A stretch of 64,000 bases of DNA. Origin: an uncultured Tidjanibacter sp. GTDB lineage: Bacteria > Bacteroidota > Bacteroidia > Bacteroidales > Rikenellaceae. The notes beneath the pieces are model-generated. The model saw only the letters and a program-made list of their open reading frames with translations. It was not told the DNA's origin and ran no database searches. Shown piece after piece: positions 1 through 64,000 of the stretch (position 1 is the stretch's first letter; every line of letters starts with the position of its first letter). The stretch spans positions 124,001-188,000 of the forward strand of contig CANTVF010000004.1 of NCBI GenBank assembly GCA_947852905.1, written 5' to 3'. A program made the translations under genes and the position numbers.

Positions 1-63
1 ACAAACAACCGCAGCCAACAGCATTAGCCTATAAACATAAAACCTAATCAGGGAAAGTTCCAT
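1..63 (-). CDS. Partial exported immunity-like protein (5' end only), paralog of the gene at 8663-9205
   Basis: Only the first 21 codons are inside the window, read from an ATG at 61-63 towards the left edge. The peptide begins MELSLIRFYVYRLMLLAAVV, almost identical to the start of the immunity candidate at 8663-9205, which has MELSLIRFYVYTLMLLAAVV after two extra residues. This is a hydrophobic signal-peptide core. As in the intact copy, the start overlaps the end of an RHS tip, here decayed (44-160). Whether the rest of the gene is intact lies outside the window. Confidence 0.55.
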   Translation of the reverse strand, partial: MELSLIRFYVYRLMLLAAVVC

Positions 64-160
64 TTTATAAAATATAACTGGCAGCAAACATTGAAATCTA
101 CTCTGCAATGCATCTATTATTATCAGTTTCAGACGCTTCCCACCTTACAAATGACTTAAA
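44..160 (-). pseudogene. Decayed 3' end of a JAB-type RHS toxin tip
   Basis: This stretch aligns base for base over most of its length with 9180-9290, the end of the active RHS tip. It can still be read as a SEASET-D motif and a terminal NGTFPD followed by a stop at 44-46. In between, small indels and an in-frame TAG break the frame. It is the scar of a second copy of the active toxin/immunity junction, so the active cassette or a close relative was once present further along the array. Nothing suggests it is expressed. Confidence 0.65.
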
Positions 161-184
161 TACACACAACTATTCAATCACGAC

Positions 185-841
185 CTAATTGTTGCAGTCT
201 AACCACCCCCTGCGCACGGCACGCACATAATAGAATGGCGTATAGACAATATTCAAAAATACCAACAAAATAATGCGCCACTTTTTATCATACTCATAAT
301 TAACAATCAAACATTTGACCCACAAAATCATAAAAGCCAAACAACAAACGGTAGTCACGACAACAAAAACAGTATTAGTTATATTATAACCGTATCCGAT
401 TATGTAAAGCGCAACATAAATGATATTCAAAACAGCACAAACGCCGAAAAACACTTTCATTCGCTTATAATACCGGACAGAACGATAATGTTGACAAGAC
501 CTTTCTGCTACAGACACGTCCGCATTATCATCGGATGCATTCTGTTTTTCGCACTCATCATCAGTACGCTTATCCAACCACCCCATACGCAAAGCTCTAA
601 CATAATAAAACGGCACATATCCGATCGACAAGAACAATAACAAATAAGCATAAATACCCTTATCATATTTATTACGAATGACAAAGCATTTAATCCACAA
701 TGCCAGAAACCCGACGAAACAAACCGTCAAAAATCCTTTCAGGATATCTTCATTACATTGTATATCCGCCATACGCAATACGACCGGAACAGTCACAAAT
801 AAAATATCCAAAACCGCACAAATGCCCCAAAACAGTTTCAT
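185..841 (-). CDS. Membrane protein made of two tandem homologous halves
   Basis: I do not recognise a named family. The 218-residue protein is an internal duplication. Residues 1-95 (MKLFWGICAVLDILFV ... PFYYVRALRMGWLD) and about 127-218 (MKVFFGVCAVLNIIYV ... PFYYVRAVRRGWLD) align along their whole length. Each half has about three hydrophobic segments, a conserved WxKC..N(K/Y)YDK motif and a terminal PFYYVRA.R.GWLD. The linker is polar and acidic. It lies at the distal end of the last RHS cassette, after the RDD gene and its hairpin, on the same strand, so a role in immunity or membrane protection is possible but unproven. The gene starts with ATG at 839-841. A weak overlapping frame upstream (to about 935) looks like a third degenerate copy of the repeat start. 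Confidence 0.7.
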   Translation of the reverse strand: MKLFWGICAVLDILFVTVPVVLRMADIQCNEDILKGFLTVCFVGFLALWIKCFVIRNKYDKGIYAYLLLFLSIGYVPFYYVRALRMGWLDKRTDDECEKQNASDDNADVSVAERSCQHYRSVRYYKRMKVFFGVCAVLNIIYVALYIIGYGYNITNTVFVVVTTVCCLAFMILWVKCLIVNYEYDKKWRIILLVFLNIVYTPFYYVRAVRRGWLDCNN

Positions 842-980
842 GGCAAAATTCGTTTAATATCGACAATAAGCCTACAGACCAATAGATTATTAAATATACA
901 AAAAAAGTGACGCAGATTCCCAACCGCACCCTCAAAGGAGCAAAGTCAAATAGCAGGCTTTTACTTGATACGTTCCGAAA

Positions 981-1010
981 TAATGGCGAAACTACGATAG
1001 TCCGCCATTA
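981..1010 (-). terminator. Imperfect hairpin after the first RDD gene
   Basis: The arms TAATGGCG and CGCCATTA enclose partly complementary inner bases. It lies 20 bp past the RDD stop on the minus strand. It corresponds in position to the perfect hairpin at 5786-5816 behind the second RDD gene, so it is probably the degraded counterpart. The T-run is weak. Confidence 0.45.
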
Positions 1011-1362
1011 AAGATAGTAAAATAGGTGAATTACTGATACAGTAACCGAATTAAAGGATTCTGGTAAACAATATATAGCATCACGAACAGAATCGCCCAA
1101 ACTGCCATAAACAACAATATACCTACCCATGTCACTCGACGAATAATATTACCTTCGACAACATCCGTATGAGTTACAATATCGCCGAGACGACGCTTCT
1201 TAAGAAACAACACAACAAGTTCTATAGGCCACACCACTATAAACAAGTTACGGACTAACGCGCGAAACTCGCTAACAGGATGAAAACTATCTGCATCAAC
1301 GACCGATAAGCCGCAGATCCGACGCCCAAGACTACGACCGGTAAAAATATCCCGACAGAAAA
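1002..1362. repeat. 361-bp duplicated RDD 3' segment, copy 1
   Basis: It matches 5808-6169 with one substitution and one single-base indel. It covers the C-terminal two thirds of both RDD genes plus the adjoining hairpin arm. The sequences diverge abruptly upstream of the CRDIFTGRSLGRR motif, so the two genes have different N-termini and the same C-terminus. This indicates recent duplication or gene conversion. Confidence 0.9.
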
Positions 1363-1498
1363 ACACTGCGAACACAATCGAAACCAATGCAAGACCAGCT
1401 ACATACCCTATGTAACGAATGCAGATTTGAAACACGGCTCCAAACAATGAAACCAATATCAAATCTATTAAAAATGCCACCAATCGTTTACCTATCAT
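1031..1498 (-). CDS. RDD-family membrane protein in an orphan RHS cassette
   Basis: The 155-residue membrane protein has the RDD layout. An N-terminal helix carries the KRLVAFLIDLI motif (R and D), followed by further hydrophobic helices and the second conserved element CRDIFTGRSLGRRICGL. RDD proteins are small multi-spanning membrane proteins of largely unknown function, some linked to ion exchange. It lies 19 bp behind the small two-helix gene at 1518-1709, inside the cassette of the tip at 1712-2251. Its last ~109 residues are identical to those of the RDD protein at 5838-6389, which sits at the same place in another cassette. It is either an immunity component or a cargo gene carried with the cassettes. 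Confidence 0.8.
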   Translation of the reverse strand: MIGKRLVAFLIDLILVSLFGAVFQICIRYIGYVAGLALVSIVFAVFFCRDIFTGRSLGRRICGLSVVDADSFHPVSEFRALVRNLFIVVWPIELVVLFLKKRRLGDIVTHTDVVEGNIIRRVTWVGILLFMAVWAILFVMLYIVYQNPLIRLLYQ

Positions 1499-1517
1499 AA
1501 ATAAAAACTTAAAATAG

Positions 1518-1709
1518 TTAATGTATTATCACCCAACGATCTATCTTTTTCCTAAATATAAGACACAATATACCGCATAACATGATGAAAGCACCCGCGC
1601 CAACACCCTCCCAGAATATTGGAGTTTTATAAAAAACATTATCTAAAATAGTAGCCAAACCGCCGATAATAAGCAATACATAAACGATTATTTTCTTAAT
1701 AGACACCAT
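1518..1709 (-). CDS. Small two-helix membrane protein, candidate immunity protein
   Basis: About 63 residues with two predicted membrane helices (IIVYVLLIIGGLATIL and GAGAFIMLCGILCLIF), joined by a short aromatic loop and ending in a basic, hydrophobic tail. The ATG at 1707-1709 comes 2 bp after the stop codon of the RHS tip at 1712-2251. This tight coupling is typical of toxin/immunity pairs, so I infer an immunity role for a membrane-acting tip. No family is recognised. A TTG two codons earlier is an alternative start. Confidence 0.6.
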   Translation of the reverse strand: MVSIKKIIVYVLLIIGGLATILDNVFYKTPIFWEGVGAGAFIMLCGILCLIFRKKIDRWVIIH

Positions 1710-1711
1710 AA

Positions 1712-2251
1712 TCAATTATTCAATATTTCATTTAACCCTTGAGTTAACAACTCAAAATCAAAATGCAGACTTATTCCAATAATCCCTTTAAAATCAAACC
1801 CTATACTACCTGACGATACATCATTAGTATTTGTTGTCTGACTATCATCAACCTCATAATTTCCATTACTTTGTCGATACGCTTGTTCTGTCATTACGTT
1901 ATTCACAGAGATAAACGGCTGAACTTCAATACTGTTTGTTGTAACCACCGTAGCTGTATTATTATCATTTTCAGAGACTTCCTGCTTTGTTTCAAAAGAA
2001 AACATACCTGCACTTATCGAAACGCCATTACTAACATCTCCAGAACTGAATTCATTATTCTGTCCATCATATTTCACAATATCAACACTTGCGGCGTTGA
2101 TACCAAACCCGATTTTTCCACCTCCAAGTTCTAGTCCAAATCCTACCTGTGCGCCTATAGAAATATTTCCAGACATAGACTCCCGTATCAGTTTTATACC
2201 AGTAGGCCAATCTGCGTTATCCTCTATAGCCATTCCCGTCGGATCTACCAA
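1712..2251 (-). CDS. Silent orphan RHS toxin tip (cassette 4)
   Basis: The frame opens with LVDPTGM, the exact end of the RHS core. The core frame continues upstream to about 2340 as LSPDPLAEEYGDVSPYSYC and then meets a stop, so there is no normal start, signal peptide or core. The ~173-residue tip after GM is glycine-rich and predicted beta-rich (GAQVGFGLELGGGKIGFGIN, then SIGFDFKGIIGISLHFDF), with alternating hydrophobic strands like a membrane-inserting or pore protein. I recognise no catalytic motif. It is followed at once by a two-helix candidate immunity protein. The simplest reading is a donor cassette that must recombine into the full RHS gene to be expressed. The TTG start is only nominal. 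Confidence 0.7.
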   Translation of the reverse strand: MVDPTGMAIEDNADWPTGIKLIRESMSGNISIGAQVGFGLELGGGKIGFGINAASVDIVKYDGQNNEFSSGDVSNGVSISAGMFSFETKQEVSENDNNTATVVTTNSIEVQPFISVNNVMTEQAYRQSNGNYEVDDSQTTNTNDVSSGSIGFDFKGIIGISLHFDFELLTQGLNEILNN

Positions 2252-2505
2252 TCTTACCGGATTACCGAGACAGTAAGAATAAGGTGATACATCACCGTAT
2301 TCTTCCGCCAGCGGATCGGGAGATAGCCAGCGGCCGAGGCTAATACAAACTACATAAACAGCATCGGTTCGTCATACGACCACCATTATCGTAAAAAAAC
2401 ACCTTCTGCATAACCAAAGCACATTTATCTCAATAAATATAATAAAAAAGCGCGACACATTAAACTGCGACGCGCTTTCATTTGCACACAAATTATTCAA
2501 TCATA
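2231..2505. repeat. 275-bp cassette-boundary repeat, copy 1 (terminator spacer plus 110-bp RHS core end)
   Basis: It is nearly identical to 7520-7794. Bases 2231-2340 encode the end of the RHS core and also match 9759-9868 of the full-length gene with about five differences. Bases 2341-2505 are non-coding spacer containing the terminator of the preceding cassette. The unit therefore marks the boundary between cassettes and gives homology for tip exchange. Confidence 0.9.
2447..2478 (-). terminator. Terminator of cassette 3
   Basis: The stem is AAAGCGCG/CGCGCTTT with a 16-nt loop, followed on the minus strand by TTTTTTATT. It lies about 35 bp past the stop of the gene at 2513-3031, within the boundary repeat. 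Confidence 0.8.
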
Positions 2506-2512
2506 ATCTTTA

Positions 2513-3031
2513 TCATATCTGAGGTCCGACTGTGAAAACAGAATCTCGTTTGGTGTAATAAATCGCAGTATAATCAAGTCCGTTATTGACACGACTGGCA
2601 CGAACCTTTTTTACCCGATTTTTACGCGCCGACTTGACTCGTACTTTATCGAAAATCTCTACATAAACATACGTTTCATACAAAACATCTTTTGATAACG
2701 GCAACTCATAATAAGTAGGACTTACTTTTGAATACTTATCTGTATCACTATAAAAACAAAACATCAATTCTGTACAGTCCTGAAGCTTTTCGTAATCGGA
2801 CTTTTTCATTTGCAAATTACCGGGTGTATAACTGCTGCAAGGAAACTCTACCCGTTCTCCAGCACTATTCTCGGCAACAAACATAACTCCCTGAACTTCA
2901 GACAGCAAATAATTATTCCTTATTATTACATAATTCAACAAAATACTATCTTCTGAATCCAATTGGGGTTGTTGTCCAAAAGCAAAACACACATCTACGA
3001 CAACAACAAAAAACAAAAACATTCTCTTCAT
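2513..3031 (-). CDS. Exported protein, candidate immunity protein (paralog of 3071-3604)
   Basis: The 172-residue protein has a signal peptide (MKRMFLFFVVVVDVCFAFGQ). The mature part shares with its neighbour at 3071-3604 the pattern LNYVxxRNxxLL, MFVxExSxGxxVEF, YxPGxLxMxKSDYEKL and a DTDxY motif, so the two arose by tandem duplication. No named family is recognised. The pair follows the JAB-like orphan tip at 3610-4284, ends in a terminator and is exported, which fits protection against a toxin acting in the periplasm or on the way out. The C-terminal ~40 residues are rich in lysine and arginine (KSARKNRVKKVRASR). Confidence 0.65.
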   Translation of the reverse strand: MKRMFLFFVVVVDVCFAFGQQPQLDSEDSILLNYVIIRNNYLLSEVQGVMFVAENSAGERVEFPCSSYTPGNLQMKKSDYEKLQDCTELMFCFYSDTDKYSKVSPTYYELPLSKDVLYETYVYVEIFDKVRVKSARKNRVKKVRASRVNNGLDYTAIYYTKRDSVFTVGPQI

Positions 3032-3070
3032 ACCATAACTACACGTTTACAAAAAAGAAATATGCAAAAT

Positions 3071-3604
3071 TTAAAACCAAGTCATATAATGCAATTGACT
3101 TGCACCTCCGAAATAAATACAAGCCCCATATTTATCGCTACCATCAAAACTTATCTTTATTCTCGGTTTTCTAGCATCATGACTCGGCCTATGTACCCGA
3201 CTACGTTTCTTGTCGTAAACCCTAATCTCGATATAGTTCTCTTCGAATGCATCTGAACTCAACGGTATAGCATATGTAGTAATACCGTACCCCCCTCGAT
3301 ACTGGTCTGTATCTGTACTAAATCTCAATACGATATTCGAGCATTCTTTCAATTTTTCATAATCAGACTTGAACATATTAAGATGACCGGGTTCATAACC
3401 CCTCCCCTGAAACTCGACAACACACCCGGTACTGTCTTCGCCCACAAACATTATGGCACCTGCATCAAATCTTTTAAGCACAAAATCATTACGGACAAAA
3501 ACATAATTCAAAGAAACCATATCGTCAGATATTTTATATTGTTGTCCGAATAAGGACGGAACCATGCAAATCAAGAAAAATACACTCAAAAACAATCTCA
3601 ACAT
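3071..3604 (-). CDS. Exported protein, candidate immunity protein for the adjacent JAB-like tip
   Basis: The 177-residue protein has a clear signal peptide (MLRLFLSVFFLICMVPSLFG before QQYKIS). It starts 5 bp after the stop of the JAB-like tip at 3610-4284, which suggests translational coupling. It is a paralog of the next gene (2513-3031), sharing LNYVFVRNDFVL, the MFVGEDS strand, YEPGHLNMFKSDYEKL and DTDQY. No family is recognised. The immunity role is inferred from position, size and duplication. Confidence 0.65.
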   Translation of the reverse strand: MLRLFLSVFFLICMVPSLFGQQYKISDDMVSLNYVFVRNDFVLKRFDAGAIMFVGEDSTGCVVEFQGRGYEPGHLNMFKSDYEKLKECSNIVLRFSTDTDQYRGGYGITTYAIPLSSDAFEENYIEIRVYDKKRSRVHRPSHDARKPRIKISFDGSDKYGACIYFGGASQLHYMTWF

Positions 3605-3609
3605 AACGA

Positions 3610-4284
3610 TTAATTATTTAATATTCTATCTACTACATTTCTATTTAATGTAAGATAAGATTTTCCGTCAATTACATCGCTACCATAAAAAGATATAGCA
3701 TAATCAGATTGGATAATTTCACCTGTTCGTGAATCGAAACGCGATAATTCTTTTCTTCCAACTATTATATTTACAGGATACTTCCCAAAAACAGCAGAAT
3801 CCCCAGGCCCCATATTAATATCACCTCTAATCAATTGTCCATTTTCTATAAAAGCATCCGTCATATGCGAATGAATGGTGGCGGCAACATCGCCATGACT
3901 ATATCCATCTGGCAATGACGGCAATTCGGCACTCAACATAGCATCTCCGGAAACATATTCCGCACCAGGCTCTCCACGCAAAACATTATTGTCATTCAAT
4001 ACTACCGACGATTCTTCGCGACGTCCGCCATTCGCAATAGTCCTGTCCAAAACATTCAGACTCTCTTGCAATATAACATCGTTAGGCAAAACTACCGCAG
4101 AAGTGAGCGATCCCAACGATACCGGACCGTCTGATCTCAATATACTGCGTGCCTCCCGGTTATTAGTGACGACAACTCGTCTCGTATCAGACATATTGCC
4201 GTCATTTCCCAACAATCTCCCGTTAGCATTATAATACCAAATATCCTGAGCTCCGTCAGGATCTATGCGGAACTCATGAAACAA
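3610..4284 (-). CDS. Silent orphan RHS tip with JAB/JAMM-like metalloprotease domain (cassette 3)
   Basis: About 224 residues. It has JAB/MPN-like features: an acidic strand REESSVVL (possible catalytic Glu), an HSH pair in ATIHSHM, and a later GPGDSAVF that may supply the final Asp, followed by VNIIVG. These fit JAB-like toxin domains of polymorphic toxins, with spacing between the HxH and the Asp longer than in classical JAMM enzymes. The start of the coding part reads RIDPDGAQD, like the DPDG/DPTG end of an RHS core. The preceding DNA is an 86-bp piece of a different core part (4269-4354) in another reading frame. With only a TTG start and no signal peptide or core, it is probably silent. 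Candidate immunity genes follow 5 bp downstream. Confidence 0.6.
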   Translation of the reverse strand: MFHEFRIDPDGAQDIWYYNANGRLLGNDGNMSDTRRVVVTNNREARSILRSDGPVSLGSLTSAVVLPNDVILQESLNVLDRTIANGGRREESSVVLNDNNVLRGEPGAEYVSGDAMLSAELPSLPDGYSHGDVAATIHSHMTDAFIENGQLIRGDINMGPGDSAVFGKYPVNIIVGRKELSRFDSRTGEIIQSDYAISFYGSDVIDGKSYLTLNRNVVDRILNN

Positions 4285-4354
4285 CTCCCGTCAGCCAACC
4301 ACCAACTGCGAGCTTCCGAACCGCCGCTCGACCTACGACTACTCAACAAATTTA
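4269..4354. repeat. 86-bp fragment of the RHS core (second type of seed)
   Basis: It matches 10224-10312 of the full-length RHS gene, the part encoding QRRSSGGSEARSWWLADGSC, with a few substitutions and one 3-bp deletion. It is upstream of the core-end stretch found in the other stubs. In the core frame it runs into a stop just past the fragment, so the tip at 3610-4284 is out of frame with it. Confidence 0.8.
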
Positions 4355-4360
4355 CAAAAA

Positions 4361-4383
4361 AGGCCTTCACAAAATGAAGGCCT
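4361..4383 (-). terminator. Terminator behind the exported paralog pair
   Basis: The stem AGGCCTTCA/TGAAGGCCT has a 5-nt loop and is followed on the minus strand by TTTTTTGTAAA. It lies about 100 bp past the stop of the gene at 4481-5041 and separates it from cassette 3. Confidence 0.85.
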
Positions 4384-4480
4384 AAAATAATTTTACAGGT
4401 TTACCAATGACTAATGATCATTACTATATAATTCCTTTCACAAAAACCTTGGACTGCAAACGAACATTAGACTAAACACA

Positions 4481-5041
4481 TCAATAACAACGCACTACAC
4501 GATCATATTCCCACCATTTATTTTCAGAATTATACTTATATACTACTTTAAATGCCCCATAACAACACAGAACCATATCAGCATAATTCTCCAATTCACG
4601 TTCTTTTCGAGTAGCTTGACGCAATGAAAGAGACAGAAAAAAGAATTCCATGCCGTCCAACCCATATATATCACATAAATAAGTTACCCGCAACCTATCT
4701 TTTGGTTTATCCGTTTGATATTGACGACAATCAATGAAACGCAAGTCCAACGTATCGAGATTCTTTTGAATATAAACATGATTCTTCATTGTCATATCTA
4801 CAAATTCCCCACGAGGAAAATCATGATTCTCATTACGATTCGGATCGATACAATTTTTTCGATAATCAAAAAAATGCAACAATGCATCGTAAGCAAGATC
4901 GTCAATCCAATCTCCATAGATTTCATTATTATACCCTATGTTACTCCATGGGTTAGCCCCCAAAGTATCTGATGTGGAATCTTGCCCCAGACTACTAAAT
5001 CCAATAGAAACAAAAACGATAAGAAATATTAGTTTTTTCAT
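4481..5041 (-). CDS. Exported protein of a tandem paralog pair
   Basis: About 186 residues. I place the start at the ATG of 5039-5041 because it opens a good signal peptide (MKKLIFLIVFVSIGFSSLGQ); the frame itself is open to 5095. The mature protein shares with the neighbour at 5092-5676 the patterns DDLAxDALLxFxDYRKxCID, FPxGEFVDMT, YIQKNLDTLxLxFIDCRQY and LFLSLSLRxATRxER. No known family is recognised. No toxin tip directly precedes the pair, so these may be orphan immunity genes left after loss of their toxin. Confidence 0.65.
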   Translation of the reverse strand: MKKLIFLIVFVSIGFSSLGQDSTSDTLGANPWSNIGYNNEIYGDWIDDLAYDALLHFFDYRKNCIDPNRNENHDFPRGEFVDMTMKNHVYIQKNLDTLDLRFIDCRQYQTDKPKDRLRVTYLCDIYGLDGMEFFFLSLSLRQATRKERELENYADMVLCCYGAFKVVYKYNSENKWWEYDRVVRCY

Positions 5042-5091
5042 AATTCTAACTTTAACATCGGCAACACGATATTGTCTGCAGATACAATATA

Positions 5092-5676
5092 TCATAATTT
5101 TCTATATGGGCGTATAATGTGTTTATAAGCCCACCCTGTAGTATATGCATTATATTGATATAATATCTCTAAAGCCCCATAAAAACAATAAATCATATCT
5201 GTATCATTATCTAATTTACGTTCCTCTCGCGTAGCCGGACGCAATGAAAGAGACAGAAATAAAAAATTCACAGTAGCCCCAGTAAAATCTACATCCCACA
5301 AATAAGTTACTCTTACCTCATTAGGTATAGCTGTTTTATATTGACGACAATCAATGAAATGCAAGTTCAGCGTATCGAGATTCTTTTGAATATAATTTAT
5401 GTTATCCATTATTGTCATATCTACAAATTCCCCGCTAGGAAAATCACGCGCCCTACGACAACTCTGATCTATACAATCTTTCCTATAATCAAGGAAACGC
5501 AACAATGCATCGCACGCAAGATCATCCAACTCATGCGCATTTTTCTCATTAATTATTTCAATGTACTCGTTATTATACCATAGTGCTCTCCGAAATGGAT
5601 CAGGTATGGAATCTTGCCCCATGCAGAACTGGGAATATGACAAAAAAAACATTAAAAGAATCAATAAACGCTTCAT
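5092..5676 (-). CDS. Exported protein, first gene of a tandem paralog pair
   Basis: About 194 residues from the ATG at 5674-5676, which opens a signal peptide (MKRLLILLMFFLSYSQFCMG). It is a paralog of the next gene (4481-5041), about half identical. Conserved blocks include DFPSGEFVDMT, NYIQKNLDTLNLHFIDCRQY and FLSLSLRPATREER. A stretch of about 110 bp without a gene separates it from the hairpin that closes the RDD gene, so the pair probably forms its own unit. The function is unknown. An immunity role is inferred from the locus only. Confidence 0.65.
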   Translation of the reverse strand: MKRLLILLMFFLSYSQFCMGQDSIPDPFRRALWYNNEYIEIINEKNAHELDDLACDALLRFLDYRKDCIDQSCRRARDFPSGEFVDMTIMDNINYIQKNLDTLNLHFIDCRQYKTAIPNEVRVTYLWDVDFTGATVNFLFLSLSLRPATREERKLDNDTDMIYCFYGALEILYQYNAYTTGWAYKHIIRPYRKL

Positions 5677-5785
5677 ATCATCGAAAGTTTTCAAATTTAC
5701 TCATTGGTAAGGTAGCTTGTACGCCTTGTGAATTATAAATATAAACCATAATTATTAACATCCAACACATTAAAACTACACATAA

Positions 5786-5816
5786 TAATGGCGGCACTAT
5801 TGTAGTGCCGCCATTA
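5786..5816 (-). terminator. Perfect 14-bp hairpin behind the second RDD gene
   Basis: The arms TAATGGCGGCACTA (5786-5799) and its exact complement (5803-5816) enclose a 3-nt loop. It lies 21 bp past the stop of the RDD gene at 5838-6389. There is no long T-run, so it may be a terminator, an mRNA-stabilising hairpin or a boundary marker of the mobile segment. Confidence 0.6.
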
Positions 5817-6169
5817 AAGATAGTAAAATAAGGTGAATTACTGATACAGTAACCGAATTAAAGGATTCTGGTAAACAATATATAGCATCACGAACAGAAT
5901 CGCCCAAACTGCCATAAACAACAATATACCTACCCATGTCACTCGACGAATAATATTACCTTCGACAACATCCGTATGAGTTACAATATCGCCGAGACGA
6001 CGCTTCTTAAGAAACAACACAACAAGTTCTATAGGCCACACCACTATAAACAAGTTACGGACTAACGCGCGAAACTCGCTAACAGGATGAAAACTATCTG
6101 CATCAACGACCGATAAGCCGCAGATCCGACGTCCAAGACTACGACCGGTAAAAATATCCCGACAGAAAA
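5808..6169. repeat. Duplicated RDD 3' segment, copy 2
   Basis: It matches 1002-1362 with one substitution and one single-base indel. It spans one arm of the hairpin and the C-terminal ~109 codons of the RDD gene. The upstream parts of the two genes are unrelated at the DNA level. Confidence 0.9.
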
Positions 6170-6389
6170 CAAGAGTTAATAATAAGGCCTCAATTATAGT
6201 AACCAACAGCATGATTTTAGAAATCATCCGTATTCCAATAACAATGTACAATAATAATATACCCAACAATGCTACACTCGACAAATCAATTGCAAAAGCG
6301 ATCAATCTTTTAAATATCAAATTATCTGCAATAACAACTACCGTCACCAATAACAGTACAAAGCAAATACATAACAATATCCACCACAT
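5838..6389 (-). CDS. RDD-family membrane protein in cassette 2
   Basis: The 183-residue protein has an extra N-terminal hydrophobic helix, then IFKRLIAFAIDL (the first RDD element), two more helices and the CRDIFTGRSLGRRICGL motif. From that motif on it is identical to the protein at 1031-1498. It starts 4 bp after the stop of the one-helix protein at 6394-6873, so tip, one-helix protein and RDD protein form one unit. The RDD protein could be a second immunity factor or a channel-like partner. The function is not established for this family. Confidence 0.8.
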   Translation of the reverse strand: MWWILLCICFVLLLVTVVVIADNLIFKRLIAFAIDLSSVALLGILLLYIVIGIRMISKIMLLVTIIEALLLTLVFCRDIFTGRSLGRRICGLSVVDADSFHPVSEFRALVRNLFIVVWPIELVVLFLKKRRLGDIVTHTDVVEGNIIRRVTWVGILLFMAVWAILFVMLYIVYQNPLIRLLYQ

Positions 6390-6393
6390 AATA

Positions 6394-6873
6394 TTATTCT
6401 ACGTTAGTTGTCACGATAAGATTTTTGTCTATATCAATAAATAGATTAATACTAGAATATAAACGTTCACAAGCGTCCTTATAATCCTTATATGCAATCT
6501 CCCCATATTCATGTAACACAATATCAGCATTACAATATTCATAATCGACAAAATCAACGTCTATGTTAGCATTACAATCATCGAACACAATCAATCGATT
6601 TTCGTCTACAAATATCTGAACACTCTTGAAATCAGACATACGTAAATAATTACCGTTCGCTTCATAATAAGAGTCATACTTATATGGCATTAAATACACG
6701 CCTCCTACCGTTTGTAATACAGTAAACACCTTATCTCCACCTAATTCACACCATATCAAGCGAGGTGTTACAATCCATATGAATGCCATAAGCACCAACA
6801 AACAGCACCCTAAAAAGACATACAAAAATAATCCTCCTGCAACCCTCAAGAATATTGACCGCCCAAACTTCAT
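6394..6873 (-). CDS. One-helix membrane protein, candidate immunity protein
   Basis: The 159-residue protein has a single strong membrane helix (VAGGLFLYVFLGCCLLVLMA) after a short basic N-terminus, then an acidic, tyrosine-rich exposed domain (ANIDVDFVDYEYCNADIVL). It starts one base after the toxin-tip stop at 6875-6877, the usual spacing of an immunity gene. No named family is recognised. Acidic immunity domains that mimic nucleic acid are common in toxin systems, but that is inference here. Confidence 0.6.
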   Translation of the reverse strand: MKFGRSIFLRVAGGLFLYVFLGCCLLVLMAFIWIVTPRLIWCELGGDKVFTVLQTVGGVYLMPYKYDSYYEANGNYLRMSDFKSVQIFVDENRLIVFDDCNANIDVDFVDYEYCNADIVLHEYGEIAYKDYKDACERLYSSINLFIDIDKNLIVTTNVE

Positions 6874-6874
6874 A

Positions 6875-7540
6875 TTAATATTTTAACGGATTTGAGTTCC
6901 AATTATTTAACAGTTTATTCTTAAACACATCAAAGCCTATAGTATGTCCAAGTTTTTGAGCTTGCTGAGATGGCTGACCTTCAACTGTCCACCCGACCTT
7001 TCCGTTTAGTTTCATAGAAACAATACTTTGATATCCATCAAATCCCATCCTAGTAATCGTCCAGTTCAGACCATGAGTTCCAGCCACATACCCAGCAGCA
7101 TAATTCCCTATATCACGTGCTGATGCATAAACAGTATTATGCGAATCAACCTTTATTGGCATTCCTCGATAATAATGAGCATCATAGTGGGTTATATTAC
7201 CATCGTCAGATCCTCTATGCTTAAAATCAAATACTTTACCATTTCCTGCATTATTCATATACTCCAACAAGCCTGGAGTATTCTCAATAATCTCATTATT
7301 CAAAAACTGCTGTCCTGAATTATCATTAGGATCTATAATAGCACCATCTACAGCATTACCATTATCATCTAAAAAAGAATATTCCGTCAAAGATTGTCCT
7401 AAAATCTCGCCCGTACGCTGTCCATTTTCTGTAACATAAATATTAAGATCACCATCTGCTATTCCACCTACAACCATATATGTACCATCATCCATCATTT
7501 CAACTTCAGTACTTACAAACATTCCCGTCGGATCTACCAA
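6875..7540 (-). CDS. Silent orphan RHS toxin tip (cassette 2)
   Basis: It opens with LVDPTGM in frame with the 110-bp core stub, which is open upstream to about 7629 and then blocked. The ~215-residue tip has an N-terminal part rich in D, G and N, then a compact C-terminal domain containing HYDAHYYRGMPIKVD, SARDIGNYAAGYVAGTHGL and LGHTIGFDVFKN. The ARDIGNYAAGYVAG stretch resembles what I remember of some Rhs-tip toxin domains (type-44-like), but I cannot confirm this and assign no activity. There is no start codon of quality, no signal and no core, so I read it as a donor cassette. The candidate immunity gene follows directly. Confidence 0.65.
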   Translation of the reverse strand: MVDPTGMFVSTEVEMMDDGTYMVVGGIADGDLNIYVTENGQRTGEILGQSLTEYSFLDDNGNAVDGAIIDPNDNSGQQFLNNEIIENTPGLLEYMNNAGNGKVFDFKHRGSDDGNITHYDAHYYRGMPIKVDSHNTVYASARDIGNYAAGYVAGTHGLNWTITRMGFDGYQSIVSMKLNGKVGWTVEGQPSQQAQKLGHTIGFDVFKNKLLNNWNSNPLKY

Positions 7541-7794
7541 TCTTACCGGATTACCGAGACAGTAAGAATAAGGGGATACATTCCCGTATTCTTCCGCCAG
7601 CGGATCGGGAGATAGCCAGCGGCCGAGGCTAATACAAACTACATAAACAGCATCGGTTCGTCATACGACCACCATTATCGTAAAAAAACACCTTCTGCAT
7701 AACCAAAGCACATTTATCTCAATAAATATAATAAAAAAGCGCGACACATTAAACTGGGTCGCGCTTTCATTTGCACACAAATTATTCAATCATA
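7520..7794. repeat. 275-bp cassette-boundary repeat, copy 2
   Basis: It is the counterpart of 2231-2505 with only a handful of differences. Bases 7520-7629 match the full-length RHS gene at 9759-9868 with four differences over 110 bp. The remaining 165 bp are spacer with a terminator. The copy just after the active cassette could recombine with the core to swap or delete the tip. Confidence 0.9.
7736..7767 (-). terminator. Terminator of the active RHS cassette
   Basis: The perfect 10-bp stem AAAGCGCGAC/GTCGCGCTTT is followed by a minus-strand T-run. It lies about 40 bp past the stop of the gene at 7809-8411. It isolates the silent tips from transcription of the active operon. Confidence 0.85.
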
Positions 7795-7808
7795 CTAACG
7801 AGATATAT

Positions 7809-8411
7809 CTAATCGAAAAAGTCACCCCATACACGCCACTCTTCAGGCGGGACACCATTAAGATAATCGGCCTTACGGGGAGCATCATCTAAAGTATAAT
7901 TCTGAAAGACCACATGTTGCCAATCCGGTACAGAAGAATATACTTCCCATTTCTTTGTCAATCCTTGATAATGCACCCATTTTAAAACTATCGACGACAT
8001 TATATCATCTATAGAGTCCAAATCTGGCAACTGAAAAGCCGGCAATTCGACAAACAAACTTATCATGACCTTTTGCCCTATACCAACATCATAATGATAA
8101 TCATAATCGCCGCTAAGGCTATTAACCTGCTCTCTACATTCAGCCGTATAATCCACTCCGTCAATCTTATACAACATCGTAAATTTGTCCCACTTCTGTA
8201 ATAGAAACACGAATTCTTTATCCATATCATTATAAACCTCTGCCTGTATCTTAAATCTGGTTGTAGGTGCATTAGTAATTGACCAAATATCCCAATAAGC
8301 TACCGTATCTGTTACATTACGGCCAATATCGACTTTTTTAATCGTTAATTTCTGGCCAAAAACATCTAATGTCGCAAACAATACACAAAAAATAAGCAAG
8401 ATTTTTTTCAT
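7809..8411 (-). CDS. Exported protein of the active RHS cassette, unknown function
   Basis: The 200-residue protein has a signal peptide (MKKILLIFCVLFATLDVFG before QKLTIK). The mature part looks like an all-beta fold with many aromatic residues (VAYWDIWSITNAP, LVKWVHYQ-type strands and a tail ending in WRVWGDFFD). It is the last gene before the terminator, 251 bp after the immunity candidate at 8663-9205, a gap in which I see no gene. It may be a second immunity factor or an accessory protein. No family is recognised. Confidence 0.65.
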   Translation of the reverse strand: MKKILLIFCVLFATLDVFGQKLTIKKVDIGRNVTDTVAYWDIWSITNAPTTRFKIQAEVYNDMDKEFVFLLQKWDKFTMLYKIDGVDYTAECREQVNSLSGDYDYHYDVGIGQKVMISLFVELPAFQLPDLDSIDDIMSSIVLKWVHYQGLTKKWEVYSSVPDWQHVVFQNYTLDDAPRKADYLNGVPPEEWRVWGDFFD

Positions 8412-8662
8412 GATATCAATTTTTCAAATTCAAAATCACTGTTTTAAAATAATATGAAAGCGTATTCAACTTATAAGTGTCCGTAGTCAATTGAAAACTG
8501 GGCGATGTAATTTATATTCCCACATACTTATTCACATCAATAATTACACCTCGAAATGCCTTTATATTTTAAGCATCCTACGCATTTCACTCAAACACAT
8601 GATATACAAGAATATATCTCTATATTCCACAGATCACGACAGCAAAAAGTTTAATATTATTT

Positions 8663-9205
8663 TTATAAGATAGGAACCAATCTTGTACCTCGTCGACTAT
8701 CTACAAAGCCTTGAAAAACCAATTCTCCTTTATATGTAAAATTATAATGCCACATCAAATACGGATCTTTTATAATATACATCTTAATGGACTGTTTATT
8801 AATGCACTTAAATTCTTTTGTACGGTCAGTTAATGCATATAATACCGAAGGAATATCTTTTATCACAAACAACACATTATCTACAGAAACATATCCAGCA
8901 CTATTCACATATGGACAATAGGTACCTGTAATATTCTCAATATTTAAGTAAGTATTACTACTGGCCACATCATCTGTAGAAGAGTAAATTATATAATTAA
9001 ACTTTCTATCAAAAGAGGCATTATCCATAATGTTATGGATCTGATGCAGCAAATCGTCTCTCAATTGCAACTCAGGCAATACATAAACATCATATTTGTC
9101 ATTCGAGTATTGCTGCGCATAAGATTCCCCTGCCATAAAAACGACAGCAGCCAACAGCATTAGCGTATAAACATAAAATCTAATAAGGGAAAGTTCCATT
9201 TTCAT
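8663..9205 (-). CDS. Exported protein, candidate immunity protein of the active JAB-type RHS tip
   Basis: The 180-residue protein has a signal peptide (LMLLAAVVFMAGESYAQQ). Its ATG at 9203-9205 lies inside the end of the RHS gene, overlapping it by 26 bp in another frame, which is strong translational coupling. The mature part is mixed alpha/beta and rich in Tyr and Asp (YDVYVLPELQLRDDLLHQI, then FNYIIYSSTDD). No family is recognised. Position and coupling support an immunity role against a toxin that would otherwise act outside the cytoplasm. A near-identical N-terminus recurs at 1-63. Confidence 0.7.
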   Translation of the reverse strand: MKMELSLIRFYVYTLMLLAAVVFMAGESYAQQYSNDKYDVYVLPELQLRDDLLHQIHNIMDNASFDRKFNYIIYSSTDDVASSNTYLNIENITGTYCPYVNSAGYVSVDNVLFVIKDIPSVLYALTDRTKEFKCINKQSIKMYIIKDPYLMWHYNFTYKGELVFQGFVDSRRGTRLVPIL

Positions 9206-12200
9206 AAAATATTATTGGTATCAAGCCTGGAAATTTACTCTGAAGTGCATATTTCATATTCTTATCAGCTTCAGACGCTTCACTACTATACAAATGGCTA
9301 TGCATATGTGATGTAATAGTATAAGAATTAGCCAACAAAAATCCACCGACTATAGAAACATTTGACTTAAACGATGTTCCAACAACTGTTTTCTTACCGT
9401 CACCTATTCCTACCTGCTCCCATTCAACCAAACTATGATTAGCCACAAACTCAAAAAATCTGTTCATTATTTCTGTATCGCCAACATAAAATGCTATGTT
9501 ATATAGCAATTTACTCTCTTCGGAATTATTATCTTCATTGCATGAAAGATTTAAAAATATTTTCTTTGAATCAAAAACATCTGATGGCATAATCAAAACA
9601 TCATCTTGTCCATGTACAACAACTGGTCTTTTATCATTGCCATCGTTAGTATACACCCAATACAAATCTGAAAACAATCTATCTTGAGTTTCATCCTTGA
9701 CTCCATCCTCAACTAAATCAATAGTACCATCAAAATTCAACCGATAATCATCAATAAACATTCCCGTCGGATCTACCAATCTTACCGGATTACCGAGACA
9801 ATATGAATAAGGTGATACATTCCCGTATTCTTCCGCCAGCGGATCGGGAGACAGCCAGCGGCCGAGGCGACTGTCGTAAACTCTCGCTCCGTAGTCAAGA
9901 AAACCGTAATCGTCAAGGCTGAGGTCGTAAGGCTTGCCGTTGAAACGATAGATGTTGAAACGGTAATCTCCTCCGCTGCTATGATGTCCGTAACACTCCA
10001 AGCGGGCGCCGAAAGGCTGGTAATCGTTCGCTGCCTCTATCCTATTGCGATTCGTGAAAACTACACGGACACTCCCCAAATGGTCGGTGATCGTATAATA
10101 ATTGCCTAACAACGGACCGCGCCCGGCCTGCGACATGACATTGCCGCCGGAGAAGGCAACCGATAAAATCGGAACGCTTGAACCGCGCCAATTATATGTG
10201 AAAGAACCTTTGTAAATTCGGTCGGAACTCATGAAACAACTCCCGTCAGCCAGCCACCAACTGCGAGCTTCCGACCCACCGCTCGACCTACGCTGACTAC
10301 TCAACAAATTTAAGTAATTATATCCAAGATTCAAACCGTACAGGGCATGATATGTCATATTTCCATTCGCATCGTAAGCAAAATCATCCGCAGTTATATT
10401 TTTCACTGTAGAACTACCGACGGTTTTCTCCTGTGAAATTATCTTACAGATACGGTTGCCGACATAAGAGTATGAATTATCTACCATAGAACTGCCGTCC
10501 TGAGACTGCAAACGTTCGATATTGCCGTTAAGGTCGTAGTCGATAATCTGGCCTATGACGCCGCTCCCTTCCAGCCCTTCTCCACGCACGAGACGGCCGA
10601 GTGCATCGTAGGTATAACCGAGGCAACGACGGTCTTCGGGATCGGTTACCTTATGTCGCCAATAGGCCTCGACGATATTGCCGGTATGACTTGCCGAAAC
10701 GTATTGCGGATTATCGTATCGAAGCGTCTGCTCGAAAACCTCCGAATACTGGCCGGTCAGACGCCCACGAATATCGTAAGAATAGGTCTCGGTGACATTG
10801 GATGCACCGTCCCGTGCACCGAACACCTTAGTCTGTACCAGACCGGTAGCGTCGTTATATTCATACGATACGGTAGCTCCGGACGAACGGCCGTTAATAG
10901 TGACGTTCTCGGTCAACAGGCGGCCGCAATGATCGTAAGTATAATCGAATCTGGCCGTATCGCTGGCTATGCTCGGATCGGGACTATGAGTCTCCACACG
11001 GCTAATAACGTTACCTACGTAATCGTAACGATAACTGTAACGTGAAATCAGCCCCATGAAATCGCGCTCAACGGTCTGTACGACGCGACCTTTACGGTCG
11101 TAGTAATGTACACGTTCCACATAATTTCCCGTCACCACATCGCCTTCTATAACTGCTATACGCTCGAACGTCTTGAGGCCGGCATTACGCGGATCGACAT
11201 CGTCAATATCCACGATACCCGTTACCGGAACAAACATGAAAATGTCCGCCGACGTTCCCACTGTCTCTCCCGAGTATGCCCAGCCGATCTTTTCGATCTT
11301 CTCGATATACCCCTTAAGACACGCCGGAAGATCAAGGCTGTTAATAAGGCTGGCGTTATTAGTCAGTCCCCACGCACCGCCGGAATACCTCACGCATTCC
11401 TGAATCAGATTGTAATGTTCCTGAGGGATATAATAATACAAATAATTGTCTCCCAACGCCGTACCGAGATCAGGTATATAAAACTCCTTACGGATCATAT
11501 TGTTCTCGTCGAAAAACACCTTTTTCGTATCTACGGCACCGAAAGCCCACACCGCATCCGGATTAGGATTACGGACAAAAACCAACTTGTCGGGCAAAAC
11601 TTCGATTTTCCCCGCCTCATCAGTGACAAGAGCTATCTGGTCATCGTAACCGGTGGTTATGAGCGTAGCAGATGCCGTTACGGCAGGCTTGCTACCGCCG
11701 GTATCGTAATACTTCTGCCAATCGTCACGCGAGGCGAACTTACCGGACGAATTCTTTCCGGCAGTCAACAGGACGTTACCTGTCTGACGTCCCCATGCAT
11801 CGTAATCGTACCTGATCCACTGACAGGTGTCCGCCCGACGCATATTGGCATCCTGATACATGACAGTACGGCGATCAGAATCGTAAACCATATATTCCCA
11901 ACCTCGCCCCGGCTGTTTTTTTCCGGCAATACGGCTTTTCTCATCGTACTCATACAGATAACCGTATTCCTGCAATATATCGGATTCGGCAAACGAAAGA
12001 GTCTGACCGGGAGCCATACGGGACGCACCTTCCGGAGATACGACACCCGTGAGCCTGTCCAGATCGTCATAGACATAATACGTATCGGCGCATAACTGCT
12101 GCTCTACAGTACCTTCGGACAGATAGCGACGCTCCAACACGGTTTTACCCATAACATCTTTAAATATTTCGGTACGCCCTCCGTCTTCATCGACAACCGT

Positions 12201-12959
12201 ATTCTTGAACAGTTTTCCCGTACCGCAATAAGATGCGGCGATAACGAAAGTCTCTCCGTTTACCGTAATATCCAACACCTTGTCTTCCGAAGATACGACA
12301 TCGTATCCGAATTCGGATTTGTAGGACGTATAACCGGGCTGATAGGATTGCAACAATCTGCCGCCCGCGGCCTGCTCGTATATTCTACGGGTTGTTCCAT
12401 AATCCGTCCCATAAGATGCGCTGCTCCATGCCTTATGCTCGGCAGATGCCTCCGGGCGGAACTTGCCGTCGTTAGGGAAAGGACTATCTGCCGGCTCCGG
12501 ATACGGCAAATATCCCACCACATCTTCACGACCGAGAAAATCGTGTTCATAAGGCGTTATCATATCCAACTGGTGAGAGCTGCTCTTACGTTCCACACGC
12601 TGCTTAATGTACCCCATATCGTCATAGTACGAAACCGTACCGAGATACTCAATATCGTTAGCAGTGCTGTAGGAGACCCTCTTCACGGGCTCTATGTACC
12701 TCTTTCTTATCATGATATTGCCATCCTGCCCGAGGATTCCATCCGACCAAGAATCCGCTACGGATACACTCGTATTCTCCGTATAACTTTCGACCTTCCA
12801 GACAGGTTCAGGCGTATACTTAATTGTAGGCCCTACGATATATGCCTGCACTCCGGAGTTATCATCCGAAATAATAGTTTCGGAATCCTTTCCCGGCGGA
12901 TAACTGAATCCACACGAAACCATAGCCGCCGTCAATATATATAACAAACTCATATTCAT
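9180..12959 (-). CDS. RHS repeat-associated core protein with C-terminal JAB-like toxin tip
   Basis: 1259 residues. The N-terminus resembles a lipoprotein signal (LTAAMVSC), followed by a DUF6443-like region and then many YD/RHS repeats such as YDDLDRLTGV, YDYVGNVISRV and YDALGRLVRGEG. The RHS core ends in YDSRLGRWLSPDPLAEEYG...NPVRLVDPTGM at about residue 1067. The last 192 residues are a distinct tip with JAMM-like residues: E1179 or E1181 in VEWEQV, H1220 and H1222 in HMHSH, S1229 and D1232 in SEAD. The HxH-to-Ser spacing is one residue shorter than in classical JAMM enzymes. RHS cores form a shell that encloses the toxin. Delivery is probably by an export route for lipidated or periplasmic proteins, but no secretion genes are seen here. 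It starts 6 bp behind the partner gene 12966-16451. Confidence 0.9.
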   Translation of the reverse strand: MNMSLLYILTAAMVSCGFSYPPGKDSETIISDDNSGVQAYIVGPTIKYTPEPVWKVESYTENTSVSVADSWSDGILGQDGNIMIRKRYIEPVKRVSYSTANDIEYLGTVSYYDDMGYIKQRVERKSSSHQLDMITPYEHDFLGREDVVGYLPYPEPADSPFPNDGKFRPEASAEHKAWSSASYGTDYGTTRRIYEQAAGGRLLQSYQPGYTSYKSEFGYDVVSSEDKVLDITVNGETFVIAASYCGTGKLFKNTVVDEDGGRTEIFKDVMGKTVLERRYLSEGTVEQQLCADTYYVYDDLDRLTGVVSPEGASRMAPGQTLSFAESDILQEYGYLYEYDEKSRIAGKKQPGRGWEYMVYDSDRRTVMYQDANMRRADTCQWIRYDYDAWGRQTGNVLLTAGKNSSGKFASRDDWQKYYDTGGSKPAVTASATLITTGYDDQIALVTDEAGKIEVLPDKLVFVRNPNPDAVWAFGAVDTKKVFFDENNMIRKEFYIPDLGTALGDNYLYYYIPQEHYNLIQECVRYSGGAWGLTNNASLINSLDLPACLKGYIEKIEKIGWAYSGETVGTSADIFMFVPVTGIVDIDDVDPRNAGLKTFERIAVIEGDVVTGNYVERVHYYDRKGRVVQTVERDFMGLISRYSYRYDYVGNVISRVETHSPDPSIASDTARFDYTYDHCGRLLTENVTINGRSSGATVSYEYNDATGLVQTKVFGARDGASNVTETYSYDIRGRLTGQYSEVFEQTLRYDNPQYVSASHTGNIVEAYWRHKVTDPEDRRCLGYTYDALGRLVRGEGLEGSGVIGQIIDYDLNGNIERLQSQDGSSMVDNSYSYVGNRICKIISQEKTVGSSTVKNITADDFAYDANGNMTYHALYGLNLGYNYLNLLSSQRRSSGGSEARSWWLADGSCFMSSDRIYKGSFTYNWRGSSVPILSVAFSGGNVMSQAGRGPLLGNYYTITDHLGSVRVVFTNRNRIEAANDYQPFGARLECYGHHSSGGDYRFNIYRFNGKPYDLSLDDYGFLDYGARVYDSRLGRWLSPDPLAEEYGNVSPYSYCLGNPVRLVDPTGMFIDDYRLNFDGTIDLVEDGVKDETQDRLFSDLYWVYTNDGNDKRPVVVHGQDDVLIMPSDVFDSKKIFLNLSCNEDNNSEESKLLYNIAFYVGDTEIMNRFFEFVANHSLVEWEQVGIGDGKKTVVGTSFKSNVSIVGGFLLANSYTITSHMHSHLYSSEASEADKNMKYALQSKFPGLIPIIFYENGTFPY
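9759..9868. repeat. 110-bp RHS core end in the full-length gene, recombination seed
   Basis: It encodes LGRWLSPDP...NPVRLVDPTG-M at the core/tip junction. Two further copies head the silent tips at 2231-2340 and 7520-7629, with four to five differences each, in the same orientation and frame. A crossover here would join any of those tips in frame to the core. Confidence 0.9.
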
Positions 12960-12965
12960 ATCGAT

Positions 12966-15900
12966 CTAATTAATTTTATTATACTCATAAGCCTCGACGA
13001 TATTGCCTTGTTCGTCCCTCACGGCCGTCAAACGACCTGCCCCGTCATACTGATAATAGGTTTTCCTGCCGGACGGATCCGTTACGGAAGCGACCCCTAC
13101 CAATGGCTTGTAGGAGTACACGGTGATTTTGGCATCGGGCAAGGCATTGCGCAATGCATCCAGCTTGATCTGATGAGTCGCCGACAATGTCGAGGAGTTT
13201 CCGATCTCCTTCAATACGGATGCTCCCAAGGCAGACCTGACTTCGCTATAAGTAGCGTTCTCTATTACCGCAACAGGATACATACCCATATATCCCCAGA
13301 TATAACATGTAGAAGGATAACCCGTCTGGGTTATATGTACCGGGTTCCCGAATTGATCGTATTCAAGAATCGCCGCTTCCGAAGTCACGACACCATCCAG
13401 CACAGCGACCTTTTCCACCGGTTTTCGCATTTTCAACAACGTACTGCCCGCCATCGGTACATAACCGTATTTCGTATACACGGCCGATACGATGCCGTCA
13501 TTTTTCCTCGTCTCCATACCGAGCAATACATGTCTCCACATATTATCGTTGGCGACACCCTCTTCCTGACCGTAATTGTCACGGTACAGGTATCTATTGT
13601 AATACACGTCCCCGTTTACGAATTTGATCTCGCCTTTCGGTTGAAGCGTAGCAACGCGCTGCGGCAACGCATCGCAACCGGACAGCATATCCAGTTCTTC
13701 GAAATCCACCGACGGAGTTTCCGGAATCTCACCGGAAAACGGCCATTTACCATACTTTCCATTATCGAGATACATGTACACCCGGCACTCCTCGACATTA
13801 CCCGAAGGATTGAAAGAGCGCTTCACCGTATACAACGGGCGTGTAGTATAGACCGATTGACGTACATCGAAATAGAGACAATCCTCCGGCAAGTTTTCAA
13901 TTCTGATCTTATCTTTGGGAACTAGCTGGTTTTCCACACCCGCATGTTCGTTCACGCTCATATTGGCCGTCAGTTTCTGTACATACAGTCCCACGGGTAC
14001 AGTACCCGAACTGTCGGCACCGCTGACATTACAGAATTTCCCATATACGGTATTTTCCTGTTCGGTCATGACGAGCCGACCGTCCGCGTCCGTTTTATAT
14101 ATCGTTTTAGACGAAAGATTCCCGAATTCCTGTGGACTCTCCATAAAATAGCGCCGAATGTTTCCCACCCCCTTGTAATACGCGGTAGTATCGCGGTTCT
14201 CTTCCGAAGCATGATAATAAAATCCGGTTACGGTGCCGGGCAAAGAAATCCGTTCGGTCCCCCTTGCGTAAGTAGGCGTACTATTGAAGATCTGCGATAT
14301 CTCCGTCGGTTTGTGTACGCTGGCATCGCAATCGTAAACGTAATCTATCACAGCCCGTCCGGCATCGTCTCCTGTACCGTCGGATATTATCTCACGCACT
14401 TTGTTATAAAACACCTTCGCGTTATCTGGATTAGCACCCGGCAATACTACGCTTGTGCCTATATTTATGTATTGCGCTTCAGTCACAGTGTAATTGTACA
14501 AACCTCCGTTCATTATTTTCGACACCTCCACACTGTTCTGATCCAACGACATATAATCTTTCAAAGAAATGTCATTGAAATCTATGGTACACCCGCTATC
14601 GGAATATTCGAATCGCCTGAGACGCTGCAACACTCCGTTCCTGTCGTAAGTTTCTATGGAATCTATCCTTATTCCGGTACTTATAACTTCGACTTCACCC
14701 GTATCGGCATCGGTATATTCCCATTCGGGAGCGCCGTATTTGAACACGGTCTTATCTCCGCGAGCCGTCGTTACGGACTGAAGAGAATATGTAACGGCAT
14801 GCTCCAGAGAATAATCCCTTTTATGCTCCATTTCCCTCCCTATTTCGTAAACGGTCACTACCTCTTCGAACTCCTGACCGAAACCGCCAGAGGATTGACC
14901 CGGTCCCGCGACCATACTGTTCAGCGCTTCGCTTTTGATATCCCTGAACGGAACAGACACGGCATCCGTAATAACCTCCTGCATATCTTCCGGAGGAATT
15001 ATTCCGGTACCTACAGTTATGCCGTAATCGGCAACGCTACTGCTACCTTTTGCCACATATTTTATAATGGCATCCTCTTCGAAGAGGCACTTATACAACA
15101 GATTGGTATTACTGTTCTTACCGTTATAATATCCGAATCTATCCTGAGCATTCCTGTTCATACTCGCGCTCTGGTCGTAATACGAGAACTCGTAAGTATC
15201 ATAGACTGTCCCATCGGAACCGATAAAACGCACGGCATCCAGCTTACGCTCTCCGTTACCGAACTGCCCTATCTGGAATTCGACTTTACGGATTATATTT
15301 CCGTTAACGTCATATACGGAAATAGATTCCAGCTCCGGATTTTCAGGATTATACCTTCGTTCATACTCGAACTCTATCGAACAATGCCCGCAATCTATAC
15401 GGCTCAATATCTTACGGTCGTAATAATCCCGGTGCATTTCGCTTCGATTCACGCGCCCGACAGTGAAATAAGGATCCAACTCACACGACACGATATCCTG
15501 CCTCATAGGATTGGACGGATCGACATTGTAAATTTTCAATCCGTCCCTCAAATACGTAAGACTGTACATCTCAATCATATTCTCCCACACCGCATCCGGA
15601 GTATCGTAATACAGAGTCCAACTATCCAATCCATTGCATGAAGTTATTTTGGACAAATGCCAACTCGACCCGACTTTATAATCGGCGCCTATATTCCAAT
15701 TACCGCCCGTAGTCCAATCCAACAACGGACGCAGATAACTGTGCACCATCTCTATCTGATCATACAGATAGGTATTGCCGTTCGGATCCTGCACTTGAAA
15801 ACTCTTTACGGTACCTTCGTTGGCACCAACGACAAGATTAACCCCCACAGCATCGTCGCCAGAACAGAGCATCACGGGATTTCCCGACTTGTCTATCATA

Positions 15901-16451
15901 AAAGAGCCGTTTCCGCCGCCGGGATAGGTATACCTGTACATATCGTAATATGAATCCGCATTACCCAATACGACGCCTTTAATATATTCTTTGGCTCCGT
16001 CTACGGCCTTGTAATGTTTGGACGTACCGTCATCATACAACCGTGTAAGTTCATCGGCCATATGTATCTTAAACTGTGGCTTAGCATCGTCAGGAATCCC
16101 CTTGACTTCCCGTCCTACCACACCCGAGGCATTCAACGTCCAGCCCAAGCCGAGACAACCGGCTTTGTCATCTACTTTAATGCCCGATGCATGATAGGAA
16201 ATGGAAATTGGTAATTCCATTTCATGACCTTCGACCGTATAAATAGGAATACTGATATCGACCAATCCCAATGAATGCGTAACAGGCAGATCCACATATT
16301 TCAGCATCTGGGTAACGTCAGGCGACGGCGGAATAAAGTTGTCCGACACCGCCGGCAAAACAGGGGCGACATTCTCTTGTTGCCCGAAACACAAGACGCC
16401 CCCCGACGCCAATGCACACAACAGGACAAATAATCTTTTCATAAACATCAT
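12966..16451 (-). CDS. Large exported RHS-partner protein (SpvB/TcB-like N-terminal half of a split RHS system)
   Basis: 1161 residues with a signal peptide (MKRLFVLLCALASGGVLCFG). The N-terminal part has VTHSLGLVDISIPIYTVEGH, LPISISYHASGIKVDDKAG and LGLGWTLNASGVVGREVKG, the SpvB/TcB-type opening seen in Bacteroidetes RHS partners. The middle is a long series of beta-strand repeats, and the C-terminus carries one clear YD repeat (DPSGRKTYYQYDGAGRLTAV). It is the first gene of the operon and lies 6 bp before the RHS core gene. By analogy with TcB/TcC it may form part of the hollow shell that holds the tip. The start could also be the internal ATG three codons later. No exact TAnnTTTG box was found upstream. 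Confidence 0.8.
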   Translation of the reverse strand: MMFMKRLFVLLCALASGGVLCFGQQENVAPVLPAVSDNFIPPSPDVTQMLKYVDLPVTHSLGLVDISIPIYTVEGHEMELPISISYHASGIKVDDKAGCLGLGWTLNASGVVGREVKGIPDDAKPQFKIHMADELTRLYDDGTSKHYKAVDGAKEYIKGVVLGNADSYYDMYRYTYPGGGNGSFMIDKSGNPVMLCSGDDAVGVNLVVGANEGTVKSFQVQDPNGNTYLYDQIEMVHSYLRPLLDWTTGGNWNIGADYKVGSSWHLSKITSCNGLDSWTLYYDTPDAVWENMIEMYSLTYLRDGLKIYNVDPSNPMRQDIVSCELDPYFTVGRVNRSEMHRDYYDRKILSRIDCGHCSIEFEYERRYNPENPELESISVYDVNGNIIRKVEFQIGQFGNGERKLDAVRFIGSDGTVYDTYEFSYYDQSASMNRNAQDRFGYYNGKNSNTNLLYKCLFEEDAIIKYVAKGSSSVADYGITVGTGIIPPEDMQEVITDAVSVPFRDIKSEALNSMVAGPGQSSGGFGQEFEEVVTVYEIGREMEHKRDYSLEHAVTYSLQSVTTARGDKTVFKYGAPEWEYTDADTGEVEVISTGIRIDSIETYDRNGVLQRLRRFEYSDSGCTIDFNDISLKDYMSLDQNSVEVSKIMNGGLYNYTVTEAQYINIGTSVVLPGANPDNAKVFYNKVREIISDGTGDDAGRAVIDYVYDCDASVHKPTEISQIFNSTPTYARGTERISLPGTVTGFYYHASEENRDTTAYYKGVGNIRRYFMESPQEFGNLSSKTIYKTDADGRLVMTEQENTVYGKFCNVSGADSSGTVPVGLYVQKLTANMSVNEHAGVENQLVPKDKIRIENLPEDCLYFDVRQSVYTTRPLYTVKRSFNPSGNVEECRVYMYLDNGKYGKWPFSGEIPETPSVDFEELDMLSGCDALPQRVATLQPKGEIKFVNGDVYYNRYLYRDNYGQEEGVANDNMWRHVLLGMETRKNDGIVSAVYTKYGYVPMAGSTLLKMRKPVEKVAVLDGVVTSEAAILEYDQFGNPVHITQTGYPSTCYIWGYMGMYPVAVIENATYSEVRSALGASVLKEIGNSSTLSATHQIKLDALRNALPDAKITVYSYKPLVGVASVTDPSGRKTYYQYDGAGRLTAVRDEQGNIVEAYEYNKIN

Positions 16452-16590
16452 TTTAGTTGAACATTAATGTCCGACCAAAATAGCCCTGCAAGTTCAAAAT
16501 TTGTTTACACACATCTTAAACTATTCCGTTTCAAAAATCAAAGTAAAAACTTGTGTTTTATGAGTGATTTATAAATTGGAAGATAATCGC

Positions 16591-16598
16591 TACCTTTG
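16591..16598 (+). promoter_or_regulatory. -7 promoter box of the TPR gene
   Basis: TACCTTTG fits the Bacteroidetes sigma-ABfr -7 consensus TAnnTTTG and lies 24 bp before the ATG. No good TTTG is seen at -33. Confidence 0.5.
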
Positions 16599-16621
16599 GG
16601 TAACAGGGAAAAAACAGAATT

Positions 16622-18778
16622 ATGGCGGCAGACGGTATAAAGGGGAAAATACAAACATTTATAGACAACGAACAGTACTACGAGGCGCTTACGGCACTGG
16701 ATAAAGCCGAAAAGACCGATCCGTCGGACGACGAACTGTTATATCTCCGGGCCAAGATATTGTTAAGACAGAGAGAACACGACAAGGCGATAGTCCTTCT
16801 GCAGAAAGCCATTACATCCAGGCCATACGACACGAGACTGCTATCCTGCATGGTCGCCGCATACACGGATTCGGGACAGTACGACAAGGCGATAGAATAT
16901 GCCCGGCAGGTGACAGCGTTACAGCCGGACGATTCTACCGCACTGTTCAATCTGGGCTACGCATATAAATATGCCGACCGATATAATGAAGCGCTCGAAT
17001 ACCTGCATAAAGCTTTGGACATCGATCCGCACAACTCTGAAATTCTACTTCATATCGGAGACACATATTGTGTACTCTCAGACTATGAAAATGCGGAACA
17101 TTTCCTGCAAGAGGCCGCCGCGACCGATCCTAACGATTGGGACATTCAAAGCGCCTTAGGTTATCTGTACGGAATACAAGGACAACATGAAAAATCAATA
17201 GAGTATTTCAAAAAGGCAGTACGTTTGAGTCCTTCCAAATCTAAATCTTGGGAGAACTTGGGAAATGCCCTCTATCTGCAAGGCCAGTATCGGGAAGCTG
17301 TCAGATATCTCGAAAAAGCCTTAAATATAGATCCTGCAAATTCGGATATCCTCGATAGCTTGGGTTATTCATACATAATACTGCACGATTATCCCAAAGC
17401 CATAATCAGTCTCTCCAAAGCCACTGAAATATCCCCTGACAACAACCGGGCGTGGCTCCTTTTAGGGATAGCTTATATACAAACCGACGATCCCGACAAA
17501 GCACTGCCATGCTACGAGAACGCCTATCGTCTCAATCCGCAAAACGGACTTACATGCAAATCCTTAGCCAGCATCTATGCAAAGAAAGACCTATTCGGGA
17601 AGGCTGCGGAAATATACAGGCGCAGGGACTTGCTCGAACCGTTCAAGGTTCTCGATAAAACCACAGCATACAGGATAGCCGATCTAAACATAGACGAAAA
17701 CACATTCTTCAAGAACATAACCTCGACGGCCGGAACACGCAAATCCAAACTCGACTACCTGAAACGCATATACCTCAAATCGCTCGAAATCGTAAGTCTT
17801 CTGCACATAGACAACGAATACGAAACCGCATTCGCCCATTACACCCGAAAACGGCTGCTGGATATACTGATCTTCCCGACTGACGGCGACAATAGCCTCG
17901 ACGATACACACAAACCGACCGTCCGACTCAATTCCATTGTATCGTCCAACGATCCCAAAGAGGGCATGACACTGCTCGACTATCTGTTCGGCGACAACTG
18001 TACGGCATTGTGCGAAGACGGAACGGACTGTTACGCCATGGGCGACTACAGGGCTTTCGCCACCTGTTTCACATTCGACCCTGAAAGCCTCAACCAGTTC
18101 CGTCTTTACGGAAAAGAAAACGGACAGGAAGCCACGGGGATAAGCATCATATTCGACAAGACCCTTTTCGAGAAGGAGATAAAAAGTTTCGATCCTCTGA
18201 CGAAACTCACCGAGATGTCATCGGCCAACCCACAGGCCACGGGAAACAAACTGTCTCTCTTCCGGTGCATATACATAGACCCGGTCATCCGAAAAGTCAT
18301 ATCCATAGGCCACAAGGAACAGGCGGTATTCGACCGCGAACAACACTTCGACGGAATCAGATACAAGAAAAGGGATTTGCAGAGATACGCCACTACGATC
18401 GACAATACGTTGCAACAGGTACGCAAAGGCATCGAGGAGTTGTCCGACATAGTATCCGAAGCCGGGCTGAACGATACGGAGAAACAGGTAGCCGCCAAAC
18501 TGCTCATGAACCTGCGCTATCTCACCAAACACTCGGCGTTCAAGGAGGAACAGGAGTGCCGTATCATAAAGATAGCGAGCCTGAACGGTGACGAAGTGCA
18601 CCTGAACGAAGCCCGAACGTCATTCTACATCAACTACGGGACAGACGATATCAAACAATACATCAGGTCGGTCATCTTCGCGCCCATGGCCTCCGGCTTG
18701 CAGATATTCCACGACAGACTGATCAACGGCTCCATAAGGCACATCAAGGCGAGACAGTGTGCCCACCCGTTCAAATAG
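16622..18778 (+). CDS. TPR-repeat protein with DUF2971-like C-terminal domain
   Basis: 718 residues, no signal peptide, probably cytoplasmic. Residues 1 to about 345 hold roughly ten tetratricopeptide repeats (for example YNEALEYLHKALDIDPHNSE and REAVRYLEKALNIDPANSD), a protein-binding solenoid. The C-terminal part (about 440-710) has the features of DUF2971-type domains: GDYRAFATCFTFDPESLNQF-RLYG, then GISIIFD, then FKEEQECRIIKI and VIFAPMASGLQ. The biochemical role of that domain is unknown. The gene diverges from the RHS operon and has its own promoter box. It may be unrelated to the toxins, or may be a cytoplasmic sensor. Confidence 0.75.
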   Translation: MAADGIKGKIQTFIDNEQYYEALTALDKAEKTDPSDDELLYLRAKILLRQREHDKAIVLLQKAITSRPYDTRLLSCMVAAYTDSGQYDKAIEYARQVTALQPDDSTALFNLGYAYKYADRYNEALEYLHKALDIDPHNSEILLHIGDTYCVLSDYENAEHFLQEAAATDPNDWDIQSALGYLYGIQGQHEKSIEYFKKAVRLSPSKSKSWENLGNALYLQGQYREAVRYLEKALNIDPANSDILDSLGYSYIILHDYPKAIISLSKATEISPDNNRAWLLLGIAYIQTDDPDKALPCYENAYRLNPQNGLTCKSLASIYAKKDLFGKAAEIYRRRDLLEPFKVLDKTTAYRIADLNIDENTFFKNITSTAGTRKSKLDYLKRIYLKSLEIVSLLHIDNEYETAFAHYTRKRLLDILIFPTDGDNSLDDTHKPTVRLNSIVSSNDPKEGMTLLDYLFGDNCTALCEDGTDCYAMGDYRAFATCFTFDPESLNQFRLYGKENGQEATGISIIFDKTLFEKEIKSFDPLTKLTEMSSANPQATGNKLSLFRCIYIDPVIRKVISIGHKEQAVFDREQHFDGIRYKKRDLQRYATTIDNTLQQVRKGIEELSDIVSEAGLNDTEKQVAAKLLMNLRYLTKHSAFKEEQECRIIKIASLNGDEVHLNEARTSFYINYGTDDIKQYIRSVIFAPMASGLQIFHDRLINGSIRHIKARQCAHPFK

Positions 18779-18929
18779 CACCGCCATTTCGCCACTCCGC
18801 CCGACCGAAACACGCCGTAGTATGACAACCCGAAAGAACATCTGTCATACACCGATTTCACGCACGGCAACATTCGCAAGCCGCTACATCCGTAGGATAT
18901 AAACAACCTGCGCCGATACGCCCGCATCC

Positions 18930-18961
18930 GTAAAACGGGTTGTAAAATCAGTAATCCGTAT
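18930..18961 (+). promoter_or_regulatory. Two-half-site operator (21-bp spacing) upstream of the cupin gene
   Basis: The half-sites GTAAAACGGGT (18930-18940) and GTAATCCGTAT (18951-18961) are direct repeats starting 21 bp apart. The proximal one begins 35 bp before the -7 box. The same layout with matching half-sites precedes the alcohol dehydrogenase gene (23222-23253). AraC-family activators typically bind such two-turn direct repeats. Confidence 0.7.
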
Positions 18962-18980
18962 ACCGTACAGCATATCGACA

Positions 18981-19021
18981 TAACGTAATTTTGTAATACC
19001 TGAAATCTTAAAATTACGTTA
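18981..19021 (+). promoter_or_regulatory. 12-bp perfect inverted repeat over the -7 box and 5' leader of the cupin gene
   Basis: TAACGTAATTTT (18981-18992) and AAAATTACGTTA (19010-19021) are exact complements with a 17-nt spacer. The left arm contains the -7 box and the right arm lies 6 bp before the ATG. It could be an operator, or an RNA hairpin masking the start if transcription begins upstream of it. Confidence 0.65.
18986..18993 (+). promoter_or_regulatory. -7 promoter box of the cupin/aldo-keto reductase operon
   Basis: TAATTTTG fits TAnnTTTG and lies 34 bp before the ATG. There is no good -33 TTTG, which fits an activator-dependent promoter served by the operator at 18930-18961. Confidence 0.6.
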
Positions 19022-19027
19022 ATATCC

Positions 19028-20296
19028 ATGAAAGCCAGACACCTCGCCGCAGCTATCGTCATGATATCGGCGGCGCTCGCCGAAAGCGTTACATCAAATG
19101 CACAGAATATGAAAAAAGAAGAAGTTCCTCAGACGCTGAGCGTATTTCCCGTTGGAGAAGCCAACGTACAATACGCGGAATATTTCTCCGGACGTTCCTA
19201 TCTGGCCCGCCTGACACGGAACGCCGCCCTCAACTGTCCGGTAAGCAACGTGACCTTCGAGCCGGGTTGCCGCAATAACTGGCACAGCCACACCGGAGGC
19301 CAGATACTTATAGCCGTAGGCGGCAAAGGCTACTATCAGGAAAAAGGCGGTCCCGCCCGCATGCTTCTGCCGGGCGACATTGTCGAAATAGCTCCCGGCG
19401 TGGTACACTGGCACGGCGCCGCACCCGACAGCTGGTTCTCGCATCTCGCCGTAGAGTGCAACCCGCAGACCAATGAAAACAAATGGCTCGACCCGGTTAC
19501 CGACGAAGAGTATGCCGAAGCCGTCTCGATACGGACACCCGTTTCGGCATATGCCGCCGAACGTTATTCCGAATGGTATCCCTCAACGGTCGGCTCCATG
19601 GAAAAGACCGATCCCGAACTCGCTGCCGTATTCCGTAATTTCGCATTCGGAGACACGCAACGATACGGCGATCTGGATACCCGCACGCGCATCATGGTCA
19701 CCATGGCATCCGCAATCGCCATGAACGCCGGCGACACATACCGCAATACTCTACAAGCAGCACTGGCCAACGGTATTACGCCTGACGAGATCAAAGCCGT
19801 CCTGTACCATGCCGTACCGTATGCAGGCATGTCTAAAGTGGCCGACATGATCCCCGCAGCCAACGAGTTTCTCGCATCCAGAGGAATCGCCCTGCCGCTC
19901 GCACCGCAATCGGCAACTACGCCGGCCGACCGCATGGAAAAAGGTCTCGCGCTGCAAAAATCCATATTCGGCGCCGACCATATAGACCGCATGTACGAAA
20001 CCGCCCCCGCCGGTCAGCGACACATTCAGGAATACCTTTCGGCGAACTGTTTCGGCGATTACCAAACGAGTCCCGTACTCGACGTCCGAACGCGCGAACT
20101 GCTCACCTTCGCGATTCTCGTTTCGCTCGGAGGGTGCGAGCCTCAGGTCAAAGGCCACATACAGGGAAATGTCAACGTTGGCAACGACAAAGGCACGTTA
20201 CTTGCTGTCGTAACACAACTGCTTCCATATATAGGCTATCCGCGTACACTGAACGCCGTGACCTGCCTTAACGAAACTATACCGGAAAACAAATAA
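19028..20296 (+). CDS. Exported cupin and carboxymuconolactone decarboxylase-like fusion protein
   Basis: 422 residues with a signal-like N-terminus (HLAAAIVMISAALAESVTSNA). Residues about 65-150 are a cupin with metal ligands H86, H88 and Q92 in WHSHTGGQ and H127 in VVHWHG. Two carboxymuconolactone decarboxylase-like units follow (about 190-290 and 310-420), recognisable by RTRIMVTMASAIAM, ALANGITPDEIKAVLYHAVPYAG and RTRELLTFAILVSLGG. Such fusions are widespread and probably handle small redox-active or quinone-like compounds; the true substrate is unknown. The aldo-keto reductase follows 11 bp later. Regulation is inferred from the two-half-site operator. Confidence 0.85.
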   Translation: MKARHLAAAIVMISAALAESVTSNAQNMKKEEVPQTLSVFPVGEANVQYAEYFSGRSYLARLTRNAALNCPVSNVTFEPGCRNNWHSHTGGQILIAVGGKGYYQEKGGPARMLLPGDIVEIAPGVVHWHGAAPDSWFSHLAVECNPQTNENKWLDPVTDEEYAEAVSIRTPVSAYAAERYSEWYPSTVGSMEKTDPELAAVFRNFAFGDTQRYGDLDTRTRIMVTMASAIAMNAGDTYRNTLQAALANGITPDEIKAVLYHAVPYAGMSKVADMIPAANEFLASRGIALPLAPQSATTPADRMEKGLALQKSIFGADHIDRMYETAPAGQRHIQEYLSANCFGDYQTSPVLDVRTRELLTFAILVSLGGCEPQVKGHIQGNVNVGNDKGTLLAVVTQLLPYIGYPRTLNAVTCLNETIPENK

Positions 20297-20307
20297 TAGA
20301 TACGATT

Positions 20308-21147
20308 ATGAAAACCGTAAAACTCAACAACGGCATAGAAATGCCGATACTCGGATACGGAGTATATCAGGTAACACCCGAAGAGTGCGAACGCTGCGTT
20401 TCGGATGCGATAAGCATAGGATACCGCTCGATAGACACGGCTCAGGCATACCACAACGAAGAGGAAGTCGGCAACGCCATACGCAAAAGCGGCATACCAC
20501 GCAAAGAGCTGTTCATTACCACCAAGGTATGGATAACCAATGCCGGTTACGAAAAGGCCACAGCCTCCATAGACGAGTCTTTGCGCAAATTGCAGACCGA
20601 CTACGTAGACCTGTTGCTCATACACCAGCCGTTCGGCGACTATTACGGCACCTACCGTGCAATGGAAAAGGCATACGCGGACGGCAAGACACGCGCAATA
20701 GGCGTCAGCAACTTCTATCCAGACCGTTTCATAGACCTCGCCGAACACGTCGATGTCAAACCTGCCGTCAACCAGGTGGAGACCCACGTTTTCAATCAGC
20801 AGGTCAAACCGCAGGAGATCATGCGCGAATACGGCACCCGCGTGATGTCATGGGGACCGTTCGCCGAAGGGAGGAACGGTTTCTTCACAAACGAGACTCT
20901 CGCCGAAATAGGCCGCGAATACGGCAAGTCGGTCGCTCAGGTCGCTCTGCGCTATCTCATCCAGCGCGATATAATCGTCATTCCCAAATCGACGCACAAG
21001 GAACGCATGGCAGAAAATTTCGACGTATTCGACTTCGAACTGACCGAACGTGACATGGAAAGTATATCGAAACTCGACAAGGATGAAAGTCTGTTCTTCT
21101 CGCACTACGATCCTCAAACCGTCAAATTCCTGCTAAGCATCAAATAA
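20308..21147 (+). CDS. Aldo-keto reductase (2,5-diketo-gluconate reductase-like)
   Basis: 279 residues, the normal length for the family, cytoplasmic. It is an NADPH-dependent carbonyl reductase. The catalytic tetrad is visible as D43 and Y48 in DTAQAYHNE, K73 in TTKVW and H106 in LLLIHQP. The cofactor loop IPKSTHKERM is present near residue 230. It follows the cupin fusion by 11 bp, ends in a strong terminator, and so is cotranscribed with it. It probably reduces an aldehyde or ketone made or encountered in the same pathway as the neighbouring alcohol dehydrogenase. The substrate cannot be read from the sequence. Confidence 0.92.
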   Translation: MKTVKLNNGIEMPILGYGVYQVTPEECERCVSDAISIGYRSIDTAQAYHNEEEVGNAIRKSGIPRKELFITTKVWITNAGYEKATASIDESLRKLQTDYVDLLLIHQPFGDYYGTYRAMEKAYADGKTRAIGVSNFYPDRFIDLAEHVDVKPAVNQVETHVFNQQVKPQEIMREYGTRVMSWGPFAEGRNGFFTNETLAEIGREYGKSVAQVALRYLIQRDIIVIPKSTHKERMAENFDVFDFELTERDMESISKLDKDESLFFSHYDPQTVKFLLSIK

Positions 21148-21165
21148 GACACTCAAATACGAAAT

Positions 21166-21196
21166 AAAATGGGAGCCGACAAACGGCTCCCATTTT
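21166..21196. terminator. Bidirectional terminator between the reductase and the AraC genes
   Basis: The perfect 13-bp stem AAAATGGGAGCCG/CGGCTCCCATTTT has a 5-nt loop. It carries T-runs in both directions and lies between convergent genes. Confidence 0.92.
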
Positions 21197-21272
21197 ATAT
21201 ATACGCTTACCGTATATTCGACGTATGGCAAACAATAATCGTCCATAACCCGCAACGTAGTGAACGACCGGT

Positions 21273-22166
21273 TCAGTTTCTCGAAGTACGGTACTCTCCC
21301 GGCGACACTCCATTCAGCCGTTTAAATATCGTACTGAAACACTGCACGTTCGGAAATCCGAGACGCTCGGCTACTGATGCCGGCGAAACAGACTCGTCTA
21401 CCAGCATACGACGCGAAGCCTCCATACGTTTTTCCTGAAAATACCGATACAGGTTACGCCCTGTCACGAACTTCAGCATGTCCTGCATATACTGCGGCGA
21501 CAAACCGAGCCGGGCGGCACAATACTCCGCCGTAGGCAACTCTCCGCCGCGCAACGCTCCCGAACGGATATAATCGTCTATAATCTCGTCCAGCCGGCCG
21601 ACAAGAGCCTTGTTCCTGTCTTCGCGCGTAATGAACTGACGTTCGTAAAATCGCCGGCAATAATCGAGCAACAGTTCTATGTAACGTGAAATCAGAGTAC
21701 GGCTGTGACCGTCTATGCCGTAGGCCAGTTCATCGGCGATAGCATTCAGACACTCCGATACCTTACCCTTTTCCCTTACCGACAGATGCAACGCCTCCTC
21801 CTTGCCATACCGGAAGAACGTATAATCGTCCATATGGTTGCAAAGCGTAGTACGCAACAGCAGGTCCGGATGAAAAGCGAGCAACCTTCCCATCTGCGGC
21901 AACGAACGGGTTTCGTTCATCCGGAATATCTCTCCCGGCCGGAGAAATATCATAGCGGCTTTGGAATAGTCGTAATATTCACGACCGCAGCAACACCCGT
22001 CGTCGCCCTCGGTCAACAATACGGCATAAAATTCGAATCTGACCGTCTCCCGTATCGAAGAGCGGTTTTCCAGATCTATAATGGCTGCCTGCGGGTGGAG
22101 CGTTCTGCACCCCAGACGGCAATTACACTCGTGGACGGTCTTGAAATCGAGCGTAGCGGTTTTCAT
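21273..22166 (-). CDS. AraC-family transcription regulator 1
   Basis: 297 residues. The N-terminal part is an AraC-type ligand-sensing domain (CCGREYYDYSKAAMIFLRPG). The C-terminal ~100 residues are the two helix-turn-helix motifs (PTAEYCAARLGLSPQYMQDM and SVAERLGFPNVQCFSTIFKR, ending GVSPGEYR). It is a tandem paralog of the gene at 22181-23086, sharing LLLDYCRRFYERQFITR and the same domain order. It starts 14 bp after that gene, so both are one transcript. It probably controls the flanking redox genes. The inducer is unknown. Confidence 0.9.
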   Translation of the reverse strand: MKTATLDFKTVHECNCRLGCRTLHPQAAIIDLENRSSIRETVRFEFYAVLLTEGDDGCCCGREYYDYSKAAMIFLRPGEIFRMNETRSLPQMGRLLAFHPDLLLRTTLCNHMDDYTFFRYGKEEALHLSVREKGKVSECLNAIADELAYGIDGHSRTLISRYIELLLDYCRRFYERQFITREDRNKALVGRLDEIIDDYIRSGALRGGELPTAEYCAARLGLSPQYMQDMLKFVTGRNLYRYFQEKRMEASRRMLVDESVSPASVAERLGFPNVQCFSTIFKRLNGVSPGEYRTSRN

Positions 22167-22180
22167 TTCCGATCAAGGCC

Positions 22181-23086
22181 TCACATGCCCTGCATTCTGT
22201 ATTCGTTGGGAGTACACCCGACACGTTTCTTGAAAAGACGGCTGAAATGTTGCGGATATTGAAATCCGAGCGAATAGGCTATACGGCTGACCGTATCGTC
22301 CGTACCGAGCATCATCTCCTTGGCACGTTCTATCACCTTCTCCTGTATATGCTCCTGCGGTGTCCGTCCCGTCTCCTTCTTGACCATATCGCCGAAATAA
22401 TTAGGCGAAAGGCACACCTTGTCCGCAAAATACTTGACCGTCGGCAATCCGGACTGCTCCGGCATACCGCCGTCGAAATACTCGTCGAGCAAGCGTTCGA
22501 AACGCGCCAAGGTATCGTGCGTCTCGTTGCCGCGCGTGATGAACTGACGTTCGTAAAAACGCATGCAATAATTCAGCAGAAGTTCTATATTGTTCACTAT
22601 CAACGAACGGCTATGCTTGTCTATCGCATGTTCGAGTTCTACGCCTATATTGTTCATGCAACCTATGATTATCTCCCTCTCCTGCTCGGACAGGTGCAAC
22701 GCTTCGCTCACGGCATACGAAAAGAACGTATATCTCCTCATCTGCGTGCCGAGCGATGTTCCGTGGATCAGGTCCGGGTGAAACAGCAATCCTATGACCG
22801 GCTGCGTAACCTCGTCGTTCACGTTAGTCACCGTAACTGTCTGTCCCGGAGCGAAACACACTATCGTACCGTCCTGATAATCGTAGTTCCTGCGACCGTA
22901 TTTTATATCGCAGCTTTTGTACAACTTCAGAAATACGGCATACAGGCCGTAATTCCACTGGACTCCGCTCTCTGTTCTTTTGGTCGCCTTGCGCAGATCC
23001 GCCACAGTCACCAGCGGATGCAGCGTTTCCAGTCCGACCATATCGTTGTAAAGTTCGACACTGTCGAGTTCTATTATCCTGTCCAT
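22181..23086 (-). CDS. AraC-family transcription regulator 2
   Basis: 301 residues with the same organisation as its paralog downstream. The sensor domain has KYGRRNYDYQDGTIVCFAPG and the helix-turn-helix pair is PTVKYFADKVCLSPNYFGDM and SRIAYSLGFQYPQHFSRLFK, ending GCTPNEYR. It diverges from the alcohol dehydrogenase gene, with four 21-bp-phased direct repeats in the shared 239-bp promoter region. This gene or its paralog is the best candidate to bind them and the matching pair at 18930-18961. Confidence 0.9.
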   Translation of the reverse strand: MDRIIELDSVELYNDMVGLETLHPLVTVADLRKATKRTESGVQWNYGLYAVFLKLYKSCDIKYGRRNYDYQDGTIVCFAPGQTVTVTNVNDEVTQPVIGLLFHPDLIHGTSLGTQMRRYTFFSYAVSEALHLSEQEREIIIGCMNNIGVELEHAIDKHSRSLIVNNIELLLNYCMRFYERQFITRGNETHDTLARFERLLDEYFDGGMPEQSGLPTVKYFADKVCLSPNYFGDMVKKETGRTPQEHIQEKVIERAKEMMLGTDDTVSRIAYSLGFQYPQHFSRLFKKRVGCTPNEYRMQGM

Positions 23087-23108
23087 AGGCTCAAATGTTT
23101 GAACTCTA

Positions 23109-23116
23109 CAAATGTA
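23109..23116 (-). promoter_or_regulatory. -7 promoter box of the AraC operon
   Basis: CAAATGTA on the plus strand reads TACATTTG on the minus strand, fitting TAnnTTTG, 22 bp before the ATG of the upstream AraC gene. Confidence 0.5.
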
Positions 23117-23158
23117 ACCATAAAAATCGGGCCTTCGTCCACCGGCCGGCGCGAAACC

Positions 23159-23190
23159 GTAACCGGGGTAACAATATCAGTAATCAGGGT
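23159..23190 (+). promoter_or_regulatory. Distal operator pair in the AraC / alcohol dehydrogenase intergenic region
   Basis: GTAACCGGGGT (23159-23169) and GTAATCAGGGT (23180-23190) start 21 bp apart. They are in phase with the proximal pair (42 bp to the next copy). Being nearer the AraC promoter, they may serve autoregulation or looping. Confidence 0.65.
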
Positions 23191-23221
23191 AAAAACGACT
23201 GCGGCGACGGACTCAATACCG

Positions 23222-23253
23222 GTAATCTGGGTCATAATGTCCGTAATCCGTCT
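23222..23253 (+). promoter_or_regulatory. Proximal operator pair of the alcohol dehydrogenase promoter
   Basis: GTAATCTGGGT (23222-23232) and GTAATCCGTCT (23243-23253) start 21 bp apart. The second starts 35 bp before the -7 box, exactly as in the cupin promoter. Confidence 0.75.
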
Positions 23254-23277
23254 ACAGACAGACTCCGTCCCTCGGAA

Positions 23278-23285
23278 TAAATTTG
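23278..23285 (+). promoter_or_regulatory. -7 promoter box of the iron-type alcohol dehydrogenase gene
   Basis: TAAATTTG fits TAnnTTTG, 40 bp before the ATG. The -33 region is occupied by the proximal operator half-site. Confidence 0.65.
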
Positions 23286-23325
23286 CAAAACGGAAAACGA
23301 AGACAGACTGTAAAAACATACAATT

Positions 23326-24510
23326 ATGGAACAAGGAATGAATTTCAAGATGTACGTCCCCACCCGCATAATATTCGGAGCGGGCGAACTGGACAACCTG
23401 CACACCCAAACCATGCCGGGAAGAAAAGCGCTGCTCGTAATCTCGAACGGCAAATCGACACGTGAAAACGGATATCTGTCCCGCGTCGAGGAACAGTTGC
23501 GAATGGCCGGAACGGATTTCGTCCTGTTCGATCGAATCGAACCGAATCCGCTGAAATCCACGGTCATGGCAGGAGCGAAACACGCCCGCGAAAACGGCTG
23601 CGACTTCATCGTGGCTCTCGGCGGAGGCAGCGTAATGGACTGTTCCAAAGCCATAGCCGCAATGGCTACCAACGAAGGCGACATATGGGACTACATATCC
23701 GGCGGCACAGGCAAAGCCCGCCCCGTAAAGAACGCACCGCTGCCCATAGTAGCGATAACCACTACCGCCGGCACCGGTTCCGAAGTAGACCAGTGGGGCG
23801 TGATAACCAACGACGAAACGCATGAAAAGATAGGATTCGGCGGCATCGATGCGCTGTTCCCCGTCCTCGCCGTGGTCGATCCGCAGACCATGACAAGCGT
23901 ACCGCCGCACTTCACGGCCTATCAGGGATTCGATGCGCTGTTCCACAGCGTCGAATGCTACATCTCACGCTTCGCCAATCTGATGAGCGACATGTATGCG
24001 CTGACCGCAATAGAAAACATTTCCCGCAATCTGCCGCGTGCCGTCGCCGACGGCAACGATATGGAGGCCCGTACCCGCGTAGCATTCGGCAATACCCTGT
24101 CGGGAGTGGCCATGACCGTGGCGACTACCACCAGCCAGCATTCTCTGGAACACGCCATGAGCGCCTATCACCAGCAACTGCCTCACGGAGCCGGTCTCAT
24201 CATGATAAGCAAGGCGTTCTTCTCGCACTTCATCGAACATCACGGTTGCGACGAACGCTTCGTCCGCATGGCTCAGGCAATGGGTATGGAGAACGCCTCA
24301 CGGCCTGAGGATTTCATCGTGATGCTCGACAAACTGCAACGGGAATGCGGCGTCGCCGACCTGAAAATGTCGGATTACGGCATTGTACCCGAAGATTTCG
24401 AGACGATAGCCGTCAACGCCCGTGAAACGATGGGCGGGCTGTTCGCCTCCGACCGCATACAGCTCAGCACCACGGACTGCGTCAAAATACTCCGGGAATC
24501 TTACCGGTAA
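23326..24510 (+). CDS. Iron-containing alcohol dehydrogenase
   Basis: 394 residues, usual length. It is an NAD(P)H-dependent group III alcohol dehydrogenase that interconverts alcohols with aldehydes or ketones in the cytoplasm. The nucleotide-binding motif GGGSVMD is at 99-105, TTAGTGSE follows near 145, and metal-ligand stretches are seen in GFDALFHSVE, SLEHAMSAYHQQLPHGAGL and later histidines. It is monocistronic with its own promoter and terminator. It diverges from the AraC pair and shares the 21-bp operator with the cupin/reductase operon, which suggests a joint role in carbonyl or alcohol detoxification or use. Confidence 0.92.
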   Translation: MEQGMNFKMYVPTRIIFGAGELDNLHTQTMPGRKALLVISNGKSTRENGYLSRVEEQLRMAGTDFVLFDRIEPNPLKSTVMAGAKHARENGCDFIVALGGGSVMDCSKAIAAMATNEGDIWDYISGGTGKARPVKNAPLPIVAITTTAGTGSEVDQWGVITNDETHEKIGFGGIDALFPVLAVVDPQTMTSVPPHFTAYQGFDALFHSVECYISRFANLMSDMYALTAIENISRNLPRAVADGNDMEARTRVAFGNTLSGVAMTVATTTSQHSLEHAMSAYHQQLPHGAGLIMISKAFFSHFIEHHGCDERFVRMAQAMGMENASRPEDFIVMLDKLQRECGVADLKMSDYGIVPEDFETIAVNARETMGGLFASDRIQLSTTDCVKILRESYR

Positions 24511-24538
24511 CCCGCCGCTACGTTACCTGCTCTTGAAA

Positions 24539-24577
24539 TGCGGCCTGTCTCCGTAATAGGGGACAGGCCGCACGTTT
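24539..24577 (+). terminator. Terminator of the alcohol dehydrogenase gene
   Basis: The 14-bp stem starting TGCGGCCTGTC and closing with GACAGGCCGCA has one mismatch or wobble. A short T-run (GTTTTA) follows. Confidence 0.8.
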
Positions 24578-24920
24578 TACCGGTAGGGCATCCATATCCA
24601 CGTCTCGGACTGCTCCACTGAACGATACGCATCGGAATACCTATCAATTGCCGCAACCGTCATACACATCAAAACACATATGTACCCGTCGGGCCGTATG
24701 TTATACAAATAATACCGATATCCCACAGAACACGTGTCCACCAATTACGTAGCAACCCTTTCAGCAGAATAGCTCCCTTGTCCCGTAGCTCTTTCACCAT
24801 ACCGCGACACACCGCCCGCTATGACTTCACAACCGCAGTATCGCAGACAATCAGCCTATGCGGAACGAATACAATCCTCACAGTCAATATCATAACAGAC
24901 AAAAAAAGAAAGGATAAAAG
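24578..24920. other. Intergenic stretch without a recognisable feature
   Basis: About 340 bp between the alcohol dehydrogenase terminator and the cobalamin promoter. I see no convincing gene, RNA or repeat in it. Confidence 0.6.
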
Positions 24921-24925
24921 AAAAA

Positions 24926-24958
24926 CTTGTTTTTCCCGGAACAAATTGCTTAACTTTG
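24926..24958 (+). promoter_or_regulatory. Promoter of the cobalamin-controlled operon
   Basis: The -7 box TAACTTTG (24951-24958) has a CTTG at 24926-24929 as -33 element with 21-bp spacing. This is close to the Bacteroidetes consensus and lies just before the riboswitch. Confidence 0.75.
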
Positions 24959-24965
24959 TCGCGTT

Positions 24966-25150
24966 ACAGGTTTCCGCACCTGCCGTCAATCCGGTAGGAG
25001 GAATTAATAGGGAATGCCGTGAAAGTCGGCAACAGTTCCCGCTGCTGTAAGTTCCGTCCCCGACGAGGGGGCAAACCGGTTCCGATACTCTTTGCCACTG
25101 GATTCATTCCGGGAAGGCATCGGAACAGGAACGAGTCAGAAGACCTGCCT
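24966..25150 (+). ncRNA. Cobalamin (B12) riboswitch
   Basis: The conserved blocks of the class appear in order: AATAGGGAA near 25009, GTGAAAGTCGG, the CAGTTCCCGCTGCTGTAAG core, a GCCACTGG segment near 25095, GGGAAGGC near 25111, and the B12 box AGTCAGAAGACCTGCC at 25134-25149. The closing helix pairs CAGGT near 24967 with ACCTG in the box. It binds adenosyl- or other cobalamins and lowers expression of uptake genes when B12 is plentiful. It heads the six-gene outer-membrane operon 25557-36264. Confidence 0.95.
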
Positions 25151-25206
25151 GCAACGAGGGTTTCGATCTCACGGAGAATGAGAGAGGAGTCGACGGTTTT
25201 CTGACT
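25134..25206 (+). promoter_or_regulatory. Possible expression platform of the riboswitch
   Basis: AGTCAGAAGACC (25134-25145, the B12 box) can pair with GGTTTTCTGACT (25195-25206) at 11 of 12 positions. Ligand binding would prevent this pairing. A short T-rich stretch (TGTTTTCC) follows, so the alternative structure may act as a terminator or antiterminator. Confidence 0.5.
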
Positions 25207-25556
25207 TGTTTTCCAGATAGAATTTCGCCGCTTCATCCTTTTTGATCATTTATCGTCCGGTCGCAATCCCGCCGCGGTCCGGCCGTTTCGCCGTATCGCA
25301 AGCTCCCGAACGATCGGGCGCAAGGGATTTCCGTACCGTCGCAGCACGCAAAATGCGGCAATGCCGCCGAGCAGACACGATGAGTACATATCCCGCAACC
25401 ATAACAGCCGAACCTGTATGCGGAATTACGGCCGAACGATGAAACACGACACCATTGTCTCGTCCCTCGGAATCTGCCAAATTTCTACAGGTCGTTTCCG
25501 GCATACGGTCCGGCTGTTCATTATGCATGAAACTATTTCATAAATATCTGGAAATT
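25207..25556 (+). other. Long untranslated leader after the riboswitch
   Basis: About 350 bp lie between the riboswitch and the first start codon. Short open frames exist but none has gene-like composition, a good ribosome site or recognisable product. I see no second aptamer. Confidence 0.5.
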
Positions 25557-26468
25557 ATGATGAAAAGATTGACTATTATCATTACATGTATCTTGCTGGC
25601 GGGTGGGCTATGCTCATGCAACGGCAAATACGACGACTCCGCTCTTTGGGAGGAAATCGACAAGATCAACTCGCGCATCGACAAGATGAACGACGACATC
25701 GGTGCGCTTCAAATGCTCGTTGACGCCATGCAGACCGGCAAACAGGTCGTCGACGTGGTCGATACCGGCACTGGATACAAGATCATATTCAGCGACGGCA
25801 GCAACATCATCCTCAACCACGGCCGTGACGGCGAACAGGGTGCCGCAGCTCCCGTAGTGGGTGTCAAGGAAAAAGACGGCGTATACTACTGGACATTGAC
25901 CGCAGACGGCAAAACAGACTTCATAAAGGATACCTCAGGCAATCCGTTGCCCGTTACGGGTAAAACTCCCGCCATAGCCGTGGATTCGGAAAATTACTGG
26001 ACGATAGACGGAGAGAGGATTCCCGACAGCAACGGCGGCTTTATCAAGGCTACCGGCAAGGACGGGGACAGCTTCATCGAAGACATAGATTCGACCGCCG
26101 ACAACGAAGTTACAATAACCCTTACTTCAGGAGAAATCATAAGACTGACCAAATTCAAAGAAGTCGCATTTTCGTTCGACCGCACATCAGTAGTTCTCGG
26201 ATACGGACAGTCGGCAAGAATCACAGTTACACAGTCGGGCGTTAAATATACCTCCATATCCAAACCCGACGGCTGGAAAGCCAAACTGACCGACGACCGA
26301 CTACTCGTCACCGCACCGGCAAGGCCCAACGACTATGCCGAACAATCGGGCACGATATCGGTAGTAGCCGTAGGCGAAACCGCTACTGTAGTAGCTTCTT
26401 TGGAAGTTAGCGCCGACCCTAACGTATCTGGAGGCGGCGCCGGCGATAGCGATCTTCACAACTGGTAG
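25557..26468 (+). CDS. DUF4988-type lipoprotein, first gene of the B12 operon
   Basis: About 304 residues from ATG 25557, chosen because it opens a lipoprotein signal (CILLAGGLCSC). After the lipid cysteine comes a coiled-coil (YDDSALWEEIDKINSRIDKM), then repeats of GYKIIFSDGSNI, VYYWTLTADGK and NYWTIDG. These are typical of the DUF4988/PL29-N-terminal module found at the start of many Bacteroidetes surface lipoproteins. Here the module stands almost alone. The same module opens the propeller fusion at 29214-31271. It is probably an outer-membrane surface protein that tethers or assembles the uptake complex. The glycine-rich C-terminus (SGGGAGDSD) is a flexible tail. Confidence 0.75.
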   Translation: MMKRLTIIITCILLAGGLCSCNGKYDDSALWEEIDKINSRIDKMNDDIGALQMLVDAMQTGKQVVDVVDTGTGYKIIFSDGSNIILNHGRDGEQGAAAPVVGVKEKDGVYYWTLTADGKTDFIKDTSGNPLPVTGKTPAIAVDSENYWTIDGERIPDSNGGFIKATGKDGDSFIEDIDSTADNEVTITLTSGEIIRLTKFKEVAFSFDRTSVVLGYGQSARITVTQSGVKYTSISKPDGWKAKLTDDRLLVTAPARPNDYAEQSGTISVVAVGETATVVASLEVSADPNVSGGGAGDSDLHNW

Positions 26469-26491
26469 TACATTCATTACAAACGAAAAAC

Positions 26492-29113
26492 ATGAAAAAG
26501 ATACTTTTCATATCGGCGCTCGCGGCGGCACTGTCCACCGCATGCACGAAAGACATAGACGGTACGAACGACGGCAAAGGCCGCGAGGTCGTACTCACCG
26601 GATACAATCAGACTCCCGATACACGTACCTCGTTCGGTGGTGCGACAGACGACCGCATCCCGTTCCTGTGGAGCGAAGAGGACGCAATATGGGTAAACGG
26701 AACCCAAAGCGCCGCCGCAGGAAACGCAGGCAGTACGGCTCAGTTCGTTTTCACAGATCTTTCAGGCGACGCTCCGTTCAAAATCTACTACAACATGACG
26801 GGCGAAGCCGGCGACAAGGCTTCCATACCGGCCGAACAAACCCAATCGGCAGCGTACGACATAAATCTCGGTGCAAACGGCGATTTCGGTTACGCCCTAT
26901 CGGATACCGACGGCAACTTCACGCTTTCTCACATGGCCTCGTACCTGTGGTTCGATCCGTACACAACGGATATAGAAGGCTATAAGCTCTCTGCCATAAC
27001 AGTTACCGCCACCGGAGCCGCTCTGACCGGTACGGCATCTTTCACAGACGGGGAAACCGATGCGATAGAAAACGGCTCGGAATATGTCAGGCTATCGTTC
27101 GCCGACGGCATAACGCTCAATGCCGATCCGGATACGGACAACGTATTCGCCGCTGCCGTAGTATACCCCGCAGACCTCACCGGCAAAACGGTGAAAGTCA
27201 CATATACGTTCACATCCGATGCGGACGCCTCACAGGTAAACTATACCGACCGCATAGAAGGCATATCGCTCGCTGCCGGCGACACATACCGCATATCCAC
27301 CCTGATCACGGCCGAAGACCTCCAATCCGTAGTACTGTTCCAAGCCGACGGCGGCGAGTGGAGCGAAAACATTCCCGACAGTTTCACCTCATTGACCGTA
27401 AAAACTGAACACTCCGGCGTAATAACAGAAGATATGCATGCCGAGATAGCCGCAGCCATGGCGCCCGGAGCTACGCTCGATTTCTCGGCGGCCGACAACG
27501 AAACCGCGACGTTCGGCAACTATTACGCCAACAACAAAAACCTGAAATCCATAATCCTGCCGCGCAACATTACGGAAATAGCCGACGGCACCCCCAACCA
27601 TAATACCAACCATTCGGGCGTATTCGGACGATGCACCGGTCTCGAAACGGCAACACTGCCCGACGGTTTAAACAAAATAGGCATCGTGGCATTCTATGGT
27701 TGCACCTCATTAAAAAACGTTACCATTCCCTCTACCGTCACCGTATTGGGTGAGTGGGCTTTCTACAACTGCTCTTCGCTCGAAGGTATCTTACTGCCGG
27801 ACGGCATAACCTCCATAGAACGATACACATTCAACGAATGTACGTCGCTTCGTACCCTCACCCTGCCGGCAAACCTCACCTCGATAGGTAGCGGAGCGTT
27901 CTACGGATGTTCTTCGCTCGAAAGTCTCGACATACCGGGCAGCTTACGCGAATTGCCAGACACCGGGACCGCGAGCGCAGGCGTATTCGCCAACTGCAAG
28001 TCGCTCCGTACACTTTCGTTGCATGAAGGTCTCGAAACGATCGGCGGCCATGCGTTCTACCAGTGCAATTCGCTCGAAGAGCTCTCGTTGCCTTCGACCG
28101 TCACGACAATAGGCACATACGCATTCTATGAATGCCGCTCGCTCAAAAAGGCCAGGTTCGACGCCGAGAAAATAGGCAACTACTGTATGTGGATAGCGTC
28201 GGGACACAGCTCGCTCGAAGAGATCACTTTCGGACCGCGTCTGAAATCCATCGGCATCAACGCTTTTATGAATTCCGAAAAACTGGCTACCATAACGTTC
28301 GAATCGACGGAATGCCCCACGATAGCCACCGATGCCACGTTCGGCTCGGCCGGTAAGGACGTTCCGCAGGAAAACCGCAAAATCAACGTTCCCGAAGGCG
28401 CGGCGGCCTCATACACAGCAGGCCTATCGTACCTTACCGGAACGCTCGGCTTCACCATTTCCGACGGTAGCGCAGAGGACCTTCCCGACGGAGTATACTA
28501 CAGCGAGACGGGCGGCGAAGGTGACTGGCATACTGCCTTCGATGAGTTCACAGGCAATTACATCTACGTAAAAACCACCGGAGCGGCAACATTGTCCGAA
28601 ACTCAGCTCAACAGCATTGCTACGTTCATAACCTCTTCGCAAAGGCTGACGGTACTCGACATGCACGATGCCGTTTACGAAACGACAGCCATACCGGACA
28701 ATTACCTCGGCGGATATACCGGCAACAACTACATATTCGAAATATCTTTCCCGGCCAATATCGAAAAAATAGGCAAGAACGTCTGTGCCTACTGCGGCAA
28801 TCTGAGAGCCGTGATACTCGGTACCGAGGTAAAGGAAATCGACGAATACAGCTTTACACCCGGTTACAGCGGCGACCAGCGTACCGCATTCGTATGCAAG
28901 GCCTCCGTACCGCCCACTCTCAATGACGACGGTTATCCGGACTGGTCGATACCGTTCGGCGGCGGCAATTCTATTCCGATGTATGTTCCCGACGATGCCG
29001 TCGAAACATACGGTACTGCGGACAAATGGAACACATACCTCGTATCCAAAGGCAAAATATCGCTCAAACCCATGAGCGAACTCACCGACTATTCTTGGAG
29101 AGAGGAACTCTGA
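26492..29113 (+). CDS. Surface lipoprotein with fimbrillin-like N-terminus and BspA-type leucine-rich repeats
   Basis: 873 residues with a lipobox (AALSTAC). Residues about 30-270 resemble the fimbrillin-like domain of Bacteroidetes surface proteins (TRTSFGGATDDRIPFLWSEED, LSHMASYLWFDP). From about 340 to 620 there are BspA-like leucine-rich repeats with the pattern LPxxLTSIGxxAFYGCSSLE. A second LRR-like block occupies about 720-820. BspA-like proteins mediate adhesion or binding outside the cell. Its place between two DUF4988 lipoproteins in a B12-regulated operon is unusual. It may bind a protein-bound corrinoid source, which is inference. Confidence 0.8.
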   Translation: MKKILFISALAAALSTACTKDIDGTNDGKGREVVLTGYNQTPDTRTSFGGATDDRIPFLWSEEDAIWVNGTQSAAAGNAGSTAQFVFTDLSGDAPFKIYYNMTGEAGDKASIPAEQTQSAAYDINLGANGDFGYALSDTDGNFTLSHMASYLWFDPYTTDIEGYKLSAITVTATGAALTGTASFTDGETDAIENGSEYVRLSFADGITLNADPDTDNVFAAAVVYPADLTGKTVKVTYTFTSDADASQVNYTDRIEGISLAAGDTYRISTLITAEDLQSVVLFQADGGEWSENIPDSFTSLTVKTEHSGVITEDMHAEIAAAMAPGATLDFSAADNETATFGNYYANNKNLKSIILPRNITEIADGTPNHNTNHSGVFGRCTGLETATLPDGLNKIGIVAFYGCTSLKNVTIPSTVTVLGEWAFYNCSSLEGILLPDGITSIERYTFNECTSLRTLTLPANLTSIGSGAFYGCSSLESLDIPGSLRELPDTGTASAGVFANCKSLRTLSLHEGLETIGGHAFYQCNSLEELSLPSTVTTIGTYAFYECRSLKKARFDAEKIGNYCMWIASGHSSLEEITFGPRLKSIGINAFMNSEKLATITFESTECPTIATDATFGSAGKDVPQENRKINVPEGAAASYTAGLSYLTGTLGFTISDGSAEDLPDGVYYSETGGEGDWHTAFDEFTGNYIYVKTTGAATLSETQLNSIATFITSSQRLTVLDMHDAVYETTAIPDNYLGGYTGNNYIFEISFPANIEKIGKNVCAYCGNLRAVILGTEVKEIDEYSFTPGYSGDQRTAFVCKASVPPTLNDDGYPDWSIPFGGGNSIPMYVPDDAVETYGTADKWNTYLVSKGKISLKPMSELTDYSWREEL

Positions 29114-29213
29114 CCCACCTTACGCACCGGGATAGTATGTCCCGGTGCGTAATTATATTCACAGACCGAAACAGAAAAACGGCACAGGACAGAAAACGAA
29201 TAAACGGAAACAC

Positions 29214-31271
29214 ATGAAAAAATTACTATACGCCATATCGTGCGCAGCCATACTGCTAACCGGCTGTACATACGACGACAGCGCACTCTGGGACAAAGTG
29301 GACGATCTCGACTCGCGCCTGCAAGACATCGAAGCCGTAGTCGGCCGTCTAAACAGCGAAGTGAGTGCCTTGAAAACCATAATAACCTCGTCAGCCGCAT
29401 CCAAAGCCATAATAGATGTTACCGAAACGACCGCAGGCTACGTAATAACGTTCTCGGACGGAGAGTCCATAAACATAAAACACGGCACTGACGGCGACGA
29501 CGGAGCCGACGCACCGATAATAGGCATCCGCAAGGACACAGACAACGTCTACTACTGGACAATCACCACAGCCGACGGTACCGAATGGCTCTATTACGAC
29601 GAGGCCGGAACACAGAAAATTCCCGTCGCAGGCACCAAAGGAGACGACGGAGACAAAGGCGACGACGGCATCACACCGGTTTTAGGAGTGGATACCGACG
29701 GGTATTGGACTGTAGATTACGGCGACGGCCCCAAACGTATAAAAGATGCCGCAGGCAATGCCGTACCGGCAGGCGTTACGGGCGATTCGTTGTTCGAAGA
29801 CATCGACACGTCGAACGACGATTTCGTAATATTCAGCCTCTCGAACGGTGAAACTGTCGTCGTACCCAGAACGAATGCACGATTCGAATTTGTCAATAAA
29901 GCCGATATAACCGTAGCAGCCGGCAAGACGGTAGAATTGCAACTCGAAATTCGCAACATAAAGTACGCCGAAGCGGTCAAAACACCGGAAGGCTGGAGCG
30001 CCTCGATAGACCTCGCCGAAAGCATCGCCACCGTTACGGCACCCGAAACCGGCGGCGCACAGTCGGGCCTGGTATCGTTCATGGCCATGGACAACGACAT
30101 GAATGTGATGCTGCTCGGAGTACTCGTAGAGTTGGAAAAAGACTGGGGATATGCCGACCCTGAAGGTACGTTTATCGTAATCGAAGGCAACATGACCAGC
30201 GAGAACGGCACTCTCCTATGGTTCGACAGCGACATGACCATGCACGAAAACATATTCGAAAATGCCAACGACGGTCTGGAAATAGGCAACGTAGTGCAGG
30301 ACATGTATATAGCCAACGACAGGATATACCTGATAACCCAGAACGGCGATAGCCGCGGAGGCGCGGGCCGCTTCGTGGCGTGCGACGCGCAGACCATGAA
30401 AATGGAATACGCGCTGCCGCTGTCGTTCGTACCGGAAAACAGCAACGGCACTCACTGTTGGCCTCAACATATCGCCGTAGTAAGCGACAGCAAAGCCTAC
30501 ATACAGTGGTCTGAATCTGGTATGGAAGCCACTTCCGGCATCAGGGTAATGGACCTCGCATCGCGCACCATATCACGAACGGACATAGAAGGTACCTACG
30601 GAACATTCACCACCGAAGGAGCGACCAAAGGCCGCATGGTATATTCGCGGGGCAAACTTTTCGCCGGAACGGGTCACTCGGTCGTAATAATCGATACCGA
30701 TACCGATAAGGTAGAGAAAAAGATAGAATTCGGATGTCAGGTCAAAGGTATCGCCAAAGCCGCCGACAACAACATCTACGTAGTGCTCGCGCGTGAATAT
30801 TCCGGCACCGGTCCCAATGCCCCCGGAACGTTCACTACCGATACACGCATAGTGGGTATAGACCATGAAGGCAATACGGTACACGACGAATATCTTCCCG
30901 ACGACGTGGACTTCCCCGTGGCCACATGGTCGCCGAAGATACAACTGTGCGCGAGCTTCAACGAACCGTATCTCTACTTCACCGACAAAAACGAATTCTA
31001 TTTCTCATCGATAGGCAGGTACAACTACGAAACCGGCGAGATGACCACGGAATTCGTCCTCTCCGACGACATTTACGGCTACCTCGGCGTTCATCCGGTA
31101 ACGGAGGAACTTTGGGTAACTTCATCAAGTACGGTCAACTGGACCAAAACCGAGATACGCGTATTCGACGCCGCATCGGGCGAAGCCGTCCGTTCCTATA
31201 CCGGCGGTCGGGGATTTGCCGCCGGTGTAGATTTCGCATACCGCTTCACCGACGAATTCGTGAACAGATAA
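29214..31271 (+). CDS. DUF4988 module fused to a BtuG-like beta-propeller lipoprotein
   Basis: About 685 residues from ATG 29214, which opens a lipobox signal (AAILLTGC). Residues 20-330 repeat the DUF4988 module of the first operon gene, including YDDSALWDKVDDLDSRL, and contain a short collagen-like stretch (GTKGDDGDKGDDG). Residues about 330-685 form a propeller of the DUF5074/YncE type (FIVIEGNMTSENGTL, MYIANDRIYLITQNG, FAGTGHSVVIIDTDTDKVEK). Its opening matches FFLLNEGNMGSNKATL of the BtuG-like protein at 33317-34507. BtuG proteins capture cobalamin at the surface with very high affinity and sit on BtuB. I infer a second, stalk-mounted corrinoid-binding propeller. Confidence 0.8.
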   Translation: MKKLLYAISCAAILLTGCTYDDSALWDKVDDLDSRLQDIEAVVGRLNSEVSALKTIITSSAASKAIIDVTETTAGYVITFSDGESINIKHGTDGDDGADAPIIGIRKDTDNVYYWTITTADGTEWLYYDEAGTQKIPVAGTKGDDGDKGDDGITPVLGVDTDGYWTVDYGDGPKRIKDAAGNAVPAGVTGDSLFEDIDTSNDDFVIFSLSNGETVVVPRTNARFEFVNKADITVAAGKTVELQLEIRNIKYAEAVKTPEGWSASIDLAESIATVTAPETGGAQSGLVSFMAMDNDMNVMLLGVLVELEKDWGYADPEGTFIVIEGNMTSENGTLLWFDSDMTMHENIFENANDGLEIGNVVQDMYIANDRIYLITQNGDSRGGAGRFVACDAQTMKMEYALPLSFVPENSNGTHCWPQHIAVVSDSKAYIQWSESGMEATSGIRVMDLASRTISRTDIEGTYGTFTTEGATKGRMVYSRGKLFAGTGHSVVIIDTDTDKVEKKIEFGCQVKGIAKAADNNIYVVLAREYSGTGPNAPGTFTTDTRIVGIDHEGNTVHDEYLPDDVDFPVATWSPKIQLCASFNEPYLYFTDKNEFYFSSIGRYNYETGEMTTEFVLSDDIYGYLGVHPVTEELWVTSSSTVNWTKTEIRVFDAASGEAVRSYTGGRGFAAGVDFAYRFTDEFVNR

Positions 31272-31280
31272 CGCCCCCAC

Positions 31281-33320
31281 ATGAAGGCAAAGAGCCTCAT
31301 ATACGCATTGTTTGTGCTGCTTGCTCCGGTCGTTCCGGTGTCAGGCAGCGCAAATCTCCGTTTTGCGGAGCCGACGCCAGCACAATCGGCAGACTCCGTC
31401 CACAACATCGAACAGATCGTCGTATCGGCCCAACGTACCAAAATATCCGTTATTCCGCCGCAAACCATGCAAGGGGCACAACTACAGCAACTCAGCGTAC
31501 ATTCAGTGGCCGACGCACTAAGGTATTTTTCCGGCGTACAGATCAAGGATTACGGCGGAATAGGCGGACTTAAAACGGTCAACATCCGCAGTCTCGGCAG
31601 CCAGCACGTAGGCGTATTCTATGACGGAATACAGATAGGCAACGCACAGAACGGCGTGGTGGATCTCGGCCGTTTCTCGCTCGACAACATGGAGGTCGTC
31701 TCGCTATACAACGGACAAAAAAGCGACGTCATACAGACCGCCAAGGATTTCGCCTCGGCGAATGCCATTTATCTGCGTACCCGTGAGCCGGCGTTCGACG
31801 GCGATAAAAAAGACAATCTGCGCACTCAACTCAAGGTAGGCTCGTTCGCGACGATAAATCCGTCCATACTGTGGGAACACCGCCTGAGCGACAGCATCAG
31901 CAGCTCCGTAAGCACGGAATTCATGTACACGAATGGTAAATACAAATTCTCCTATGCCAAGAAAGACGGCTACGACACTACCGAAGTGAGACAGAACGGC
32001 GACGTGCGCCAATTCCGCGCCGAAGCCGGACTGTTCGGCAGGATACGCGACGGGAAATGGCAGGCCAAACTGTATTACTACAATTCCGAACGCGGCTATC
32101 CCGGCGCTTCCGTGCGAGAGGAGCCGGGCAAATTCAGACATCAGGACAGACAGTGGGACGACAACTTTTTCGCACAGGCGTCCTTCCAGAAACGCTTATC
32201 CCCGCTGTACAGATTCATGCTGAACGGCAAATACGCCTACGACTACCTGCACTACCTGTCCGATCCGCGGCTCGACGTCACGACTATGTACGTCAACAAC
32301 CGCTACTACCAACAGGAACTCTATTTCTCGACTGCCAACCAGTTCACCTTTACCGACTGGTGGAGCGCCAATCTCGCCGGAGACGTACAGTGGAACAAAC
32401 TCGACGCCGATCTTCGGGATTTCGCCTACCCGCGACGACTAACCGCGCTCGGTGCGTTGGCCACCTCGATACAACTGCCGTGGCTCGACATGCAGGCCAA
32501 TGTTCTCTATACATACGTACACGACAATACCGCAGGGGCTTCGTCCGCCGCAAAAGACAGGCACGAATGGACGCCTGCGGTCGTGGCCTCATTCAAACCG
32601 CTACGGCGTCATAAACTCTACATAAACGCCTTCTACAAACGGATATTCCGCATGCCTACCCTCAACGACAACTACTACACGTTCATCGGCAACATAAACC
32701 TGAAACCGGAGTATACCACACAATACGATCTTGGAGTATCGTACGACAAGGAGTTCGCTACGGGATTCGTCCGCAACACAGGAGTCAAACTCGACGCCTA
32801 CTACAATCAGGTGGAAGACAAGATAGTGGCGATGCCGACCGACAACCAGTTCCGCTGGACCATGATCAATCTCGGTTATGTGGAGATCAGAGGCATGGAC
32901 TTCTCCGGCTGGACGCACATGACGGCAGGCGAATGGAACATTACCGCAAGACTGACCTATACGTACCAGAAAGCGCAGGATTTCACCGATCCGTCGAGCG
33001 AATTCTACGGAGGCCAGATACCGTACATTCCGTGGCACAGCGGCTCCCTGATACTGGGCGCCGAATACAGAGGCTGGGAACTGAACTACAGCTTCATCTA
33101 CACGGGCGAAAGGTACGAATCCGTCGCCAACATCCCTGAAAACTACGCGCAGCCGTGGTATACGCACGACATGTCTATCTCCAAGCGGCTCCGCATCAAG
33201 GAGAGTAGCCTGCGGCTCACTGCCGAGATCAATAACATATTCAACCAACAGTACGAAGTGGTGCAGTGCTACCCCATGCCGGGCACCAACTTCAAATTCA
33301 TCATAACGTTCGAACTATGA
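31281..33320 (+). CDS. btuB: TonB-dependent outer-membrane receptor, BtuB-like cobalamin transporter
   Basis: 679 residues with a signal peptide (YALFVLLAPVVPVSGSA). A TonB-box-like stretch IEQIVVSAQRT is followed by the plug (SVADALRYFSGVQIKDYGGI, TVNIRSLGSQHVGVFYDGI) and a 22-strand-type barrel, with the usual aromatic end KFIITFEL. TonB-dependent receptors import scarce ligands across the outer membrane. The cobalamin substrate is assigned from the riboswitch and the BtuG-like partner whose ATG overlaps this stop (33317-33320). No inner-membrane BtuFCD genes are in the window. Confidence 0.88.
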   Translation: MKAKSLIYALFVLLAPVVPVSGSANLRFAEPTPAQSADSVHNIEQIVVSAQRTKISVIPPQTMQGAQLQQLSVHSVADALRYFSGVQIKDYGGIGGLKTVNIRSLGSQHVGVFYDGIQIGNAQNGVVDLGRFSLDNMEVVSLYNGQKSDVIQTAKDFASANAIYLRTREPAFDGDKKDNLRTQLKVGSFATINPSILWEHRLSDSISSSVSTEFMYTNGKYKFSYAKKDGYDTTEVRQNGDVRQFRAEAGLFGRIRDGKWQAKLYYYNSERGYPGASVREEPGKFRHQDRQWDDNFFAQASFQKRLSPLYRFMLNGKYAYDYLHYLSDPRLDVTTMYVNNRYYQQELYFSTANQFTFTDWWSANLAGDVQWNKLDADLRDFAYPRRLTALGALATSIQLPWLDMQANVLYTYVHDNTAGASSAAKDRHEWTPAVVASFKPLRRHKLYINAFYKRIFRMPTLNDNYYTFIGNINLKPEYTTQYDLGVSYDKEFATGFVRNTGVKLDAYYNQVEDKIVAMPTDNQFRWTMINLGYVEIRGMDFSGWTHMTAGEWNITARLTYTYQKAQDFTDPSSEFYGGQIPYIPWHSGSLILGAEYRGWELNYSFIYTGERYESVANIPENYAQPWYTHDMSISKRLRIKESSLRLTAEINNIFNQQYEVVQCYPMPGTNFKFIITFEL

Positions 33321-34507
33321 AAAAGACAGTATTACCGTCGGCGATAATATTTTTCATGCTCTCCGGCTTTCTGCTGAACGGCTGCCGACAAGGGGAAAAG
33401 GTGTTGCCGTCCACCGGTATAGAAGTAGACCCCGGCACAGATGTGGAAGAGGGCGAAATAACAGGATTCTTCCTGCTCAACGAAGGTAACATGGGCAGCA
33501 ACAAGGCCACGCTCGACTATTACGACTACGAAACCGGCATTTACCACCGCAACATCTACGCCGAGCGGAATCCCGGTGTAGTCAAGGAACTCGGCGACGT
33601 GGGCAATGACATACAGATTTACCGCGACAAGCTCTATGCCGTCATCAACTGCTCCCATTTCGTCGAGGTGATGGATCTGGCCACGCTGAAGCACATAACC
33701 CAGATATCCATACCCAACTGCCGTTACATAACCTTCAAGGACGACTATGCCTACGTCAGCTCCTATGCAGGTCCCGTCAAACTCGATCCTAACGCCCGGC
33801 TCGGATACGTGGCACGGGTAGACCTCAATACCCTGCAAGTAAAAGATACCTGCGTGGTGGGTTACCAGCCCGACGAACTCGTCATATCGGGCGACAAACT
33901 CTACGTGGCCAATTCCGGAGGCTACCGCTTTCCGGACTACGACTATACGGTTTCGGTGATAAACCTGAAAACCTTCAAGGAAATCAAGAAGATAGACGTG
34001 GCGATCAACCTGCACCGGCTGGAACTCGACCATAACGGCAACCTCTGGGTATCCTCTCGCGGCGACTATTACGACATCCCCTCGAAAACATTCGTAATAG
34101 ACACCGAAACGGACACAGTTACAGATACGCTGCATCTTGTTCCGAACAGCAACATGACGCTTTACAGGGATTCGCTGTACATCTACAGCACCGAATGGAG
34201 CTGGTATACAGAGAGCAACACCGTTACATATGCCATAGTGGATACGGATACTAAAAAAGTCGTCACCCGCAATCTGATAACCGACGGTACGGACACCGAT
34301 ATTACGGTACCTTACGGCATAGCCGTAAATCCGGATACTGGAGAATTTTTCGTCACCGACGCCAAAGATTACGTCACCCCCGGAAAGCTGCACTGCTACG
34401 GTCCCGACGGAGTGCGTAAATGGTCGGTAACTACAGGCGATATTCCCGCACACATAGCCTTCACCAGAACGAAACTGAGGCCGTTGGAAGAGATCGAAGA
34501 ACAGTAA
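33317..34507 (+). CDS. btuG: BtuG-like surface cobalamin-binding beta-propeller lipoprotein
   Basis: 396 residues with a lipobox (LLNGC). The rest is a seven-bladed-propeller-type repeat protein of the DUF5074/YncE kind: GNDIQIYRDKLYAVINCS, YVSSYAGPV, DELVISGDKLYVANSGG, LELDHNGNLWVSSRGDYYD and VTDTLHLVPNSNMTLY. Its ATG overlaps the btuB-like stop by 4 bp, the arrangement known for btuB/btuG pairs in gut Bacteroides. BtuG captures cobalamin outside the cell and passes it to BtuB. The symbol is by family and context; binding itself cannot be read from sequence. Confidence 0.82.
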   Translation: MKKTVLPSAIIFFMLSGFLLNGCRQGEKVLPSTGIEVDPGTDVEEGEITGFFLLNEGNMGSNKATLDYYDYETGIYHRNIYAERNPGVVKELGDVGNDIQIYRDKLYAVINCSHFVEVMDLATLKHITQISIPNCRYITFKDDYAYVSSYAGPVKLDPNARLGYVARVDLNTLQVKDTCVVGYQPDELVISGDKLYVANSGGYRFPDYDYTVSVINLKTFKEIKKIDVAINLHRLELDHNGNLWVSSRGDYYDIPSKTFVIDTETDTVTDTLHLVPNSNMTLYRDSLYIYSTEWSWYTESNTVTYAIVDTDTKKVVTRNLITDGTDTDITVPYGIAVNPDTGEFFVTDAKDYVTPGKLHCYGPDGVRKWSVTTGDIPAHIAFTRTKLRPLEEIEEQ

Positions 34508-34530
34508 ACGACTTAACACTAATTACGAAT

Positions 34531-36264
34531 ATGAAAACGCTGCACAGAATTATCGTAACGACACTCGCAGCCGTCATAGTGTCGGCATGCGCTACGACGG
34601 AACCTGAGGACAAAGCGCTACCGGAACCGGTCATCACTTTTCCGGACGCACCGGAAGACGTATACGAAGTCAAGAAAGGCGAACGGATATGGCTGGAACC
34701 AGTCGTGGAAAATTCCGCCGGCTGCACATACCGCTGGATCGCCGACGGACAGACGGTCGGTACCGACATAATCTATCTGTTCGACGCGACCGAGACGGGC
34801 AAATACTATCTCACTTTCGAAGCCTCGAACGACATGCATACGGTAGACAAAGAGATCCGCGTGGACGTTCTCGCCGATATGCCTCCGGTCATCTCGCTCG
34901 CCGTACCAGAAGGCGGCTTCATAGTCGCGAAGGGCGCCGAAAAACTTTTCGAGCCTGTGGTCAAAAACGACCTTAACGCCTCGTTCGCATGGAGCGTAAA
35001 CGGCAAAACCGAAGCCCGTACCAAAAAGTATACATTTTCCTCCGACGAAACCGGCGAATTCGCCCTCGTATTTACGGCCGAAAATGAGGACGGCTCCGAC
35101 AGCATCGAATTCGGCATAAGCGTACGCAACGCCGAAGACATGCCGTTCGTATGGGAGTGGGAACGCGACACCTACAACATGAAGGCGGGACGTACAATAA
35201 CACTGGCACCTGTTTCGGTCTCCAACTCGTTCGATGCCGTATACACATGGCGCGACGCAGACGAAGTTCTGCAACAATCCGATACGCCGCAATATGTCTT
35301 CACTCCCGAACATACCGGTACGTATTCTCTCTCAGTATCGGCCGAAAACACCTACATGACACTGACAAAACAACTGACGATAAACGTATTCGACAACGAA
35401 GAGGCATTCATGCGCGAAATAACCGACGACAGCAGCCCCGACGTGACGAAAGTATGGGAGTTCTTGCCCGCCCCCGGCCAATTCATAAACGAATATTATA
35501 CGGCGAAAAACATGACCGAAGCCTGCGCATACGCCGAAGAACGTTTCGCAATGAATGCCTATGTCTCTCTCGGCGCTTTCGGCGGATATATCGTAGCCGG
35601 TTTCGACCACAGCGTTATTAACGACGGAGACTACAACCTGCAAATACTCGGCAACTCGTTCGACGGCTCCTCCGAGCCGGGCATAGTATGGGTCATGCAG
35701 GATGAAAACGGCGACGGCATACCCAACGACACGTGGTACGAACTAAAGGGCAGCGAATACGGCAAACCGGAAACGCTAAGTAACTATGCTGTAACGTACT
35801 ACAAGCCGGCCGGACCGCAACAGGACGTCCCGTGGACCGACAACCTCGGCAACGAAGGTACCGTAGACTATCTCGGCGCCTTTCACAAACAGGATTACTA
35901 CTACCCGGCCTGGATCGGCACAGACTCGTATACTCTGCGCGGAACACGCCTCGAAGATCGCACCACCGACCAATCGGGCAACGGCACCTACTGGTACAAC
36001 GGCAGTTTCGACTGGGGATATGCGGATAACTTCAGCCCGACAGACCGGCTCACCGACGATGACAATTACGATGCCGGCGTAAACGCCAACCATCTGCGCA
36101 TTTCCGACGCCGTGGACTGCAACGGCAATCCTGCCGATCTGAAATATATAGACTTCGTCAAAATCCAGACCGGCGTACAGGCTAAAGCCGGTTGGCTCGG
36201 CGAGAACTCCACCGAAGTATTCGGCATCCGCGACTTCAACATGGTAAAGTCCGGACAAAAATAG
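34531..36264 (+). CDS. PKD-like repeat surface lipoprotein, last gene of the B12 operon
   Basis: About 577 residues from ATG 34531, with a lipobox (AVIVSAC). Three immunoglobulin-like PKD modules (residues about 25-290) carry the repeated pattern W..(D/N)G......Y.F...ETG.Y.L.F.A.N. A C-terminal domain (about 310-577) contains FGGYIVAGFDHSV, GIVWVMQDENGDGIPNDTWY-E and SFDWGYADN. Proteins of this build often follow btuG in Bacteroidetes B12 loci, and some are corrinoid-binding accessory proteins. I infer a surface partner of the BtuB/BtuG complex. It ends the operon, with a terminator about 120 bp downstream. Confidence 0.78.
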   Translation: MKTLHRIIVTTLAAVIVSACATTEPEDKALPEPVITFPDAPEDVYEVKKGERIWLEPVVENSAGCTYRWIADGQTVGTDIIYLFDATETGKYYLTFEASNDMHTVDKEIRVDVLADMPPVISLAVPEGGFIVAKGAEKLFEPVVKNDLNASFAWSVNGKTEARTKKYTFSSDETGEFALVFTAENEDGSDSIEFGISVRNAEDMPFVWEWERDTYNMKAGRTITLAPVSVSNSFDAVYTWRDADEVLQQSDTPQYVFTPEHTGTYSLSVSAENTYMTLTKQLTINVFDNEEAFMREITDDSSPDVTKVWEFLPAPGQFINEYYTAKNMTEACAYAEERFAMNAYVSLGAFGGYIVAGFDHSVINDGDYNLQILGNSFDGSSEPGIVWVMQDENGDGIPNDTWYELKGSEYGKPETLSNYAVTYYKPAGPQQDVPWTDNLGNEGTVDYLGAFHKQDYYYPAWIGTDSYTLRGTRLEDRTTDQSGNGTYWYNGSFDWGYADNFSPTDRLTDDDNYDAGVNANHLRISDAVDCNGNPADLKYIDFVKIQTGVQAKAGWLGENSTEVFGIRDFNMVKSGQK

Positions 36265-36385
36265 TCTATACTATAGTATCGCAATAATTCATAATTCAGA
36301 CAGCTGCCGGGGTGGAATTAAAGTTTGGATACTCCTTTTTTGGGAATTATTACGATAGCAGTAGAGGCTACCGTTCAAAAACACT

Positions 36386-36422
36386 AAGACGCCTTGCCGA
36401 TTAACACGGCAGGGCGTCTTAT
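36386..36422. terminator. Terminator between the B12 operon and the minus-strand gene
   Basis: A 15-bp stem beginning TAAGACGCC and ending GGCGTCTTA, with one G-T wobble, a 7-nt loop and T-rich flanks on both sides. It lies between convergent genes. Confidence 0.85.
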
Positions 36423-36484
36423 TTCACACCGTCTAGACTCGCCTCAGGTATACGTCCGACGATATATACAGCAGTCAGCATTGT

Positions 36485-36880
36485 CTATTCGTAATCCTGC
36501 AACTCACGAAGTATCTCGTAACGGTACAACGATGCGGAATTAGTGTTATGTTCCAGATAACCGTATATATTGCGGATACCTGCCGCCAGACGCCTCCTCT
36601 CTGACGTATCGTCAGATGCGACCGTTACGTCGAAAAGCAGTTCGGCGAACTTCTCCAGATTCCCGGTATCGAAACCGTAACGCGACACCAGCACATCTGC
36701 CGGATCGTCCTCTTCGAGGAGAGTATCGAGATCCATATCGAGCCTATCGGCAAGCTCGGTCTTTACCACAGGCAAAACAGGCTCCCCCGATCCGGAGCGA
36801 CGCATGCCTCCCACACGTTCCAAAATGGCAGCTATCATCTGCCCCAACCGTTCTATCTCCCTTATCAGAATATCCTGCAT
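36485..36880 (-). CDS. Small cytoplasmic protein of unknown function
   Basis: 131 residues, mostly helical and acidic, without signal or membrane helix. It begins MQDILIREIERLGQMIAAIL, an amphipathic helix, then has a polar linker (MRRSGSGEP) and a helical tail with RRLAAGIRNIYGYLEHN. I recognise no family with confidence. It stands alone between convergent and divergent neighbours. The good codon usage and the length support a real gene. Confidence 0.65.
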   Translation of the reverse strand: MQDILIREIERLGQMIAAILERVGGMRRSGSGEPVLPVVKTELADRLDMDLDTLLEEDDPADVLVSRYGFDTGNLEKFAELLFDVTVASDDTSERRRLAAGIRNIYGYLEHNTNSASLYRYEILRELQDYE

Positions 36881-37045
36881 GACACTTTCCCTAAATCAAA
36901 TCCTACAACTCCGCCGCCAGCGACCGAAACGTTACAATATTACGCAATGAAACCGGGAAAAACAATTTTTTCAAAGAGATGATTCATACCTCCACGTACC
37001 GCGCCTAAATCGTCCGACACCGCAAAGTCTATTAGGCCGATTGCA

Positions 37046-37073
37046 TTAGTATAAAACCGTATTTATATACTAA
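37046..37073 (+). promoter_or_regulatory. Inverted repeat over the promoter of the monooxygenase-like gene
   Basis: TTAGTATA (37046-37053) and TATACTAA (37066-37073) are exact complements. The right arm overlaps a near-consensus -7 box (TAACTTTA at 37071-37078). This is a plausible repressor operator. Confidence 0.45.
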
Positions 37074-37123
37074 CTTTACGGCATCTGCAAGCCGCAGAGA
37101 CGCTAATATCCATTTCAACGCAT

Positions 37124-37405
37124 ATGATAACCATAGTAGCTAGAAACATTCTCAAACCGGGTGCGAAAGAGGCTTTCATAGAAGCTACGCGCCGCCTTAT
37201 CGAAGAAAGCCGTAAAGAACAGGGCAACATAGCATACGACCTTTACGAAGACACGGACGATCCGCAGGCAATGTGTTTCATCGAACGCTGGCTCGATACG
37301 GCCGCCATAGAGCGCCATAACGCCTCGCTGCATTTCAAGGAGTGGATCGACCGAAAACCGGAATTAGTAGCTTCTGGAGAAGTGATAAGATATAGAATGC
37401 TATAA
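37124..37405 (+). CDS. Antibiotic biosynthesis monooxygenase (ABM)-domain protein, putative quinol monooxygenase
   Basis: 93 residues, the normal length of a single ABM domain (dimeric ferredoxin-like fold). Typical motifs are ITIVARNILKPGAKEAFIEA, EQGNIAYDLYEDTDDP and FIERWLDTAAIERHNAS. Members include YgiN-type quinol monooxygenases and heme-degrading enzymes. The specific substrate is not visible. It is a single-gene unit with an inverted repeat in its promoter, convergent with the regulator at 37419-38036. Confidence 0.85.
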   Translation: MITIVARNILKPGAKEAFIEATRRLIEESRKEQGNIAYDLYEDTDDPQAMCFIERWLDTAAIERHNASLHFKEWIDRKPELVASGEVIRYRML

Positions 37406-37418
37406 CGTATTCCAATTC

Positions 37419-38036
37419 TTACTCATCTTGAGGCTCTACGACGCAATCCTTTATATCGTCGAGTTCCACGAGTTTGTTGACAATGGCATATATGGCCAGA
37501 CCGGCCGAGCTGTGAATGCCGAGTTTAGCCGAGATGTTGCGTCTGTGAGTAATAACGGTATGCGTAGATATGCACAGACGGTCGGCTATCTGTTTGTTAG
37601 TCATTCCCTGAATAACGCATACGATTACCTCTTTTTCCCTGTTGCTCAGAGACTCGTGGCGGCGGTCCTTCTCCGGCTCACTGACAAGACGAGTCAGTTT
37701 CTCCCTTATCGTCTCGGCGCTGTCGTATACAGAAATTACCTCGTCGTAACTCTTAAGCAATGCATTATCGGTAAATGCCGACTGAAGGGCTACGCAACGC
37801 ATGCCGGCGACACCGGAATCCTTTCTCAACTGCGCCAGCGAAAATACACCCAAAGCTGCCGGATTGACTATCAATATATCTGGCGTCTGCCATGCGAGAG
37901 ACCCCTTGAGTTGCTCCATATCCTCTATCTCGAATATTTCCGCTTTCAAGGAGCCGAGCATTTTGATTACCGATATCATACCGTTGCGTATCACGACGGA
38001 CGGCTCGGCAACGGTTATTTTTACAGGGACACTCAT
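37419..38036 (-). CDS. LuxR-type response regulator with degenerate receiver
   Basis: 205 residues. The C-terminal ~65 residues are a LuxR/NarL helix-turn-helix (LSNREKEVIVCVIQGMTNKQ, ADRLCISTHTVITHRRNI). The N-terminal half has receiver topology but lacks the phosphorylation residues: the acceptor Asp position is Asn (N58 in PDILIVNPA) and the acidic pair near residue 11 is reduced to EP. It is thus probably phosphorylation-independent. It starts 2 bp after the stop of the hemerythrin-like gene, so the two are cotranscribed, and it may be controlled through that protein. Confidence 0.85.
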   Translation of the reverse strand: MSVPVKITVAEPSVVIRNGMISVIKMLGSLKAEIFEIEDMEQLKGSLAWQTPDILIVNPAALGVFSLAQLRKDSGVAGMRCVALQSAFTDNALLKSYDEVISVYDSAETIREKLTRLVSEPEKDRRHESLSNREKEVIVCVIQGMTNKQIADRLCISTHTVITHRRNISAKLGIHSSAGLAIYAIVNKLVELDDIKDCVVEPQDE

Positions 38037-38038
38037 TC

Positions 38039-38725
38039 CTATGCCTCCACATTCTTTTCAAGTGCCGCAACGGCCGGCACGAACAACATATCCTCTACGG
38101 CATTATGCGATGCGAGATCCCTCTCGCACTCGAATATATCGAGCAGCACGCCGTTCAGTTCGTTCGTACTCTCCGAAGGATAATATTTTATCAGTATATT
38201 CTTGAATTCCGTCAACATCACCTCTACCTGATCGTGACGCTTTTGGAATATCTCTATCCGATAATCGTCCGGTATACTGCCCGCCAGCAATGCGCGGACA
38301 TAAGGGAAGACCACCTCATCCTCGTATCTCATATGGGCATTCACCCCTTTGATGTAACCGTCGAAATAATTGATTATAGCGGTTGAAAGATCCCCTGCAC
38401 CGTCTACTATACTAACTAGCTTCTCGCGTATGCCGGGCAAACGGAATCCGAGAAAATAAGTGTGAGACTTCTGTAAATAAACCAACAGAGCTTCGAGCGA
38501 TAGTTTTTCAGGATCGTATATCGCCGTATCCTCCGAAAGAAGCATGTTCGTTATGACCAGAAAAGTGGTCGTATCCACACCGGCCTCGCGGCACACTTCG
38601 TCAATACTCTTATCACCGAATCCGAGCCCTATCCCGAAACGGCTCATGACCAGCAACACTCTGTAATGACAGCTTACGAGGTCGCACATGCGGTCGTCTT
38701 TCGTATATTGTCCCAATATCTGCAT
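38039..38725 (-). CDS. Hemerythrin-domain protein, ScdA/RIC-like
   Basis: 228 residues. The N-terminal part (MCDLVSCHYRVLLVMSRFGI, then LGFGDKSIDEVCREAGVD) matches the short ScdA-N-like region of iron-cluster-repair proteins. The C-terminal part is a hemerythrin-like four-helix bundle with candidate di-iron ligands in AHMRYEDEVVFPYV, KRHDQVEVML and SHNAVEDMLFVP. RIC/ScdA proteins protect or repair iron centres under nitrosative and oxidative stress. Coupled by 2 bp to a degenerate LuxR regulator, it may sense O2 or NO for it. Confidence 0.82.
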   Translation of the reverse strand: MQILGQYTKDDRMCDLVSCHYRVLLVMSRFGIGLGFGDKSIDEVCREAGVDTTTFLVITNMLLSEDTAIYDPEKLSLEALLVYLQKSHTYFLGFRLPGIREKLVSIVDGAGDLSTAIINYFDGYIKGVNAHMRYEDEVVFPYVRALLAGSIPDDYRIEIFQKRHDQVEVMLTEFKNILIKYYPSESTNELNGVLLDIFECERDLASHNAVEDMLFVPAVAALEKNVEA

Positions 38726-38772
38726 AATCGTACCCCAACTCTAAAAATCCGCCGCACGATCGCGGCTATCGG

Positions 38773-38780
38773 CAAAAATA
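38773..38780 (-). promoter_or_regulatory. -7 box of the hemerythrin/LuxR operon
   Basis: On the minus strand it reads TATTTTTG (fits TAnnTTTG), 48 bp before the ATG. A second match, TACCTTTG, lies at 38877-38884 and would give a leader containing the hairpin at 38804-38832. Confidence 0.45.
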
Positions 38781-38969
38781 AGTTTTTCCGGCCGAATTAC
38801 GAAAAGGCCGCCTTTCCCCAAGGCAGCCCTTTCAAACTTTAAAGAAATGGCTAAAAATCTTCAACTATTATGAACACAAAGGTATGGCTGCAAACCCCTT
38901 CCTCCAATACCTAAAATAGGCGAATTAATACTATCCAGATACCTACCGTTAACGTGTGCCGAACAAATC

Positions 38970-39000
38970 GCGGCACCGCAGAAAATTCCCGCAGTGCCGC
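38970..39000 (-). terminator. Hairpin behind the BACON lipoprotein gene
   Basis: The arms GCGGCACCGC and GCAGTGCCGC pair with one mismatch. It lies 53 bp past the stop of the gene at 39053-40519. The following T-run is poor. Confidence 0.5.
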
Positions 39001-39052
39001 ACCCTATCGCATCGGAACGTCTTACCGCTTCCATTCCGTATTAATAACACTA

Positions 39053-40519
39053 TCAATAATCCCTCGCATCCATATACCAATAGATAGCGTGCATGGTACC
39101 GTCGGCAACAGCCGCTACCCGTGCCCCGAACAACATGTTTTCGTCTCCCGGAACATACATCAGACAACAATCCGGAAGAGTCACTCCGTATTTGTCCTGT
39201 ATCCATTGCGTCATACTGCCGATAGAAGTTTTCGACTCAATATCCACTACTATGGTATTAGAAATAGCAACCGTCCCAATGCCAACAAAACCGATGCCGT
39301 CATCCGTTGCCGTGAGCCCTATGCCTCCGAGATCGCTGAATACATAGGTCCTTTCATTTTCGGTATCGAAAAACGCAGCACACGAAGACTGAGCTATATT
39401 GGCAGCATTATCCCCATCTGAAAGATTTTCCGTACGATAAGTACCGGCCAGCCAACGGCCGTTAGGACTTATGTTAAGACATTCGGCCTTTATAGTCATT
39501 CCGTCTACGAGATTGTAAGGAATTTTATTACCCGATGCGTCTATCATGGTTACAGGTTTGACTTTACGAACGTCTTCCCCGACCCATTTCACTTTGCCGT
39601 CTTTCCAATACAACATGCCGAAATCGTTGTTATCCCACGTAGAACCGTAAATTACACTACCATCCTCGCTCATGCCACGTGCCATGATACCGTAAACGAA
39701 CTTTTCATTGCGGAAATTCTTCTCCGGCCATTCGAGCAGTTCCGGTTCACCGTCTGTCCACTTAACCGGATAACATCCTGCGCCTTCTGCCGAAGAAAAC
39801 TTATTGCAATAACCTACCCAATATTTGCCGTCACCCGAAACAGCCTGAATTGTAGGCTTGAACATGAATCCTTCCGGAGCCTTTATTTCATACATATTAC
39901 CGTCCTTATCGAAAGCCATGCTACAGCCGGCCGTCTGATCGGATAGAAAGAACATACCGTCATCCGTAATCGCATCACCATATTCCGTCAGATACAGACT
40001 GGAAGAATACGTAGCCAATTCTATTTCGTCTCCTGTCTCAATCTCGATAATAGTAGGGGTATATATTATATCATCACCGTCCAAAGCAGATTTTACCCCT
40101 CCGACATATTTGCCGTTCGGCGATATGACGGTATTCTGCACGAAATCCGTCTGCCTGAAACGGGGGTAATCAGTAATTAAACCGAGCTGGTTTACAGCTA
40201 TCGTTTCATCTAAACCGGCTGACGATACCGTTATGCTAGCTGTCCTTTCTTCACCCGTTTCGTTATCCTCAGCGATTACCGAAAATGAGTAATCCGTAAT
40301 GCCAGAAATTTTCAACCATGATACATTCGTCTCCACATTCCACCGTTCCGGTGATTCCACATCTATTGTCATGGGATTGTTATCGGCCTGATAGAAAGAG
40401 CATGATGCTTGACTGATACGAAAATATTCGTATTTCTCTTTTACTTCGGTACAACTTACTGATGCAACAACTGCCGCAAATACTACAACGACACCGTAAA
40501 AACGATTCATTTTTTTCAT
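39053..40519 (-). CDS. BACON-domain surface lipoprotein with propeller-like C-terminus (pair A, second gene)
   Basis: 488 residues with a lipobox (AVVASVSC); the ATG of the third codon (MNRF) is an alternative start. Residues about 30-115 are a BACON-like domain (SFYQADNNPMTIDVESPERW, VSWLKISG, ERTASITVSSAG). The rest has repeated blade-like strands such as TVISPNGKYVGGV, AVSGDGKYWVGYC, MSEDGSVIYGSTWDNNDFGM and NISPNGRWLAGTY. It is a full-length paralog of the neighbour at 40730-42172. These proteins are probably surface-exposed. The ligand is unknown. Confidence 0.75.
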   Translation of the reverse strand: MKKMNRFYGVVVVFAAVVASVSCTEVKEKYEYFRISQASCSFYQADNNPMTIDVESPERWNVETNVSWLKISGITDYSFSVIAEDNETGEERTASITVSSAGLDETIAVNQLGLITDYPRFRQTDFVQNTVISPNGKYVGGVKSALDGDDIIYTPTIIEIETGDEIELATYSSSLYLTEYGDAITDDGMFFLSDQTAGCSMAFDKDGNMYEIKAPEGFMFKPTIQAVSGDGKYWVGYCNKFSSAEGAGCYPVKWTDGEPELLEWPEKNFRNEKFVYGIMARGMSEDGSVIYGSTWDNNDFGMLYWKDGKVKWVGEDVRKVKPVTMIDASGNKIPYNLVDGMTIKAECLNISPNGRWLAGTYRTENLSDGDNAANIAQSSCAAFFDTENERTYVFSDLGGIGLTATDDGIGFVGIGTVAISNTIVVDIESKTSIGSMTQWIQDKYGVTLPDCCLMYVPGDENMLFGARVAAVADGTMHAIYWYMDARDY

Positions 40520-40665
40520 AGTAGAATTAATTCATATAAAACAAGGTTTAACTTCATATATTACCAGGATTAAAAGTAACTTGCCGCGCCAAGAAATCTG
40601 TTAACAAAAGGTAAAAAATGCTCCGAGCATCACACCCTGCGTACAAACCATATCCGCACAAAAAA

Positions 40666-40699
40666 AATTACCTGCTCCATAAATCTGGAACAGGTAATT
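40666..40699 (-). terminator. Terminator of the BACON lipoprotein gene at 40730-42172
   Basis: The 14-bp stem AATTACCTGCTCCA/TGGAACAGGTAATT has one wobble and is followed by eight Ts on the minus strand. Confidence 0.92.
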
Positions 40700-40729
40700 T
40701 CAATCGAATATAACCGACCGGCCAAGCCC

Positions 40730-42172
40730 CTATTTCTTCTTTGGAGCTATGTACCAGTGAGTGGTTCTCGACCCTGTAGCTACATCGGATGCAAGACAAA
40801 GGCTCAACAAAGTCTGTTTGTCGGGAGACAACTGAACTATAAAGCCGGGACCGGGAGTGATACCGTACGTCTCCTCGATCCACTCGGTAACCGTACCGAG
40901 TACGGCTCCAGATTCTATATCTATAACCTGACCGCCGTTCGCACCGAGACCGCTGGTCGTGAATCCGATACCGTCGTTCGTACAAGTCGAGCCGCCGCCA
41001 CTCAAGTCGGGGAACAGATAGGTTTTGCCGTTTTCGGTATCGAAAAATCCGGGATAAGAGGTACTCTGATTCAAGCCTGTTTCATGCCTCCATGTACCTG
41101 CTATCCATTTGCCGTTCGGACTCATGTTGGTAAGTTCGGCCGTACAAGTCATACCGCTCGCAATATTGTACTTCATAGGATTACCATTGCCGTCAACGGC
41201 ATCTATGGTCTCGACAGTACGTTTGTCATAACCGACCCAGTTGAACTTACCGTCCTTCCAGTAACACATACCGAAGTCGCTTTCGTCCCACGAAGTACCG
41301 TAGATAACCGATCCGTCTGCACTCATGCCTCGTGCCATGATACCGGCCACGAATACACTGTCGCGGAAATTCTTCTCAGGCATGGGCAGCTCTTCCGGAA
41401 CGCCGTTGACCCATTTGATAGGACGGTTGAGACCGCCGTCGTTAAGGGTTTTATCCATAGCCCAACCGGCCCATATGGTACCGTCCGAAGATGTGGCCTG
41501 CACATTCTCGCTATTGGCCAACCAACCGGAAGGAATCTCCGGAGAGAAATAATTGCCCTCCAGATCGTAAGCTACCGTTCCCCCCATATTGTTCATCAGG
41601 AAGAATACACCGCTATCGCTGATGCAATAAGGTTTCTCAAGACCGAACAACGATCCGGGCACCTCGGCAACGGTTATCCACTCGTCGTTCTCCACATCGA
41701 TGATTATCACCTGATGAGTCCACGACTCGTCATCGTTGAGAACGGGTATCCGCCCTCCTACATATTTGCCGTTAGGCGACATAACGGCACCGAGATCGAA
41801 CTGGGTAGGATAGCGGTAAATATACGATCCGCTGTCCTGAGGGAGCTGTATGATAGTGATCTCCTCGACTGCCATGCCGGAAGTGAACACCAGTTCGGCA
41901 ATTCTTTCTTCCGTGGTGTCGTTATCCTCTACGCTGATAACCACAGCGGTCTGAGTTTTGTCGTCTACCTTCACCCATGAAGCCGACGGCTCCACAGTCC
42001 ATTCGCCCGAAGCGGAAATCTCTATCGTAACGGGTGCATTACCCGCACCGAGGAACGAGTACGTAGTCTCATCGAACCTGATGTACTGCGTCTCTTCGGT
42101 CACTTTCTGGCAACCTATCGCCAAGGCTGCTATCATCAGAAACGAACCGAATGTCATTAAAATGCGTTTCAT
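40730..42172 (-). CDS. BACON-domain surface lipoprotein with propeller-like C-terminus (pair A, first gene)
   Basis: 480 residues with a lipobox (AALAIGC). The BACON-like domain occupies about residues 30-115 (SFLGAGNAPVTIEISASGEW, ASWVKVDD). The propeller-like remainder has AVMSPNGKYVGGRI, MSADGSVIYGTSWDESDFGM and NMSPNGKWIAGTW, closely matching the gene at 39053-40519. Each copy has its own terminator and a 210-bp gap between them, so they may be controlled separately. A possible minus-strand -7 box TATTTTTG lies at 42245-42252. Confidence 0.75.
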   Translation of the reverse strand: MKRILMTFGSFLMIAALAIGCQKVTEETQYIRFDETTYSFLGAGNAPVTIEISASGEWTVEPSASWVKVDDKTQTAVVISVEDNDTTEERIAELVFTSGMAVEEITIIQLPQDSGSYIYRYPTQFDLGAVMSPNGKYVGGRIPVLNDDESWTHQVIIIDVENDEWITVAEVPGSLFGLEKPYCISDSGVFFLMNNMGGTVAYDLEGNYFSPEIPSGWLANSENVQATSSDGTIWAGWAMDKTLNDGGLNRPIKWVNGVPEELPMPEKNFRDSVFVAGIMARGMSADGSVIYGTSWDESDFGMCYWKDGKFNWVGYDKRTVETIDAVDGNGNPMKYNIASGMTCTAELTNMSPNGKWIAGTWRHETGLNQSTSYPGFFDTENGKTYLFPDLSGGGSTCTNDGIGFTTSGLGANGGQVIDIESGAVLGTVTEWIEETYGITPGPGFIVQLSPDKQTLLSLCLASDVATGSRTTHWYIAPKKK

Positions 42173-42594
42173 GTAAATTAGATTTAATTAAATATTATTA
42201 GGTCATAAATTCTTCCGAAGACACATTACCGGAAGATAACGATTCAAAAATACAGTTTATTCCATTCAAAAGCAACTTCCCACGCCACCTATCCTTAACG
42301 AGTTTCGCTTTAATCGGAGAATATATTATAAACCGATATTTTCACAGACGCCATTACGGACCGAGATTCTTTTTCAACTTCCTGCTTGTAACCGCAGCGT
42401 CCGCCTCGTTATGCCTCCATAAGTAAAAACGTTAGACAATCACTTGGTAGTATGCGTCGCATTACCACCATATTTGTTCTTCGTCCGGACACATACACCG
42501 TATCGCGAAATACGACCTACCAGACCCGCCTATCAAAAATCAATATGCGGACTGTAATAATATTTCAAACGGTATCTTAATCTTTATTATAAAA
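42173..42594. other. Intergenic stretch upstream of the BACON pair
   Basis: No gene is seen. Apart from the candidate -7 box at 42245-42252 for the gene at 40730-42172, I find no clear signal. Confidence 0.5.
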
Positions 42595-42626
42595 AAAGAG
42601 TTCCACCTGTAAGGGTGGAACTCTTT
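42595..42626 (-). terminator. Terminator of the Fn3-like lipoprotein gene
   Basis: The perfect 13-bp stem AAAGAGTTCCACC/GGTGGAACTCTTT has a 6-nt loop and a minus-strand run of seven Ts. Confidence 0.95.
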
Positions 42627-42647
42627 CATATATTTATAAGCGATTAC

Positions 42648-44132
42648 TTATTCTGCGTCAGCAGGTATCGGCGTGAACGGCTCAGAGATAACCAATTCAC
42701 CCCAACCGCCTTCGATAGGACCGTTGTCGTTCATCGGAGTTACTACCATATAGTAGTGTACACCCTTTTCGAACGGTTTAGCCTCAGTATCCTTGTAGGT
42801 CTGCGGACCGTAAGAAGGAGTTTTGTACATGAAGCCTACACCGTCGTATTTCATGCTATTGAACTGGTCATGGAAATAGTACGGATTGTTCACAAACTGC
42901 TGATGATCTGCACCGTCTTCGTTGTAAACCTTATCGAAGTCAGGACCGTAGTAGCATTCGAAATAGTATGCGGTGGTACCCTCGCCGGTGTAGCTGATAG
43001 TATAGTCGAACTGGTGGTTCTGTACATTCTCGATCTTGATGGTGAAGTCGCTCGCCTTAGCGGTCGGGAGACCTTCCTGGAAATCGGGACGGTTTACATA
43101 ATACCTCTTGATAGTGGTAGGCTCGAGTTTTTCGTTGTAAGCCATGATGTAAACTTCCATCTCGACACCGAGTTCCATATCTGTGGTCTGGGGAGCTGCA
43201 TCGAGAACACCGTCAGCATAGTAGCATTGAGTGAAGCCCATATCTGCAGTATCTTTCCATGCATCGAACATTTCGAGGAGTTTACCCTGCCAGTTGTTCG
43301 GACCGTAGATAACGTCGTCGTAAGCATCCGGCTCCATCCAGTAGAAGAGAACGCGGCTTGCCTTGGAGTTGGGCGTTACGATATAGTGATGTTCGAAGAA
43401 GTCGGACTCGCCAGCTTCCCAAGTAAAGTTCGGAATCTCATCGGAATTCTGTTCGTAAGTCTTGAAGTTGATCTCGAAAGTCTTGGTAGCCCTACCGCTA
43501 CGATCCCAACCTTTGGCATAGAAAGTATACTCGGTATTAGGCTCGAGGTCGAAATAGTTCTCAACCCAGTCGAACTGCTCGGTATAGGTGATGATACCTT
43601 CCATGAGGTTATCCTCGAAGTCGGCCTTCATACCGGGAGCGCCCAGACAGATAGCATACTGATAATAGTCATTGGTGTTGGTGATATGGAAACCTGCACT
43701 TTCGTCAGTGATGTAATAAGTTTCAACAGTGAAATCGGAAGTATAGGTTTCGATCAAACGTGCAGTGAGCGGGCCGGGTTCGCCGTCTGCATCATAAGCC
43801 CTTGCATAGAGTACATACTTGGTTTTGGCATCCAAACCGGTGTATTCCTCGGTTCTCTCTTCAGCGCCGAGTACTGTCTGGGTACCAGCGAGACCGCCTG
43901 CGAGGAAAGTCGCCTTGTCATCCTCGGTACCGAGAGCATAGATATACTTGGCAACGTCAGCGTCAGGCTTCAACGTAACCGTAAATTGAGTCGGATCGGG
44001 AGTACCCACGAGTTCAACCTGAACGGTCGGTTCGCTCAAAACGATAACTTCGGTCTTACCATTACATCCTGTAAGAGTCAAACCTAAAGCAATCGTCAAA
44101 AAAGCACACGATTGAATTAATAGTTTTTTCAT
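42648..44132 (-). CDS. Surface lipoprotein with fibronectin type III-like repeats
   Basis: 494 residues with a lipobox (LGLTLTGC). Several beta-sandwich repeats are visible, each ending in a pattern such as LDAKTKYVLYARAYDADGEPG, LEPNTEYTFYAKGWDRSGRAT and MEVYIMAYNEKLEPTTIKRY. They are separated by aromatic-rich segments (ESDFFEHHYIVTPNSKASRV). Codon choice is strongly biased, which hints at high expression. It is a single-gene unit with its own strong terminator and a TATATTTG box at 44253-44260. It is probably an exposed outer-membrane protein. The ligand is unknown. Confidence 0.72.
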   Translation of the reverse strand: MKKLLIQSCAFLTIALGLTLTGCNGKTEVIVLSEPTVQVELVGTPDPTQFTVTLKPDADVAKYIYALGTEDDKATFLAGGLAGTQTVLGAEERTEEYTGLDAKTKYVLYARAYDADGEPGPLTARLIETYTSDFTVETYYITDESAGFHITNTNDYYQYAICLGAPGMKADFEDNLMEGIITYTEQFDWVENYFDLEPNTEYTFYAKGWDRSGRATKTFEINFKTYEQNSDEIPNFTWEAGESDFFEHHYIVTPNSKASRVLFYWMEPDAYDDVIYGPNNWQGKLLEMFDAWKDTADMGFTQCYYADGVLDAAPQTTDMELGVEMEVYIMAYNEKLEPTTIKRYYVNRPDFQEGLPTAKASDFTIKIENVQNHQFDYTISYTGEGTTAYYFECYYGPDFDKVYNEDGADHQQFVNNPYYFHDQFNSMKYDGVGFMYKTPSYGPQTYKDTEAKPFEKGVHYYMVVTPMNDNGPIEGGWGELVISEPFTPIPADAE

Positions 44133-44799
44133 TGTTGTTTTGAATATTTAGTTGTAATAATTAGGAAAGACATTTCATGAATTTCCGGTGTAATAAAAAG
44201 TTGTAGTTTCAATCCGCACTATGCATCGTTACTTCCGACGCACATTACTTCACAAATATATTTACATTTTCTAAAATAAAAAATATTTTTCTCCATAAAA
44301 CGTACCTCAAACAAGGCATCAAACCATCTCCGGTCATTGCCTCATCACCTGTCATTATACGCAATCAACACTCGAACAAATACTTACCTCTTATGTATCG
44401 GAACGCAGACACTTCCCGCTGCATTTATGACCTACCTCCCGTGCGACCTGCTTTTAGTCGTACAGCTTTCCGAGGGGCACCGTACACATAACACATACAA
44501 CAAATATACGAAAATTTTCCGCATATCCAACTTTCATGCATAGGATTATTAGTCTGTTTCCCTCCCTCGCAAAACCGTTAGAACGATCATAATCAATACT
44601 CCACCCGCTTCTATGCGGCACCGTTGTTTTCAATGACACGGTCATAATAATAACGGCCGCCGTCACATTTTAAGTATGTATCGACTGTTATGTGAAATAA
44701 CATAAATAATACGACCGCATATTTTTTTCATAGAGTCCGACACGGAAATCCAGATAATATATATTATGCACCCGTCGCCGCTTCGGACCTCGGAAAAAT
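44133..44799. other. Long intergenic stretch with one promoter box
   Basis: About 670 bp without a convincing gene. A minus-strand -7 box TATATTTG (44253-44260) could serve the gene ending at 44132, with a leader of about 115 nt. The rest is AT-rich and shows no repeat or RNA I can support. Confidence 0.5.
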
Positions 44800-44825
44800 A
44801 AAGGCCGGCAATATTGCCGGCCTTT
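44800..44825 (-). terminator. Terminator of the BACON lipoprotein gene at 44840-46309
   Basis: A 26-bp perfect palindrome, AAAGGCCGGCAAT plus its complement, with TATTTTT after it on the minus strand. It lies 14 bp past the stop. Confidence 0.92.
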
Positions 44826-44839
44826 GAATAGAAGCAACC

Positions 44840-46309
44840 TTACTGATTGTCCTGTACGATAAATTCGTCGAACGCCTTGGAGAACGTTCCGGTAATATTG
44901 AATCCGGCGTCATCCGTAAAGTGGAAATCGAACGTATACACGTCTCCGTCATGGGTCGTCTCCATGTAACCGCCCGTCAACGGAGCTTCGGCTACCGACT
45001 CGCCGTCATTAAATTCCACATACCAGCTGTCCACGTATCCCCATAAACTCAATGTTCCGGGGAAAACAGTAGGATGATGATACAAGAAACCATATTCGGG
45101 ATCCTCATCGTATTCTCCATCAACATTATATCGTCCGTCCGGGAAAGTATGATACTCATCTCCGTGCAAACGGTCAGAAAATACTTTAAGCAATATCAAA
45201 GAGCCTGTACCGCCCCATTTGCCCGTATTGAAATCTTTGACCACATTCTTATCACGAATCTCTATAATCCAAGAAGTATATTCCTGCCAATCCGCACCGG
45301 ATTGATCGGCTTCTACCCACGCATACGAATAATTCAACTTGCCGGTAACGTCCACATCATCGGTCAAGGTACTGAGCGTAGAGACGCCCGCCTCCTGATT
45401 GATAGTTATCACTACATCTTCGAGAGAAGTATTGGTAGGCGTAACGATCAGCTTCGCCGTACGCGGTTTGGGATCGAAATTACGAGCTATCGTCAGAGAC
45501 AACTCGGTCATATCCTGATTATTGCCGATCCCGATCCAACCCACGCCATTACCATCAATCACCTCGAAGGCCGTGGTGTACGATGTTCCGAACATATCTA
45601 CGGTTATAACTATAGGCTCTTTCTCGATATACTCACAATTCACCTCCGTAGTCGACAACTTGATATAAGGATCGACCGAACTGGGTGATTGTTTGACCGT
45701 TATAATCTGATTATCCACACCGTCAACGTCAGATTTAACGGTTATCTTTGCGGTACGTTCGTTGTAAGTGGGATTGTTAGACACGGTAACGGAAATCTTG
45801 TCGCCAGACACCTCGGCCGTAACCCACTCCCTCGCAATCGGCTCCACCGAACACGTCCACGTCAATCCTCCTCCGGCCGTAACGGTAACTTCCTGCGGAG
45901 CATCGGGCTCGCCGGAGAAAACGAGTTCGTTCTTGTCCACTGTAAGAGAATAGTCGATTCCCGCCTGCGCCACACTTATGGTCTTGGTACCTACCGACGC
46001 ATTATTCACGGGACGGACTTTTATCTCTCCTGAACGATTCTTAGGATCGGGATTGTCCGTCACCGTAACGGAAAGGCCGCTGTCGGTCTTTTCCGCACTC
46101 AGCCACTCGTCGGCCGGGGCGACCACCTCGACCTTCCATTCCACATTTTTTGCGGTAACCACAACGTTCTGCGGCGAATTTTCAGAAGCGGCAAAAGACA
46201 ACGCTTCCGGCGCAACCGTCAGATCGGCTTTCGTATCCGTAGTTCCCTTATCCTCGCACGCGGTGATAAAGGCTGCCGCCACGGCGGCAATGATCAAAAA
46301 TTTTTTCAT
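44840..46309 (-). CDS. Lipoprotein with tandem BACON domains (pair B, second gene)
   Basis: 489 residues with a lipobox (AAAFITAC). Three BACON-like domains cover about residues 28-310: each has a SFAASENSPQNVVVTAKN-type opening, a W or Y, a VxDNPDPxxRxGxIxV-type strand and a closing VxQxG. The C-terminal ~180 residues form a separate domain with EYTSWIIEIRDKN, LILLKVFSDRLHGDEYHTFP and EAPLTGGYMETTHDGDVYTF, ending in GTFSKAFDEFIV. BACON domains are thought to bind carbohydrate or mucin. The paralog is at 46737-48203. Confidence 0.78.
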   Translation of the reverse strand: MKKFLIIAAVAAAFITACEDKGTTDTKADLTVAPEALSFAASENSPQNVVVTAKNVEWKVEVVAPADEWLSAEKTDSGLSVTVTDNPDPKNRSGEIKVRPVNNASVGTKTISVAQAGIDYSLTVDKNELVFSGEPDAPQEVTVTAGGGLTWTCSVEPIAREWVTAEVSGDKISVTVSNNPTYNERTAKITVKSDVDGVDNQIITVKQSPSSVDPYIKLSTTEVNCEYIEKEPIVITVDMFGTSYTTAFEVIDGNGVGWIGIGNNQDMTELSLTIARNFDPKPRTAKLIVTPTNTSLEDVVITINQEAGVSTLSTLTDDVDVTGKLNYSYAWVEADQSGADWQEYTSWIIEIRDKNVVKDFNTGKWGGTGSLILLKVFSDRLHGDEYHTFPDGRYNVDGEYDEDPEYGFLYHHPTVFPGTLSLWGYVDSWYVEFNDGESVAEAPLTGGYMETTHDGDVYTFDFHFTDDAGFNITGTFSKAFDEFIVQDNQ

Positions 46310-46736
46310 AGGTTATCAGGTTATAAGTTAAATAGATAAAAGGCCTGCCACAAAGAATGTCCGCAACGGCGACCGCAACAAATACGCTCTACGGGAACCC
46401 AGCACCTTACGCGCCCCAGTATTACCCATTCGAATCCACATCCCGAAATCAGACATACTATAATGTAAAGATAGACATTTTATATAAAACGGCAATAATT
46501 TATTTTATATTTTCCTAATCCATACAGTTTATTTTCATTACAGATGCATCGCACATATTCGTACATATACGCACAATCCCGCGCAGTGAGTCAAAAAACT
46601 GTAATATCACCCCGGCCCCATGAATCAGCCACACCTAACGCACATCAGCCCGACCCGCGCTCTGCACGAATATCAAGCGGCGCATATCCTGACCGAACAT
46701 GCGCCGCCGACCCAAATCAATGACAGAAAAATCGGT
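46310..46736. other. Intergenic stretch between the pair-B BACON genes
   Basis: No gene is seen. A 9-bp hairpin, GCGGCGCAT (46677-46685) with ATGCGCCGC (46699-46707), about 30 bp past the stop of 46737-48203 may act as its terminator, but the T-run is poor. Confidence 0.45.
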
Positions 46737-48203
46737 CTATATATCGTTTTTATTTATGGTGTATTCGTCGAACACCACATCTACCGTTCCGGTAATGGAG
46801 TTATTGATATCATCGGTTAAAGCGAGTGTGAAAGTATATGCATCTCCTCCCTGTGCCACAGTAACTGAACCGCCTGTCAACGGAGCCGCCTCAGTCTGCT
46901 CTCCATTCTCATATCTCATATACCAACTATACAACGGTCTGTCGCCGAATGTGGACAACTCGCCCGGCTTCACCGCAGGCAGTTCGGAAAGTATATTGCC
47001 GCTCATAGCATCTATCTGCCAATTATTCACCACATTATACGTTACCGTCGGCAGACTTTCGTATTCGTATACCCTTTCGGAATAAAGATACAACCTAACC
47101 ACCTCTCCGGTACCGCCATATACACCCTGTGTTTTCGTGATATCGCCACTCCACAATTCTACCGTCCAATATGTATAATTCTGAGTATCCGCCTGATCGC
47201 CTTCGACCCACAATATAGCGTAATCCTCATTGTCGAACACTACGTCGTCTTCGAGGCTGCTGTCGGTAGGTACGCCCGCCTCCTGAATAACCGTGATACG
47301 CACCGGCTCTACTCCGGCACCGCTGAGTTCTATATAACCCTTACGCTCTTCGGTGGTTTTATTGCGATGTGCTCCCACCACGAGCCTATTCTCGTTAGGG
47401 AAAGACGAAGCACTCCACCATACATCTCCGCCGCCGTCGGCAACCAATGCTGCCGTCCACGAAGTTCCGAACGTTTCCACAATCACCTCTTGAGTCTCCT
47501 TATCATTATATCCGAAATGCAATTCGATCTTCTGAGGCTTGATATAAGGCTCTATCGTAGACTTCGTCTGACGCACCATAAACGAAGCCTCCTCGACACC
47601 CTCTATACTCGGGACTACGGTAATCTTGGCTTCGCGCACCTTATATGTCGGATTCTGTGCTACCGACACGACGATCTTGTCGCCTTGAATATCGGCGGTA
47701 ATCCACTCCTTACCCAAAGGCGCCACCTTGAGCGACCATGTCAGATCGTCGCCCGTAACGGAAACAGTCACCTCCTGCGCTTTCTCATCCTCTCCGCCGA
47801 ATGTCAGTTCCGATTTATCCAAAGCTATGCCGTATCCGGCTATCAACGCATCGGTACCGTCCTGACGTACATTGATATCGACGCTTTTAACGGACGGGGC
47901 ATCCACCGGACGCACCTTGATGACACCCGAACGCGGACCGGCTTCGCCATTATCGCTCACGCTTACGGTAAGTCTGTCGGCATCCCTCGAAACCGTAAGC
48001 CACTGATCGGCAGGCGCCACGATCTCATGCTTCCAATCGACATTCTCCGCAGTAACGGTCACGCTCTGTGATTCATTGTCATTGGTAGCGAAACTCAGAC
48101 TTTCACTGTCTACTTTCAAGTTACGACGTTCCGGCTCATTCGTCGTTTCGCACGACACCGCAAACATAGCAGCAAAGAACATTACAGGTAATAATCTTTT
48201 CAT
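46737..48203 (-). CDS. Lipoprotein with tandem BACON domains (pair B, first gene)
   Basis: About 488 residues from the ATG at 48201-48203. I prefer this start to an upstream one (48269) because it opens a compact lipoprotein signal (MKRLLPVMFFAAMFAVSC). The layout equals the paralog at 44840-46309: three BACON-like domains (SFATNDNESQSVTVTAENVD, VAQNPTYKVREAKITV, IRTVIQEAG-like closings) and the same C-terminal domain (YWTVELWSGD, VVRLYLYSERVYEYESLP, EAAPLTGGSVTVAQGGDAYT). The repeated copies with separate terminators suggest diversification of ligand binding at the surface. Confidence 0.78.
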   Translation of the reverse strand: MKRLLPVMFFAAMFAVSCETTNEPERRNLKVDSESLSFATNDNESQSVTVTAENVDWKHEIVAPADQWLTVSRDADRLTVSVSDNGEAGPRSGVIKVRPVDAPSVKSVDINVRQDGTDALIAGYGIALDKSELTFGGEDEKAQEVTVSVTGDDLTWSLKVAPLGKEWITADIQGDKIVVSVAQNPTYKVREAKITVVPSIEGVEEASFMVRQTKSTIEPYIKPQKIELHFGYNDKETQEVIVETFGTSWTAALVADGGGDVWWSASSFPNENRLVVGAHRNKTTEERKGYIELSGAGVEPVRITVIQEAGVPTDSSLEDDVVFDNEDYAILWVEGDQADTQNYTYWTVELWSGDITKTQGVYGGTGEVVRLYLYSERVYEYESLPTVTYNVVNNWQIDAMSGNILSELPAVKPGELSTFGDRPLYSWYMRYENGEQTEAAPLTGGSVTVAQGGDAYTFTLALTDDINNSITGTVDVVFDEYTINKNDI

Positions 48204-48800
48204 AATAGGAATAATTAGTTTAGGTGTAACAAATATTATCAACGCCAATATAATAAAAATTTTCCGCAATAATTACCGCAAAGACAACAATATTGTCATC
48301 ACACACAAAAAAAATAACAATAGCGGACTTAACACATCCAACGCACACGGCGACAAAGCAAGCCCACTGTCTCCGTAGAAAGTATCCGCACCGAAGCATA
48401 TTCAATATAACCGCCACACTATAATAATTCACTCGTTAATATACGCCACTAAGGGCAGACTACGTCCTCAAAAACTTTCCGCCCTCAATCGCCCCCAAAC
48501 AACATGATGACTTCATTCGATAATACGACCGCCACATTTCCCGCACAAAGCCGCCCCATCCAGACGACCGTCCCATAACCGACCGCCAAGCCCGGTCGCA
48601 TCGGCCGCACTACCTGACCGCGGCTACCCGAAAAATTCCACAGACTCATCACGACAACACCACCGGCATATACACCTGCACACGACACCTCATTTCATGA
48701 TGCAAATAAAAAATATATCGAATTTCAATAAAACATATATTGTTTTTCGGAAATATATTATATATTTGCATATCGAATAACGATAAATTGTTATTGATTT
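48204..48800. other. Intergenic stretch upstream of pair B and the DUF2975 gene
   Basis: About 600 bp without a convincing gene. The only clear signal is the plus-strand promoter at 48739-48768. Confidence 0.5.
48739..48768 (+). promoter_or_regulatory. Promoter of the DUF2975/XRE pair
   Basis: The -7 box TATATTTG (48761-48768) has ATTG at 48739-48742 as a likely -33 element with 18-bp spacing, 32 bp before the ATG. Confidence 0.65.
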
Positions 48801-49496
48801 ATGAAACCAAAAAAGATTATATTACGGAGAATCACTACGTTATATGTAATATTTTTCGTAGTGATAGGTTTCAGTCTCGTCCGTACGCTGTCGCAGTTCT
48901 CGGGCGAAGAGTTCAATACGGGCATCAACGACGCGCAACGGGTATTCAGCGACGCCGATGCCGGCCGCCGTTGCGAAATAATATACGACATACGCACGGC
49001 GACGAGTTCCATGGATTTCGACATGCCCATCTACGCCGACTCCGTATCACGCACCTCCATATATACGCGACCTTCCGCTCTCGACGTGGAACTGTCGCGA
49101 CCGGAAGGCACGGAAGGCGCCTTTCCGCACAACTCCATGAACGTGGTGTACGGTCTGCTGGGAACTGTGATATATCTGGCAATATTCATCATACTGTTCA
49201 TCGTCATCGGGTCTTTGCGCAAAAGCATCCGCCACGACGACGTATTCCCGAAATCAAACATAGCCCTCACACGCGCGATCGGAATACTCCTGATCGCGGC
49301 TTCGCTGGTGTTCTCGCTTATAAGCTGGCTTGAAGCCAAGGCCATAGCCCCGTACTTCGAAGGCAGCGCATACCAGATCAACACCTCTTTCCCGTTCAAC
49401 TTCAGCGAGATAATCGTCGGCATACTCATATTCGTCATAGCGGAAGTGTTCGCGATAAGCACCTCCATGAGCGAAGAACAGAAACTGACAATCTGA
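48801..49496 (+). CDS. DUF2975-type four-helix membrane protein
   Basis: 231 residues with four predicted membrane helices (about 12-33, 112-137, 155-178 and 200-222) and an extracytoplasmic loop after the first. Signature segments include GLLGTVIYLAIFIILFIVIG followed by SLRKSIRHDDVFPKSNI, typical of DUF2975 proteins. These are almost always paired with a small XRE-type repressor, as here with the gene 54 bp downstream. The function is unknown. A membrane sensor or modulator working with the regulator is inferred. Confidence 0.82.
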   Translation: MKPKKIILRRITTLYVIFFVVIGFSLVRTLSQFSGEEFNTGINDAQRVFSDADAGRRCEIIYDIRTATSSMDFDMPIYADSVSRTSIYTRPSALDVELSRPEGTEGAFPHNSMNVVYGLLGTVIYLAIFIILFIVIGSLRKSIRHDDVFPKSNIALTRAIGILLIAASLVFSLISWLEAKAIAPYFEGSAYQINTSFPFNFSEIIVGILIFVIAEVFAISTSMSEEQKLTI

Positions 49497-49550
49497 CCCC
49501 CACATGAGACACTGCAGGATACATAATAATAAATCGAACGAACGAGCGTT

Positions 49551-49826
49551 ATGGCAATCATAATCAACATAGACGTCATGATGGCCAAACGCAAGATGTC
49601 GCTCAACGAACTATCCGAAAGGGTGAACATAACGCAAGCCAACATGTCGATACTTAAAACCGGCAAGGCCAAAGCTATCCGCATATCCACGCTCGATGCG
49701 ATATGCAGGGTATTGGATTGCCAACCGGGAGACATAATAGAATACCGCCCCGACGAAGATATGCCGGACGAGCCGGCCGAACGTCCGCGGGGCAAAAAGC
49801 GCAAATCAGACGAGGAAACGGAATAA
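49551..49826 (+). CDS. Small XRE/Cro-type helix-turn-helix regulator (YozG-like)
   Basis: 91 residues. Residues 1-65 are the compact helix-turn-helix of the DUF2975-linked group: INIDVMMAKRKMSLNELSER, VNITQANMSILKTGKAKAIR and LDAICRVLDCQPGDIIEY. The tail is charged (RPRGKKRKSDEETE). It is probably an autoregulator of the pair and ends 37 bp before the M16 peptidase gene. Confidence 0.88.
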   Translation: MAIIINIDVMMAKRKMSLNELSERVNITQANMSILKTGKAKAIRISTLDAICRVLDCQPGDIIEYRPDEDMPDEPAERPRGKKRKSDEETE

Positions 49827-49863
49827 CAACATTTTATAATCAACTTTTTAAAAAGTTACCACT

Positions 49864-52701
49864 ATGATCAGGAAATTCTTTTTATCAGTAGCAGCGATGC
49901 TCGCGACGACAGCGGGCCTCTTCGCTCAGCAGGTGCAGAATCTTCCCGCCGATCCCGAAGTCCGCAAGGGCGTTCTGGATAACGGAATGACTTACTACAT
50001 CCGCCACAACGACAAACCAGCCAACCAGGCCGAATTCTGGATTTTCGACAAGGTAGGCGCAATTCAGGAGGAAGATTCGCAGCAGGGTCTCGCCCACTTC
50101 CTCGAACACATGGCGTTCAACGGTACCAAAAACTTCCCCGACAAGGATCTTATCAGTTATCTCGAAAGCATAGGCGTTAAGTTCGGTGCCAACCTCAACG
50201 CTTTCACTGCGCAGGAGATGACATGCTACAACATGTCCAACGTACCTCTCAACCGCGAAGGTATTATAGACTCCTGCCTTCTCATTCTGCATGACTGGTC
50301 GTATTTCATCACTCTCGACGGCGATGAGATAGACAACGAGCGCGGTGTCATCATGGAGGAACTCCGCACCCGCAACAATGCAGGCTGGCGTACTCAGGAA
50401 GCCCTCAGGCCCTACCTGTTCGGCGACACCCGCTATACGACCCGCAACATAATCGGCCACCTCGACGGTCTGAAAACGTTCGAACATCAGGAACTGCGCG
50501 ACTTCTACCACCGCTGGTACCGCACCGACATGCAGGCCATTATCGTAGTGGGCGACTTCGACGTGGACGAAATGGAGAAGAAGGTAATCGCCACCATGTC
50601 GGACATTCCCGCTGTGGAGAATCCGGAGCAGAAAGAGGAGATCGTAATACCGGGCAATGACGAACCTATCGTAGGCATCATCACCGATCCGGAACTCACG
50701 AGCACGTCGGCTACTCTCTACATCAAACGCGACCCGATTCCCGCAATGTACAACAACACCGTAGACGCAATCTTCATAGACCTGCTCGATACGTTCATGT
50801 ACACCATCACCGACGAGCGCATGAGCGACATAGCCATGCAGCCCAATGCACCGTTCACTTCCGGCGGCATGTACAGCGGCGAGCTTATCGAGCCGATGGA
50901 CGTGACCCTTGTACAAGCCAATGCCCGTGACAACGAAGCGCTGACCGCATTCAAAGCCATGTATACCGAGGTTGAGAAGATCGCCCGTTTCGGCTTCACC
51001 GCATCCGAGTTCGACCGTGCCAAAACAGAAATTCTCCGCCAGGTACAGCAGGCTTACGACAGCCGCGACGACCGCCGCAACGAAGATTTCATGTGGACGT
51101 ACATCAACAACTTCAAGAGCAACGAACCGATGCTCGACGCCGAGACCGAATACGAACTCTACAACGCCCTGCTCAACGACCCGAGCTTCAACGTTGACCT
51201 GCTCAATGCATTCACGCAGTCGCGTCTTACCCGCAACAATCAGGTAGTAATCGTAATGGCTCCCGAAAAAGAGGGTGCAATGATCCCGACGGCCGAACAG
51301 ATCACCGCAGCTATCGATGAAATCCACAACATGGAACTCGAGGCCAATATCGAGGACGTAGTTATGGAACCGCTCATCCCGGCAAACGCCAAACTCAAAG
51401 GTTCCAAGGTAAAGAAAACCGAAACCGACCAGTTCGGCGCAACGATCTGGACTCTCAAGAACGGCGCACGCGTAATAGCAAAACCGACCGACTTCAAAGC
51501 CGATGAGGTTATCATGAGCATAGAGTCCAAAGGCGGCATGTCCGTTCTCGCCGAAGACGAACTCTTCTCGGCAAGCATGCTTCCTGCATATTTCAACCAA
51601 TCCGGTGTGGGCAAATTCAACGCGAGCGAACTGCGCAAGCAGCTTACCGGCAAAATGGTATCGGTCAATCCGTACATAGATTACTACTCCAACGGCATTT
51701 CCGCAACCGCATCGCCCAAGGATCTCGAAACCATGATGCAGCTGGTATACCTTACATTTACTTCACCGCGTTTCGATGAAAGCGACTTCAACGTTCTCAT
51801 GGACCGTATAAGCAATGCATACCTCAACATGTCGAGCGATCCGATGTTCATACTTCAGGATTCACTCAACAACACACTCTACAGCCACAACCCGCGTCGT
51901 CAGATGCTCACCTACGAAAATCTCGACAAGATACAGTTCAATCAGTTGCAGCCTATCTTTGAGAAACTCTACGGCAATGCAGATGACTTCACCTATATCA
52001 TAGTAGGAAATGTCGATCTCGAAACACTCCGTCCGCTGGTAGAAAAATACATCGGCTCGCTTCCCAAAACCAAAAACGGCTATTCGTGGGTTGACGACGG
52101 CGTAAGGTATCCCAAGGGCGTAGTCAAGAACCGTTTCGCAACGGCAATGGAAATGCCCAAATCTTCGGTGGTACACGTATTCACCGGCGAAATGCCTTAT
52201 TCGCTCGAAAGCTCGCTCGCAATGAACTTCCTCTCGCAAATACTCGACCTGCGTTATACAGCGACACTGCGTGAAGAGAAGGGCGGTACATATGGCGTAC
52301 AGACCGCCGGAAGCGTAAATTTCGCTCCGACTCAGACATATAGTCTGCTCGCTCTCTTCGATACCGACGCGACAAGGGCCGATGAACTCAAAGGCGATAT
52401 CGCAGGAGAAATCGTCAAACTCTCGCAGGAAGGCGTCAAGGACGAAGATCTCAGCAAAATCAAGGAATATTTCGCAAAACAGTATCCTGACAACATCAAA
52501 CAGAACGGCTACTGGATCAATATCCTTGAGAAATACCACCTCTACGGATTCGACATGGATTCCAACTATCTGGAAACCGTAAACAGCTTCGACTCCGAAT
52601 ACTTCAAGAAACTCGCTGCCAAGATAATCTCCGACAACAATGTAGTCGAGCTTATCATGGACCCGATAGTAGAGACAGAAGAGGTCATCGTGGCTGAATA
52701 A
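49864..52701 (+). CDS. Exported M16-family zinc metallopeptidase (pitrilysin/insulinase type)
   Basis: 945 residues with a signal peptide (FFLSVAAMLATTAGLFAQQ). The inverted zinc motif HxxEH is seen as HFLEH near residues 78-82 in GLAHFLEHMAFNGT, with a downstream acidic ligand region (ERGVIMEELRTR). The second half (from about 515) is the inactive M16 partner domain plus another M16-C region (GEMPYSLESSLAMNFLSQIL, REEKGGTYGV). It is a full-length two-lobe enzyme, probably periplasmic, degrading peptides within a closed chamber. Codon bias suggests strong expression. It ends in a strong terminator. Confidence 0.93.
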   Translation: MIRKFFLSVAAMLATTAGLFAQQVQNLPADPEVRKGVLDNGMTYYIRHNDKPANQAEFWIFDKVGAIQEEDSQQGLAHFLEHMAFNGTKNFPDKDLISYLESIGVKFGANLNAFTAQEMTCYNMSNVPLNREGIIDSCLLILHDWSYFITLDGDEIDNERGVIMEELRTRNNAGWRTQEALRPYLFGDTRYTTRNIIGHLDGLKTFEHQELRDFYHRWYRTDMQAIIVVGDFDVDEMEKKVIATMSDIPAVENPEQKEEIVIPGNDEPIVGIITDPELTSTSATLYIKRDPIPAMYNNTVDAIFIDLLDTFMYTITDERMSDIAMQPNAPFTSGGMYSGELIEPMDVTLVQANARDNEALTAFKAMYTEVEKIARFGFTASEFDRAKTEILRQVQQAYDSRDDRRNEDFMWTYINNFKSNEPMLDAETEYELYNALLNDPSFNVDLLNAFTQSRLTRNNQVVIVMAPEKEGAMIPTAEQITAAIDEIHNMELEANIEDVVMEPLIPANAKLKGSKVKKTETDQFGATIWTLKNGARVIAKPTDFKADEVIMSIESKGGMSVLAEDELFSASMLPAYFNQSGVGKFNASELRKQLTGKMVSVNPYIDYYSNGISATASPKDLETMMQLVYLTFTSPRFDESDFNVLMDRISNAYLNMSSDPMFILQDSLNNTLYSHNPRRQMLTYENLDKIQFNQLQPIFEKLYGNADDFTYIIVGNVDLETLRPLVEKYIGSLPKTKNGYSWVDDGVRYPKGVVKNRFATAMEMPKSSVVHVFTGEMPYSLESSLAMNFLSQILDLRYTATLREEKGGTYGVQTAGSVNFAPTQTYSLLALFDTDATRADELKGDIAGEIVKLSQEGVKDEDLSKIKEYFAKQYPDNIKQNGYWINILEKYHLYGFDMDSNYLETVNSFDSEYFKKLAAKIISDNNVVELIMDPIVETEEVIVAE

Positions 52702-52741
52702 TCCCGTAACGACTCCGGTTTTAAACCGGAATATAAAAAAG

Positions 52742-52769
52742 TAAGAGGTGCTGATATCAGCACCTCTTA
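52742..52769 (+). terminator. Terminator of the M16 peptidase gene
   Basis: A 28-bp perfect palindrome beginning TAAGAGGTGCTGAT, followed by a run of Ts. It lies 41 bp past the stop. Confidence 0.95.
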
Positions 52770-53319
52770 TTTTTTTATATTCCCGATTACTCAAACGCAT
52801 GACGACGCATACACCCACCTTTACGGCTTACTTCGAGCAAGAAAAACACCGGTCATAAATTCTCGCCCTACCGCACGAGTATTCCTGAACAAGCGCCCGC
52901 ATTTATTATACAAGTTCCCGAAGCTCCGGATCACCTACTTTTAAAACCATAATGTCCGGCTACAGCGAAGCCCGACTATGCCCGACACAAACCCGCTATT
53001 TCCGGCAACAGGCATAAAAATACGACACCTTTGAATTTCAAAATACAATCGCCGGAAACAAGCATCGCATCGGTCTCTACCCCGACTACACATGACAGCC
53101 GACGTAAACACATGACACAAAAACGATACATGCGTTAAACACCGACGAAGACATACAAATGAAACGAACGTCTGAAATCGCCGCACGCCCCCAATCTGCA
53201 AATATGTCGCAAGATATCCCATCTCAGCCAGCCCCGCCCGTACCGGACTGCCGAAAGCCGCTTCATCAATAACAGCAATCCGCCTCGCATATGCTTTCCG
53301 CTGCATAACGGGTACAAAA
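52770..53319. other. Intergenic stretch between the M16 peptidase terminator and repeat element A
   Basis: About 550 bp without a convincing gene. Short open frames are present on both strands but have no recognisable product or ribosome site. Confidence 0.5.
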
Positions 53320-53476
53320 AAAGGGGTGCGTCAACATTCGAAATTTTGACACAACCCCTTTAAAGTATATGTAAGAACGTAAAATGCGAGGCCATGAGCG
53401 GTTAGGGCGACATAATTTACCGAAGTAAACGACTTAGCCCGACTCACAAAGAAACGCAACTATTGCCCGTTACGAC
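53320..53476 (-). ncRNA. Repeat element A: candidate structured 3'-UTR or small RNA
   Basis: This 157-bp element is shared with 60510-60670. Read on the minus strand it starts with GTCGTAACGGGCAAT 31 bp after the lon stop. It continues through conserved TCGG(G/A)CTAAG, TCATGGCC and CGTTCTTA blocks and ends in a terminator-like hairpin (53320-53361) followed by seven Ts. Both copies have the same position behind a minus-strand gene. It could be a processed 3' UTR, an independent small RNA, or a MITE-like repeat. No coding potential is seen. Confidence 0.6.
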
Positions 53477-53507
53477 ACCCCGCCCTGTTGTCGTTCATAC
53501 CGCATTA

Positions 53508-55934
53508 CTATTCGAGAGCCAGTTTAAGCACCTCTTCATTGGTACGTACATAGTGGAACGTGAGACCTTCGATATAGCTCTCCTTTATTTCGGCTATATC
53601 CTTCGCATTGTCCTCACTAAGTATCAGTTCCGTGATACCGGCACGTTTTGCGGCCAGTATTTTCTCCTTGATACCCCCGACAGGCATCACACGCCCGCGA
53701 AGCGTAGTCTCGCCCGTCATGGCTATGCGGTCCTTGACTTTGCGCCCCGTATAGGTGGAGACAAGCGACGTAACCATGGTTATACCCGCACTCGGTCCGT
53801 CCTTCGGGATAGCCCCTTCCGGAACGTGTATGTTTATGTCGAACTGCTCGAATTTGCTCTTGTCTATGCCCAATTCCTCGTAATGCGCCTTGGTCCATTC
53901 GAGAGCTATCGTGGCGGACTCCTTCATCACATCGCCCAGATTACCGGTAAGGCTCAACGCACCCTTGCCGGGACTGAGTACCGATTCGATATAAAGGATG
54001 TCCCCGCCGACTTCAGTCCATGCCAGTCCGGTCACTACGCCCACCATTCCGCCGACTTCGTACTGCTCGTTGCGGAACTTGGCGATACCGAGTATCTTTT
54101 CCAGATCCTCGACGGATATTTCCGGTGTGAACTCCTGTTCAAAACCTATATCCTTAGCTCTGTGACGTGCGATCTTGGCGAGCATCTTGTCCAGCGAACG
54201 GACGCCGGCTTCCCGCGTATAATCCGATATGATACGTTCCATCACCTGCGGAGAGATCAGAAGTTTGTCAGCCGGTACGCCGTGCGCCTCCCTCTGCTTG
54301 GGCAACAGGTGCTTGGTACCGATTTCTACCTTCTCCTCCAAAAGATATCCCGGAATGTTTATCATCTCCATACGGTCTCTAAGCGCCGGATTGATATTCT
54401 GAATGTTGTTGGCCGTAGCTATGAACAGCGTTTTGGAAAGGTCGTATTCGGTATCCAGATAGTTGTCGTGGAACGTGGTGTTCTGTTCCGGGTCGAGGAC
54501 TTCGAGCAACGCCGACGACGGGTCGCCGTGATTGCCTATGCCTATCTTGTCCACCTCATCGAGGATTATGACAGGATTGGACGAGCCGCACCTTTTAATG
54601 GTCTGTATGATACGCCCCGGCATGGCACCTATGTAGGTACGCCTGTGACCGCGTATCTCCGCTTCGTCGTGAAGGCCGCCGAGCGATATCCGCCCGAACT
54701 TACGGTTCAAGGCACCCGCCACCGATTTGCCCAGAGAGGTCTTGCCGACTCCGGGAGGGCCGTACAGACATATGATCGGCGATTTGAGGTCGCCTTTCAA
54801 CTTTATGACCGCAAGGTGTTCCAGAAGACGTTCCTTGACTTCGTCCAAACCGTAGTGGTCGTCGTCGAGCTGCTGACGCGCATGCTGCAGATCGAGATTG
54901 TCCTGCGTACACTCGTTCCACGGCAATTCGAGCATCAACTGAAGATAGTTCAACTGCACGGAATATTCCGCAACCGCCGGATTGAGCCTTTCGAGTTTGT
55001 TCAGTTCCTTGTTGAACAACTCCGCGGTCTCGGCGTTCCACTTCTTCGTCTTGGCCTTCTCGCGCATCTGCTCTATCTCGGCGAAATCGTCATCGTCACC
55101 CAACTCCTCCTGAATGGTGCGTATCTGCTGCTGGAGATAATACTCTTTCTGCTGCTGGTCGATATTCTGCTTGACCTTAGCCTGTATCTTGTTCTTCAAT
55201 TCGGCGAGCTGCTGCTCACGCACCAGTATCTCCAGAAGCCTGCGCGCACGCGCCAGCAATCCGGGAGCCTCCAGCAAATGCTGCCGGTCGGCATCCTCGA
55301 AATCGAGGTTGGAGCTGATGAAATTTATCATTCCGCGCTTGCTGTCGATATTCTTTATGGCGAAGGTAGCCTCCTTGGGAATATTCTGCGAAACGCTTAT
55401 TATATTCAACGCCACGTCCTTTATGGATTCCACCAAAGCCTCGAACTCGACATTGTTTTCCGCCGGATCGGAATCCTTGAGAGGCGTAACGGTCGCCGTG
55501 AAATAGGGATCGGTCGAAAGGTATTCGTTGATCTCTATCTTCTCCAACCCGTGCAGTATTACCGTCAGGTTGCCGTTGGGCATATCGAGCGTTTTGAGAA
55601 TACGGGCAGCTGTACCTATACGGTACATGTCGTCCGGAGCGGGCTGCTCAACGTCCGACTCTTTCTGCAACACCGCACCGAGTATCCCGGAACCGGCCTC
55701 CACGTCGCGTATCAGCTTCATGGATTTCTCACGCCCCACGGTAATGGGAGTAATGGCACCGGGAAACAATACCGAACTGCGCAGCGACAATATCGGCAGC
55801 GAATCCGGAATGGTATAGCTTTCCATGAGTTCGTCGTCGTTGTCCGCAACGATAGGTATCACCTGATGTCGTCCCTCCTGCAGGTCCGAAATATCCGACA
55901 ATATATCTATCTCTATCTTTTTCTTTTTAGTCAT
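53508..55934 (-). CDS. lon: ATP-dependent protease Lon
   Basis: 808 residues from the ATG at 55932-55934, chosen because AAAGGAG lies 8 bp before it. The domains are in order: Lon N-terminal substrate domain ([19 protein letters not shown]), coiled-coil, AAA+ module with Walker [10 protein letters not shown] near residue 393 and Walker [10 protein letters not shown], then the Ser-Lys protease domain with [11 protein letters not shown] (catalytic Ser near 716) and a Lys near 759 in [11 protein letters not shown]. It degrades misfolded and regulatory proteins in the cytoplasm. A -7 box TATCTTTG lies 29 bp upstream (55963-55970). Repeat element A follows the stop. Confidence 0.97.
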
Positions 55935-55962
55935 TATAAAAATCTCCTTTTCGATTATGGTA

Positions 55963-55970
55963 CAAAGATA
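55963..55970 (-). promoter_or_regulatory. -7 promoter box of lon
   Basis: CAAAGATA on the plus strand reads TATCTTTG on the minus strand, 29 bp before the ATG. A CAAA at 55986-55989 could be the -33 element, but the spacing of 15 bp is short. Confidence 0.55.
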
Positions 55971-56054
55971 ACGAAAATCGTTACGCAAATGTTATACCAC
56001 TTTCTAAACGACCGTCATATCGGCAGACAGACTGTCAGTATGATATAATTTTAT

Positions 56055-56062
56055 TATATTTG
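56055..56062 (+). promoter_or_regulatory. -7 promoter box of valS
   Basis: TATATTTG fits TAnnTTTG and lies 68 bp before the ATG at 56131. Confidence 0.5.
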
Positions 56063-56130
56063 CCAATCATACTTTGACCATATTCTCTTTCATATTTTAA
56101 ATCACATCTATAAGGCATAAAACTTTGAAT

Positions 56131-58752
56131 ATGAACATACAAGACAAATACACGCCGCAGGAAATAGAATCCAAATGGTACGAATACTGGCTGTCGCAGG
56201 GTTACTTCCACTCGGTTCCCGATGGCAGGCCGGCATACACTATTGTCATACCTCCGCCCAACGTGACTGGCATACTTCACATGGGACACATGCTCAACAA
56301 CACCATACAGGACGTACTCGTGCGCCGCGCCCGCATGAAGGGCTTCAACGCCTGCTGGGTACCCGGCACCGACCACGCTTCCATCTCCACCGAGGCCAAA
56401 GTCGTGGCCATGCTCAAGGAACAGGGCATAGAGAAATCCTCGCTCACCAGAGAGGAATTCCTCGCCCGCGCGTGGGAATGGAAGGAGAAATACGGCGGCA
56501 TAATACTTAAACAGTTGCGCAGACTGGGCGCTTCGTGCGACTGGGAGCGCACGGCATTCACAATGGATGAGGTACGTTCCGCCAGCGTGATACGGGTATT
56601 CGTAGACCTGTACAACAAGGGACTGATATACCGCGGCGTGAGAATGGTCAACTGGGACCCAGCCGCCCAGACTGCCCTGTCCGACGAAGAGGTGGTATTC
56701 TGCGAAACGCAAAGCAAACTCTACTACCTGCGCTACATGATCGAGGGCGGCGACGGCTACATGGTCGTAGCCACGACACGCCCGGAAACGATACTCGGCG
56801 ACGTAGCATTGTGCGTGAATCCCAACGACCAGCGTTACAAGCACATGATAGGCCATGCCGTCAGGGTACCGCTCGTGGGGCGTTCCATCCTCGTCATAGC
56901 CGACGACTACGTCGACATGGAGTTCGGTACGGGAGTGCTGAAAGTCACGCCGGCACACGACATAAACGACTACATGATAGGCGAGAAATACAATCTCGAA
57001 GTCATAGACATATTCAATCCGGACGGTACGGTCAACGACAAGGTCGGCCTCTACGTCGGCATGGACAGGTTTACGGTACGCGAAAAGATCGAGGGCGATC
57101 TCCGCGAGGCCGGCCTGCTCGAAAAAGTCGAGGCCTACACCAACAACGTCGGGCTTTCGGAACGCACGCACGTACCTATCGAGCCCAAACTCTCGATGCA
57201 GTGGTTCCTGCGCATGGACACTCTCGCCAAACCGGCCATGGAGGCCGTCGAGGAGGAGATGATACGTTTCGTTCCGGCCAAATTCAGAAATACCTACCGC
57301 CACTGGCTCGAAAACATCAAGGACTGGTGCATATCGCGTCAGCTCTGGTGGGGACACCGCATTCCGGCATGGTACCTGCCCGAAGGCGGCTTCGTGGTAG
57401 CAGAAACGGAAGAGGAGGCGCTCAGGCTCGCAAGGGAGAAAGGCGGAGAAACCCTACAGATGTCCGACCTGCGTCGCGACGACGACGTCCTGGACACGTG
57501 GTTCAGTTCGTGGCTATGGCCCATATCGCTGTTCGACGGCATCATGCATCCGGGCAATCCAGAGATACGCTATTACTACCCCACCGACGACCTCATCACC
57601 GCCCCGGACATAATCTTCTTCTGGGTAGCAAGAATGATCATGGCCGGATACGAATACGAACACGAAAAACCGTTCGGAAACGTCTATTTCACAGGAATAG
57701 TGCGCGACAAGCTCGGCCGCAAGATGAGCAAGTCGCTCGGCAACTCGCCCGATCCGATCGAGCTCATAGACAAATACGGCGCCGACGGCGTCCGCGTAGC
57801 CATGCTGCTGTGTTCCACGGCCGGCAACGACATCATGTTCGACGAGGCCATGTGCGAACAGGGACGTAACTTCGGCAACAAAATATGGAATGCGTTCCGG
57901 CTCGTCAGCGGTTGGCAGGTGGACGAACGCCTGCAACAGTCCGACCACAGCCGCATAGCCATAGAATGGTTCGACAATCTGTTGCGCAGATCGCTCGAAG
58001 AGATAGATGCCGACTTTGCCGCATACCGCATATCCGACGCGCTGATGAAGATATACCGTCTGTTCTGGGACGAATTCTCCGGCTGGTATCTCGAAATGGT
58101 GAAACCGGCCTACGGCGCCCCCATGGACGGAACGACATTCGCTGCTACGAAAGGATTTTTCGACAAGCTCCTGCGCATACTCCACCCGTTCATGCCGTTC
58201 GTCACGGAAGAACTGTGGCAGCACCTCGCCGAAAGGATAGACGGCCAGAGTATCATGATAAGCGACATGCCTGTCGCCGGCGAATACGATGCAGCCGCAC
58301 TCGCACGCTTCGAACTCGTCAAGGAGACTGTGGCCGCCATTCGCAACATCCGCCAGCAGAAAGGCATACCCAACAGGGAAACTCTCTCGCTCAAAGTTAT
58401 ACGCGACGACAATTATCCCGAAGAATACGCTCCGGTGATAATCAAGATGGCCGGATTGTCTGGCATAGAACACGTTACCGAAAAGGATCCTGCGGCATCG
58501 GCATTCATCGTAAAGACAACGCAGTATTTCGTTCCCATGGGCGACATGATCGACGTGGAGGCAGAAATCAAAAAACTTTCCGATGAACTCGCCTATCTGG
58601 AAGGATTCCTCGCATCGGTAATGAAAAAACTGAACAACGAGCGTTTCATCTCCGGAGCACCTCAGAAAGTCGTCGAAACCGAATATGCCAAGAAAAACGA
58701 TGCGGAGGCCAAGATAGCCGCCATACGCGAACGCATAGCCGCATTGAAATAG
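56131..58752 (+). CDS. valS: Valine--tRNA ligase
   Basis: 873 residues from ATG 56131; an upstream TTG two codons earlier is less likely. It is a class Ia synthetase charging tRNA-Val. The HIGH-type motif is HMGH near residue 50 ([14 protein letters not shown]), the editing domain lies at about 190-335, the KMSKS motif near residue 530 ([10 protein letters not shown]), then the anticodon-binding domain. The C-terminal coiled-coil ([20 protein letters not shown]) is the usual ValRS tRNA-binding arm. Length and order are normal. Confidence 0.97.
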
Positions 58753-58952
58753 GAGGCTACTGTCCGGACATCCCGGACGTCATCGTTACGGGTGTCGGGA
58801 CATATATCCTGAAAATACGCCGATACGGACATACTCTTTCGGTGTATGGGCAGTCGAAGTAACCGAAATGAAACATCACGGTTATTTAACGCCGACGCAA
58901 CGCTTTCGTAATACATTATGACGTTAATTGCAGCGGAAAAACGATAAGACGA

Positions 58953-59417
58953 ATGAAGAAGGAAAAGACAATCGCGCTCGTAGCGCACGACAACATCAAG
59001 CCCGAACTCGTCGAATGGGTAGACTGGAACAGGGAGATGCTCCTGCAACATCACCTCGTATGTACGGGTACCACCGGACGCATGGTGGAAGAGACGCTCA
59101 ACAGCAAAAAGACGGGCAAGGCAAAAGCCGACGTCCGACTGCTAAAGTCAGGTCCCCTCGGTGGCGACCAGCAACTCGGCGCCATGATAGCCGAAGGCAA
59201 GATAGACGCGCTCATATTCTTCTGGGACCCCATGGAAGCCCAGCCGCACGACGTGGATGTCAAGGCGTTGCTCCGACTTGCCACACTGTACAACGTCCCC
59301 ACGGCCGTAAACCGTTCGTCCGCCGACCTGATAGTATCTTCGGCTCTGTTCGACAGCGATTACGAACCTATCGTAAAGGACTATAAGAATTACGTCAACC
59401 GTACTCTCAGGCAATAA
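58953..59417 (+). CDS. mgsA: Methylglyoxal synthase
   Basis: 154 residues, normal length. It converts dihydroxyacetone phosphate to methylglyoxal and phosphate, a bypass of glycolysis when phosphate is low. The phosphate-binding loop CTGTTG (37-42), SGPLGGDQQ (66-74) with the catalytic Asp at D72, and WDPMEAQPHDVDVKALLR with H99 are all present. It is a single-gene unit 200 bp after valS. The product is toxic, and the alcohol dehydrogenase and aldo-keto reductase elsewhere in the window are the kind of enzymes that can reduce it, though no link is shown. Confidence 0.96.
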   Translation: MKKEKTIALVAHDNIKPELVEWVDWNREMLLQHHLVCTGTTGRMVEETLNSKKTGKAKADVRLLKSGPLGGDQQLGAMIAEGKIDALIFFWDPMEAQPHDVDVKALLRLATLYNVPTAVNRSSADLIVSSALFDSDYEPIVKDYKNYVNRTLRQ

Positions 59418-59630
59418 TACGGCCTCGCAGGATTCTCATACGCTATATAGGGATGCGCTTTCCTTCACCGGAGAGCGCATTTCGCTTAGGCGCCGGACAG
59501 CAACCGACCCATGCGCCTATTTAACAGCGATATTAACCATACCCGACCGACGACCGGTGGCGCATGCTCGCCCCGACCATAAAAACGTTAATCCGGAAAC
59601 TGGCTCTGCAATACACAACAGAAAAAAGAT

Positions 59631-60059
59631 ATGAACGATTCATCCCGAACACCGTCTTACACTACCATTCCACTACACAAAGCGGAATCAGGACACCTGT
59701 ACCTCGAATGCACGATCAACGGCACCGCGGCAGACTTCATACTGGACACGGGAGCCGGCGCGACTATCATAGACGAAAAAAGCGCAGACAAGTTCGGACT
59801 CGCCACGACGGAATCGGAAAATACGGCGGCAGGCGCGGGAGGTAACATGACGCTTAAGGAGGCTGTAGCCGACCGTATGGAGATAGGAGGGTTCGTACTG
59901 GAAAAATTCACCGTACACGTCATGGAACTCGCCCACATAAACGACGCGCTCACCCAGACGGGCATGCCGGTAGCCGAAGGCGTAATAGGTGCCGACATCC
60001 TCTCCGCAGGCAAGGCCATAATAGACTATGCCGCTCTAACATTGCGTCTCGAACAATAA
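59631..60059 (+). CDS. Retropepsin-like aspartyl protease family protein
   Basis: 142 residues, one retropepsin-like domain. The catalytic motif DTGA is at 39-42 in FILDTGAGATIID. The flap region has AGAGGNMTLKEAV and the closing hydrophobic motif is GVIGADIL near residue 120. No signal peptide is seen, so it is probably cytoplasmic and active as a dimer. Substrates are unknown. It is a single-gene unit. Confidence 0.85.
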   Translation: MNDSSRTPSYTTIPLHKAESGHLYLECTINGTAADFILDTGAGATIIDEKSADKFGLATTESENTAAGAGGNMTLKEAVADRMEIGGFVLEKFTVHVMELAHINDALTQTGMPVAEGVIGADILSAGKAIIDYAALTLRLEQ

Positions 60060-60509
60060 AGCCTACACAACTGTCGCGCAGACGCAATTATCCGTCCGAC
60101 GGCATATCGTCATACGTTCCGCAACGGACTCCATATCATCCATAACGCCGTATTCCGCGTTTTCCGGATAATCCGGAAATCACATAAGCCGATTCGACGT
60201 CTATTCCTCCCCCCTCTCCTACTTACCGCCTTCGCTTGTCCTATCCAAAATGTCGGACATTCCCGCCACCCAATCCGAAGCCACGCATCATTACCCTCCA
60301 TTGCAACGGCACCCCATACAGACCGCCCCGACAAGTAACTACACTATCATTCTGCAATCGAGAACAGGCATTCTCGGTCAATGTTACAGCCGCTTAAGCT
60401 ATGTTCCTCGCCACATCCCGACGCAACAGAATGTTTCCGATCGATACACAGAAGTCCCGAAAAATCGCATATTGAGCAAGTGCGACCGGCTCTGTCTGTT
60501 GCGACAATC
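60060..60509. other. Intergenic stretch between the retropepsin gene and repeat element B
   Basis: About 450 bp. I see no gene with a credible start or family, and no terminator stronger than chance. Confidence 0.5.
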
Positions 60510-60670
60510 AAATGGGTCGTGTCAAAACTTAGCGTTTTGACACGACCCATTTAAAGCGTATAAGAACGGATCGGACACAAGGCCATGAATATAATGGCAA
60601 CAGAAATCCACTGAAAGCGACCGGCTTAGTCCGAAGCACGATAAAAACGGAACTGATTGCCCGTTACGAC
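60510..60670 (-). ncRNA. Repeat element B: candidate structured 3'-UTR or small RNA
   Basis: This 161-bp counterpart of 53320-53476 begins on the minus strand with GTCGTAACGGGCAAT 33 bp after the stop of the NifX-like gene. It ends in a 19-bp perfect stem (60510-60528 with 60534-60552) and a 5-nt loop. Here the T-run after the stem is missing. Stem bases differ between the copies (CCCC versus CCCA) while pairing is kept, which suggests selection for structure. Confidence 0.6.
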
Positions 60671-60703
60671 TCTCAGCCTTCAAAAACAGGTGCTGCCGAA
60701 AAA

Positions 60704-61078
60704 CTAACGGTTATGACACTGATGCCCTTCTCCGCCGTGATGGCTGCACCCCATGCCGGAGTCATGCAAGCGGCCGGCAAGATACGCTTCGACGACATCG
60801 GCTACTGCGCCATGACATCCTCGTATAACTTCAATCCCGCTTGCGCCGAGTTTATCGAGAGCGCCCTGCCCCATATTTCCGGCCAGCATGACGGTCACTC
60901 CGTCCTGACTGAGACGGGCTGCGATATTCGATTTGCAACCGCATCCCTGAGGCGACGGCATGGTTTCGCTGCCGGAAATTCTACCGTCGCCGCCGACAGT
61001 CACTATGGTATAAAACTCGCAATGACCGAAATGGTCGTCTATCATACCGTTTCTGGTAGGCAATGCAATCTTTTTCAT
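60704..61078 (-). CDS. NifX/NifB-type (dinitrogenase iron-molybdenum cofactor biosynthesis-like) protein
   Basis: 124 residues. It has the small RNase-H-like fold domain of this family: KKIALPTRNGMIDDHFGHCE, FYTIVTV, VMLAGNMGQGALDKLGASGI and a conserved GCHGAVADVVEAYLAG. The tail is rich in Cys and His (GCSHHGGEGHQCHN), suited to binding metal or an iron-sulfur cluster. No nitrogenase genes are near, so it is probably one of the many stand-alone members used in metal-cluster handling. Repeat element B follows. Confidence 0.9.
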   Translation of the reverse strand: MKKIALPTRNGMIDDHFGHCEFYTIVTVGGDGRISGSETMPSPQGCGCKSNIAARLSQDGVTVMLAGNMGQGALDKLGASGIEVIRGCHGAVADVVEAYLAGRLHDSGMGCSHHGGEGHQCHNR

Positions 61079-61229
61079 AATTCCGATACAAACAAATAAA
61101 ACTCCTCAATTCAACGTAAACCGCCGCACCGAAATTGTATGGCTACATAAACGACCTGCAACGGAAAGACTTTCCGTCGCAAACGGGCACTGCGGCAGTC
61201 ACCGCGCCACAACCGTCGTCAGCGAGGGG

Positions 61230-62696
61230 CTATTCTATCTCCCAGTCGTAACCGTCCTTACGGTCCTTGACCCTGATGCCTATGGCCGACATACGGTCGC
61301 GTATCATGTCCGACGTAGCCCAATCCTTGGCGACCTTGGCCTTGGTACGCATTTCGAGCAACATTTCCACCAGCGGCGTCACCATATCGTTAGCCTCCTC
61401 GCCCTTTTCGTCCCGAAGACCGAGTACATCGAAGACTATCTTATCCACGAGACTGCGCAGACGCTCCAGATCGGATGCCGAAATGGTCTGCTTGCCCTCG
61501 TACAACTGATTGATGATACGCACCCAGTCGAAAAGAGCGGCAATGACGAGCGGCGAGTTGAGGTCGTCGTCCATAGCCTCGCGGTAACGTCTCTCCAGAT
61601 CATCCACATCGACCGACGACACTTCGCCCGGCACGATCTTGCGGAGCGTCTCTACGGCTTTCATCAGCCTGTCGAGACCTTTTTCGGCCGCCTGCAACGC
61701 TTCGTTAGAAAAGTCGAGCGTCGAACGGTAGTGCGCCTGAAGTATGAAGAAACGGATCGTCATGGGCGAATAGGCCTGTTCCAACATACGGTGGCCGCCG
61801 GTAAACATCTCCTCAAGAGTTATGAAGTTACCGAGCGATTTGCCCATCTTCTGGCCGTTTATGGTTATCATGTTGTTATGTATCCAATATTTCGCACCGC
61901 CGTGTCCAGTCACCGCCGTGTTCTGCGCCATTTCGCACTCATGGTGCGGAAACATCAGGTCCATACCGCCGCCGTGTATGTCGAAACGTTCGCCGAGATA
62001 TTTGGTACTCATAGCCGAACACTCCATATGCCAGCCGGGAAAACCGTCGCTCCACGGCGACGGCCAGCGCATTATATGTTCCGGCGACGCCTTTTTCCAC
62101 AATGCGAAATCGACCGTAGAGTGTTTGTCGCCCTGCCCGTCGAGCTCTCGCGTTCCGCCGAGCATATCCTCCAATCTGCGCCCGGACAACGCACCGTAAC
62201 GGTAAACGCGGTTGTATTTCTCCACATCGAAGTATACCGATCCGTTGCTTATATAGGCATACCCGCTGTCGAGTATCTTGCGGACGAACTCTATCTGTTC
62301 GATTATATGCCCCGAAGCCGTCGGCTCTATCGACGGCGACAGCACGCCGAGCGCCCGCATGGCATCGTGATAACGTTCCGTATAGTAGTGCGCCACCTCC
62401 ATAGGTTCGAGCTGTTCGAGGCGTGCTTTCTTGGATATCTTATCTTCCCCTTCGTCCGCATCGTTTTCAAGATGCCCCACGTCGGTTATGTTGCGCACGT
62501 AACGCACTTTGTAACCCGCCGAACGCAAATAACGGAACAGCAGGTCGAAAGTGATCGCAGGACGGGCATGCCCCAGATGCGGATCTCCGTAAACCGTCGG
62601 GCCGCACACATACAATCCCACCGAAGGCGGGTTTATAGGTTGGAAAACCTCCTTGCTTCTGGTAAGCGTGTTGTATAACATCAATCCTGACTCCAT
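61230..62696 (-). CDS. cysS: Cysteine--tRNA ligase
   Basis: 488 residues, normal length. It is a class Ia synthetase charging tRNA-Cys. The zinc and ATP-site motif YVCGPTVYG is followed by GHARP within [14 protein letters not shown] (HIGH-type HLGH near residue 41). Zinc ligands lie in [10 protein letters not shown] and HHECEMAQ. The KMSKS-type motif is KMGKS near residue 284. The start at 62696 or the internal ATG five codons later ([10 protein letters not shown]) are both possible. It diverges from the DUF2723 gene. Confidence 0.96.
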
Positions 62697-63164
62697 ATCT
62701 TCGGTATGTTTTAAATATTATGCTATCCACCCGTCGCTCCAATACGCGACGCCACGAAACGGCAACGCCTGCATCCTGTTACGATACCGCAGGACGAAAT
62801 TCGCACCGGCCCTGCGGACACTACCGCCGCCCTCGTTTCGGAATGTAAAAATAGCTACTTTCGACGATAAGTGGGGAATAATTGGCGATTTAACGCCTAT
62901 TTTTTTATTTTTGCGAATCATACGTTCTTGCGGGAACGCACGATACCGAAACGCGACAGCGACGTCGCACGGCATCGCAGGACTGACACACCGCTCGGCC
63001 GTACCCGCAAACCGCATTTCCGCCGGACGAAAACAAACCTCAAGATATTCCCTCGGAGGGAACGTACCGCCCGGTTTACGCACATATCCGATCACGCGCT
63101 CGCCGAACGCCGGCAACGGCATTGCGGACGACGGCAGGACGGTAGCAAAAACAGATACGAAACG
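62697..63164. other. Divergent intergenic region with a promoter box far from the next gene
   Basis: About 470 bp between cysS and the DUF2723 gene. A plus-strand -7 box TATTTTTG lies at 62906-62913, preceded by a small hairpin GGCG/CGCC with a T-run at 62884-62905. If used, it would give a leader of about 245 nt. No gene is seen. Confidence 0.45.
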
Positions 63165-64000
63165 ATGAATTATTTCAAAAAATGGGACAGGATCACGGGG
63201 TGGATAGTATTTGCCGCCGCAGCCGTCGTCTACCTGTTGACTATCGAGCCTACGGCGAGCCTGTGGGACTGCGCCGAATTTATCTCCACCTCCTATAAAC
63301 TCGAAGTCGGCCACCCGCCCGGAGCGCCGCTGTTCATGATGATTTCACGCCTGTTCACCATGTTCGCACCGTCTCCGGAATATGCCGCCGTAATGGTAAA
63401 CGCCATGTCGGCACTGGCCAGCGCATTCACAATACTGTTTCTGTTCTGGAGCATCACCCACCTCGGACGCCGCATCATGCGCCGGCACGCCTCCGAAATG
63501 AACGTAACGCAGACATGGACGGTAATGGGCGCAGGCATAATAGGAGCCATAGCCTACACGTTCACAGACACGTTCTGGTTTTCGGCCGTCGAAGGCGAAG
63601 TATACGCGCTCTCGTCGCTGTTCACTGCCGTGGTCATCTGGGCTATGCTCAAATGGGAGGAAGTAGCAGACCAGCCGCATGCAAACCGCTGGCTCATACT
63701 GATAGCCTACCTCATGGGGCTTTCGATAGGCGTACACATCCTCAACCTGTTGACTATCCCCGCCCTCGTATTCGTATACTATTTCAAGAAAACGCCTAAG
63801 GTAACACTCTGGGGAGTAGTCAAGGCTACCGCCATAGCATGCGCGATACTGCTGTTCATCAACAACATAATCATACCGCACACTACGGGAATAGGCGCCG
63901 CGGTAGACCGCTGGTTCGTCAACGATCTCGGCCTGCCGGTCAACAGCGGCCTGCTCACGTTCATGCTGGTACTGTTCGCCGCACTCGGATTCGCCGTATA
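63165..64000 (+). CDS. DUF2723 multi-spanning membrane protein, 3' end beyond the window
   Basis: The first 278 codons are present, from ATG 63165, and the frame is open at the window end. The sequence MNYFKKWDRITGWIVFAAAA is followed by LTIEPTASLWDCAEFISTSY and KLEVGHPPGAPLFMMISRLF, the hallmark of DUF2723, a GT-C-like family related to protein O-mannosyltransferases. The acidic WDCAEF motif after the first helix corresponds to the catalytic-loop region. Several more helices follow (GAGIIGAIAYTFTDTFWFSA, VEGEVYALSSLFTAVVIWAM). It may take part in the O-glycosylation of exported proteins known in Bacteroidetes; that is inferred. Confidence 0.9.
   Translation, partial: MNYFKKWDRITGWIVFAAAAVVYLLTIEPTASLWDCAEFISTSYKLEVGHPPGAPLFMMISRLFTMFAPSPEYAAVMVNAMSALASAFTILFLFWSITHLGRRIMRRHASEMNVTQTWTVMGAGIIGAIAYTFTDTFWFSAVEGEVYALSSLFTAVVIWAMLKWEEVADQPHANRWLILIAYLMGLSIGVHILNLLTIPALVFVYYFKKTPKVTLWGVVKATAIACAILLFINNIIIPHTTGIGAAVDRWFVNDLGLPVNSGLLTFMLVLFAALGFAV

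Follow-up and report, generated by a model that had tools for sequence, protein, structure and literature searches.

The window, meaning the whole 64,000-nucleotide stretch of DNA that was analysed, carries toward its left end an RHS locus on the minus strand (Table 1). The preliminary description placed one full RHS gene at the head of this locus. A full unit was confirmed, but it is split between two genes, RHS-A and RHS-B. RHS-B scored 62.4 bits against TIGR03696 (cut-off 32.5) and 39.6 bits against PF05593 (cut-off 22), and its tip, tip0, is a known toxin domain, Toxin-JAB1, with a whole-protein score of 35.2 bits (cut-off 21). The joint between core and tip runs from RW..DP to VDPTG, a DPxG motif. 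For a TcB/TcC-like split shell, in which an SpvB-type protein precedes the RHS protein, RHS-A gave a sub-threshold match to SpvB (E 0.022), and neither protein had a sequence match in the PDB. The sheath family PF05943, the single T6SS family tested and perhaps too distant from the sheaths of this phylum, was not matched in the window's own genome (G000).

Behind RHS-B lie three detached tips; each is an open frame on the minus strand, and the positions first given for them were correct to within a few bases. On that strand, positions 1-9700 contained 14 stop-free runs of at least 150 codons; among 300 first-order Markov sequences of matching composition, the longest run was 160 codons. Every tip is directly followed on its 3' side by small open reading frames in the ORF list, in agreement with the earlier claim that each tip has its own candidate immunity genes, an assignment made by position. 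These candidates outnumber the tips and include a tip-less pair (5092-5694 and 4481-5095). Judged by eye, these candidates appear to be exported or bound to membranes. Cassettes 1 and 3 share their ends at about 98% identity, over 275 nt on the 5' side and 386 nt on the 3' side, and carry unrelated payloads, with no similarity detected in the sequence enclosed by these ends. Single-sequence structure prediction gave no usable model for tip2 or tip1 (mean pLDDT of 35 and 33, respectively). Altogether, the sequence supports the reading of an RHS polymorphic toxin locus with detached cassettes, in which the tips would be toxins and the small genes would confer immunity.

Table 1. Features of the RHS locus in window coordinates, in the direction of reading
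Feature	Position	Strand	Description
RHS-A	12966..16451	(-)	First half of split RHS pair; 1161 aa; signal peptide by eye; RHS repeat
RHS-B	9180..12959	(-)	DUF6443, RHS repeats, Rhs_assc_core (residues 980-1067), tip0 Toxin-JAB1 (residues 1166-1234)
Core end	9747..9868	(-)	Source of the sequence copied before tips 1 and 3
imm0	8663..9205	(-)	Candidate immunity gene for active tip; 180 aa
Second small protein behind imm0	7809..8411	(-)	Signal peptide by eye; candidate immunity gene
5' arm, cassette 1	7520..7794	(-)	Hairpin, linker and core-end copy; 98.2% identical to 2231-2505
Hairpin before cassette 1	7735..7768	(-)	Terminator-like; RNA fold -18.7 kcal/mol, z -6.3
tip1	6875..7540	(-)	Detached; without Pfam or NCBIfam family above cut-off
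Candidate immunity gene of tip1	6394..6873	(-)	
RDD-family membrane protein, cassette 1	5838..6389	(-)	
3' arm, cassette 1	5784..6169	(-)	97.9% identical to 979-1362; strong hairpin 5786-5816 at end
Small protein without own tip	5092..5694	(-)	Candidate orphan immunity gene; 50% aa paralogue of 4481-5095
Paralogue of 5092-5694	4481..5095	(-)	
Hairpin directly before cassette 2	4361..4383	(-)	Terminator-like
Copy of core site 10223-10312 before tip2	4268..4354	(-)	Out of frame with tip2
tip2	3610..4284	(-)	Detached; JAMM-like HSH...GPGD by eye; G479 relative at 36%
Candidate immunity gene of tip2	3071..3604	(-)	
Paralogue of 3071-3604	2513..3031	(-)	41% aa
5' arm, cassette 3	2231..2505	(-)	Hairpin (fold -19.2 kcal/mol, z -4.2) and core-end copy
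tip3	1712..2251	(-)	Detached; without family above cut-off
Candidate immunity gene of tip3	1518..1715	(-)	65 aa; small membrane-protein-like ORF
RDD-family protein, cassette 3	1031..1498	(-)	
3' arm, cassette 3	979..1362	(-)	
Membrane-protein-like ORF	185..841	(-)	Internal duplication by eye
Broken tail of tip0-like toxin	about 67..156	(-)	
Second imm0 copy, start	1..66	(-)	Intact, 179 aa; continues outside window to L004:13524

Copies of the core end before the detached tips

The core end at 9756-9868 was repeated at 7517-7629 before tip1 with 96.5% identity, and as 9747-9868 it was repeated at 2219-2340 before tip3 with 92.6% identity. The copied site before tip2 showed 93.3% identity, and across these three points only, identity falls with distance from the core. 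Tips 1 and 3 are the two tips that open with an in-frame core-end copy, as was claimed from the first reading, and this copy spans 36 codons. The copy before tip2 also differs by one codon in length and hits a stop in the frame of the core, indicating that tip2 is not in frame with it. Because tip2 starts with IDPDG, like its relative in G479 and unlike the local VDPTG, it looks imported.

The three copies in the window carried 11 synonymous changes and 1 nonsynonymous change over 95 codons; in cassette 3 the match extends beyond the core end, and over its full 122 nt it carried 5 synonymous and 4 nonsynonymous changes. We then scored core-end pairs from surveyed loci, which were picked by their matches and are not a random sample. 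All 34 RHS pairs had dN/dS of 0.33 or less, and the pooled value over all 35 listed pairs was 0.20, a figure that includes a 35th pair (L075:2991, dN/dS 0.85) that is not RHS by its letters. Pairs were scored only with an in-frame RHS motif and at most one stop, leaving badly decayed copies uncounted; some pairs run slightly into the tip, and pairs within one array are non-independent. The substitutions are those of core-end copies that evolved under protein-level constraint, and by this measure the detached cassettes look recent and usable, not dead. Among short core-end frames uncut by an edge, 26 of 29 run on into a tip of at least 100 codons. The surveyed copies vary in length and start point.

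The preliminary description called the tips promoterless, a label firmer than the sequence supports. In tips 1 and 3, the core-end copy contains no in-frame ATG, but one was found right at the joint (the M of VDPTGM), with a TTG just before it, so separate translation of these two tips is possible. The tip2 frame has an ATG at codon 33, and 26 of 29 surveyed stubs have an in-frame ATG before the core end. Terminator-like hairpins precede all three window cassettes (3/3); over positions 1-13000, 12 terminator-like sites were found against 9.4 expected, which is near chance. In the survey, 7 of 29 core-end copies were preceded by such a hairpin, compared with 6% in the control (P 0.002; loops up to 13, more loci than the earlier scan), an enrichment that concerns a minority of copies. 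In the earlier scan, where loops were limited to 8, the count was 7 of 19, against 16% in the control. The cassette 3 hairpin was missed by the survey detector, yet its fold is of similar quality to the one before cassette 1. Matches to a Bacteroides promoter consensus in the window were at chance level (2 against 1.19 expected).

Tip exchange in related genomes

The core was matched in 2 of 22 other genomes of the genus (G003, and G019 at E 5e-4), and related cores were found in 13 of 267 other family genomes (E 1e-30), with amino acid identities of at most 44%. The preliminary description had proposed comparing strains for a silent tip joined to this core; no such allele occurred in the genus or family genomes. 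No other searched genome carries this core, and no alternative core-tip junction was found for this locus. An exact 23-nt pattern of the core had no match in viral contigs, and a scan of genome contigs for the core returned seven distant loci, which were left out of further analysis. Besides the window's own, tip0 had 5 relatives and tip2 had 2 (G479 and G598) in 393 genomes of the order, tip1 had none in 268 family genomes, and tip3 had none in 295 genomes; tips 1-3 had no relatives in viral contigs. Since the detached tips have few or no relatives, their exchange history is unreadable.

Comparison between genomes showed tip exchange in this RHS family for cores other than that of the window. 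The cores of G202 and G211 were 97.0% identical over 1,919 nt, the homology ended at the RW..VDP segment, and the tips did not match. In addition, G160 carries an 88% copy of this core end joined to a third tip. A natural tip replacement at the core end is thus directly visible in the aligned sequences of G202 and G211, two draft genomes, as a difference between genomes and not within one. In the window's own genome, a second RHS core lies on contig C5, and its end, at 94-99%, precedes other tips on C8, C14 and C15. When full-core loci were defined by at least 500 open codons of core, 8 of 17 loci in the family, including the window, had further core-end copies downstream, and 9 had no further copy in view; three of the 17 are in the window's own genome. 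In a nearest-core test with the last 105 nt, 10 of 19 copies matched best in their own genome, a figure that tells little because in several arrays the homology ended before the DPxG motif. The tip-switching reading that was first proposed is supported in part, by the detached cassettes and by the tip replacement in G202 and G211; tip2 is out of frame with its core copy, and switching at the window's own locus, its reversibility and silence of the cassettes would be extrapolations.

The immunity gene copy beyond the array

The left edge of the window had been described as a decayed remnant. This is true of the broken toxin tail, but the second imm0 copy beside it, which extends 477 bases beyond the window edge, is intact and shows dN/dS of 0.20 against imm0. 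The remnant is therefore not simple decay, because its immunity gene is intact. Among the details of the locus, this spare gene on the far side of the array is the least ordinary. G033 (L069) is similar: the gene in fourth place behind its active tip recurs at 96% amino acid identity beyond the silent tips. A far copy of this kind is thus present in 2 of the 8 family arrays that have further core-end copies (the window and G033). L074 has a 33% paralogue of the first gene behind its active tip, beyond one silent tip, and the other five arrays showed no such far copy in the stretch read.

Poole et al. (2011, PMC3150448) identified this loss of immunity as the weakness of switching by deletion, and transient duplication has been proposed as a way around it (Koskiniemi et al. 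2014, PMC3967940). Here, tip loading by deletion would remove the core-adjacent imm0 and spare the copy beyond the last cassette, and recombinants would thus stay immune to unswitched siblings. That the distal copy serves as a built-in safety for tip replacement is a speculative idea, which we consider improbable. If true, the standing spare would be a permanent solution to immunity loss in deletion-type switching, and it offers a testable answer to how a toxin can be changed without the cell falling victim to its siblings.

Origin of the cassettes and comparison with known systems

We consider it likely (probability about 0.8) that this is a split-shell RHS locus whose tip cassettes owe their place to recombination at the core end, either as captured or as displaced tips. 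The split shell of RHS-A and RHS-B would carry the active, JAB-type peptidase-like tip0 together with its immunity gene, and the cassette unit would consist of a hairpin terminator, a core copy, a tip and one or more immunity genes. Recombination between the core end and a cassette copy would load that tip onto the shell; in cis, the old tip would be lost together with its proximal immunity gene. By inference, the tips act as toxins, small genes behind them confer immunity, the cassettes are silent and recombination is ongoing here. The array could just as well document former tips that have been displaced.

How the cassettes are used divides the possible readings. At about even odds, they are recent arrivals from other strains, or freshly displaced tips, that mark rare, one-way replacements with no switching within a strain. 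The low dN/dS of the copies fits divergence on working cores followed by recent detachment, the IDPDG start that tip2 shares with its G479 relative looks imported, an old tip can be deleted by direct-repeat recombination, and the G202/G211 difference lies between genomes. However, at one genome per species this succession is inseparable from occasional activation within a strain, and fusion of main and orphan genes was reported within evolved Salmonella lineages (PMC3967940). A less probable reading takes the tips as displaced leftovers that are never reused, in a row kept only because the small genes protect against the toxins of neighbours. The excess of candidate immunity genes over tips, including the tip-less pair, and the intact imm0 copy (dN/dS 0.20) behind a broken toxin tail are consistent with it, as is the orphan immunity expression shown for CDI in E. 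coli EC93 (PMC3150448). Such an archive is at odds with tips that are mostly intact (26/29 in the survey) and with core-end copies nearly devoid of the nonsynonymous drift expected of long-dead leftovers.

The start codons, both in the 26 of 29 surveyed stubs and at the joint of tips 1 and 3, would suit cassettes that work as intracellular toxin-antitoxin-like modules and not as tip reserves, and a type II toxin-antitoxin role has been reported for Salmonella RHS elements (PMC7043789). We regard this as unlikely, given the hairpin terminators before the three window cassettes, the chance-level matches to the promoter consensus (2 against 1.19 expected) and the immunity candidates, which by eye appear to be exported or bound to membranes. 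A dedicated recombinase that carries out programmed switching, which the wording of the preliminary description would allow, is highly improbable: none was found above the Pfam cut-off among 16 window proteins of the locus, and the varying length and start point of the copies fit general homologous recombination.

The layout of orphan or "silent" RHS cassettes is already known, and the locus described here is one more case in detail. In Salmonella LT2, a full rhs gene is followed by a detached rhs-CT/rhsI pair with 522 bp of core homology at 95% and without initiation signals, main and orphan genes can fuse by homologous recombination, and recombinants were proposed to stay immune through a second main immunity gene that results when the locus is duplicated (Koskiniemi et al. 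2014, PMC3967940). As described there, the Enterobacteriaceae loci are alike in having a full gene followed by a detached, core-homologous tip/immunity pair, whereas the window has a two-gene shell, core copies of about 110 nt and a standing imm0 copy beyond the array, and its switching would be an inferred counterpart. Arrays of orphan cdiA-CT/cdiI modules and Rhs "silent cassettes", with the joint motif VENN or PxxxxDPxGL, were described by Poole et al. (2011, PMC3150448), including a deletion in Y. pestis Microtus that loads an orphan onto the main gene. These CDI modules resemble the window in their toxin/immunity arrays and joint motif, but CDI uses another delivery protein, and the joint here runs from RW..DP to VDPTG. 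The mafB-CT regions of Neisseria likewise provide alternative C-termini with immunity genes downstream, on an unrelated N-terminal carrier, and their start-codon-less class was called potentially silent (Jamet et al. 2015, PMC4287609); by the start list given in that source (ATG, GTG, TTG, ATT, CTG), tips 1 and 3 would not count as start-less. For polymorphic toxins, Bacteroidetes included, Zhang et al. (2012, PMC3482391) described solo toxin cassettes, toxin-then-immunity order, peptidase tips, and rows of immunity genes left over from earlier replacements. That account gives the principle, to which the window locus adds a case with measured arms and constraint. The orphan-cassette experiments in the cited papers concern Enterobacteriaceae and Neisseria; the present locus adds a well-resolved orphan-cassette case with a split RHS shell, probably from a Bacteroidales family, and G202 and G211 add a concrete natural tip replacement.

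Active locus and detached cassettes

The window corresponds to C4:124001-188000, and the array lies on the minus strand in a 2.24-Mb genome of 17 contigs, with housekeeping-like genes, e.g., a dxs-like frame (identified by inspection of its translation), to the left of it. The GC content was approximately 0.44 to 0.53 for the shell genes versus 0.30 to 0.44 across the tip region. The variable end of RHS-B, tip0, scores as Toxin-JAB1. As claimed in the preliminary description, three further tips were found behind the full RHS gene on this strand, each followed by small genes, and tips 1 and 3 were confirmed to begin with an in-frame core-end copy of 36 codons each.

Features of the RHS array in the window
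Feature	Position	Strand	Description
RHS-A	16451-12966	minus	first gene of RHS pair
RHS-B	12959-9180	minus	DUF6443, RHS repeats, RHS-associated core (residues 980-1067), variable end tip0
Core end	9747-9868	minus	sequence copied in front of tips 1 and 3
imm0	8663-9205	minus	behind tip0; candidate immunity gene
Small gene	7809-8411	minus	behind imm0
tip1	6875-7540	minus	detached tip, cassette 1
RDD-family protein	5838-6389		membrane protein ending a cassette
tip2	3610-4284	minus	detached tip, cassette 2
tip3	1712-2251	minus	detached tip, cassette 3
RDD-family protein	1031-1498		membrane protein ending a cassette

Cassettes 1 and 3 match at their 5' ends (7520-7794 and 2231-2505; 275 nt, 98.2%) and at their 3' ends (5784-6169 and 979-1362; 386 nt, 97.9%), and BLASTN gave no match between the payloads enclosed by these shared ends. 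The two RDD-family proteins have near-identical C-terminal halves. At the 5' end of both cassettes, a strong hairpin and a T stretch are followed by a linker and the 36 core-end codons; the hairpins fold at -18.7 and -19.2 kcal/mol, values equaled by none of 200 shuffles. No ATG was found inside the core-end copies of tips 1 and 3. Because the M of VDPTGM at their joint is an in-frame ATG, the start-less status of these two tips is not established. Cassette 2 differs, with a hairpin and T-run (4383-4361) followed by a copy of core site 10223-10312 that is out of frame with tip2. Since tip2 begins with IDPDG, as does its relative in genome G479, and not with the local VDPTG, we infer that it derived from another core than the local one.

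With regard to delivery, no T6SS sheath match was found in the genome by a weak test with one family (PF05943); the sheaths of this phylum may be too divergent for it. A type IX secretion tail was found on four proteins, whereas RHS-B has its tip at the C terminus. By eye, RHS-A and many of the immunity candidates resemble exported proteins.

Constraint on the core-end copies

Relative to the core, the copy in cassette 1 showed four synonymous and no nonsynonymous changes (36 codons), that in cassette 3 four and one (36 codons), and that in cassette 2 three and none (23 codons, plus one codon length difference). A slightly longer match in cassette 3, extending past the core end, showed five synonymous and four nonsynonymous changes. 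Silent DNA under neutral drift would gather at least three nonsynonymous changes per synonymous change. The dN/dS ratio was at most 0.33 in all 34 RHS core-end pairs scored in the window and related arrays, including several that compare one detached copy with another; a 35th pair that was scored was not RHS. Given this synonymous excess, the copies diverged mainly as parts of translated cores. One of three accounts would then apply: the copies were detached only recently, they return frequently to cores, or they are themselves translated.

Related arrays and natural tip replacement

A related core (E ≤ 1e-30) was present in 14 of 268 family genomes, including the window's own. Of the 17 loci in the family whose frame stays open for 500 codons or more ahead of the core end, eight (the window, L061, L064, L065, L069, L070, L074, and L075) carried downstream same-strand core-end copies, and none was in view at nine (L005, L033, L034, L035, L062, L063, L066, L067, and L068), of which L005 meets a contig end and L067 is on a short contig. 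Where short core-end frames were uncut by an edge, 26 of 29 continued into a tip of at least 100 codons. Same-order arrays were found in G479, G598, G294, G563, and G640, a nonrandom sample picked via relatives of tip0 or tip2. The G479 locus (L088) is a detached RHS tip row with immunity-like genes, and a full RHS core is absent from the 20 kb read.

Copies of the end of a second RHS core in the window's own genome (contig C5), at 94 to 99%, stand in front of other tips on contigs C14, C15, and C8. The full array of this core could not be joined up because the assembly breaks at RHS repeats. Its detached tips lie apart from the core (C5/L005), on contigs beginning within RHS repeats (C8/L030, C14/L031, and C15/L032); the tip row on C15 has no full core and adjoins other genes at its start. 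A third full RHS pair, on contig C2 (L033:8826-15659), has HEYGH in its tip and no downstream core-end copy in the stretch read. Metallopeptidase-like motifs (HExxH or JAMM-like) were seen by eye in tips of L030, L032, L033, L035, L067, and L089 and in tip0 and tip2 of the window. Among the motif-bearing tips scanned, only tip0 had a Pfam match above the cutoff; tip2 has G at the position of S in JAMM enzymes.

Genomes G202 (L066) and G211 (L067), of different genera of the family, have in common an RHS core of 1,919 nt at 97.0% identity, outside which their stretches showed no other match; both are draft assemblies (92% and 79% complete, respectively). The homology ends within the RW..VDP segment, after which HSH..SPSPND is seen by eye in one tip and HEYIGHG in the other; BLASTP found no match between the tips at an E value of 0.001, and the small genes behind them differ. 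In G160, an 88% copy of this core end is joined to a third tip (HELMHG), and the full core is absent from the 14 kb read. When the core was searched in the 268 family genomes, 12 matched, those other than G211 and G160 at just 66 to 78% or over <40 nt. The junction variant sought in the preliminary description is thus present in the same RHS family, at another locus than that of the window. Such a near-identical core with different tips in two genera points to tip replacement combined with either a recent transfer or the misbinning of a contig.

Proposed tip loading, second immunity gene copy, and known systems

In the simplest mechanism, the core end would undergo general homologous recombination with the copy of it in a cassette. 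In cis, the intervening DNA would be deleted and the new tip would be loaded along with the immunity gene that belongs to it. Incoming DNA could replace the tip without loss. Earlier papers describe the same scheme for Salmonella Rhs (PMC3967940) and CDI (PMC3150448). One of them sees the drawback of such deletion in losing the old immunity gene (PMC3150448), and the other proposes locus duplication as a way to retain a second immunity copy (PMC3967940).

At the left edge, the sequence from 156 to -477 corresponds to 9299-8662 with 93.1% identity. The earlier reading of this edge as a decayed remnant holds for the toxin part, a short broken tail, but not for the immunity gene, which is intact (179 aa; 95% identity to imm0; dS of 0.114; dN of 0.023). 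This second, constrained imm0 copy is positioned beyond all three detached tips and would be out of reach of a cis tip-loading deletion. In L069, a gene from the cluster behind the active tip recurs beyond the silent tips (96% aa identity). L034 has a duplicated immunity cluster, but no detached tip separates the two copies, and L074 has only a 33% paralogue. A spare immunity copy beyond the silent tips, in two of eight arrays, is suggestive only.

A literature search for DUF6443 found no paper, and one for Rhs, Alistipes, and polymorphic toxins matched two papers, including PMC12247911; a first report for the group is not claimed. Earlier work (PMC3482391, PMC3967940, PMC3150448, and PMC4287609) has established silent or orphan cassettes, their toxin-then-immunity order, and the replacement of tips, and the window locus is a further case of this orphan-cassette layout.
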